Assembly (NCBI GenBank): GCA_001801865.1
Contig: MGYT01000172.1
Span: 2,022 to 37,658, forward strand
Origin: Gammaproteobacteria bacterium RIFCSPLOWO2_02_FULL_61_13
GTDB taxonomy: Bacteria > Pseudomonadota > Gammaproteobacteria > Eutrophobiales > Eutrophobiaceae
Length of the DNA stretch: 35,637 bases
Reading direction: 5' to 3'
Shown: positions 1-35,637 of the stretch, piece after piece
Numbering within the stretch: the stretch's first letter is position 1
How the letters are laid out: each line of letters opens with the position of its first letter
The notes under the pieces: generated by a model
Database searches by the model: none
What the model was told of the DNA's origin: nothing
What the model saw: only the letters and a program-made list of their open reading frames with translations
Translations under genes and position numbers: made by a program

Positions 1-1447
1 GCGCCTGCTCCAGTTTCTCTTTCACGGTATGGGAGCCCTGCAGCGCGGCCTTTTCCGCCAGCCACACCTCTTCAAGGTCCTGATATTCGCGCCCCACATC
101 CGTAATCTGTTCGACCAGCTTTTCCAGCCGCTTTTTCGATGCCGGGTCGGTTTCCTTCTTCAGCGCCTCGCGTTCCATTTTCATCTGGATCAGACGCCGT
201 TCCAGCCGGTCCATGGATTCAGGCTTGGAGTCCATTTCAATGCTGATACGGCTGGCCGCCTCGTCCACCAGATCAATGGCCTTGTCGGGCAACTGGCGAT
301 CGGTGATGTAGCGATACGACAGCGTCGCTGCCGCCACAATCGCCGGATCGGTGATCTGGACATTGTGATGGACCTCGTAGCGCTCCTTCAGGCCACGCAG
401 AATGGCGATGGTGTCCTCGACGCTGGGTTCATTGACCATGATCTTCTGGAAGCGGCGCTCAAGAGCGGCATCCTTCTCGATGTTTTCACGGTATTCATCC
501 AGCGTCGTTGCGCCCACGCAGTGCAGTTCGCCGCGCGCCAGCGCGGGCTTGAGCATATTGCCCGCGTCCATGGCCCCCTCGGCCTTGCCGGCGCCCACCA
601 TGGTGTGGACCTCGTCGATAAACAGGATGATCTGCCCCTCCTGCCGCGCCAGATCGTTCAACACGGCCTTGAGCCGTTCCTCGAACTCGCCGCGGAATTT
701 GGCGCCGGCGATCAGCGCGCCCATGTCCAGCGCCAGCAAGCGTTTGCCCTTCAGCGCTTCCGGCACCTCGCCGTTGATGATGCGCTGGGCCAGGCCTTCC
801 ACGATGGCGGTCTTGCCCACGCCGGGTTCACCGATCAACACCGGATTGTTTTTCGTCCGACGCTGCAGCACCTGGATGGTGCGCCGGATCTCCTCGTCGC
901 GGCCGATGACCGGGTCGAGCTTGCCCTTCTCGGCGCGCGCCGTCAGATCTATGGTGTATTTCTCCAGCGCCTGGCGCTGCTCTTCGGCGCCTGCGTCATT
1001 GACCTTCCGGCCACCGCGCAGTTTGTCGATGGACTGCTCAAGGCGGGAGCGGTCGGCCCCGCAGGCCTTCAGCGCACGGCCCAGGTCGCCACGGTCCTCG
1101 AGCACCGCCAGCACAAACAATTCGCTGGAAATGAACTCGTCGCCACGCTGTTGGGCGAACTTGTCGCACAGGTTGAGTGCGCGCTCCAATTCCTTGGAGA
1201 CATGCACTTCCCCCGCCGTCCCCTGTACCCGCGGCAGGCGATCCAGCATTGCGGCAAGATCAGATCCAAGCCGCGCGACATTCACTCCGGCCGCGGTCAG
1301 CAACGGCCTGATGCCGCCGCCGGACTGATCCAGCAGCGCGCTCAGCACATGGGCAGGTTCAATGAACTGGTGGTCACGCCCCACGGCAAGGCTTTGCGCC
1401 TCGCCGAGGGCCTGTTGGAACTTGCTGGTCAGTTTGTCTGCGCGCAT
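1..1447 (-). CDS. clpB: ATP-dependent chaperone ClpB (N-terminal part; gene runs off the left edge)
   Basis: Hsp100 disaggregase that threads aggregated proteins through a hexameric ring together with DnaK. The visible 482 codons hold the Clp N-terminal domain (about residues 1-145), the first AAA+ domain with Walker A GEPGVGKT at 206-213 and Walker [10 protein letters not shown], and the start of the coiled-coil middle domain. The Walker A position is the same as I recall for E. coli ClpB, which supports the ATG at 1447. About 380 C-terminal residues, including the second AAA+ domain, lie outside the window. The gene is last in a leftward group with rluD and pgeF but has its own heat-shock-like promoter in the 97-base gap before it. 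Only the truncation at the window edge is unusual. Confidence 0.97.
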
Positions 1448-1486
1448 GGCTTCCGCTTTCCGACGGGTAATGTGGATGTTGACAAG

Positions 1487-1512
1487 ATATGGGCGCGCGG
1501 GCCGGAATCAAG
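1487..1512 (-). promoter_or_regulatory. Putative sigma-32 (heat-shock) promoter for clpB
   Basis: Read on the minus strand, CTTGAT (1512-1507), then 13 bases, then CCCATAT (1493-1487). This is close to the RpoH consensus CTTGAA / CCCCAT-T with normal spacing. Transcription would begin near 1480, about 33 bases before the clpB ATG. Sigma-32 control of clpB is established in enterics; the match here is by eye and has not been scored. Confidence 0.55.
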
Positions 1513-1522
1513 GCCGGCCCGC
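1497..1522 (-). terminator. GC-rich hairpin between pgeF and clpB (no U-tract)
   Basis: Perfect 9-base arms GCGGGCCGG and CCGGCCCGC (1497-1505 and 1514-1522) flank an 8-base loop, 23 bases beyond the pgeF stop. There is no run of T after it on the minus strand, so it is not a canonical intrinsic terminator. It may slow read-through, and it overlaps the spacer and -35 of the putative clpB heat-shock promoter. Confidence 0.4.
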
Positions 1523-1544
1523 CCGAATCAGGCTGCCCGTTCAA

Positions 1545-2306
1545 TCATTCTTGATCCTTGTCAATCCAGATGAGTGCGGACATGCGTCCGGTTTGTCCGT
1601 CGCGGCGATGGGAGAAAAAAAGTTCCGGATTGTCATGGACGCAAAGGTCGCTGCCATGAATCGCGCGTACTCCCTGTCGCTGCAATTGATGTCTCACAAG
1701 TTGTTTCAGGTCCGCGCACCACCGATCCTTTCCCTTGGGCGCGAAGCAGTCGGTGGATTCGGGATTCAATTGCAGGCAGGCTGATCGCACATCCGCGCCG
1801 ACCGCGTAACTGTCCGGCCCGATGCACGGTCCAATCCAGGCCAGCATATGTTCCGGGTGCGCGCCCATGGCTGCGAGCGCCGCCTCGATGATACCCGCGG
1901 CAATGCCGCGCCACCCGGCGTGGATGGCGGCAACCTGGCTGCCGGCTCGATCAGCCAGCAACAGGGGCACGCAATCTGCAATCAATACCGCGCACACGTG
2001 CCCGGGGTCGGAGGCGTGACTGCCGTCGGCCGGTTGCGCCAGCCCTTCTGCTGCCTCGATCACGCGCTTGCCATGAACCTGTTGCAACCAGCAGGGATCA
2101 TTGGGGAGATTGAGTCCGCGCCGCAGTTCGACCCGGTTCGCGGTTACCGCCGATGGGTCATCCCCGACATGGAGCGCCAGATTGAAGCCCCGGTATGGGT
2201 GCCTGCTGCCGCCGCCCAGCCGGGTGGTTATGCCCGCGCGCACCTGCGCCGGCGCCGGCCAATCGGCCGGCATCCACCAGCGCGGCGTTTCCCCGGCAGG
2301 GCGCAT
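1545..2306 (-). CDS. pgeF: Peptidoglycan editing factor PgeF / YfiH-family multi-copper-oxidase-like protein
   Basis: Member of the YfiH/DUF152 family, once called polyphenol oxidase or laccase. Known members act on purine nucleosides or remove misincorporated residues from peptidoglycan precursors. The 253-residue length is normal. The metal-binding signature is present in order: LQQVHG near residue 79, ADCVPLLL near 110 and HAGWRG near 128, supplying the conserved His, Cys and His. It follows rluD by 12 bases on the same strand and precedes clpB, the gene order found in pseudomonads and many other Gammaproteobacteria. Family assignment is secure; which of the reported activities matters in this organism is not. 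Confidence 0.93.
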   Translation of the reverse strand: MRPAGETPRWWMPADWPAPAQVRAGITTRLGGGSRHPYRGFNLALHVGDDPSAVTANRVELRRGLNLPNDPCWLQQVHGKRVIEAAEGLAQPADGSHASDPGHVCAVLIADCVPLLLADRAGSQVAAIHAGWRGIAAGIIEAALAAMGAHPEHMLAWIGPCIGPDSYAVGADVRSACLQLNPESTDCFAPKGKDRWCADLKQLVRHQLQRQGVRAIHGSDLCVHDNPELFFSHRRDGQTGRMSALIWIDKDQE

Positions 2307-2318
2307 GGGCCGGCGGAT

Positions 2319-3296
2319 TCAGTCTCTGGCGCCGGTCCCGTCGCGCCGCAACAGGTCCAGCAGCATTTGCATATCGGCAGGCAGCGGCACCCTCCAGTGC
2401 AGTTCCTGTCCCGACACGGGGTGCACCAGGCCCAAATCGCTGGCGTGCAGCGCCTGGCGCGGGAAAGCCATGACTGCCGCGCGCAAATCCGCTGCTACTC
2501 CGCCCGGGATCATCCGGCGCCGTCCGTAGACCGGATCCCCCACCACCGGATGCCGGATATGGGCCAGATGCACGCGGATCTGATGCGTACGCCCGGTCTC
2601 AAGCATGACGCGCAGGTACGTATGCGCCTGAAATCGCTCCAGCACGCGGTAATGCGTGACCGCATTGCGACCGCCGGGCGCGACAGCCATGCGCTTGCGA
2701 TCCGAGGCATGCCTCCCCAGCGCTGCATCAATGGTTCCACCGGCGGTGAGCACGCCGTTGACGATGGCACGATACTCGCGCCGCACCTTGCGCCGTGCCA
2801 GTTGTGCCACCAGATACGTATGGGCCTCCGGGGTTCGCGCCACAACCATGACGCCGGACGTATCCTTGTCCAGTCGTTGCACGATGCCGGCGCGCGCCAC
2901 CGACGCCAGACCGGCATCATGATGCAGCAATGCGTTCAGCAACGTCCCGCGCGGATTGCCGGCGCCTGGATGCACCACCAGCCCGGCGGGCTTGTTGAGC
3001 ACCAGGATGGCCTCATCCTCGTACACGACCTGGAGTGGAATGACCTCCGGCTGCGCATCGGTTTGTACGGTCTCGATCTGATCATCAATGTCTATGCAGT
3101 CCCCCGTCTGCACCAATGCGCGCGGGCGTGTCTGTTTCCCGTTCACACGGACCTGGCCGCAGCGGATCCAGTTTTGCAGCCGGGAACGGGAATGCTGTGG
3201 CAACAGGGCTGCAATCGCCTGGTCCAGCCGGCGGCCTGCGTGTTCAACCGTAATTACCAATGTCTGCAACTCTCGGATGCTCCGATCCCGCGTCAA
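2319..3296 (-). CDS. rluD: 23S rRNA pseudouridine(1911/1915/1917) synthase RluD
   Basis: Isomerises uridines in helix 69 of 23S rRNA, needed for normal ribosome assembly and termination. The N-terminal S4 RNA-binding domain (about residues 18-75, with GRRLDQAIAALLPQHSRSRL) is followed by the RsuA/RluA catalytic domain. The signature RLDKDTSG at 141-148 carries the catalytic Asp143. At 325 residues it is the usual RluD length. It diverges from bamD, with 64 bases between the two starts, so both promoters must lie in or overlap that gap. RluC shares the motif, but the rluD-bamD-pgeF neighbourhood favours RluD. Confidence 0.95.
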   Translation of the reverse strand: MTRDRSIRELQTLVITVEHAGRRLDQAIAALLPQHSRSRLQNWIRCGQVRVNGKQTRPRALVQTGDCIDIDDQIETVQTDAQPEVIPLQVVYEDEAILVLNKPAGLVVHPGAGNPRGTLLNALLHHDAGLASVARAGIVQRLDKDTSGVMVVARTPEAHTYLVAQLARRKVRREYRAIVNGVLTAGGTIDAALGRHASDRKRMAVAPGGRNAVTHYRVLERFQAHTYLRVMLETGRTHQIRVHLAHIRHPVVGDPVYGRRRMIPGGVAADLRAAVMAFPRQALHASDLGLVHPVSGQELHWRVPLPADMQMLLDLLRRDGTGARD

Positions 3297-3360
3297 CCCG
3301 TCCCGTTCAGGGTGCCATGCCGCCTTTACGCCCCGGGAAGGGTTGGGTTAGGCTGGCGGC

Positions 3361-4131
3361 ATGCGCGCCTTAGTGTTTGTTTTCGTCTTGCTGCTGGCTG
3401 GTTGCTCATTCTTCGGCAAAGACGACTCGGATGAAACCCAAAACTGGACCGTGGAGCGTCTTTACACCGAGGCCAAGGGCGCGTTGGACGCCGGTTATTA
3501 CAGCAAGGCGGTGGAATATTATGAGTATCTGGAGACCCGGTTCCCATTCGGCGTCTACGGGCAGCAGGCCCTGATGGATCTCGGTTATGCCTACTATAAG
3601 GCAGAGGATTTCGATTCTGCGATCTCCGCCTGCGACCGCTTTATCCGCCTGTATCCGCAAAATCCCGGTGTCGATTACGTGTTCTACCTGCGCGGACTGA
3701 TCAATTTCAATCGTGGCAAGGGTTTGAGCGAGCGCTTCCTGCCGCTGGATCTTTCCCAGCGTGATACCGGATCGTCATTGCAGTCATTCCACGATTTCGA
3801 GGAATTGGTGTCAAAGTATCCGGACAGCAAGTATTCGCCCGACGCACAGAAGCGCATGGTCTACCTGCGTAATACCCTGGCTCAGAACGAAGTCAACGTG
3901 GCCACCTATTACATGCGTCGCGGGGCCTACGTCGCGGCCGTCAATCGCGCCCGCTACGTGGTGGAAAACTACAACCGCACCACCGCCGTACCCGATGCGC
4001 TGGTCCTCATGGCCAAGGGCTACAAGGTGCTGGAGATGGACGACCTGTCCGCAGATGCATTGCGGGTGTTGGAAGCGAACTATCCGAATCACCCGGGAAT
4101 AGCGGAAACCCGGGAAGTGGTTGTGCACTGA
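3361..4131 (+). CDS. bamD: Outer membrane assembly lipoprotein BamD
   Basis: Essential lipoprotein of the BAM complex that inserts beta-barrel proteins into the outer membrane. The signal peptide ends in lipobox LLAGC, with acylated Cys15 followed by Ser-Phe, favouring outer-membrane sorting. The rest is a TPR-like helical-repeat domain with typical segments such as AKGALDAGYYSKAVEYYEYL and LETRFPFGVYGQQALMDLGY. The 256 residues match the family. Divergent from rluD and convergent with nadE. A TTG/GTG start is not needed because ATG 3361 gives a perfect lipoprotein signal. Confidence 0.95.
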   Translation: MRALVFVFVLLLAGCSFFGKDDSDETQNWTVERLYTEAKGALDAGYYSKAVEYYEYLETRFPFGVYGQQALMDLGYAYYKAEDFDSAISACDRFIRLYPQNPGVDYVFYLRGLINFNRGKGLSERFLPLDLSQRDTGSSLQSFHDFEELVSKYPDSKYSPDAQKRMVYLRNTLAQNEVNVATYYMRRGAYVAAVNRARYVVENYNRTTAVPDALVLMAKGYKVLEMDDLSADALRVLEANYPNHPGIAETREVVVH

Positions 4132-4159
4132 CGCGGGAGTCGGTCGCGATTACCCGTGA

Positions 4160-5776
4160 TTATTCCCGGTAACCCGAGGTGATCGGATAGCGCCGATCCC
4201 GTCCGAATGCACAGCGGCTGATCTTGACCCCCGGTGCCGCCTGGCGGCGCTTGTATTCGCTCCGGTCCACCATAGTCACGACGCGCCGCACGGTGGCGGC
4301 GTCAAAGCCGCTGCCGATGATCTGGCCGGGGCTCTGTTGTTGCTCGATGTAGCGCTCCAAAATCCGATCCAGCACCGGGTAGGGCGGCAGGGAGTCCTCA
4401 TCCTTCTGGTCGGGGCGCAATTCGGCGGTTGGCGCCCGCGTCAGGGTCCGGTGCGGAATTACTTCCGCGTCGCGGTTCACGAATTCGCACAGCCGGTATA
4501 CCTGGGTCTTGAACACATCCTTGAGCGGGGCAAATCCACCGGCCATGTCCCCGTACAACGTGGCGTAGCCGACGGACAATTCACTCTTGTTTCCGGTGGC
4601 CAGCACCAGTCGGCCGGTCTTGTTTGATACCGCCATCAGCAAAACGCCGCGGCACCGCGCCTGGATGTTTTCCTCGGTCACATCCGGCGCCAGGCCGGCA
4701 AATATCGGGGCCAGCGCCGCATCGAATGCGCGCGTGAGATCATCGATGGAGATGTGCCGGCAGGGCACGCCAAGGCGCGTGGCCAGCAGCCCGGCATCCT
4801 CGCTGCTCATGGCGGCGGTATAGCGCGAGGGCAGCGCCAGTGCCTGTACGTTGTCCGCGCCGAGCGCGTCCACGGCGATACACAAGGTGAGCGCGGAATC
4901 GATGCCTCCGGACAAACCGAGCACGGCGCCGCGGAAATTGTTCTTGTGCACGTAGTCGCGCACGCCCAGCACCAGCGCCGCATAAGTGCGGGCATCAGGA
5001 GCCGGGGCCGGATTCAGGATATTTTCACCGCTGAGTGCCGCAGTCCCGGCATCGTTCCTCAGTTCCAGGCAGTACAATCCTTCGGCAAAGTGCGGCGCCG
5101 CCAGCGCCAGTTTCCCGTGGCTGTCCATGGCGAGAGACGCACCATCGAATACCACCTCATCCTGCCCGCCGACGAGATTCGAGTAGATGATTGCCATCCC
5201 CGTCTGTTGCACGCGCTCCGAGAGCAGCGCAACACGCTCCTCGTGCTTGTCGGAGTGGAACGGGGAGGCGTTGATGTTTATCAGCAGGCGCGCGCCGGCG
5301 GCGCGCGAGTTTTGCGCCTGTGTCGGCGTCCACAAGTCTTCGCAGATACTGAGCGAGGTGGGTATGCCGTCGATCTCCCCCAGCGCCAGCGAGTCACCGG
5401 GGCAGAAGTGCCGCTTTTCATCGAATACGCCGTAGTTGGGCAATTCCTGCTTGCGGTAGCTGCGGTATACCGCGCCGTCACGCAGCCACACGCAGGTGTT
5501 GAACAGGCGCCGATCCGCCTGTTCCGGGTAACCGAGGATGATGTCAATGCCGCGCGACGCGGCCACTAGGCGCGGCAGCGCGGCACGCACGCGCTCATGC
5601 AACGCCGGCCGCAACAGGAGGTCATCGGGCGGATAGCCCACCAGGGCGAGTTCCGGGAATACCACCATGCCTGCGCGCTGTTCATCCCGCGCCCGCGCAG
5701 CCCACTGCAACAACTTGTCGCAGTTGCCGTCGATGTCGCCGACCAGGAGGTTTATCTGGGCAATGGCAATACGCAT
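4160..5776 (-). CDS. nadE: Glutamine-dependent NAD+ synthetase
   Basis: Last step of NAD biosynthesis: amidates deamido-NAD+ using ammonia released from glutamine. The 538-residue protein has an N-terminal nitrilase-type glutaminase domain with Glu42 (FPEL), Lys109 (YRKQELPNYG) and Cys145 (LSICEDLW), then a C-terminal synthetase domain with the ATP-pyrophosphatase loop SGGIDS at 289-294. I chose ATG 5776 because the protein then begins MRIAIAQINLLVGD, the normal nitrilase-domain start. The frame stays open upstream to 5980, but those 68 extra codons match nothing in the family and run into repeat DNA. It lies downstream of sucD on the same strand across a 458-base gap. Confidence 0.95.
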   Translation of the reverse strand: MRIAIAQINLLVGDIDGNCDKLLQWAARARDEQRAGMVVFPELALVGYPPDDLLLRPALHERVRAALPRLVAASRGIDIILGYPEQADRRLFNTCVWLRDGAVYRSYRKQELPNYGVFDEKRHFCPGDSLALGEIDGIPTSLSICEDLWTPTQAQNSRAAGARLLININASPFHSDKHEERVALLSERVQQTGMAIIYSNLVGGQDEVVFDGASLAMDSHGKLALAAPHFAEGLYCLELRNDAGTAALSGENILNPAPAPDARTYAALVLGVRDYVHKNNFRGAVLGLSGGIDSALTLCIAVDALGADNVQALALPSRYTAAMSSEDAGLLATRLGVPCRHISIDDLTRAFDAALAPIFAGLAPDVTEENIQARCRGVLLMAVSNKTGRLVLATGNKSELSVGYATLYGDMAGGFAPLKDVFKTQVYRLCEFVNRDAEVIPHRTLTRAPTAELRPDQKDEDSLPPYPVLDRILERYIEQQQSPGQIIGSGFDAATVRRVVTMVDRSEYKRRQAAPGVKISRCAFGRDRRYPITSGYRE

Positions 5777-5876
5777 GGTCGTAATTATGCGCCGGATTCG
5801 TTCGGCGGGATTACTCCGGAATGACTGAAGCGAAGCATTTCCCTTGGCACCGCGCCGGTTTGCCTGCGGCCGCTCC

Positions 5877-5965
5877 GATCGCATTTTGTCGGACACGCCG
5901 TGAATCCATCCATGGAGGCTCGGGTGGCGCCGTCCTGGCGCCACACGGTCCGCCAAAATGCGATC
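5877..5965. repeat. Dispersed palindromic repeat, copy A
   Basis: Arms GATCGCATTTTGTCGGAC (5877-5894) and GTCCGCCAAAATGCGATC (5948-5965) are inverted repeats with a single mismatch. An inner hairpin GTGGCGCC-GTCCT-GGCGCCAC lies at 5924-5944. The central segment CACGCCGTGAATCC...GGAGGCTCGGG aligns with the reverse complement of copy B at 6028-6110. This fits a non-coding interspersed repeat of the kind scattered through gammaproteobacterial genomes. It lies between sucD and nadE and could form a long RNA hairpin there. Confidence 0.75.
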
Positions 5966-6027
5966 CTCGCATCCACGCAATCCGGCGCCGTTCGCCAGGA
6001 TGTATCCAGCAGCCCGACACGAGGGAT

Positions 6028-6110
6028 CCTGTTTTGCGGGACGTGTGAGGCCATGGATGGCCGAACCCGAGCCTACACGGACGTACTTGCCGGCGTGCCC
6101 GCAAAACAGG
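6028..6110. repeat. Dispersed palindromic repeat, copy B (opposite orientation to A)
   Basis: Perfect 13-base arms CCTGTTTTGCGGG (6028-6040) and CCCGCAAAACAGG (6098-6110), with an inner GGCCAT-GG-ATGGCC palindrome at 6049-6062. Its reverse complement shares the core GCACGCCG...TAGGCTCGGG...CCATCCATGG with copy A, so the two are diverged copies facing each other. The outer arms differ between copies but are each self-complementary, which implies compensatory change and selection or a mobilisation mechanism that keeps the fold. Confidence 0.75.
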
Positions 6111-6234
6111 AGCCGGAGCGGCGGGATACGCTGCCCCGATCATTCCCGGGTGGCGCCGATTCATTGTAGCTGCGGGCAGGTTGCCCCCGGATTGTCCGGT
6201 GGCGCCGGCAAAAGCTACGAGAGCGGAGAGGGCG

Positions 6235-7104
6235 TTACAGGAGTCCCGCCAGCGTGCTGCCGAGCAGCGCGGGCGAGCGCACTGTCTTCACGCCGGCGGA
6301 TTCCAACGCCGCAAATTTGTCTGCCGCCGTGCCCTTGCCGCCCGCGATGATGGCGCCTGCATGCCCCATGCGTTTGCCGGGCGGGGCGGTGACCCCGGCG
6401 ATATAGGCGACCACCGGCTTCTTCACGTGTGCCTTGATGAATGCCGCCGCCTCTTCCTCGGCGGAACCGCCAATCTCGCCCACCATGATGATGCCCCTGG
6501 TATCGGCGTCGGCCTGAAACAGCCCCAGGCAATCAATAAAATTTGTCCCATGGATGGGATCGCCGCCGATGCCGACGCAGGTACTCTGTCCCAGTCCCGC
6601 CAGCGTGGTCTGGTGCACGGCCTCATAGGTGAGCGTGCCGGAGCGTGACACGATGCCGACCGCGCCCGGACGGTGGATGCTGCCGGGCATGATGCCAATC
6701 TTGCACTGGCCGGGGGTGATGATGCCGGGGCAGTTGGGTCCAATCAGGCGCGCATCGGGATAGCGTTCCAGTGCCGCGCGGGCGCGCAGCATATCCAGCA
6801 CCGGAATGCCTTCAGTAATGCAGACAATGACGCAAATGCCCGCATCCGCGGCTTCGGTAATGGCCTCGGCGGCAAAAGCGGCCGGCACCATGATCATGCT
6901 GGCATCGGCGCCGGTGGCGTGCACGGCATCGTGCACGGTATCGAAGACGGGGCGCTCCAGGTGCACTTCGCCGCCGCGCCCGGGGGTAACGCCGCCCACC
7001 ACCTGCGTGCCGTATTCGATGGCCTGTTTCGCGTGGAAGGTTCCCTGCCGGCCGGTAAAGCCCTGCACGATCACCTTGGTATTCCTGTTCACGAGGATCG
7101 ACAT
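6235..7104 (-). CDS. sucD: Succinyl-CoA synthetase alpha subunit (ADP-forming)
   Basis: TCA-cycle enzyme interconverting succinyl-CoA and succinate with substrate-level phosphorylation; works with SucC. 289 residues, the family's usual length. The CoA-binding Rossmann domain starts with [20 protein letters not shown] and the phosphohistidine is His248 in RMGHAGAI. The ATG overlaps the sucC stop by one base (TGATG), so the two are translationally coupled. Confidence 0.97.
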
Positions 7105-8276
7105 CAGTGCCCCCGTTCCTTTGCCGCGGCGACCACCTTGTCCGCCGCGTCGGCCAGATTGTCCGCCGCAATGATGCTCAGGCCGCTGTCCGCCAGCAGG
7201 CGCTTGCCCTGATCCACATTGGTGCCCTCGAGTCGCACAACCACCGGGACTGATACGCCCACCTCACGCACTGCCGCTATGATCCCATCCGCGATCAGAT
7301 CACAGCGGACGATGCCGCCGAAGATGTTTACCAGAATGGCCTTCACCTTGGGATCGGAAACTATCAGTTTGAACGCCTCGGACACGCGTTCGGTGGTTGC
7401 GCCGCCGCCCACGTCGAGGAAGTTGGCCGGGTCGCCGCCATGCAGCTTGATGATGTCCATGGTGGCCATGGCCAGCCCGGCGCCGTTGACCATGCAGGCG
7501 ATATTTCCATCCAGCGCGACATAATTCAGATCGAACAGCTTGGCGCGGTTCTCCTTCTCATCTTCCTGGGTCGGGTCGCGCCATTCCTCCAGCGTGTGTT
7601 GCCGGTAGAGCGCGTTATCATCCACGGCCACCTTGCCATCCAGGGCCTCGAGCTTGCCGGCCCTGGTGATGATGAGCGGGTTGATCTCCACCAGGCTCAG
7701 GTCCTTGTCGATGAACAGGCGATACAAGGACTTCAGGATCGCGGTCAGCTGCTTGATGTGGTCCGCTTCGATCCGCAACGCAAACCCGAGCCGCCGGCAT
7801 TGAAACTCCTGCATGCCCATCACCGGGTCGATGACGAACGTCAATATCTTTTCCGGTTCCTGCGCCGCTACTTCCTCAATGTCCATGCCGCCGGCCCGGG
7901 AGCCGATGACGGCGACGCGCCGCCGCGCCCGATCCACCAGCATGCTCAGGTAAAGCTCGGATCCGATGTCGCAAAGGGACTGGACCACCACACAATTAAC
8001 GGGTTTGCCCCCGGGGCCCGACTGTTTCGTCACCAGCCGTGAGCCGAGCATGCGTTTGACGCAATCCTCGAGTTCGGCGCGTCCGTGGACAATCTTGACG
8101 CCGCCGCCCTTGCCGCGACCACCGGCATGCACCTGGGCCTTGACCACCCAGCCGTCCCCGCCCAGGTCCGCGGCATGGCGCAAGGCATCTTTCACATTAT
8201 GGGCATGACTTCCCGGGGTGACCGGGATGCCATACTCTGTAAAGAGGATCTTTGCCTGGTATTCGTGCAGGTTCAT
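7104..8276 (-). CDS. sucC: Succinyl-CoA synthetase beta subunit (ADP-forming)
   Basis: Nucleotide-binding beta subunit of succinyl-CoA synthetase. ATP-grasp domain with [10 protein letters not shown] and [13 protein letters not shown] segments, then the C-terminal CoA-ligase domain with GGGATTERV and [16 protein letters not shown] 8276 gives the canonical start [12 protein letters not shown] and 390 residues; the frame stays open 33 codons further upstream without family similarity. Divergent from the PP0621-family gene across about 100 bases. That gap holds a perfect inverted repeat ACTGTT-GGCGCG-AACAGT at 8327-8344, a possible operator. sucCD next to pilSR is a recurring gammaproteobacterial arrangement. 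Confidence 0.97.
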
Positions 8277-8326
8277 GAATTGCGTCCGACCAAATGGTCT
8301 TTCCCCGGTGCGCCAACGGGCTCGAT

Positions 8327-8344
8327 ACTGTTGGCGCGAACAGT
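8327..8344. promoter_or_regulatory. Inverted repeat in the sucC / PP0621-family divergent region
   Basis: ACTGTT-GGCGCG-AACAGT, perfect 6-base arms, lies midway between the two divergent starts (8276 and 8376). Its size and place suit a dimeric repressor or activator site, but I do not recognise the motif. Confidence 0.3.
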
Positions 8345-8375
8345 TTACACAGTAACCCCCGAAAACTGAACGCAC

Positions 8376-8609
8376 ATGCTGCGCGCCATATTGCTGCTGA
8401 TCGTATTAATCGTTGCCGGCCGGCTGTTGTCGCGATTGCTGCGCGGAACCGGTGCGCCGGTGTCAAAATCAAGGGACAAAGTAGTCGCGCACATGGTGCG
8501 TTGTGCCCATTGCGACACTTTTGTTCCTGCTGCGGAAGCTGTCTTGGACGCTGATACGCCCTACTGCTCTGACGCTCACCGCCGGCTTGGGCCGGCGCAA
8601 AACCGATGA
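8376..8609 (+). CDS. PP0621-family small zinc-finger-like membrane protein
   Basis: 77-residue protein with an N-terminal hydrophobic helix (about residues 2-23) followed by a short cytosolic tail with two metal-type pairs: [12 protein letters not shown] and PYCSDAHRR. This Cys-x2-Cys ... Cys-x3-His arrangement next to pilS is the PP0621 family of unknown function, conserved upstream of pilS in pseudomonads and relatives. Its stop overlaps the pilS ATG (ATGA), so it is co-translated with the pilus sensor kinase. A role in PilSR signalling is possible but unproven. Confidence 0.85.
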
Positions 8610-10210
8610 ATGAATTTGATCCGCTGCCGTTGCGCCAGGACACCAACTGGCGCGCCCTGAATTATTTCAACGGCTACCGGTTGGTGGTCGCCGCATTGTT
8701 TGTTGCCTTGTATTGGATCGGCCAGCTGCCGGAGCCCCTGGGCGTGTATGACAGCCGCCTGTTTGGGGTCGTCGTGCATGGTTACCTCGCCGCCGGCGTC
8801 GCGGCGTTTGTGCTGGTCGCCTACCGGCTGCCCCGTTACAAGCTCCAGGTGTCGGGGCAGGTGCTGATGGATGTGGTGGCGATTACATTGCTCATGTACG
8901 CCAGCGACGGCCTGTCCAGCGGCTTTGGCATGTTGCTGGTCATTGTCGTGGCTGGCGGCGCGCTGTTGATCCCGGGAAGGATCGGTATCCTGTTCGCCGC
9001 CATCGCCGCCATCGCGGTGCTTGGCCACGAAATTTATCTGCATTTGCAGCGGTTTTATCCGCAACCGAATTTTACCCATGCCGGATTTCTCGGCATGACG
9101 TTTTTCGTGACCGCCTACATCAGTAACACCCTCTCCCTTCGTATCCAGGTTTCGGAGGCGCTCGCCGCCCAACGTGGACTGGATCTGCAGAATCTTGCGC
9201 GGCTCAATGAATATATAGTGCAGCAGTTGCAGTCGGGTGTGCTGGTGCTCGACGGGAATCAGCGCATTACCCTGATCAATGAAGCCGCGCGGTCCCTGCT
9301 GGCCGCCCCTGCGCATAGCGTGGGACTGCCGGTGCCGGAACTGGCGCCGTTCCTCGCCCAGGTCATACGGGAATGGCGCGCGGCACCCAATCTCCCCGCG
9401 CTGTCGGCGATCGGGCCGGGCGGAACGGAGGTTCAGTTGTCCATTTTGCGGCTCCCGTCCGGAGCGAATGAGAATCTGCTGATTTTTCTCGAGGATGCCG
9501 CCGAGTTGCGTCAGCGCGCGCAGCAGATGAAACTCGCGTCATTGGGCAGGCTTACCGCCAGCATCGCGCACGAGGTGCGCAATCCCCTGGGCGCCATCAG
9601 CCACGCCAGCCAGTTGCTTTCGGAAAGCCTGTCCCCGGAAGGCAAGGAGCGCCGGCTGACCTCCATCATCGAGGAGAATTCACGCCGCGTGAACGGCATG
9701 ATCGAAAGCGTGCTCAGCATCAGCCGGCGCGGCCGCGCCCAGCCGCAGGCGATCCATCTGCATGAGCAAGTGCGACGTTTCGCCGAGGAGTTGCGGGCGC
9801 GCAATAGCCTCGACGCCGAGGCCGTTGTCCTGCAATCGGAGGCAGCGGAAACCGTCGTGCAACTGGACCCGGATCAGTTGTTTCAGATCCTGTGGAATCT
9901 GTGCGAGAACGGCCTCCGCTACAGCCGGCGCGCACCACTGCTTACGCTGAAATGCGGCACTGGCGCCGATTCGCGCCGGCCATTCGTGGAAGTAATCGAT
10001 ACCGGATCGGGTGTGGCCGCCGAATCGCGCGAACAATTATTCGAGCCCTTCTTCACCACCGAACCGAAGGGAACCGGGCTCGGGTTGTACATTGCCAGGG
10101 AGTTGTGCGAAGCGAACCAGGCCGTGTTGCAACTCGCCTGGACCGGCGCCACCGGAACGTGCTTCAGAATTACATTCATGCCGCCGGATCGGCGGCCAAC
10201 CGATTCATGA
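8606..10210 (+). CDS. pilS: Sensor histidine kinase PilS
   Basis: Membrane sensor kinase that controls pilin transcription through PilR. The 534 residues show about six membrane helices in the first 190 residues, a PAS domain (LNEYIVQQLQSGVLVLDGNQ onward), a HisKA domain with phosphorylated His322 in SIAHEVRNPLGAI, and a HATPase domain with N-box LWNLCENGLRYS, G1 DTGSGV and G2 GTGLGLYIAREL. It overlaps the previous gene by 4 bases and precedes pilR by 19. In Pseudomonas PilS senses pilin in the inner membrane; the pilin gene here has a matching sigma-54 promoter 8 kb downstream. Confidence 0.95.
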   Translation: MNEFDPLPLRQDTNWRALNYFNGYRLVVAALFVALYWIGQLPEPLGVYDSRLFGVVVHGYLAAGVAAFVLVAYRLPRYKLQVSGQVLMDVVAITLLMYASDGLSSGFGMLLVIVVAGGALLIPGRIGILFAAIAAIAVLGHEIYLHLQRFYPQPNFTHAGFLGMTFFVTAYISNTLSLRIQVSEALAAQRGLDLQNLARLNEYIVQQLQSGVLVLDGNQRITLINEAARSLLAAPAHSVGLPVPELAPFLAQVIREWRAAPNLPALSAIGPGGTEVQLSILRLPSGANENLLIFLEDAAELRQRAQQMKLASLGRLTASIAHEVRNPLGAISHASQLLSESLSPEGKERRLTSIIEENSRRVNGMIESVLSISRRGRAQPQAIHLHEQVRRFAEELRARNSLDAEAVVLQSEAAETVVQLDPDQLFQILWNLCENGLRYSRRAPLLTLKCGTGADSRRPFVEVIDTGSGVAAESREQLFEPFFTTEPKGTGLGLYIARELCEANQAVLQLAWTGATGTCFRITFMPPDRRPTDS

Positions 10211-10229
10211 CTTAAACCTGGTTCCGCGA

Positions 10230-11564
10230 ATGCGCAGCGCATTGATTATCGACGATGAGCCGGATATTCGGGAGTTGCTGGAGTTGACCCTTGGCGACAT
10301 GTCCGTGACCTGCGCCTGCGCGCCGGACCTGCGCACCGCCAAGGCGCTGCTCAAGAAGCAGAGTTTCGGCATCTGCCTCACCGACATGCGCCTGCCCGAC
10401 GGCGACGGCGTGGACTTCGTCGGCTATCTGCAGCGCCATCATCCCAACCTGCCGGTGGCGGTTATTACCGCCCATGGCAGCATGGACACGGCGATTCAGG
10501 CGCTGAAGAAAGGGGCGTTCGATTTCCTCAACAAACCGGTGGACCTGGCGCACTTGCGCACGCTGGTGGAAAACGCGCTGCAGGCGTCGGAAACGGAGGT
10601 GCAATCGATCCCGCGATTGATCGGCACAAGTACCGCGATGCGCGTGATCAGGGAGAAGGTGGCGAAGGTTTGCCGCAGCCAGGCGCCGGTGTATATCAGC
10701 GGCGAATCCGGCGTCGGCAAGGAAATGGTGGCACGAATGATCCATGATGAAGGCCCGCGCCGCAGCGGGCCATTCGTGCCGGTGAATTGCGGCGCGATCC
10801 CGCCTGATCTGATGGAAAGCGAGTTCTTCGGGCATCGCAAGGGCAGCTTTAGCGGGGCCACGGCGGACAAGATCGGTTTGTTCCAGGCCGCCGAGGCCGG
10901 CACGCTGTTCCTGGATGAAGTGGCGGAATTGCCGCAAGCCATGCAGGTCAAGCTGTTGCGGTCGATCCAGGAAAAGAAGGTGCGCCCGGTCGGCGATCAG
11001 AAGGAAACGCCGGTAAATGTGCGTATTCTTAGTGCCACGCACAAGAACCTTGCCGCACTGGTACGCACGGGCGCTTTTCGTGAGGATCTTTTCTATCGGA
11101 TCCACGTGATTGAACTGAACGTGCCGCCACTGCGGGAACGGCGTGAGGACATCCCTGCGCTGGTTGAACATATCCTGGGGCGGGTGTCCCAGGGTCCCGG
11201 CATGGAGCGCGTGACATTGAGCGCCGCGGCGATGAACGCATTGCTGGAATATCCGTTTCCCGGAAATGTCCGCGAACTGGAGAATATCCTCGAACGCGCG
11301 GCCACGCTGTGCGAGCAGGCCGTGATCAATCCGGCTGACCTGCAACTCCCCAGGACTGACGCCGGGACCGCGGCACCGATCAGTGGTGGGGTGATTTCCG
11401 CATCTGATGAAGCAAAACTGGATGAACACCTGGGTGACGTGGAGCGCAATCTGATCCTGGATGCCCTGGAACAGACGCGCTGGAATCGCACCGCTGCCGC
11501 GAGGATCCTGGGGCTGAGTCTGCGCTCGCTGCGTTACCGCCTGAAAAAACTCGGACTGGAGTAG
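10230..11564 (+). CDS. pilR: Sigma-54-dependent response regulator PilR
   Basis: NtrC-family activator of pilA. Receiver domain (1-115) with phosphoacceptor Asp52 in TDMRLPDGDG, AAA+ domain with Walker A GESGVGKE and Walker B GTLFLDEV, and a C-terminal Fis-type helix-turn-helix (RWNRTAAARILGLSLRSLRY). ATG 10230 gives the normal receiver start MRSALIIDDEPDIRELL and 444 residues. The sigma-54 contact loop reads GSFSGA at 205-210 instead of GAFTGA. An inverted repeat follows the gene, but there is no clear terminator before the glycosyltransferases. Confidence 0.95.
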   Translation: MRSALIIDDEPDIRELLELTLGDMSVTCACAPDLRTAKALLKKQSFGICLTDMRLPDGDGVDFVGYLQRHHPNLPVAVITAHGSMDTAIQALKKGAFDFLNKPVDLAHLRTLVENALQASETEVQSIPRLIGTSTAMRVIREKVAKVCRSQAPVYISGESGVGKEMVARMIHDEGPRRSGPFVPVNCGAIPPDLMESEFFGHRKGSFSGATADKIGLFQAAEAGTLFLDEVAELPQAMQVKLLRSIQEKKVRPVGDQKETPVNVRILSATHKNLAALVRTGAFREDLFYRIHVIELNVPPLRERREDIPALVEHILGRVSQGPGMERVTLSAAAMNALLEYPFPGNVRELENILERAATLCEQAVINPADLQLPRTDAGTAAPISGGVISASDEAKLDEHLGDVERNLILDALEQTRWNRTAAARILGLSLRSLRYRLKKLGLE

Positions 11565-11621
11565 TCGTCATTGCACGAGCCCGGCTTTGGACGTTTACGT
11601 CATCTGGCTGCGCCCGGGATT

Positions 11622-11646
11622 CACTGCGCCTGTGAGTCCCGCAGTG
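11622..11646. repeat. Inverted repeat between pilR and the first glycosyltransferase
   Basis: CACTGCG (11622-11628) and CGCAGTG (11640-11646) with an 11-base loop, inside the 98-base gap after pilR. There is no T-run, so termination would be weak at best. It might attenuate read-through from pilSR into the glycosylation genes. Confidence 0.3.
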
Positions 11647-11662
11647 CGCCGCCAGGCATGCA

Positions 11663-12754
11663 ATGATCGCAGAAATTGCCGTCGTCATTCCGACGTTCAA
11701 CGAGCGTGACAATATCGCGCCGTTGCACTCAGCCCTGTCCAGGTCCCTGTCCGACTGCAATTGGGAGGCGGTATTCGTTGACGACAATTCCCCGGACGGC
11801 ACGGCGGCCAGGGTGCAGGAACTGGGGCAGCATGATTCACATGTGCGCTGCCTGCTGCGCCTCGGCCGCCGCGGGTTATCCTCCGCCTGTATAGAAGGCG
11901 TGCTCGCCACGGCGGCGCCGTATGTTTGCATCATGGACGCAGACCTCCAGCACGATGAGTCCATCATCCCGCGCATGCAGGAACTGCTGCGGGATGGCCG
12001 GTTTGATGTGGTCGTTGCCACGCGCTACGCGACGGCCGGCGGCATGGGCACACTTGCCTCCGGCCGTGTGCGGCTGAGCCGGCTGGCAACCTGGGTGGCG
12101 CGTACGCTTACACGCGTCCCGGTATCCGATCCGATGAGCGGTTTCTTCATGTTCCGCCGCGAATGGTTCGCCCGGATTGCGCCGCGATTGTCCGGGCGCG
12201 GGTTCAAGATTCTGCTGGACATGCTGTTATCCAGCCCGGCACCGCCGCGCTATGCCGAAGTGGCATACAAGATGCGCTCGCGCATGCACGGCGAGAGCAA
12301 GCTATCGATATCGGTGGTCTGGGATTTTGTGATGTTGCTGGCGCACAAGCTGTCCGGCGGCGCGATCCCGGCGCGCTTTATATCCTTCGCGGCGGTGGGA
12401 ATGAGCGGGGTGGCGGTACACATGCTGGTCCTGGGGGCACTGCATCGCTGGGCGGGGTTCGCGTTTCTGATCGCCCAGACCGCCGCCACGGGCGCGGCCA
12501 TGACCAGCAACTTCGTTCTCAATAACCGGCTTACCTACCCGGACCGGAGGTTGCACGGCGTGGCAGCGGTACGCGGGCTGCTGAGTTTTTATCTGGCGTG
12601 TGCATTTGGCGCGTTGGTTAATGTTGCCCTGGCCGGGTGGCTGGCATCGAAAGGCTTCCCGTGGTGGGGCGCCGGACTGCTCGGCGTGGTGGCCGGCGCG
12701 GTGTGGAATTATGGCAGCCCCGGGATACTTACCTGGCGCGACACGAGCCGGTAA
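11663..12754 (+). CDS. Polyprenyl-phosphate glycosyltransferase fused to a GtrA flippase domain
   Basis: 363 residues. The N-terminal half is a GT2 domain of the dolichol-phosphate mannosyltransferase (DPM1) type: VVIPTFNERDNI, VDDNSPDGT and the metal-binding MDADLQHDE. The C-terminal half (about 238-360) is a GtrA-like domain with four membrane helices (FISFAAVGMSGVAVHMLVLG, SNFVLNNRLTY). Such fusions charge undecaprenyl phosphate with a single sugar on the cytosolic side and are thought to help flip it. It is the natural donor source for the membrane GT-C enzymes that follow 5 bases later. Which sugar is used cannot be read from the sequence. Confidence 0.9.
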   Translation: MIAEIAVVIPTFNERDNIAPLHSALSRSLSDCNWEAVFVDDNSPDGTAARVQELGQHDSHVRCLLRLGRRGLSSACIEGVLATAAPYVCIMDADLQHDESIIPRMQELLRDGRFDVVVATRYATAGGMGTLASGRVRLSRLATWVARTLTRVPVSDPMSGFFMFRREWFARIAPRLSGRGFKILLDMLLSSPAPPRYAEVAYKMRSRMHGESKLSISVVWDFVMLLAHKLSGGAIPARFISFAAVGMSGVAVHMLVLGALHRWAGFAFLIAQTAATGAAMTSNFVLNNRLTYPDRRLHGVAAVRGLLSFYLACAFGALVNVALAGWLASKGFPWWGAGLLGVVAGAVWNYGSPGILTWRDTSR

Positions 12755-12759
12755 TCAGG

Positions 12760-14739
12760 GTGGGTTTCATTCACTGCGAGCATCCGCGCGTTCCGCCATG
12801 GCTTGAGCCGTGCGCGGTATTCCTTTTTATCCTCGCCAATTACCTGCTCAGCGCCCCGCGCGGAGTCGTGCTGGACGACGACGGCTACTTCATCCTCGCC
12901 GCCTGGTACGGCGGCGTTGCCCATCCTCCCGGCTATCCGCTGTACACGTTGGTTGCGAATCTGTTCACCCATATTCCCGCCGGAAGCGTGGCGTTCCGCG
13001 TGCACATGTGCAGTGCAGTGTTCGGAGCGCTGGCCTGCGCGGTTATCTGGGATCTGGTGCGGCGGGTTAAGGGGTCACGCATGGCCGCGTGGACTGGCGC
13101 CCTCGGCTATGGTTTTTCCGGCACGTTTTGGTTGCAGTCGACCATGGCGGAAGTGTATTCGCTCAATGCGTTTTTCTTCTTTGTGCTGTTGTGGCTGTGC
13201 GCAATACCCGGAAAGCGTGCATCCCGTGGAGTCTGGATCGCTGCCTTGTCCGGCCTGTCCCTGACCAACCATTGGCCGCTGATGCTGCTTTCCGCCCCGG
13301 CACTCGCGCTTGCAGCGTGGCCACATCGTCACGCATTGACGAGGCGGCCGTTGCCGGCGCTGACCTGGTTCTGCATCGGACTGCTTCCCTATGCCTGGAT
13401 GGTGTACCGATCGCGTGTTTCGGAGATTGCATTCTTCGGCCCCATCGAGAGCCTTTCCGACTTCTGGTTCTATGTGAGCCGCGAGGCGTACACCAGCATC
13501 GATCAAAGCGCCGCCGCCGGGTGGATGGACAAGCTCCGCTACGCCACATTCTCATTGACGGATGCCGCGCGTCAGTTTGGCTGGGTGGCGGCGCCGTTCG
13601 CGCTGGTGGGCCTGGCCGCGCAGTGGAAAGTATGGCCGCGATCCCTGTGCTGGGCACTGGTGGCGGGGTTTGCCGGGAGCACGCTGGTGCTGGCGATGCT
13701 GCTGGGTTTCGATTGGGATCTGATGCATCGAAACGTATTTGCACCGTATCCGCTCGTGGCGCACGGCATATTTGCGGTCTGGGTGGCGCTGGGCGTGACG
13801 GTGATGGCGGACTGGCTCGCGCGCAGTTTCCCGGCCCCGGCACGAACCCGGATCGTGCTGCCGGCGCTGGCGCTGATGGCAATCGGCAGTGTCTGGCTCA
13901 GTAACGCGCCGGCAAATTATCGGCCCGCTGCAGGGTGGGCCAGTGAGTTTGCCACCACATTGCTGGAATCACTGAAACCCAACGCAGTCCTGATTGTGTC
14001 GGGAGACTACGCGGTCGGACCGGTTGCGTACCTGAACCGGATCGAGCGCCTGCGGCCGGACGTGGAAGTATTCAACGTCGCCGGCCAGCTATTTACCAAT
14101 CGCGTGGTATCGCCCCGCAGCACCGATCCGCTGGCAGCCCGGGCCGCCTTTGAAAATTTTATTGCGCAAGAGCAGCGGCCGATTTATTACCATCTCAATC
14201 TGCCGCACCAGCGGCCCGTCACATTGCATGGGCTCTTCTATGAAGTGGCGCGCGACCTCCCCGCCGGCGACAACAAGGTAATTCTGACGCCGCGCATTGA
14301 GCAGTTCTTCTCGCGCATGTTTGCGCAGGACGAGCCGAAGGACCTCAGCGAGCTGATGCACCACCGTCAATTGGGTGCGGTATATTGCCGTACCCTGGCG
14401 GCCCTGACTGAGGCCCTGGAAAACACGAAGATTTCCACCAGCCTGGAAAGGAATTGCGCGGGATATTACGGGCTGCTGGAGCGCGCCACTTTCCTGCTCG
14501 CGCGGGAACACCCTGATCCGACACAGGCTCTGGCGTTGCTGCGCCTTGCCGGTGCGCGACAGGGCGAGGCAGTGAGCATGCAGAGTATTGCCATGCTGGA
14601 TAATTTGTTCGGGCTTGCCTACGATCAGCTCGGCGCATCAGACAAAGCGAGCGAACATGTTCGCCGTTCGCTGGCGCGCTGGCCCGATTCATCCAATCCC
14701 GCTCATGCCATGATGCGCGCGGGCCAGTCCGGACAATGA
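12760..14739 (+). CDS. DUF2723 / GT117-type membrane glycosyltransferase (copy 1)
   Basis: Polytopic membrane protein, about 659 residues from GTG 12760. The frame is also open to an ATG at 12637 inside the upstream gene, so the start is uncertain. The N-terminal half has the DUF2723 (TMEM260-like) signature: an acidic loop VLDDDGYFILAAW after the first helix, then HPPGYPLY at 55-62 and WLQSTMAEVYSLNAFF. About ten membrane helices follow, then a soluble C-terminal half with TPR-like character near the end. Human TMEM260 transfers mannose from dolichyl-phosphate mannose to proteins; by analogy this enzyme would use a polyprenyl-phosphate sugar in the periplasm. Its stop overlaps the next gene's start (ATGA). 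Confidence 0.82.
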   Translation: MGFIHCEHPRVPPWLEPCAVFLFILANYLLSAPRGVVLDDDGYFILAAWYGGVAHPPGYPLYTLVANLFTHIPAGSVAFRVHMCSAVFGALACAVIWDLVRRVKGSRMAAWTGALGYGFSGTFWLQSTMAEVYSLNAFFFFVLLWLCAIPGKRASRGVWIAALSGLSLTNHWPLMLLSAPALALAAWPHRHALTRRPLPALTWFCIGLLPYAWMVYRSRVSEIAFFGPIESLSDFWFYVSREAYTSIDQSAAAGWMDKLRYATFSLTDAARQFGWVAAPFALVGLAAQWKVWPRSLCWALVAGFAGSTLVLAMLLGFDWDLMHRNVFAPYPLVAHGIFAVWVALGVTVMADWLARSFPAPARTRIVLPALALMAIGSVWLSNAPANYRPAAGWASEFATTLLESLKPNAVLIVSGDYAVGPVAYLNRIERLRPDVEVFNVAGQLFTNRVVSPRSTDPLAARAAFENFIAQEQRPIYYHLNLPHQRPVTLHGLFYEVARDLPAGDNKVILTPRIEQFFSRMFAQDEPKDLSELMHHRQLGAVYCRTLAALTEALENTKISTSLERNCAGYYGLLERATFLLAREHPDPTQALALLRLAGARQGEAVSMQSIAMLDNLFGLAYDQLGASDKASEHVRRSLARWPDSSNPAHAMMRAGQSGQ

Positions 14740-16880
14740 CGCGACTCCCGCCGAACCCGGCATCCACGAGAACCCGCCGCGTGAGTGAGAATCTGAAGCA
14801 GACGGAGCAGATGGCCTTGAATACGGCTGGACCAGCGGAATTGCCAGGCAACAATCCGAACCATCGGCGCCACGCCGTGACGTCGCTGATAATGCTCGCG
14901 GGCGGCGCGCTGTATTTCGAATTGGCGCTGATTCGATTCACCGCCGCCGAAGTCCTGTATCTGGGCTATTTCAGCAATTTCATGCTGATCACGGCATTTG
15001 TCGGACTCGGCGTGGGGTTTCTCGCCGCCGGCCGGCAAATGGACCTGGGCCGCGTGTTGCCATTCACGCTGCTGTTCCTGTTCGCGCTCGTACTCGTATC
15101 CAAATTCGATGTGGACCTGCTGCGCAATCATTTCGGCCTGTTCTTTTTTGGCAATGTCACCGGGCAGGCCGGGGCGCCGGCGGCATTGTTGCTGGTGGTG
15201 CTGTTCTTGGCGACGGCTGCCTTTTTCGCTGCTGTCGGCGCACGCCTCGGACAGGCCTTTGCGGGCTTCACGCCTCTCAGGGCGTACACCTGGGATGTAT
15301 TGGGCAGCCTGTTGGGGATTGGGTTGTTCTCGGTGCAGAGCATGGTCGGAAGCGGGCCAATCACCTGGGTCTTCACTGGAACGCTGCTGCTGGGCGCCGG
15401 TTGGATCGCCGATGCCCGCCCCGGAACGCGCGGCACCGCCGCGGGACTGGTAGTCGCCAGCATGTGTGTGGTGTTGCTGCTGCTCAGCGCGCGCACCGGC
15501 ATGCCGACGCAGTGGTCGTCCTACCAGAAGCTGACACTGGCTGAGAATGATTCCGGTCTCAGGGTGGTATTCGCCAACGGCATCGCGCATCAGTTCATGC
15601 ATCCGGCGGCCAAGGCCGGCGTCACCTATTATGGTGAGCCCTATCGCCAGGCGGCCGCTGCGGGTCTGGCACTGGATAATGTGCTCGTCATTGGCGCCGG
15701 TTCCGGGACCGATGTCGCCGTGGCACTGAACTTTGGCGCCCACCAGGTGGATGCAGTGGAGATTGATCGCGGTATCGTCAATTGGGGCCGGATGTATCAC
15801 CCGGACCAACCGTATGCAGATCCGCGCGTACAGGTACACGTCACCGACGGTCGCAAGTTCCTGCAGAACACCACGCAGAAATACGACCTGATCGTTTTCG
15901 CGCTGCCGGATTCGTTGATGCGGTTGTCCACGCTGTCCAACATCCGGCTGGAGTCCTACCTCTTCACTACCGAGGCGTTTGCCGCGGCGCGCTCGCGGTT
16001 GAAGGACGGCGGGTTGTTCGTGCTCTACAACCAGTACCGCTGGCCGTGGCTGATAAACAAGATCGCGGCGACGGCTGAACAGACGTTTGGCGCGGCCCCG
16101 GCAATCATTGCCTTCGGCGACACCACGGTGATTGCAGCAGGTGGTGCCATCCGCGGCGCGGCGATAGATCGGTCGGATTTCGAGCGACTGCCCACCGACA
16201 ACTGGCCGTTCGTTTACATGCAGAAACCCGCCATTCACTGGCTGTATATCGGAATGATCGCGCTGTTTCTCGGTACGTCCATGCTTGCGGTCCGGGTCCT
16301 GGCCCCGGCGGGCACGCTCGGGCGCCCGGCTTTCCCGTTTTTCTTCATGGGCATGGCCTTTCTGTTGCTGGAGACCAAGAGCCTGGCGTTTTTTTCGCTG
16401 CTGTTCGGCACCACCTGGCTGGTCAACGCCATGTCGTTCGCCGGTATTCTGTGTTCCGTGCTGGCAGCCAATCTGATCATCCAGCACTCCCGCTGGCGTA
16501 ATCGAAATTTGATGTTTGCCGGGCTGTTCGCGGGACTGGCACTCGCTTACCTGTTGCCTGCGCAGGTATTCCTCGGGCTGCAGTCGGAGCAGTTGCGCTA
16601 CGGCGCCGGCGCAGCATTGATGTTCGCGCCGATCTTTTTTGCCAACCTGGTATTCAGCCGTTCCTTCATGGAAACCGAGGCCAGTGCGAGTGCGTTTGGA
16701 TGGAACCTGCTCGGTGCCGTAGCCGGGGGCGGGCTGGAGTACCTCTCGTTGCTGACCGGATATCGGGACCTGTTATGGATCGTCGGCCTGTGCTACCTGT
16801 TGGTTTTCCTGATGGTTCGGACCAGTCCGCAGCCCGCGGTCGGTCAGGTTCCCGCCGGTGCGCCCAGGGTCACTGACTGA
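14736..16880 (+). CDS. Membrane-embedded spermidine-synthase-like protein
   Basis: 714 residues: six or more N-terminal membrane helices (ALYFELALIRFTAAEVLYLG onward), a central Rossmann domain resembling spermidine synthase / SAM methyltransferase (VLVIGAGSGTDVAVAL, then VDAVEIDRGIVNWG, VTDGRKFL, YDLIVFALPDS), and a further block of C-terminal helices. The usual GGGDGG of SpeE is GAGSGTD, and the residue before the conserved DGR is Thr rather than Asp, so true aminopropyl transfer is doubtful. It overlaps both flanking DUF2723 genes (4 and 23 bases) and must be made with them. The function is unknown; modification of a lipid-linked sugar or of the pilus is a guess. Confidence 0.8.
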   Translation: MTRLPPNPASTRTRRVSENLKQTEQMALNTAGPAELPGNNPNHRRHAVTSLIMLAGGALYFELALIRFTAAEVLYLGYFSNFMLITAFVGLGVGFLAAGRQMDLGRVLPFTLLFLFALVLVSKFDVDLLRNHFGLFFFGNVTGQAGAPAALLLVVLFLATAAFFAAVGARLGQAFAGFTPLRAYTWDVLGSLLGIGLFSVQSMVGSGPITWVFTGTLLLGAGWIADARPGTRGTAAGLVVASMCVVLLLLSARTGMPTQWSSYQKLTLAENDSGLRVVFANGIAHQFMHPAAKAGVTYYGEPYRQAAAAGLALDNVLVIGAGSGTDVAVALNFGAHQVDAVEIDRGIVNWGRMYHPDQPYADPRVQVHVTDGRKFLQNTTQKYDLIVFALPDSLMRLSTLSNIRLESYLFTTEAFAAARSRLKDGGLFVLYNQYRWPWLINKIAATAEQTFGAAPAIIAFGDTTVIAAGGAIRGAAIDRSDFERLPTDNWPFVYMQKPAIHWLYIGMIALFLGTSMLAVRVLAPAGTLGRPAFPFFFMGMAFLLLETKSLAFFSLLFGTTWLVNAMSFAGILCSVLAANLIIQHSRWRNRNLMFAGLFAGLALAYLLPAQVFLGLQSEQLRYGAGAALMFAPIFFANLVFSRSFMETEASASAFGWNLLGAVAGGGLEYLSLLTGYRDLLWIVGLCYLLVFLMVRTSPQPAVGQVPAGAPRVTD

Positions 16881-18756
16881 CGTCGCGTCGGAACGCCTGG
16901 CGGCCGGCGCTGTCGGGCTGAGTACGCTGCTGGTCTACCTGTGGAGCGCCCCGCGCACCGTGGTGCTCGAAGATGATGGTTTTTTTCTGCAGGCGGCGTG
17001 GTTCAATGCCGTCGCCCATCCACCGGGCTATCCGCTCTATGTAGCGTTGTCCCATCTTGCCACGCTGGTGCCGCTGGGGTCGGTGGCATTCCGGGTGCAC
17101 GCGCTGTCCGCAGTGTTTGCCGCCAGCGCCTGTGTGTTGCTGTTTCGACTCGCGCGCGGATTGATGCTGGCGCGGGAGGTCGCGACGGTCGCCGCAATGA
17201 CGTTTGGTGTTTCCGCGGCATTCTGGTCCCAGGCCATCATCGCCGAGGTGTATTCCCTGCACGTCCTGTTGTTCCTGGGCTGCGCCGCTATCTGCGTGAA
17301 AATCGGAGATCAACCTGGCCCGGTGGCCGGCCGGGACGTTGTGCTGATCGGCATATTGTCCGGCCTGGCATTGTCCAACCATTGGCCATTGTTCGTTATG
17401 TCGACGCCGATGTTGCTGCTGCTGGCCTGGCCGGCCGGCGCCAGTCTCTGGCGCAACGGCATTGCTCTCGTGGCCGGCCTGTTGCTGGGGCTGTTGCCGT
17501 ATGCCTGGATGATCTGGCGCACGCATGTGGTGCCGGAATTTTGCTTTGCCGGACCCATTACCAATTGGCAGGAGTTCCTCTCCCACGTGGGACGTCAGGG
17601 CTACGCCGCCCGCGATCATAATCCGGGCGCGGGGTGGTGGGACCGGGCGCTGTTTTCCTGGTTTGTTGTGCGCGAGACGGCGCGCCAATGCACCTGGGCG
17701 GGTGCCATGCTCGGGATAACCGGGTTCATCTGCCAGTGGCGATACTGGCCGCGGCGCATTTGCTGGGCCCTGACGCTCGGCTACCTGGGCAGCACGTTTC
17801 TGCTGATCCTGTTACTTGGATTTGATTACGACGAGTTTCATCGCCACACGTTTCGCGTCTACCCGCTGATCAGTTACACGGTGTTCGCGCTCTGGATCGG
17901 GTTGGGACTGCAGCGGCTGACTGTTCTGCTGCCCGCGTCGTGGGGGATGGCGCTGCGCGGCATTCCTTTGCCGTATGCCGCAGGCGCGTTATTGCTGGGT
18001 CTGACATTAATCACGCACCTGCCCGCCAATTATCGTGCCCGGGACACTTGGGCGGAGGTCTACGGCCGTGCCATCCTGGGCAGCCTGCCCGGGAACGCCG
18101 TCTTTTACAGCAACGCGGACACCGTCAACGCGCCAGTAGGCTACCTGCACCATGTGGAAGGCGTGCGTCCGGACGTGCAACTCGCCAGCGGGCATAGCCT
18201 GGAATTAAATGGGCGCCTGATCCGCCCCTACACATTGTCCGCGCCGGAACTGCAACGGGTGATAGCCGCATTTGTGGCCGGGAGCTCGTGGCCGATCTTC
18301 TACCTCAACGATTTTCCCCACGCCTACGGGGAGGATTTTTTCGGACTGTACTTTCAGGTCAACCGGGAGGCACCCGCAAGCCACGCGCGCGCCATCCTGA
18401 CACCTGCAATTGCGCAATATTATCGCGCCATCGCTGCGCTGCCGCCGCCAACGGACGGCTGGGAGAATATGCATCTGCGGCTGCTGCGCCAGGATGAGTG
18501 CCGGCTACTGGCTGCGTTGATCGCTGTGACCGAGGTAATAAAAGATCCGCCCACTGCCTGTCTTGGCCTGCACGGGCGACTTGTATTGGCGCAGCAGGCC
18601 CTGGCCCTCGATTCGAACTCGGGTAGCGAGGCAGCACGAAAATTGCTTCAGAATCCCGAGGCATTGCTGAAGGAGGCGGTGTACAAGAAAGATCGTGCGC
18701 TGTTTGAGGGGCTCTATGCGCTGGCGCATCAGTCCCCTGGGCGCAAGGGCGATTAG
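16858..18756 (+). CDS. DUF2723 / GT117-type membrane glycosyltransferase (copy 2)
   Basis: 632 residues from GTG 16858; paralogue of the gene at 12760. The same signature occurs at almost the same place: APRTVVLEDDGFFLQAAW, HPPGYPLY at 54-61, then SQAIIAEVYSLHVLLF. The membrane core also aligns (LSNHWPLFVMS, LPYAWMIWR, LGFDYDEFHRHTFRVYPL), with a soluble C-terminal part. The GTG start overlaps the previous gene by 23 bases; I see no better in-frame ATG near the first helix. It probably acts like copy 1, perhaps on a different acceptor. It ends 122 bases before the pilA sigma-54 promoter, with no clear terminator between. Confidence 0.82.
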   Translation: MRPGSLTDVASERLAAGAVGLSTLLVYLWSAPRTVVLEDDGFFLQAAWFNAVAHPPGYPLYVALSHLATLVPLGSVAFRVHALSAVFAASACVLLFRLARGLMLAREVATVAAMTFGVSAAFWSQAIIAEVYSLHVLLFLGCAAICVKIGDQPGPVAGRDVVLIGILSGLALSNHWPLFVMSTPMLLLLAWPAGASLWRNGIALVAGLLLGLLPYAWMIWRTHVVPEFCFAGPITNWQEFLSHVGRQGYAARDHNPGAGWWDRALFSWFVVRETARQCTWAGAMLGITGFICQWRYWPRRICWALTLGYLGSTFLLILLLGFDYDEFHRHTFRVYPLISYTVFALWIGLGLQRLTVLLPASWGMALRGIPLPYAAGALLLGLTLITHLPANYRARDTWAEVYGRAILGSLPGNAVFYSNADTVNAPVGYLHHVEGVRPDVQLASGHSLELNGRLIRPYTLSAPELQRVIAAFVAGSSWPIFYLNDFPHAYGEDFFGLYFQVNREAPASHARAILTPAIAQYYRAIAALPPPTDGWENMHLRLLRQDECRLLAALIAVTEVIKDPPTACLGLHGRLVLAQQALALDSNSGSEAARKLLQNPEALLKEAVYKKDRALFEGLYALAHQSPGRKGD

Positions 18757-18757
18757 G

Positions 18758-18770
18758 GTCAAAATATGAC
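18758..18770. promoter_or_regulatory. GTCA-N5-TGAC inverted repeat upstream of pilA, possible activator site
   Basis: GTCAAAATATGAC lies about 135-147 bases before the predicted pilA transcription start, the distance at which NtrC-type activators bind. PilR of Pseudomonas prefers TGTC-containing sites, which the right half only partly resembles. This is inference from position and symmetry. Confidence 0.25.
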
Positions 18771-18878
18771 AATAATTGCCTTCTGCTAATGACGTGGCTT
18801 CCCGGCGCGATCCTTAATATTGATGATATTCATGCCAATTTTCGGCGTAAACTGCGGTTGTTTGCCAAATCGACCCAT

Positions 18879-18893
18879 TGGCGCGAAAATTGC
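18879..18893 (+). promoter_or_regulatory. Sigma-54 promoter of pilA
   Basis: TGGCGCGAAAATTGC matches the RpoN consensus TGGCACG-N4-TTGC at every invariant position, with the GG and GC elements exactly spaced. Transcription would start near 18905, leaving a leader of about 96 bases before pilA. The pairing with pilS/pilR in the same locus makes this assignment strong. An AT-rich stretch with inverted repeat AATAT-TGATG-ATATT (18816-18830) upstream may aid DNA bending. Confidence 0.85.
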
Positions 18894-19000
18894 CTTGTAA
18901 TAGGCGCCAGTGATTCCCGTCGATGGTTCGCTCCATGGCACGGAGTACCGTTCAAATAGTGGTTTTCAAAAAAATTACCCACAGTCAGGAGAGATTGCAC

Positions 19001-19465
19001 ATGAACAAGATTCAACAGGGCTTTACCCTTATCGAGCTGATGATCGTTGTCGCCATCATCGGCATTCTGGCCGCAGTCGCCATCCCGTCCTACCAGGACT
19101 ACACGGCCCGCGCTCAGGTGACCGAGGCGATCAGCCTGGCGTCCGCGTACAAGGTGACGCTGGCGGAACTCTATTCCTCCCAGGGCGCGTTTACAGCTGC
19201 CAACACGGACGTAGTTGCTCTTGGTGGCACCACGGCTGGCAAGTATGTCGCGTCGGTTCTGACGGACAACGCAAGTGGCGGCACGGTCTCCGTGTACGCA
19301 ACCATGCGCGCCACGACCCCCGCAGCGGCGGCCATCCAGAGCAGCACCTTTGGTATTGCCACCACTGACGGCGGCAAGAACTGGGCGTGCGGGGCTACGG
19401 TTGCTGCTGCCCTTCAGCCTGCGGATATGGTGCAAAACAAGTATATGCCGGGTAGCTGCAAGTAA
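19001..19465 (+). CDS. pilA: Type IV major pilin PilA
   Basis: 154-residue prepilin. Short basic leader MNKIQQG, cleaved by PilD after Gly7, then the conserved hydrophobic N-terminal helix [20 protein letters not shown] with Glu at mature position 5. Two cysteines (130 and 153) form the C-terminal disulfide loop. The stretch between about 76 and 122 is rich in Ser, Thr, Ala and Gly (for example [16 protein letters not shown]), a plausible O-glycan acceptor region. ATG 19001 is set by AGGAGAG at 18987-18993 and by the leader; the frame extends upstream without pilin similarity. Driven by the sigma-54 promoter and closed by its own terminator. Confidence 0.97.
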
Positions 19466-19484
19466 TAATCCCGGTAGCGTAGTG

Positions 19485-19515
19485 AAAAAAGGCCGGCTTT
19501 GCCGGCCTTTTTTTT
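19485..19515 (+). terminator. Rho-independent terminator after pilA
   Basis: GGCCGGC (19491-19497), loop TTT, GCCGGCC (19501-19507), followed by eight T (19508-19515) and preceded by six A. A strong canonical intrinsic terminator that separates pilA from the glycosyltransferase genes behind it. Confidence 0.95.
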
Positions 19516-19556
19516 GGCGCTACAGTGAGTTCGGCACTGACATCACCCCTCCACCC

Positions 19557-21479
19557 ATGCCCGAACAGGATCAGAACAGGCACCGGTTCCTGCCGGCAGC
19601 CGCGCTAATTGCTTTATTGCTCGCGGTAATCCTGGTGTATCTGCCGGGGCTGGGCAGCGGGTTGTATGTTGACGATTACTACAACCTTCATCTCCTCAGC
19701 ACGGTCAAGGATGAGGGCATCCTTGCCTTCGTCGGCAGTGGCGTGTCCGGGCCTCTCGGCCGTCCGTTGTCCTACCTGAGTTTTGCGCTGCAGGCCGGGA
19801 GCTGGCCGGCGAACATTGCCGCCTTCAAGTGGGTAAATCTCCTGCTGCATCTCGGCAACGGCCTGCTGGTCTTTTTTATCTGCCGTGCCTGCGCACCGTT
19901 TCTCGGGCTGTCGCCACAGATGCGGGATGTGTTTTGTATCTTCTCCACGGGAATATGGCTGGTTCACCCCATGCACCTCACCACGGTGCTGTACGTCGTG
20001 CAGCGCATGGCGGAACTGTCCGCGCTGTTCGTGTTTCTGGGGGTATTGGGGTACCTGGCGGGGCGGCGCGCCGTGGAAGCGGGAAGGCTGCGCGCGGGGT
20101 ATGTGGGGATGACGGTGGCCGTTGGCGCCGGCACCCTGGCCGCGATGCTGTGCAAGGAGAACGGGATATTGCTGCCGGTACTGGTTCTGGTGCTGGACTG
20201 GACGTTGCTCCAGGACCGGCCGCGGCCGGCCGCATACCGGATCTGGCGGTTTATCTGTCTCATTCTCCCGGCCGTGCTCATCGGTGGCTGGCTTCTGTGG
20301 CAGGCATGGGGATCCCAGGACACGTTCCAGTGGCGGCCCTATTCCATGTACCAGAAGTCGCTGACGGAAGCCGCCGTGCTGCTGGTGTATATCTGGGACC
20401 TGTTCGTCCCCCGGCCTTCCGCCTTTGGGCTGTTCCATGACGATTTCCCCGTGGCTGCAGGATTGCTGGGGCCGGCCTGGGTTCTCCCTGCCGTGGTCGC
20501 GATCGTGGCGATGATCGTGTGCGCGTTCCTGCTCCGGCGCCGCCATCCCGTGTTCGCATTTGGCGTGCTGTGGTTTTTCGGCGCACACCTGCTGGAATCC
20601 ACGCACCTGAATCTGGAGATCTACTTCGAGCATCGCAATTACCTGCCGAGCGTGGGTCTGCTGACGCTCGTGCCGTGGCTGCTCGCGCGCCAGGCGCCGC
20701 GCCTCCAGTCATCAAGTCCCGTCGTGGCGGCGCTGTGTCTTTATCTGGTGCTCACGGGATGGGTGAGCGTGCAGAATTCGCTCCTCTGGCGCCAGCCGCT
20801 GGCGTTAGCCGAGGAGGCGGTGCGCATACATCCAGAGTCGCGCGGGGCCCTTGCGCAGTTGGGTTCGCGTTACATCGGCGCGGGAAATCTGGATGCGGCC
20901 CGCGGGCTGTACCAGGATATGGCGGTCCGTTATCCGACAGCGATACTTCCCGCGCTCCGGCTTGCCGCCATTTCGGGTTGTATCCGCAATGAACCGGTCG
21001 CGGCGGAGGAATGGGAACGATTGGAATCGCTCGCAGATTCGGGCGGCGTTACCGGCTTCGAGTTCCTGGCAGAACTAAACACGCAGGTTTCCGTAATCAG
21101 TGCCGGAGAATGCGGACACCAGTACGCGGAACGCCTCACCGGGATCGTCGAGCGGATGACCACGAATCCAAATCTGCCCAGGGAGCGCGGCGCCCTGCAC
21201 GAACTGGCCGGCGCATTGCGCCTGACAATGGGCGATATTCCAGCGACGCTGCGGCATTACCGCCTGGCAAAGGAGACCGTACCCACACTGCACAGGCACT
21301 GGCTCTATATTGAACTGCTGCTGAAGCTGGGTCGTCCCCGCGCGGCCGGAGATGAAATGGCCGCGTTTCGCGCCACCCTTAAGCAGCAACCGGTGGCCTG
21401 GCTTGCTTACCGCGATAAACTGGCGGTCGCCAGGAAATTGCTTGATACCATGAACGGACCGAAGGGCGAACAACCTTGA
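19557..21479 (+). CDS. TMTC-like (GT105-type) membrane glycosyltransferase with C-terminal TPR region
   Basis: 640 residues, about ten membrane helices then a soluble helical-repeat tail (from about residue 420). The core follows the TMTC / bacterial GT-C pattern in order: LYVDDYYNLHLL with the acidic pair at 39-40, GRPLSYLSFAL, WVNLLLHLGNGLLVFF, HPMHLTTVLYVVQRMAELSA, LCKENGILLPVLVLVLDW and EHRNYLPSVGLL. Eukaryotic TMTC1-4 O-mannosylate cadherins from dolichyl-phosphate mannose. Standing directly behind pilA, this is the best candidate for a pilin O-glycosyltransferase. ATG 19557 is preferred because it precedes the first helix; earlier in-frame codons lie inside pilA. Confidence 0.82.
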   Translation: MPEQDQNRHRFLPAAALIALLLAVILVYLPGLGSGLYVDDYYNLHLLSTVKDEGILAFVGSGVSGPLGRPLSYLSFALQAGSWPANIAAFKWVNLLLHLGNGLLVFFICRACAPFLGLSPQMRDVFCIFSTGIWLVHPMHLTTVLYVVQRMAELSALFVFLGVLGYLAGRRAVEAGRLRAGYVGMTVAVGAGTLAAMLCKENGILLPVLVLVLDWTLLQDRPRPAAYRIWRFICLILPAVLIGGWLLWQAWGSQDTFQWRPYSMYQKSLTEAAVLLVYIWDLFVPRPSAFGLFHDDFPVAAGLLGPAWVLPAVVAIVAMIVCAFLLRRRHPVFAFGVLWFFGAHLLESTHLNLEIYFEHRNYLPSVGLLTLVPWLLARQAPRLQSSSPVVAALCLYLVLTGWVSVQNSLLWRQPLALAEEAVRIHPESRGALAQLGSRYIGAGNLDAARGLYQDMAVRYPTAILPALRLAAISGCIRNEPVAAEEWERLESLADSGGVTGFEFLAELNTQVSVISAGECGHQYAERLTGIVERMTTNPNLPRERGALHELAGALRLTMGDIPATLRHYRLAKETVPTLHRHWLYIELLLKLGRPRAAGDEMAAFRATLKQQPVAWLAYRDKLAVARKLLDTMNGPKGEQP

Positions 21480-22336
21480 GCAGTTCTGAATTCAGCATCG
21501 TCGTCCCTGCGCGCAATGAGGGAGTCGCGCTCAGGACCTTGCTGCCGGAATTGCGACGCCTGCATCCCGGCTGCGAGTTGCTGGTGGTCAGCGACGGATC
21601 CGCTGACGACACCGTTTCCGTTGCACGGGACTGCGGGGCGCGCGTGGTGGTCCTGCCGCATTCCCTCGGCAACGGCGCCGCGGTCAAGAACGGCGCCAGG
21701 ACGGCGACCCGGGATACGATTGTCTTCATGGACGGCGACGGCCAGCATGCGGCGGCGGATGTGCAGCGCCTGCTGACGGCATTGGATGGCGACTGCATGA
21801 TGGCGGTTGGAGCCAGGGACGGTAAATCCCAGGCCAGCGTCTTCCGCCTGCTGGCAAACCGGTTCTATAACCTGCTGGCGAGCTGGATGACGGGGCAACG
21901 AATTGAGGATCTGACCTCCGGTTTTCGTGCCGTGCGGGCGGAACAATTCCGGGAATTCCTGCACCTGCTGCCCAACGGATTTTCCTACCCGACCACGATC
22001 ACCATGGCCTTCCTGCGCGCCGGCTACCCGGTGCGTTACGTGCCCATAATCGCCGCACCGCGCGTCGGCCGGAGCCACATTCGACCCTTGCGAGACGGGG
22101 TGCGCTTCGCCCTGATCATTTTCCGCATCGGTACGCTCTATTCGCCGTTGAAGATTTTCTTTCCGATCAGCGCTTCCCTGTTCCTGGTCGGGATGGCAAA
22201 TTACGCCTACACGTATCTGATTGCCGGGCGCTTTACCATCATGAGCGCCGTGCTGATGCTGGCGGCGCTGTTCGTATTTCTTATCGGTCTCGTGTCAGAA
22301 CAGATCACCGCGCTGATCTACCAGCGCAGAAACTGA
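21476..22336 (+). CDS. DPM1/GtrB-like polyprenyl-phosphate glycosyltransferase (GT2)
   Basis: 286 residues. GT2 fold with FSIVVPARNEG, VVSDGSADDT and FMDGDGQHAAADV, the last giving the metal-binding acidic motif, then DLTSGFRAVRA. Two membrane helices lie at the C-terminus (PLKIFFPISASLFLVGMA and the segment near 255-275). Such enzymes make undecaprenyl-phosphate monosaccharides. The TTG start overlaps the TMTC-like stop (TTGA), so donor synthase and transferase are translationally coupled, which supports a shared pathway. No GtrA domain, unlike the enzyme at 11663. Confidence 0.88.
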   Translation: MSSSEFSIVVPARNEGVALRTLLPELRRLHPGCELLVVSDGSADDTVSVARDCGARVVVLPHSLGNGAAVKNGARTATRDTIVFMDGDGQHAAADVQRLLTALDGDCMMAVGARDGKSQASVFRLLANRFYNLLASWMTGQRIEDLTSGFRAVRAEQFREFLHLLPNGFSYPTTITMAFLRAGYPVRYVPIIAAPRVGRSHIRPLRDGVRFALIIFRIGTLYSPLKIFFPISASLFLVGMANYAYTYLIAGRFTIMSAVLMLAALFVFLIGLVSEQITALIYQRRN

Positions 22337-22365
22337 ATCCCCACGGTTCAGCGGGGCGTCTGCAC

Positions 22366-23571
22366 ATGCCAGAGCAGGATCCGCGACCCAGGATACTGGT
22401 ACTCACCTCGACATTGCCGCGCTGGCATGGGGACGCGACACCCGCCTTTGTGCTGGATCTGTGCCGCGAGTTGGCACGCGAATTTGATGTGCACGTGCTG
22501 GCGCCGCATGCAGCTGGGGCGCGGCGCCGCGAAGACTTGAACGGCGTCAGCGTGCACCGTTTCCGCTACCTGCCCGAGGCCTGGCAGACGCTCGCCTACG
22601 ATGGCGGCATCCCGGAGCGATTGCGGCGCCAGCCTCTGGCGCTGCTGCAGGTACCCTTCTTTCTGATCGCCCAATTCTTCGCGACGCTGTGGCTGGTCTG
22701 GACCCTGCGTCCCAAGGTAATCCACGCCCACTGGATTCTGCCGCAGGGCGTAGTGGCGTTGCTGGCCAGCGGCATCAGTCCGGGCCGGCCGCCTACGCTG
22801 TGCACGGTTCACGGCACGGACCTGTACGGCCTGAATGCCGGCCCTTTGCGCTGGCTGAAACAGTTAGTGCTGGACCGCATGGCAACTGTGGCGGTGGTCA
22901 GTGAAGCCACGCGCGCCGGTGTCGTGGCGCTGCCTGTTTCCCCGGTCAAGGTGCAACTGGCGCCCATGGGAGCGGATACACATGCCGTGTTTTACCCGCC
23001 GCCCGAAGGGTCCCGCCGGCATGACACCGCGGTATTTGCCGGCCGACTCGTGGCGGGCAAGGGCGTGGATATCCTATTGCGGGCATGGGCGCGGATTTCC
23101 ACGGCGGGCCGGCCCTTGCGCCTGGTTATCGTTGGCGACGGACCCGAACGTGCGGCGCTGGAGTCGCTGGTCCATAAGCTCGATCTGCGCGCACGGGTGG
23201 AGTTCACCGGCGCACTGCCCCCGGCGGCGGTGGCTGATCATTTCCGGGCAGCAGGCGTCGCGGTGTTTCCGTTCACCGGCGCTGAGGGACTGGGTCTGGT
23301 GGTGGCCGAGGCGCAGGCCTGCGGCTGCCCGGTCATTGCCTCGGACATACCGGCGATGCGCGACCTGATCGTGCCGGAGGTCACTGGCCTGATTACACCG
23401 CCGGGAGACCCAGCGGCGCTGGCGCGAGCCCTGGAGCGGGTGATGCAGGATGCCGGGCTGGCGCAACGGATTGCGCGCGCCGGGCGCACCGCCGCGCTGC
23501 AGAAGTTCAACTGGACTGTCGCTGGCAATCGTTATCGCGAGTTGCTACGGGTGTTGATACAGGCTGGCTAG
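22366..23571 (+). CDS. Family 4 glycosyltransferase
   Basis: 401-residue GT-B protein that should use a nucleotide sugar in the cytosol with retention of configuration. N-terminal acceptor half (LVLTSTLPRWHGDATPAFVL, then IHAHWILPQG and VHGTDLYG) and C-terminal donor half with FAGRLVAGKGVDILLRAW and the EX7E motif in EGLGLVVAEAQACGCPVIAS. Starts 29 bases after the GT2 gene, with the same direction. It could extend a lipid-linked sugar of the pilin pathway or serve another glycan. The gene is convergent with the sulfotransferase. Confidence 0.9.
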   Translation: MPEQDPRPRILVLTSTLPRWHGDATPAFVLDLCRELAREFDVHVLAPHAAGARRREDLNGVSVHRFRYLPEAWQTLAYDGGIPERLRRQPLALLQVPFFLIAQFFATLWLVWTLRPKVIHAHWILPQGVVALLASGISPGRPPTLCTVHGTDLYGLNAGPLRWLKQLVLDRMATVAVVSEATRAGVVALPVSPVKVQLAPMGADTHAVFYPPPEGSRRHDTAVFAGRLVAGKGVDILLRAWARISTAGRPLRLVIVGDGPERAALESLVHKLDLRARVEFTGALPPAAVADHFRAAGVAVFPFTGAEGLGLVVAEAQACGCPVIASDIPAMRDLIVPEVTGLITPPGDPAALARALERVMQDAGLAQRIARAGRTAALQKFNWTVAGNRYRELLRVLIQAG

Positions 23572-23626
23572 CCAGTTGAACTAAAACTTTTGCATCAACC
23601 TGTTGGGGGCGGGACGCATCTACCAG

Positions 23627-24556
23627 TCAACTGTCAAGCAATTGACCGTGATTCTCGTAGACCAACTGTTGATTCATTTTTCGTACCCACGGTAGAACGA
23701 ACGGCAGCCGCCAGTCGGAACGGCCTTGCCATCGATCGTCGTAGCTGATGTGCTCGCGCCGGCCGGGTGCGTCCCGATTCGGATTGCCCGCTATGATGTG
23801 GCTGCGGCTGGCCGACAGGTTTATCCCGGCGCCCTGGTCCACACCGATGAAGGACAGTATCCGCCGCATTTCCTGTTCCGGCGCACGGGTGAACATTTCG
23901 TAGGAGGCGAGGTATCCGGACACGCCCAGCGCCTGCAGGCGGCGCAGCAATCGCCACTGTTGCAGATGCCACAGGCAGCCATAATAAAGCGGTGAGCGCG
24001 TCAGCCACGGAATCATCCAGGCAACGGCTGATGCGGTGCGGCCGAAATGGTAGTGAAGATTGCGCACGTAGACTCCGTCGGTCGAGAACTTCGCCGGGTT
24101 GCCGGCGCGATCATCCAGCCGCGATACGATCCACGCGCGCACGTCGCGGACCAGCAGGATCACCCTCAGATCCACATGCTCAATTTGTTTCAGGATCTGC
24201 ACCGAACGAATGCTCTTGGAGGAATCCACCAGCACTGTGCCGGCACCGAACTGGTCCTGAAACATGCGCAGGCAGAGTCGGTATTTTTCGTCGGCATCTG
24301 CGCTCGCGTGGCGATCCAGCAGCGAGCGCATGGGGGCCCAGAAGTTGCACTGGGTTTCGACCTTGCCGCAGGTGCATGACGCCGTGCGCGGAATACCCGC
24401 AGTGTCCGGTCGCAACACGGTCGCGATCTCGCCCAAGCCGACGATGCCCGGCTGCGTACCCAGTGCCAGGTCCAGCAGGGTCGATCCGCAGCGGGTCAGG
24501 CCAACGATGGCCACAACCTTTTGCCGCTCCCGTGCTGGGTTAGGGCTAGCGGTCAT
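23627..24556 (-). CDS. PAPS-dependent sulfotransferase-like protein
   Basis: 309 residues. The 5'-phosphosulfate loop GLTRCGSTLLDLAL begins at residue 19, and the 3'-phosphate binding region LLVRDVRAWIVSRL lies near 135-148, both placed as in the sulfotransferase_3 / carbohydrate sulfotransferase group. CTCG and QCNFW cysteines near 61-72 are also common there. Such enzymes sulfate sugars or lipids from PAPS. Second gene of a leftward pair with the methyltransferase (54 bases between them), beside the polysaccharide locus. The substrate is unknown. No PAPS synthesis genes are in the window. Confidence 0.8.
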   Translation of the reverse strand: MTASPNPARERQKVVAIVGLTRCGSTLLDLALGTQPGIVGLGEIATVLRPDTAGIPRTASCTCGKVETQCNFWAPMRSLLDRHASADADEKYRLCLRMFQDQFGAGTVLVDSSKSIRSVQILKQIEHVDLRVILLVRDVRAWIVSRLDDRAGNPAKFSTDGVYVRNLHYHFGRTASAVAWMIPWLTRSPLYYGCLWHLQQWRLLRRLQALGVSGYLASYEMFTRAPEQEMRRILSFIGVDQGAGINLSASRSHIIAGNPNRDAPGRREHISYDDRWQGRSDWRLPFVLPWVRKMNQQLVYENHGQLLDS

Positions 24557-24610
24557 GGATGGAAAGATACACGATCCGGCTGCGCTGGCTAATCTTGAGG
24601 CCGGTGCTAG

Positions 24611-25321
24611 TCACAGGGCAAGGTCGTTGATCTTCCAAAGTCCCAGGCACTTGTCGGCGTATGCGCCTTCACCCTCGGAGCAGCCTTCGTCCAAAATCTG
24701 CAGCGGGTTCGGGAACCGGAACGGCGCTGCCTGCAGGTTCAGCGGGCGCCAGTTCCCCGTAGCAATATCGGTGTTTCCGGTTCTGGCAGGAAAGGTCGTG
24801 GTCAGCAGGTACCTGCTGCCACTTGCGATCATGACTCTCAGGGCGCGGCGGATGTCTGTATAGGAAAAATGCACCAGGCAATCGCGGCAAAGGATCAAAT
24901 CCGCGCCGGGCAAGGGTCCCTGCATCAGGTCCAGATGCTGAAAGCGGATGTGGCCGCGCCCGAACAATTGACTGTTTCTGGCGATGAGTTCGCGCACGAT
25001 GTCCGCCCCGGTATATTCAATCCCGGTCAGGTCCACCTTGCGCATCCAGTGAAAATCCCCGCACGGAATGTCCAGCAGGGTGCCCGCGTTCAGCCCCCTG
25101 AGGACGCTTGCCAGCCCGGTGACCAACACGTCCGTTTGCGGATCGTCAGAACCCGGGCCGGAAGCGGAGTCCCGGCCACCCCAGTGTTTCTCTTTGTAGA
25201 TGGAGGTAAAAACTTCCTCGGGTGGCTTTCCGCGCCAGCGCAATTTCCCGCGCAGGCGCAGATAGGGAGCGGTGATCCAGCGCGGGAGTAGCCGCGCCAT
25301 CGAGTGTCTGAAGGCGAACAC
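24611..25321 (-). CDS. Class I SAM-dependent methyltransferase
   Basis: 236 residues from GTG 25321; an in-frame ATG at 25300 is an alternative, and neither has a clear ribosome site. The SAM loop is TLLDIPCGDFHWM near 81-93, followed by YTGADIVRELIARNSQLF, the acidic motif LILCRDCLVHF and LLTTTFPARTGNTDI. This fixed set (IYKEKHWGG, SGPGSDD, PCGDF, GNWRPLNL) marks a conserved family frequent in lipopolysaccharide and capsule loci, where it probably methylates a sugar. Divergent from the regulator at 25585 and upstream of the sulfotransferase. Confidence 0.85.
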   Translation of the reverse strand: MFAFRHSMARLLPRWITAPYLRLRGKLRWRGKPPEEVFTSIYKEKHWGGRDSASGPGSDDPQTDVLVTGLASVLRGLNAGTLLDIPCGDFHWMRKVDLTGIEYTGADIVRELIARNSQLFGRGHIRFQHLDLMQGPLPGADLILCRDCLVHFSYTDIRRALRVMIASGSRYLLTTTFPARTGNTDIATGNWRPLNLQAAPFRFPNPLQILDEGCSEGEGAYADKCLGLWKINDLAL

Positions 25322-25448
25322 GGTTGCGAATGCCCCGGAAAGGATGCAGGTCTGACCTTGAGCGACGGGACATTATAGTGAGAAGAGCAGATTGTTACGG
25401 CGCCATCAACCACGCCAACGGAACCTGACACCTGGCAACCTGCCACAG

Positions 25449-25478
25449 TTACAATGTGAACTCCGTAACGGTTAAAAT
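25449..25478 (+). promoter_or_regulatory. Possible sigma-70 promoter of the polysaccharide operon
   Basis: TTACAA (25449-25454), 18-base spacer, TAAAAT (25473-25478), in the most AT-rich part of the 263-base divergent gap 25322-25584. It would give a leader of about 100 bases before the regulator gene. Identified by eye; moderate matches to both hexamers. Confidence 0.35.
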
Positions 25479-25553
25479 ATTCAGTCTTATCAAGGAGTAA
25501 GCGTCACATTTGGTGGGCATTCCCGGGGCTTTATTTAATCTCTCGGGAGACGG

Positions 25554-25580
25554 ATAATGTTCTAGAAAGTAGAACGTTAT
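25554..25580. promoter_or_regulatory. Palindromic operator-like site just before the regulator gene
   Basis: ATAATGTTCTA-GAAAG-TAGAACGTTAT: 11-base arms with one mismatch and a 5-base spacer, ending 4 bases before the GTG start at 25585. Its size and symmetry suit a dimeric winged-helix protein, so autoregulation by the gene it precedes is likely. It could also act in the RNA by covering the ribosome site. Confidence 0.6.
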
Positions 25581-25584
25581 AGGT

Positions 25585-26166
25585 GTGCCCTTGAATACCG
25601 TCTTCGCCGGATTAATCACTTCCAAGATGCGCGTGCGCATCCTAATGCGCCTGTTCCAGAATCCCGGACAGCAAGCGTACCTGCGCGAACTCGCAAACGA
25701 GTTTGCCGCCTCCACCAGCCAGGTGCGGGAGGAATTGCAGCACCTTTCCGCCGCCGGCCTGCTGAGTGGTGAACGCAACGGGCGTCAGACCTTGTACCGC
25801 GCGAACGAAACCCATCCCCTGTTCCCCGAGTTGAATTCAATGGTCAGAAAAGCACTCGGCATGGACCGCATTCTGGACAGCATTCTTGAGCGGCTGGGGA
25901 ACCTGGAGCTGGCCTTTGTATTGGATGACTACGCCATGGGGCGCGACAGTGGCCTGATCGATCTGGTCCTCGTCGGCGCGATCGATCAGGAGAATCTCTC
26001 GGATCTCGTGCGCAAGACCGAGGGCTACATCGGCAGGAAGATCCGCGTGCTGTCATTGACGCGCCCGGAATTTACGCGCTTGCGTCCCGAACTGGTGCGA
26101 CGTCCCAGGATTCTGCTGTGGGGCACGGATGAGGAATTGAATTCGACTGCGCGGGTGGTGGCATGA
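25585..26166 (+). CDS. Winged-helix regulator with a degenerate MNT-type nucleotidyltransferase domain
   Basis: 193 residues. N-terminal ArsR-like winged helix (about 5-75): SKMRVRILMRLFQNPGQQAY, LRELANEFAASTSQVREELQ, then the wing GLLSGERNGRQTLYRANE. The C-terminal part (about 95-185) resembles a minimal nucleotidyltransferase, but the catalytic GS...D-x-D is eroded: the GS is LDD and the acidic motif reads DSGLIDLVLVG with only one of the two metal aspartates. I infer a non-catalytic ligand or partner domain. It opens a rightward run of polysaccharide genes and overlaps the next (ATGA). GTG 25585 has a poor ribosome site; ATG 25627 is possible but would cut into the first helix. Confidence 0.78.
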   Translation: MPLNTVFAGLITSKMRVRILMRLFQNPGQQAYLRELANEFAASTSQVREELQHLSAAGLLSGERNGRQTLYRANETHPLFPELNSMVRKALGMDRILDSILERLGNLELAFVLDDYAMGRDSGLIDLVLVGAIDQENLSDLVRKTEGYIGRKIRVLSLTRPEFTRLRPELVRRPRILLWGTDEELNSTARVVA

Positions 26167-27161
26167 CTGCGCCGGCCGCAGCCGCTTTGACCGGGTTCAT
26201 GGATGCATTTGGCCTGACCGCGGAACAGCGCAGCCGGATCACGGTGCAACGGGAGTGGCAATCGCCGGCCCTGCCCATTTCCCTTTCCCTGCTGCTGCCG
26301 ACGCGCCTGCGCCCGGACCTGTTGCGCAGGTTCCTGGACAGCGCGGCGGAAATGGCGCGTAACCCGGAGCAAATCGAGGTGGTCCTGTATATAGATGACG
26401 ATGATCCAGGCACGACTGGCATTGGCAGCCCACGGCTCAACCTGACGCGCTTGCGCGGACCGCGCATGCCCATGAGCCAGCTGAACAGCGCCTGCGCCGA
26501 GTGCAGCAGCGGGCAGCTGTTGATGTTGACCAATGACGACGTAATCGTGGAGACGCGGGATTGGGACCAGGCGATCAAAGATCTGCGCGCGCAGCATGCG
26601 GACGAAATCTTCCTCGCCTGGCCCAGGGATGGCGTCATGGACGCACGGCTGGCGACGTTTCCGATCCTGTCGCGCCGCGCCTGCAGCCTGCTATGCGAGC
26701 CGTTTGGCAGCGGCTACCGGCGTCTTTTTATTGATGCGCACGTCATGGACATATTTATCCGCTTGCGCGCAATGGGGCAAAACCGGATGCACTTTCTCGG
26801 GGATGTCGTGTTTCGTCATTGTCACGCGTCGCCACCGGCTGGACGAAGAACGGATCTCACCGACGATCTGGAGTTTCTCCGGCAGCGGGGATTGCGCCAA
26901 TGGCAGGCCGCCACATTAAATGCCGCGGTCCGTGGCCAGGATCGGCCGGCAAATTGCCCGCTGCCGCAGGAAATCCAGGAGCCGGAGAGTTTGTGGCTGG
27001 CATTGCGGCTTTTTTCAAGCACCCTGCTGCTGGATCGCGGTTTGCCGTGGTGGAGCCGGTTGAACTGGTGGCTCCGGTTCTGCGGGCATTACTTCGTGAC
27101 CCGGGGCGCGGTGGCGGCATGGCTGGCTCGATGCACCGGACCCGCCGGGGCCGAAGGCTGA
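26163..27161 (+). CDS. GT-A fold glycosyltransferase-like protein
   Basis: 332 residues. SLSLLLPTRLRPDLLRRFLD, then EVVLYIDDDDPGT and LMLTNDDVIVET, are the nucleotide-binding strand and acidic motifs of a GT2-like domain; a later FHC-type patch (VVFRHCHASP) is followed by a hydrophobic C-terminus (LWLALRLFSSTLLLDRG). It has the look of a glycosyltransferase but is divergent, and the substrate cannot be read. Couples to the regulator by ATGA overlap and to the radical SAM gene by a one-base gap, so the three are expressed together. Confidence 0.65.
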   Translation: MTAPAAAALTGFMDAFGLTAEQRSRITVQREWQSPALPISLSLLLPTRLRPDLLRRFLDSAAEMARNPEQIEVVLYIDDDDPGTTGIGSPRLNLTRLRGPRMPMSQLNSACAECSSGQLLMLTNDDVIVETRDWDQAIKDLRAQHADEIFLAWPRDGVMDARLATFPILSRRACSLLCEPFGSGYRRLFIDAHVMDIFIRLRAMGQNRMHFLGDVVFRHCHASPPAGRRTDLTDDLEFLRQRGLRQWQAATLNAAVRGQDRPANCPLPQEIQEPESLWLALRLFSSTLLLDRGLPWWSRLNWWLRFCGHYFVTRGAVAAWLARCTGPAGAEG

Positions 27162-27162
27162 C

Positions 27163-28668
27163 ATGCGCACCATTGATCAGACATCCGCAAGCCGGCAAAA
27201 GGTGGACGTGCTGTTCATCAACCCCGGCAGCCTGCAGGCGGTGTATCAAAATCTGGCCGGGGAGTTCTCGGCAGTCGAGCCGCCGAGCCTGGCGGCGCTG
27301 TTCGCTGACTACCTGCGGCGCAAGGACCTGTCTGTCGATCTGATTGATGTGCCCGCGTACGGCCTTGATCCCGCGCAGGCGGCGCAACTGGCGCTGGCGA
27401 AATTCGATCCGACGCTCATCGTGCTGGTGGTCTACGGGTACCAGCCGTCCGCGTCCACCCAGACCATGCCCGCCGCCGGGGCCACCTGCCGCGAATTGAA
27501 GGCGCGCCGTCCCGACGTCCCCATCCTGATGACCGGCACGCACCCCGCGGCATTGCCGCGCCGGACACTGGAGGAAGAGGCCGTGGATTTTGTCTGCGGC
27601 GGCGAGGGCCCGGATACGATACTGGGCGTTGCGCGCGAAATGCGCAGCGGCAAGCAACGCTGGGACACCGTGCCGAACCTCTGGTATCGGGATGGCGACA
27701 GCGTGCGCAATACCGCACCGGCGCCGTTGCTTGAGGCCCTCGATGCCGAGATGCCATCGCCGGCGTGGGATTTGTTGCCCATGGATCGCTATCGCGCGCA
27801 CAACTGGCACTGTTTTGAAAACATTGAAGCGCGACAACCCTACGCCTCCATTCATACCACGCTCGGTTGCCCCTACCGTTGCACTTTCTGCTGCATCAAC
27901 GCGCCGTTCGGCAAGCCGTCCTACCGCATGTGGTCGCCGGATACGGTGGTCGCGCAGATTGATGAACTGGTCGGCAGCCATGGCGTGCGCAACATCAAGA
28001 TTGTCGACGAGATGTTCGTGCTCAACCGCCAGCACGTGCTCGGGATCTGCGAGCGGCTGATTGAACGCAACTACGGCCTCAATATCTGGGCCTATGCGCG
28101 CGTGGACACGGTCAAGGATGAATACCTGGAAAAGCTGGCGCGTGCCGGATTCCGGTGGCTGGCGCTCGGGATCGAATCCGCCAGCAAGCATGTACGCGAT
28201 GGCGTGGAGAAGGGCCGCTTCGGCAGCGCCGAGATCATCGATGTGGTGCACCGCATCCAGGGCGCCGGCATCAACGTCATCGGCAATTACATCTTCGGCC
28301 TGCCCGACGACACGTTTGAGACCATGGAGGAGACCCTGGCGCTGGCGCTGCACGCCAATTGCGAGTTCGCCAACTTCTACTCCGCCATGGCGTACCCGGG
28401 CTCGGCGCTCTATCGTCTGGCGCTGGAGAAGGGCTGGGCGCTGCCGGAGACCTGGCTCGGGTATTCCCAGCACAGTTATGAAACCCTGCCGCTGCGCACG
28501 GAAAAACTCCCTGCCGCGGAAGTGCTCCGCTTCCGGGACCAGGCATTCCATCGTTATTTCAGCGACTCCGGATACCTGGGGTCGGTCCGGGAAAAGTTCG
28601 GCGCACCGGTGGTGGCCCACCTGCAGCGCATGACGCAGATCAGACTAGAGCGCCGGATCTGCCAATGA
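27163..28668 (+). CDS. B12-binding domain radical SAM protein
   Basis: 501 residues. N-terminal cobalamin-binding Rossmann domain (about 12-165: VDVLFINPGSLQAVYQN, then PPSLAALFADYLRRKDLSVD and ILMTGTHPAALP), then a radical SAM barrel with the 4Fe-4S cysteines Cys236, Cys240 and Cys243 in TTLGCPYRCTFCC, followed by GIESAS and GNYIFGLPDDT. The DxHxxG lower-ligand motif is absent, as in many class B members. Such enzymes methylate unreactive carbons or carry out rearrangements. In this locus a sugar or lipid C-methylation is possible, but the reaction is unknown. Confidence 0.9.
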   Translation: MRTIDQTSASRQKVDVLFINPGSLQAVYQNLAGEFSAVEPPSLAALFADYLRRKDLSVDLIDVPAYGLDPAQAAQLALAKFDPTLIVLVVYGYQPSASTQTMPAAGATCRELKARRPDVPILMTGTHPAALPRRTLEEEAVDFVCGGEGPDTILGVAREMRSGKQRWDTVPNLWYRDGDSVRNTAPAPLLEALDAEMPSPAWDLLPMDRYRAHNWHCFENIEARQPYASIHTTLGCPYRCTFCCINAPFGKPSYRMWSPDTVVAQIDELVGSHGVRNIKIVDEMFVLNRQHVLGICERLIERNYGLNIWAYARVDTVKDEYLEKLARAGFRWLALGIESASKHVRDGVEKGRFGSAEIIDVVHRIQGAGINVIGNYIFGLPDDTFETMEETLALALHANCEFANFYSAMAYPGSALYRLALEKGWALPETWLGYSQHSYETLPLRTEKLPAAEVLRFRDQAFHRYFSDSGYLGSVREKFGAPVVAHLQRMTQIRLERRICQ

Positions 28669-28687
28669 ACTTGCTTCGAGTTTTCCG

Positions 28688-28700
28688 CCGGAATTTCCGG
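28688..28700. repeat. Palindrome at the ribosome site of the GHMP kinase gene
   Basis: CCGGAA-T-TTCCGG abuts the Shine-Dalgarno GGGAGG (28699-28704). It could form a small hairpin or be a protein site in the only gap (37 bases) in this part of the operon. Could be chance. Confidence 0.25.
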
Positions 28701-28705
28701 GAGGC

Positions 28706-29716
28706 ATGGCCGTGATTATCAGCCGCACGCCATTTCGTGTTTCATTCTTCGGCGGTGGCACCGATTACCCGACCTGGTACCGGGAAAACGGCGGCCAGGT
28801 CCTGTCCACGAGCATAGACAAGTATTGCTATATCAGCGTGCGCCACCTGCCCCCGTTTTTCGAGCATCGCTACCGGGTGGTGTATTCGAAAATCGAGAAT
28901 GTGGGTCACTACGACGAGATCCAGCACCCGGCAGTGCGCGCCGTCCTCGGCCACCTGGGCTGCGAACAGGGACTCGAGATTCACCATGATGGCGACCTGC
29001 CCGCGCGGGCCGGGTTGGGATCGAGTTCCTCCTTCACCGTTGGGCTGCTGGCCGCCATCCATGCGTTGCGCGGCGAGTACCGCTCCGCGCAGCAGCTGGG
29101 CGCCGAGGCCATTCACGTCGAGCAGGAGTTGATCCGGGAAAGTGTCGGCTCCCAGGACCAGATCGCCGTCGCCTACGGCGGCTTCAATCACATCCGTTTC
29201 CTGCCGGACGGCGACATCAAGGTGCAGCCGATCATCCTGCCGCTGGCGCGCGTGGCGGAACTGCAGGATCACCTGCTGCTGTTCTTTACCGGTCTGTCGC
29301 GCGAGGCCTCCACCATTGCCAGGAGCAAGATTGAAAATCTGCCCCGGCGCCGATCGCAACTTGCGGCAATGAACGGGCATGTGGATGCGGCCATCCGTCT
29401 GCTTGGCGATGGGCAGGCGGACCTGGCGCAATTCGGCGAACTGTTGCACGAAACCTGGATGCACAAGCGCGAACTGTCTGACCAAGTCAGCAACGGGGAC
29501 ATTGATGCCATGTATGAATCCGCGCGCCGTGCCGGGGCCAGGGGTGGCAAGCTGCTGGGCGCCGGCGGGGGCGGATTCCTGCTGCTGTTCGCCCCGCCGG
29601 AGCGCCACGCGGCGGTGCGCGCGGCGCTGTCTGCATTGACTCACGTGCCGTTTGCGTTTGAGCACGAAGGCGCGCGCATCGTCCTGTACCAGCCAGATCG
29701 GAAGGCCGGCCACTAA
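28706..29716 (+). CDS. GHMP sugar kinase, HddA-like (heptose 7-phosphate 1-kinase type)
   Basis: 336 residues. N-terminal SRTPFRVSFFGGGTDYPTWY is the substrate strand typical of D-glycero-alpha-D-manno-heptose-7-phosphate kinase and fucokinase-type GHMP enzymes. The ATP loop is ARAGLGSSSSFT at 101-112 and the third motif GGKLLGAGGGGFLLLF is near the C-terminus. ATG 28706 follows a good GGGAGG. With the HddC-like nucleotidyltransferase four genes on, it would make GDP-heptose or another C1-phosphorylated sugar. GmhA and GmhB partners are not in the window. Confidence 0.85.
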   Translation: MAVIISRTPFRVSFFGGGTDYPTWYRENGGQVLSTSIDKYCYISVRHLPPFFEHRYRVVYSKIENVGHYDEIQHPAVRAVLGHLGCEQGLEIHHDGDLPARAGLGSSSSFTVGLLAAIHALRGEYRSAQQLGAEAIHVEQELIRESVGSQDQIAVAYGGFNHIRFLPDGDIKVQPIILPLARVAELQDHLLLFFTGLSREASTIARSKIENLPRRRSQLAAMNGHVDAAIRLLGDGQADLAQFGELLHETWMHKRELSDQVSNGDIDAMYESARRAGARGGKLLGAGGGGFLLLFAPPERHAAVRAALSALTHVPFAFEHEGARIVLYQPDRKAGH

Positions 29717-29726
29717 GGCAAAACCC

Positions 29727-30758
29727 ATGAGCGCACCGGTTCGATATTCCTATGCCGGCACCGGTTACTCGCCCGGGGACCTGTCCGGGTACGCACCGGA
29801 GTTTCTGCTCCGCCTGTACCGGGAGATGCTGCGCATCCGGCGTATTGAGGAGCGCATCGAGGCGCGCTACCACGAGGACCAGATGAAATCGCCGATCCAC
29901 CTGGTGATTGGCCAGGAGGCGATCTCGGTGGGCGCGTGCAGCGCGCTCGCCCGCGAGGATGCCATCTACCTGAGTCACCGCACCCACGGCAATTACCTCG
30001 CCAAGGGCGGCGACCTCAAGGCCATGATGTCGGAGTTGTACTGCCGCAAAAATGGTTGCGCCGGTTCCGTGGGCGGGTCCATGCACCTGTTCGACGTGGA
30101 CGCCGGAGTCGCCGGTTCGTCCGCCATTGTCGCGGGGAGCGTGCCGATTGCGGTCGGGCATGCGCTGGCTGCGCAGCAGCGCGGGACCGGCCAGGTTGTC
30201 GGTGTGTTCTTCGGTGATGCGGGCGTGGAGGAGGGCGTGTTCTGGGAGAGCCTGAATTTTGCCGTGTTGCACCAGCTGCCGGTGCTGTTTTTCTGCGAAA
30301 ACAATTTCTATTCCGTGTGCTCGCCGCTCACGGTGCGCCAGCCCGAAGGCGTGGAAATCCATCGCAAGGCGACCGCGTTTGGCGCCAACACCATGCTGGT
30401 GGATGGCACCAATGTCCTGCGCGTGCATGGCGCGGTGCGCAGCGCGGTCGCCGCGGCGCGTGCGGGGCGCGGGCCGCAATTTCTTGAATTGCAGGCCTAT
30501 CGCTGGCGCGGCCATGGCGGCGCCGGTGACGACAGCAAATCCGGCTACCGTTCCACGGACGAGGCCGCGCAGTGGCGCCAGTATTGCCCGGTGGCCGGAT
30601 TCGGGGATCTGCTGCGCGCACAGGGCCTGCTGGATCCGGACCTGCATGAAAATATGGAATCCGGGATCGCCGCGGAAATAGACGCCGCGTTTGAACATGC
30701 GATCAACAGTCCGGATCCGGATCCGGAAGAAATCACCCGTTTTGTCTACAGCCCATGA
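29727..30758 (+). CDS. Thiamine-diphosphate E1 alpha-like subunit in a sugar locus
   Basis: 343 residues, homologous to the alpha subunit of 2-oxoacid dehydrogenases. Has HRTHGNYLAKGG, the GGSMHLFD segment and the ThDP fold from Gly163-Asp164-Ala165 (GDAGVEEG) to Asn192-Asn193 (CENNFYS). The usual GDG is GDA here. ATG 29727 skips an overlap with the GHMP kinase. No E2 or E3 gene is present and all neighbours act on nucleotide sugars. I infer that the pair decarboxylates a 2-oxoacid and passes a two-carbon unit to a keto sugar, as proposed for AviB1/AviB2 in avilamycin synthesis, rather than feeding a dehydrogenase complex. Confidence 0.87.
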   Translation: MSAPVRYSYAGTGYSPGDLSGYAPEFLLRLYREMLRIRRIEERIEARYHEDQMKSPIHLVIGQEAISVGACSALAREDAIYLSHRTHGNYLAKGGDLKAMMSELYCRKNGCAGSVGGSMHLFDVDAGVAGSSAIVAGSVPIAVGHALAAQQRGTGQVVGVFFGDAGVEEGVFWESLNFAVLHQLPVLFFCENNFYSVCSPLTVRQPEGVEIHRKATAFGANTMLVDGTNVLRVHGAVRSAVAAARAGRGPQFLELQAYRWRGHGGAGDDSKSGYRSTDEAAQWRQYCPVAGFGDLLRAQGLLDPDLHENMESGIAAEIDAAFEHAINSPDPDPEEITRFVYSP

Positions 30759-30776
30759 ACAGAAGGATCACGCGCC

Positions 30777-31814
30777 ATGCCGTGGAGTGAGGCCTTCTTG
30801 CGCAGCCAGGCCGCGCCCGCCGCGCCCACTGCGGCCGGGGAGCGCGTGATCTCGTATACGCACGCATTGGCGGAGGCACTGGCGCTGGCGCTGGAGATTG
30901 ATCCCAGGGTGTTCGTCCTCGGGCAGGGCGTGAACGACCCGGTCGGCATGTTCGGCCTGACCACGGGCCTGGCCGCGCGCTTTGGCGCGCGCCGCGTCTT
31001 CGACACGCCGCTGTCGGAGGATGCGATGACCGGGATTTGCACCGGCGCCGCGATGCAGGGACAACGTCCGGTGTTGCTGCATAACCGGCCGGATTTCCTG
31101 TTGCTGACATTCAGTCAACTGGTCAATCACGCGGCCAAGGTCCATTACATGGACCGCGGCCGGCACCGTGTGCCCATGGTGGTGTGGGCGGCCATCGGCC
31201 GCGGCTGGGGTTCCGGGCCCCAGCATTCCCAGGCCATTCACGGGCTGTTGCTGTCGGTGCCGGGACTGAAACTGGTGCTGCCAGGCACGCCCCATGACGC
31301 CAAGGGATTGATGCTTGCCGCCATCGCCGACAACAATCCCGTGGTGATCCTGGAACACCGCTGGCTGATGAAGGCCAGCGCTGCGGTGCCGGAGGGGATC
31401 TATCGCGTGCCCATCGGCAAGGGTGTGTACCGGCGCCGCGGCAGCGACCTGAGCATTGTCGGCACGTCACATACGTTGCACCTGGCGCTGCGCGCACTGG
31501 ACTCGGCGGCCTGCGCCGGCATCAGCGCCGACGTGATCGATCTGCGCACGGTGAAGCCGCTGGACGAGGACATCATCCTGGAATCCGTGGCGCGCACCGG
31601 CCGCCTGCTGGTCGTCGATCCGGGCTGGTCCCTGGGCGGCGTGTGCGCGGAGGTGGGTTGCCTGGTGGCGGAAAGGGGTTTTGATCTGTTGCGCGCCCCA
31701 ATCCGCCGCGTCGGTTTGCCCGATGCCCCCGCCCCAGCCGGCTTTGCATTGGAACAGGCCTATTATCCGAATGAAGTCACGCTCGCCGCGGCCATCCGCG
31801 GGCTGTGCGGCTGA
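30777..31814 (+). CDS. Thiamine-diphosphate E1 beta-like subunit in a sugar locus
   Basis: 345 residues, partner of the E1 alpha-like gene, starting 18 bases after it behind an AAGGA ribosome site. The E1 beta landmarks are present: TPLSEDAMTGICTGA with the cofactor glutamate, NHAAKVHYM, GPQHSQAIHG, PGLKLVLPGTPHDAKGL, NPVVILEHRWLMK, then the transketolase C-domain (VIDLRTVKPLDEDIILESV). An odd extra N-terminal stretch of about 20 residues (SEAFLRSQAAPAAPTAAG) precedes the fold. The function must be read with the alpha subunit. Confidence 0.87.
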   Translation: MPWSEAFLRSQAAPAAPTAAGERVISYTHALAEALALALEIDPRVFVLGQGVNDPVGMFGLTTGLAARFGARRVFDTPLSEDAMTGICTGAAMQGQRPVLLHNRPDFLLLTFSQLVNHAAKVHYMDRGRHRVPMVVWAAIGRGWGSGPQHSQAIHGLLLSVPGLKLVLPGTPHDAKGLMLAAIADNNPVVILEHRWLMKASAAVPEGIYRVPIGKGVYRRRGSDLSIVGTSHTLHLALRALDSAACAGISADVIDLRTVKPLDEDIILESVARTGRLLVVDPGWSLGGVCAEVGCLVAERGFDLLRAPIRRVGLPDAPAPAGFALEQAYYPNEVTLAAAIRGLCG

Positions 31815-31823
31815 GGCAACGTG

Positions 31824-33047
31824 ATGGAGACAGCGCCCGTGACCTATCCATTGGCGAGTTCCTCCTGGGACGAGGACGAGATCGCTGCGTTGCAGCGGGT
31901 CATCGCCGACGGCCGTTTCACCATGGGCGAGCAGGTGCGCGACTTCGAGCGCCGGTTTGCCGATTATTTCGGCAGTCGCCACGCGTTAATGGTGAGTTCC
32001 GGATCCATGGCCAACCTGGTTGGCGTGGCGGCACTGTTTTTCCGCAGCAACCGGCCGCTGCAGCGCGGTGACGAGGTCATCGTCCCGGCCGTCTCCTGGG
32101 CCACCACCTATTACCCGTTGCAGCAGTACGGATTGCGCCTGCGATTCGTGGATGTGGATCTGCACACGCTGAACATGGACGTGACCCAGCTGGAGGCCGC
32201 GTTGTCGCCGCGCACACGCATGGTGGTGGCGGTCAGCATCCTGGGCAATCCCGCCGCGTTGGCCGAGCTGCGTGATTTCTGTGACCGGCACGACCTGATC
32301 CTGTTCGAGGACAACTGCGAATCCATGGGTGCGCGGCTGGACGGACGCTATGCCGGCAGCTGGGGCGACATCGGCACCTTCAGCACTTTTTTCTCCCACC
32401 ACATTTCAACCATGGAAGGCGGCGTGCTGGTTACCGACGATGACGAGCTGTATCAACTCGCGTGCTGCCTGCGGGCGCACGGGTGGACCCGGGACCTGCC
32501 GCCTGACAGCGGCCTGTACCAGCGCCGCAGCGCTGATTTTTTCGAGGCCTACCGGTTCATCCTGCCTGGATTCAACGCGCGCCCGCTGGAGCTGTCGGGC
32601 GCAGTCGGCATCGAGCAACTGAAGAAATTGGATCAACTGATTGCAGCGCGCCGGCGCAATGCCGCCCACTTCACCGGATTGTTCCGCGACGATGCGCGCC
32701 TGCTCATCCAGCGCGAGCACGGCGAGAGCAGTTGGTTTGCATTCACGCTGTTGTTGCATCCCGGTCTTGCGGATGCGCGCGGCCGCGTCATGGCCGCGCT
32801 CAAGGCCGCGGGCATCGAGTTCCGCATCGTCACCGGCGGCTGTTTCACGCGTCACGATGTGATCCGTTACTTCGATTACGACACCGTGGGGGATCTCCCC
32901 AACGCCAACCTGGTCCATGACCAGGGGTTCTTCGTCGGCAACCATCCGCGTGATCTGCGCCGCGAACTGGACCTGTTGCGCCGGACCATCGATGGCTGCC
33001 TCGGGCCGGACGCTACGGGCGGCGAGGGGTGGTCGTGGACGCGGTGA
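31824..33047 (+). CDS. DegT/StrS-fold enzyme with His in place of the PLP lysine (ColD/RfbH-type 3-dehydratase)
   Basis: 407 residues from ATG 31824 (GTG 31821 adds one). Sugar aminotransferase fold: GEQVRDFERRFADYFG, SSGSMANLVG, FEDNCESMGA. Where aminotransferases carry the Schiff-base lysine (SKN...EGG), this reads SHHISTMEGG, with His192 (codon 32397-32399) in the lysine position. That exchange defines the PMP-dependent 3-dehydratases ColD and RfbH/E1, which remove the C3 hydroxyl of 4-keto-6-deoxy sugars. So the enzyme should make a 3-deoxy sugar, not an amino sugar. No separate ferredoxin-type partner is seen, which favours the ColD type. Confidence 0.87.
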   Translation: METAPVTYPLASSSWDEDEIAALQRVIADGRFTMGEQVRDFERRFADYFGSRHALMVSSGSMANLVGVAALFFRSNRPLQRGDEVIVPAVSWATTYYPLQQYGLRLRFVDVDLHTLNMDVTQLEAALSPRTRMVVAVSILGNPAALAELRDFCDRHDLILFEDNCESMGARLDGRYAGSWGDIGTFSTFFSHHISTMEGGVLVTDDDELYQLACCLRAHGWTRDLPPDSGLYQRRSADFFEAYRFILPGFNARPLELSGAVGIEQLKKLDQLIAARRRNAAHFTGLFRDDARLLIQREHGESSWFAFTLLLHPGLADARGRVMAALKAAGIEFRIVTGGCFTRHDVIRYFDYDTVGDLPNANLVHDQGFFVGNHPRDLRRELDLLRRTIDGCLGPDATGGEGWSWTR

Positions 33048-33763
33048 TCCTGGCCGGTGGCCTGGGCACGCGCTTGCGCGCGGTGGTGCCGGATGTGCCG
33101 AAGCCCATGGCGCCGGTGGCCGGGCGTCCGTTCCTGGCCTGGCTGGCCGAGTACTGGATCGCCCAGGGTGTGCAGCGCCTGATTTTTTCCGTGGGCTACC
33201 GGCACGAGGTGGTGCGGGATTACTTTGGTGATGCCTGGGGCGGCTGCCCGGTGCAATACGCAATCGAACCACAGCCTTTGGGCACCGGTGGCGGATTGCT
33301 GCTGGCACTGGCGGAAGCGACGCCTCGGGCAACGACCCTGGTGTTGAACGGCGACACGTTTTTCGATGTACCGCTGACGATGCTGCGCAGCGCGCATATG
33401 CAGTCCCAGGCCACGGTGACGCTGGCGCTCACGCAAGGCCGGGGTTCCGGACGCTACAGCGGGGTGCGGCTGGACGCCACGGGCAGGGTGGTGGAATTGG
33501 CGGCGCGTTCGGCGGGCACCACGCCGGTCGTCAACGGCGGTGTCTATTTGATGGAGCCTGACGCGCTGGGCGCCGGGTCCGCAGGCACGCCAATGTCGCT
33601 GGAAGATGAACTGCTACCCCGGTTGATTGCCTCCGGGGCGCGGGTGCAGGGTGTCGCCTGTCCCGGGCGATTCATAGACATCGGCGTGCCGGAAGATTAC
33701 CAGCGCTGCCAGGAGTGGTTCGGCAAAGAGCCAGGCGCGCAGGCAGCCACGGCAAACAACTGA
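33035..33763 (+). CDS. Sugar-1-phosphate nucleotidyltransferase, HddC-like
   Basis: 242 residues. Signature GGLGTRLRAVVPDVPKPMAP with the catalytic Arg and Lys, then GRPFLAWLAEYWIAQGVQRL and PLGTGGGLLLAL, LVLNGDTFFDVP. The short single-domain form with this PKPM-P-V-GRPFL pattern is typical of heptose-1-phosphate guanylyltransferase (HddC) and MurNAc-P uridylyltransferase. I chose GTG 33035 (GAGGGG 5-6 bases upstream); GTG 33029 is an alternative. Overlaps the 3-dehydratase gene by 13 bases. Paired with the HddA-like kinase it supports a GDP-heptose-type route. Confidence 0.85.
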   Translation: MDAVILAGGLGTRLRAVVPDVPKPMAPVAGRPFLAWLAEYWIAQGVQRLIFSVGYRHEVVRDYFGDAWGGCPVQYAIEPQPLGTGGGLLLALAEATPRATTLVLNGDTFFDVPLTMLRSAHMQSQATVTLALTQGRGSGRYSGVRLDATGRVVELAARSAGTTPVVNGGVYLMEPDALGAGSAGTPMSLEDELLPRLIASGARVQGVACPGRFIDIGVPEDYQRCQEWFGKEPGAQAATANN

Positions 33764-33780
33764 AGGCGGGGGACGGAAGC

Positions 33781-34719
33781 ATGGGAATGCGGATTCTGGT
33801 GACGGGCGGCGCGGGCTACCTGGGTTCAATCCTGGTGCCCGAACTGCTGGCGCACGGCCACAAGGTCACCGTGCTGGATAACTTCATGTATGCGCAGAAC
33901 AGCCTGGCCCACGTGTGTGCGCAACCGGCATTCAATGTGGTGAATGGCGATGCGCGCCTGGAGTCCACGCTGGCGCCGCTGGTGCGCGCCGCCGACGTGG
34001 TCATTCCATTGGCCGCCTTCGTCGGCGCGCCGTTGTGCGATCGGGACCCGATTGGCGCATCGTCCGTGAACCATGATGCCGTGCTGCTGCTGCTGCATCT
34101 GATCGATCCGGCGCAGCAGTTGTTGATGCCGACCACAAACAGCGCCTATGGCAGCGGCGATGCCGGCAATTTCTGCACCGAGGAATCGGAACTGCGGCCG
34201 ATCTCCCATTACGCGCGCCAGAAAGTGGAGATCGAGCGCGCCATCCTGCAGCGCGAGAACTCCGTCAGTTTCCGCCTCGCCACCGTGTTCGGGATGTCGC
34301 CGCGCATGCGCATTGACCTGCTGGTGAATGACTTCACCTATCGCGCCGTGCATGACCGCTGCCTGTTGCTGTTCGAGCCCCACTTCAAGCGCAATTACAT
34401 TCACGTGCGCGACGTGGCGCGGGTATTCCTGCACGGACTGAAGAATTTCGAATCCATGCGCGGCCGGATTTACAACGTCGGCCTCTCGGACGCCAACCTG
34501 TCCAAGCTGGAACTGTGCCAGGCCATCCAGCGCCGGTTGCCGCACGTGGTATTCATGGAGGCGCCGCTGGGCAGCGACCCGGATCAGCGCAACTACATCG
34601 TGTCCAACGCCAAAATTGAAGGCACCGGCTACATCCCTGCCCATTCGCTTGATGACGGGATAGTCGAACTGATCAAGGGCTTCACGATGATCAAGAAGCA
34701 GGGTTACAGCAACGTCTGA
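33781..34719 (+). CDS. NAD(P)-dependent extended SDR epimerase/reductase
   Basis: 312 residues. Rossmann motif GGAGYLG at 9-15 and catalytic Tyr144-x3-Lys148 (ISHYARQK) with TTNSAYG before it. The TDE motif of 4,6-dehydratases is missing, so it should epimerise or reduce a keto sugar rather than dehydrate it. The 4,6-dehydratase needed to feed the 3-dehydratase is therefore not in this window. ATG 33781 follows GGGGGA; the in-frame extension upstream has no family similarity. Substrate probably the product of the neighbouring enzymes. Confidence 0.88.
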   Translation: MGMRILVTGGAGYLGSILVPELLAHGHKVTVLDNFMYAQNSLAHVCAQPAFNVVNGDARLESTLAPLVRAADVVIPLAAFVGAPLCDRDPIGASSVNHDAVLLLLHLIDPAQQLLMPTTNSAYGSGDAGNFCTEESELRPISHYARQKVEIERAILQRENSVSFRLATVFGMSPRMRIDLLVNDFTYRAVHDRCLLLFEPHFKRNYIHVRDVARVFLHGLKNFESMRGRIYNVGLSDANLSKLELCQAIQRRLPHVVFMEAPLGSDPDQRNYIVSNAKIEGTGYIPAHSLDDGIVELIKGFTMIKKQGYSNV

Positions 34720-34733
34720 AGGGACAACGCGAA

Positions 34734-35540
34734 ATGAGTTCTTCGATGCGAAGATTTCTGGGTGATCTTCACCGGCAGCGCGATGTCATCCGCCTGCTGG
34801 CGCGGCGGGAATTCATGTCTCGCTACGCCGGCACCACGGCCGGGGTGGTGTGGGTGATTGTCCAGCCTGCGGCCACGGTGCTCATCTTCTGGTTCGTTTT
34901 CGCCGTCGGCCTGCGCGGCGCCACCGGCCCGGCGGGCGCACAGTTCCTGCCGTGGTTTGTCTGCGGCCTGGTGCCCTGGCTCATGTTCAGCGAGGTGCTG
35001 ACCATGAGCACCAACGGTGTGCGCGGCAACCTGCAGTTGATCAAGAAGACGCCGTTCCCGAGCGAGATACTGCCCATTGTGTATATCAGCGCGGCTGCGG
35101 CGGGGCACGCCGTGATGCTGCTGCTGGCATTGCTGATTGCCTGGGTATACGGCGTTGCACCCGGGCCCGGCCTGCTGGCGCTGCCGTTGTATTTCTGCGC
35201 GCTGTGTTTCCTGTTGCTGGGCCTGTGCTGGCTTGGCTCGGCCCTCAATGTGTTTCATCGCGACATTGGTCAGTCCATCGGCATCATAATCAACCTCTGG
35301 TTCTGGCTTACGCCGATCGTCTGGGACCGGTCATTGCTGCCGGGCCGCTGGGCGGAGGTCCTGTCCCTGAATCCGATGGTCTTCATCGTGGACGGGTACC
35401 GGTCGTCACTGCTGGGTGTCGCACCGGGGCCGGGCCTGGCCGGGGATGCAGCCGTATTCCTGCTGATCTCGGTGCTGGTATTTGTCGGCGGCGCCGAGGT
35501 ATTCCGGCGCCTGAAGCTGGAATTCGCGGACTCCATCTGA
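34734..35540 (+). CDS. ABC-2 type polysaccharide export permease (Wzm/TagG-like)
   Basis: 268 residues with six membrane helices (VWVIVQPAATVLIFWFVFAV, LPWFVCGLVPWLMFSEVL, ALNVFHRDIGQSIGIIINLW, FWLTPIVWD). N-terminal amphipathic start LLARREFMSRYAGTTAG is standard for Wzm/KpsM/TagG permeases that move a lipid-linked polysaccharide across the inner membrane. Followed 9 bases later by its ATPase. Its presence says the glycan is polymerised in the cytosol and exported by the ABC route, not Wzx/Wzy. Confidence 0.93.
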   Translation: MSSSMRRFLGDLHRQRDVIRLLARREFMSRYAGTTAGVVWVIVQPAATVLIFWFVFAVGLRGATGPAGAQFLPWFVCGLVPWLMFSEVLTMSTNGVRGNLQLIKKTPFPSEILPIVYISAAAAGHAVMLLLALLIAWVYGVAPGPGLLALPLYFCALCFLLLGLCWLGSALNVFHRDIGQSIGIIINLWFWLTPIVWDRSLLPGRWAEVLSLNPMVFIVDGYRSSLLGVAPGPGLAGDAAVFLLISVLVFVGGAEVFRRLKLEFADSI

Positions 35541-35549
35541 GCGGCGGCC

Positions 35550-35637
35550 ATGCAAACCGAAGCGGCAATCCGGGCAACAGGTCTGTGCAAAAAATTCCGC
35601 CTGTTCGGATCGCGCCGTGACCGGCTGAAGGAAATCC
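35550..35637 (+). CDS. Polysaccharide export ATPase (Wzt/TagH-like), start only
   Basis: 29 codons are visible before the window ends. The start EAAIRATGLCKKFRLF with a following RRDRLKE is the usual beginning of Wzt/TagH ATPases, and its position behind the permease confirms it. Walker motifs and any C-terminal glycan-binding domain are outside the window. Confidence 0.85.
   Translation, partial: MQTEAAIRATGLCKKFRLFGSRRDRLKEI

Follow-up and report, generated by a model that had tools for sequence, protein, structure and literature searches.

A conserved operon joins an E1-like ThDP enzyme pair to GDP-heptose genes and suggests a route to a two-carbon-branched surface sugar

Two-subunit ThDP enzymes of the alphaKADH2 class, which include AviB1/B2, EvdU5/S3, Pau11/12, the aldgamycin and kosinostatin pairs and KbDH-alpha/beta, are established branching enzymes of antibiotic sugars (PMC12247030). 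They have been proposed or shown to transfer a two-carbon unit from pyruvate to a sugar ketone (PMC12247030, PMC4425429, PMC10338323), and two-subunit KbDH-alpha/beta adds the pyruvate-derived unit to ketones in vitro (PMC12247030). In the YerE pathway to yersiniose A, with its relatives of the ErwE and caryophyllose type, a 2-oxo acid donates a unit of two or more carbons to C4 of a 3-deoxy-4-keto nucleotide sugar destined for a surface polysaccharide. The capsular heptose pathways of Campylobacter jejuni combine GDP-heptose synthesis genes with the C4-dehydrogenase Cj1427 and a PLP-dependent 3-dehydratase (the C3-dehydratase of HS:5), and GDP-3-deoxy-4-keto-heptose has been obtained in vitro by combining enzymes of these pathways (PMC10680097).

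Here, we analyse an operon that resembles each of these systems in part. Like the alphaKADH2 loci, it places a two-subunit E1-like ThDP enzyme beside keto-sugar genes; compared by description, however, the substrates of those enzymes are actinomycete antibiotic sugars derived from hexoses or pentoses, whereas this module lies in polysaccharide loci and brings together a ColD-type dehydratase, a B12-binding radical-SAM enzyme and GDP-heptose genes. The proposed route shares its chemical logic with the YerE pathway, but YerE is a single-chain decarboxylase-type flavoprotein acting on a CDP-3,6-dideoxyhexose, in contrast to a two-subunit E1 type and a presumed GDP-heptose here. The C. jejuni pathways, for their part, end with C4 reduction and use neither a ThDP ligase nor a B12-binding radical-SAM enzyme; the enzyme combination assembled artificially there is a natural operon here.

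Genes of the operon

The window, a stretch of 35,637 nt from a contig of Gammaproteobacteria bacterium RIFCSPLOWO2_02_FULL_61_13, contains the genes listed in Table 1. The E1-alpha, E1-beta and DegT-fold genes are intact, adjacent and co-directional, as the sequence-only reading had described them (an E1 pair with a ColD-type gene directly after it). That reading had also called the pair an orphan, a description that no longer fits: the pair belongs to a larger conserved operon, a module comprising HddA-like, HddC-like, Cj1427-like, ColD-type and B12-binding radical-SAM genes as well as the E1 pair. Just past the window end, the Wzm gene is followed by a gene for Wzt with a Wzt_C domain (L029:72-1382).

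Table 1 Operon features and the evidence for their assignment (window positions)
Feature	Position	Strand	Evidence
Glycosyltransferase-like protein, candidate transferase for the new sugar	26163..27161	+	No Pfam match; DDDD motif; 26-39% relatives in 11 module loci
B12-binding radical-SAM enzyme, 501 aa, core module member	27163..28668	+	PF04055 + PF02310
HddA-like GHMP kinase (D-glycero-D-manno-heptose 7-phosphate kinase type)	28706..29716	+	HddA best named family, 131.6 bits
E1-alpha-like ThDP subunit, proposed alpha subunit of a pyruvate-dependent C2 ligase	29727..30758	+	PF00676, E 1e-62; GDA...NN
E1-beta-like ThDP subunit, proposed C2 ligase beta subunit	30777..31814	+	PF02779 + PF02780
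ColD-type PLP-dependent GDP-4-keto-sugar 3-dehydratase	31821..33047	+	PDB 2GMS (ColD), 442 bits; active-site His
HddC-like guanylyltransferase	33029..33763	+	HddC best family, 173.5 bits
Cj1427-like GDP-heptose C4-dehydrogenase	33784..34719	+	PDB 6VO6, 351 bits, full length
Wzm-type ABC-2 polysaccharide export permease	34734..35540	+	PF01061

The label of 3-dehydratase, already given in the sequence-only reading, is well founded because the protein is similar to ColD (2GMS) over its full length (442 bits) and has the active-site His of that enzyme; in the alignment, this residue, in the motif SHHI, occupies the position of the active-site Lys. The Cj1427-like protein scores 351 bits against 6VO6, which we take to be Cj1427 and whose database title is putative sugar-nucleotide epimerase/dehydratase, versus 72 bits for the next family; with its full-length similarity and the SDR catalytic Tyr and Lys (YxxxK in 45/45 sequences), it can be assigned to the Cj1427 group. 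The kinase matches the sugar or heptose kinases PDB 4USM and 3K85 with E about 1e-35, and the guanylyltransferase matches PDB 6JQ8, a '6-deoxy-D-mannoheptose pathway protein', at 111 bits. Both fall short of the curated equivalog cut-offs (131.6 of 600 bits for HddA and 173.5 of 300 for HddC) and are named here as HddA-like and HddC-like only.

Conservation of the module across phyla

Relatives of the module occur in Gamma-, Beta- and Alphaproteobacteria, Nitrospinota, Acidobacteriota, Chloroflexota, Planctomycetota, Myxococcota, Chlamydiota and other taxa, and cultured carriers include Azospirillum lipoferum 4B, A. thermophilum, Tistlia consotensis and Solidesulfovibrio magneticus. In A. lipoferum 4B, the E1 pair lies on plasmid AZO_p6. 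We compared the neighbourhoods of 27 related loci from many phyla, each covered for at least 5 kb on either side. A radical-SAM gene is present in all 27, a Cj1427-like gene in 26 and an HddA gene in 25; a His-type DegT dehydratase is found in 25 and was not recognised in two. The genes of the module are clustered far beyond chance, and the B12-binding radical-SAM gene, overlooked in that reading, is as constant as the rest.

The 27-locus set was retrieved with module E1 sequences and is therefore biased towards the module. As a partial correction, a reciprocal search with the radical-SAM protein in 399 Burkholderiales genomes again recovered HddA, Cj1427-like and His-type DegT genes. In the loci found in this way, the E1 slot holds the E1 pair, a two-subunit transketolase, a minimal ThDP pair of 200 + 178 aa or a divergent E1 pair. 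Some lineages have a ColD orthologue as their DegT protein, whereas others have a protein of only roughly 30% identity in its place, and every module copy has His for Lys; the dehydration therefore appears to have been conserved through replacement of the enzyme.

Proposed pathway and its last step

We propose that the E1 pair acts as the two-carbon ligase in a nucleotide-sugar pathway that leads from GDP-heptose to a nine-carbon branched 3-deoxy sugar, a reading to which we assign a probability of about three in four. The idea of a two-subunit ThDP ligase building a branched sugar for a surface polysaccharide came from the sequence-only reading, and its core is strongly supported by the conserved neighbourhoods, the phylogeny, the absence of E2 and the presence of other ThDP pairs in the E1 slot; what changes is the sugar, along with the addition of the radical-SAM step. 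The ligase type itself is not new, because alphaKADH2 enzymes are already known from antibiotic sugars (PMC12247030).

The sugar is very probably a GDP-heptose and not a 6-deoxyhexose, as judged from the HddA-, HddC- and Cj1427-like genes, the occurrence of GmhA within the clusters of several relatives and the failure to find Gmd in the 95.6%-complete genome (best score 63 bits versus a cut-off of 415). With Gmd not found there, GDP-4-keto-6-deoxymannose is an unlikely substrate for the ColD-type enzyme.

From homology-based gene identities, operon conservation, the absence of E2 and the catalytic residues, we infer the following reactions and their order. The Cj1427-like enzyme would oxidise C4 of GDP-heptose, and the ColD-like enzyme would remove the C3 hydroxyl to give GDP-3-deoxy-4-keto-heptose. 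The E1 heterotetramer would then decarboxylate pyruvate on ThDP and, with no E2 as acyl acceptor, attack the C4 ketone with the acetyl carbanion, forming GDP-3-deoxy-4-C-acetyl-heptose, which has nine carbons and a tertiary alcohol at C4. This 4-C-acetyl heptose would be modified by the radical-SAM enzyme, in many relatives probably also by a GDP-fucose-synthase-like SDR, and the finished sugar would enter a polysaccharide exported via Wzm/Wzt.

The radical-SAM enzyme bears on the last step. Its CxxxCxxC motif is present in 41/41 sequences, and its best E-values are to HpnJ and BchE, which match all 13 members scanned with scores far below the cut-offs (148 bits versus 577.6 for HpnJ and 118 versus 481 for BchE), so that the enzyme, although B12-binding like both, lies outside either family. 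HpnJ and BchE form five-membered carbocycles. HpnJ catalyses the last step to the hopanoid cyclitol ether (PMC12583986). A predicted model (pLDDT 78.6) has the fold of B12-type radical-SAM enzymes such as TsrM and AprD4, with matches that span several chemistries.

Two outcomes of this step can be weighed within the same route. One, a serious contender at a little under even odds, competes only with our preferred last step: the enzyme would act either as a C-methylase dependent on B12 or, like AprD4, as a diol dehydratase, and the product would be an open-chain branched sugar, with a hydroxyethyl branch once reduced. The nearest solved structures, those of TsrM, a B12-dependent methylase, and AprD4, a diol dehydratase that acts on a sugar, are consistent with it, as is the SDR, whose reductase residues are intact in many relatives; the best E-values point instead to the carbocycle-forming families, an argument weakened by scores so far below the cut-offs. 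Our preferred last step, which we put forward tentatively and at rather less than even odds, is that radical closure between C7 and C8, following ThDP carboligation at C4, would yield a cyclopentane and hence a caryose-type carbocyclic nonose (4,8-cyclo-3,9-dideoxynonose).

Caryose, from the lipopolysaccharide of Trinickia (Pseudomonas) caryophylli, has nine carbons, is 3-deoxy, ends in a methyl group and has an oxygenated C4 bonded to C8 (PMC9026286). This carbon skeleton would be the one expected from a heptose, an acetyl unit and C7-C8 closure. By our own reading of the Fischer convention, C5 of a manno-heptose would presumably have to be inverted to give caryose, which leaves a stereochemical gap in the carbocyclic reading. 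The SDR of our contig keeps the epimerase Cys and His but has Phe and Ala at the reductase Tyr and Ser positions, and one may speculate that it could provide the C5 inversion; that the SDR is generally a dedicated epimerase is not supported, as the relatives retain the reductase Tyr and Ser, which are lost only in the contig copy. In the carbocyclic reading, the variants with a transketolase in the E1 slot would make the 9-hydroxy analogue of the caryose-type sugar.

In the open-licence papers searched, we found no description of a C2 ligase acting on GDP-heptose in a surface polysaccharide, nor of this operon or of genes for caryose biosynthesis. The module defines a widespread operon for what seems to be an undescribed surface sugar, and would carry a two-subunit sugar-branching enzyme of the antibiotic type over into polysaccharide biosynthesis. 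It becomes possible to test what the natural pairing of Cj1427 with a 3-dehydratase produces and how caryose is made, and the cultured carriers make such experiments feasible. If true, the carbocyclic reading would represent an undescribed radical carbocyclisation for surface sugars in many phyla and the first route to caryose.

The E1-like pair and other possible roles

The E1 pair combines two ThDP subunits and their catalytic residues with a keto-sugar gene set and no E2, as in alphaKADH2 loci, and has the two-subunit E1 architecture and not that of the single-chain acetolactate-synthase-type flavoproteins (YerE type). The catalytic Glu and His positions of E1-beta are conserved in 54/54 sequences. 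Module E1-alpha sequences form one clade (support 100/98) separate from the other E1 genes of the genome, and the pair scores below the curated cut-offs for pyruvate/acetoin dehydrogenase E1 (E1-alpha, 291.5 bits versus 393.85; E1-beta, 276 versus 321).

We consider it unlikely that the pair is a two-carbon ligase with a different keto-sugar acceptor, or with another 2-oxo acid or a ketose phosphate as donor. The transketolase pairs in the E1 slot of relatives and the wide donor range of YerE-type enzymes (PMC12247030) would fit such a role, but the constant partners of the pair are a C4-dehydrogenase and a 3-dehydratase, and those two-subunit branching enzymes that have been characterised seem to be dedicated to the two-carbon unit of pyruvate (PMC12247030).

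It is very improbable that the pair is an E1 of pyruvate or acetoin dehydrogenase that was transplanted into a sugar operon, lies there by accident and uses an E2 encoded elsewhere. The pair clearly matches PDH E1 families and the genome has four E2 and two Pyr_redox_dim matches, but none of these shares the contig of the pair, three of the E2s lie 2-3 kb from E1 genes of their own, the module E1 phylogeny is separate, the pair keeps its sugar-gene neighbours from phylum to phylum, and E2-like ORFs occur in 0/59 module loci versus 8/18 other E1 loci. A search of the entire 80-kb contig (C172) found no E2 or E3 gene, which extends the earlier observation that none is nearby, and we reject a PDH-complex role for the pair.

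The E1-alpha ThDP motif reads GDAGVEEG, with GDA for GDG and the NN half retained. The substitution noted in the sequence-only reading is present, but it is not diagnostic of function, because relatives that share the operon carry GDA in some cases and GDG in others. One pair from a Streptomyces plasmid falls in the wider clade around the module E1.

Gene content of the locus

The E1-alpha, E1-beta and DegT-fold genes are all intact where the sequence-only reading placed them, and they lie in a series of co-directional genes (table) that is followed, directly past the window end, by Wzt and further glycosyltransferase genes. The ColD-type identity proposed for the third gene held, its product matching ColD at 442 bits, with the ColD-type histidine where the catalytic lysine would be. 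For the short-chain dehydrogenase (SDR), PDB 6VO6 is the best match (351 bits), well ahead of the next family (72 bits); 6VO6 is listed in the database merely as a putative sugar-nucleotide epimerase/dehydratase, and we take it to be the C4-dehydrogenase Cj1427 of C. jejuni. Elsewhere in the window, a 714-aa spermine-synthase-domain protein lies between two TMEM260-like (PF11028) membrane O-mannosyltransferase-type proteins (12637–18756), and a sulfotransferase-like gene (23627–24556, minus strand) adjoins a GT4 glycosyltransferase gene, given which the polysaccharide may be sulfated.

Features of the locus and of related loci (window positions unless stated)
Feature	Position or loci	Remark
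Glycosyltransferase-like protein	start 26163	same direction as E1 pair
B12-binding radical-SAM enzyme (rSAM)	start 27163	same direction
HddA-like kinase	start 28706	same direction
E1-alpha	29727-30758	intact
E1-beta	30777-31814	intact
DegT-fold enzyme (ColD-type)	31821-33047	intact
HddC-like nucleotidyltransferase	start 33029	same direction
SDR (Cj1427-like)	start 33784	same direction
Wzm-type permease	start 34734	same direction
GDP-fucose-synthase-like SDR	C172:46717-47673 (L029:9218-10174)	same contig, past window end
Two-subunit transketolase in ThDP slot	L154, L155	
Minimal E1-like ThDP pair	L146, L151, L152	about 200 + 180 aa; Burkholderiales order
Minimal ThDP pair	L153	first subunit alone recognised; Burkholderiales order
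Divergent E1 pair in ThDP slot	L149, L150	
HddA and Cj1427-like genes beside two-subunit transketolase	L118, L122	Azospirillum plasmids; no E1 pair

Conservation of the gene set

The E1 pair had been described as an orphan, a view that the comparison overturns: its gene order is shared with other genomes and most of its sugar-gene partners are nearly constant. The order rSAM, HddA, E1-alpha, E1-beta, ColD-like recurs in four further genomes from the source's class, assigned by the survey to several families, where HddC and the Cj1427-like gene usually come next. With the E1-alpha alignment from these genomes as query, a search that took a single genome for each species returned 63 loci, spread over many phyla and almost all of them in uncultivated organisms. 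Among 27 well-covered loci (one a plasmid; E1-alpha at least 45% identical, at least 5 kb of flank on each side), rSAM is present in 27, the Cj1427-like gene in 26, HddA and the His-type DegT gene in 25 each and HddC in 18. This locus set is biased towards the module, because E1-alpha was the query used to assemble it and some of its records repeat the initial four genomes. Three well-covered loci with a more distant E1-alpha lack both the rSAM gene and the Cj1427-like gene. GDA in place of GDG, remarked on in the sequence-only reading, occurs in many but not all relatives with the same operon and, being common yet not universal, is not evidence for anything.

Cultured carriers include Azospirillum lipoferum 4B, whose plasmid AZO_p6 has the E1-alpha and E1-beta genes together with Cj1427-like and ColD-like ones, roughly 25 kb from rSAM and HddA, as well as A. 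thermophilum, Tistlia consotensis (L097) and Solidesulfovibrio magneticus (pDMC1). On Streptomyces griseofuscus pSGRIFU1 (L116), a polyketide/condensation-domain cluster includes a related pair of E1 genes (50% over 259 aa), around which no sugar genes are annotated. At five loci (L062, L117, L119, L120 and L122), a NUDIX hydrolase gene adjoins or lies near the kinase or rSAM gene.

Dehydrogenase subunits or a two-carbon ligase

Against a role in a pyruvate dehydrogenase complex, which we reject, stand the absence of E2, a separate clade and the swapping of the ThDP enzyme. The sequence-only reading saw no E2 or E3 gene nearby, and the contig as a whole has neither E2 nor an E3-type gene; the genome's four E2 genes are all on other contigs, three of them 2–3 kb from other E1 genes, and none of 59 module loci has an E2-like ORF, compared with 8 of 18 other E1 loci. 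In a maximum-likelihood tree, 26 module E1-alpha proteins form one clade (support 100/98); a larger clade, also with 100/98, takes in the copies from Azospirillum and Tistlia and leaves the genome's E2-linked E1 proteins outside. E1-beta keeps its catalytic Glu and His in 54 of 54 sequences.

A reciprocal search with the rSAM protein took in 399 genomes from the same order as a Burkholderiales member and found it in 17. Where flanks sufficed, HddA was again present, the Cj1427-like and His-type DegT genes nearly always, together with a two-subunit ThDP enzyme that varies between an E1 pair, a two-subunit transketolase, a minimal pair lacking the transketolase C-terminal domain (all four loci) and a divergent E1 pair. 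DegT too switches family between loci, with its histidine retained. In Azospirillum argentinense and Azospirillum sp. B510, the transketolase pair adjoins HddA and the Cj1427-like gene, and L118 also has the rSAM gene. Exchange of the ThDP enzyme while the other genes stay constant is what would be expected if the enzyme ligates two-carbon units to a sugar, not if it were a pyruvate dehydrogenase.

A proposed pathway from heptose and the radical-SAM step

The nearest families of the kinase and nucleotidyltransferase are HddA and HddC, both scores being under curated cut-offs; a GmhA gene lies within the clusters of several relatives, and outside this locus the source genome carries a single SIS_2 (GmhA-type) gene; it also has one GmhB-like gene, under the strict cut-off. 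GDP-mannose 4,6-dehydratase was not found in this 95.6%-complete genome (best 63 bits, cut-off 415), and the usual ColD substrate is therefore not expected. Cj1427 and a C. jejuni C3-dehydratase yield GDP-D-glycero-3-deoxy-4-keto-heptose in vitro (PMC10680097); there the two were combined in a test tube, whereas here matching genes occur naturally together. In the proposed pathway, GDP-heptose would be oxidised at C4 and dehydrated at C3, the E1 pair would add a pyruvate-derived acetyl carbanion to C4, and the branched sugar would be tailored further and exported by Wzm/Wzt. Two-subunit ThDP enzymes for such C2 additions are already established for antibiotic sugars (PMC12247030; also PMC4425429, PMC10338323), and in vitro KbDH-alpha/beta attaches a C2 unit from pyruvate to ketones (PMC12247030). 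In the same review, the branches of surface polysaccharides are credited to YerE-type enzymes, and the two-subunit type is assigned to secondary metabolism, whereas here a two-subunit enzyme is proposed for a surface polysaccharide.

The rSAM enzyme belongs to the pathway, since its gene recurs as consistently as that of the C4-dehydrogenase. All 13 members scanned match HpnJ and BchE, with the best E-values overall and scores far below cut-offs. Both families form five-membered carbocycles. HpnJ catalyses the final step to bacteriohopanetetrol cyclitol ether (PMC12583986), and the radical-SAM enzyme PolH closes a ring on a sugar nucleotide (PMC5365060). The structures matched by the predicted rSAM fold belong to enzymes with several different chemistries, and the reaction may instead be methylation or diol dehydration. 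If the rSAM enzyme closed a ring between C7 and C8, the product skeleton would, as we infer, match that of caryose, the nine-carbon carbocyclic lipopolysaccharide sugar of Trinickia caryophylli, for which C5 would need inversion. A GDP-fucose-synthase-like SDR, encoded in 38 of the loci scanned, might perform this inversion, to judge from its residues. With roles presumed after E. coli GDP-fucose synthase, the copy on C172 keeps the epimerase Cys and His and has Phe and Ala for the reductase Tyr and Ser; its module relatives keep all four.
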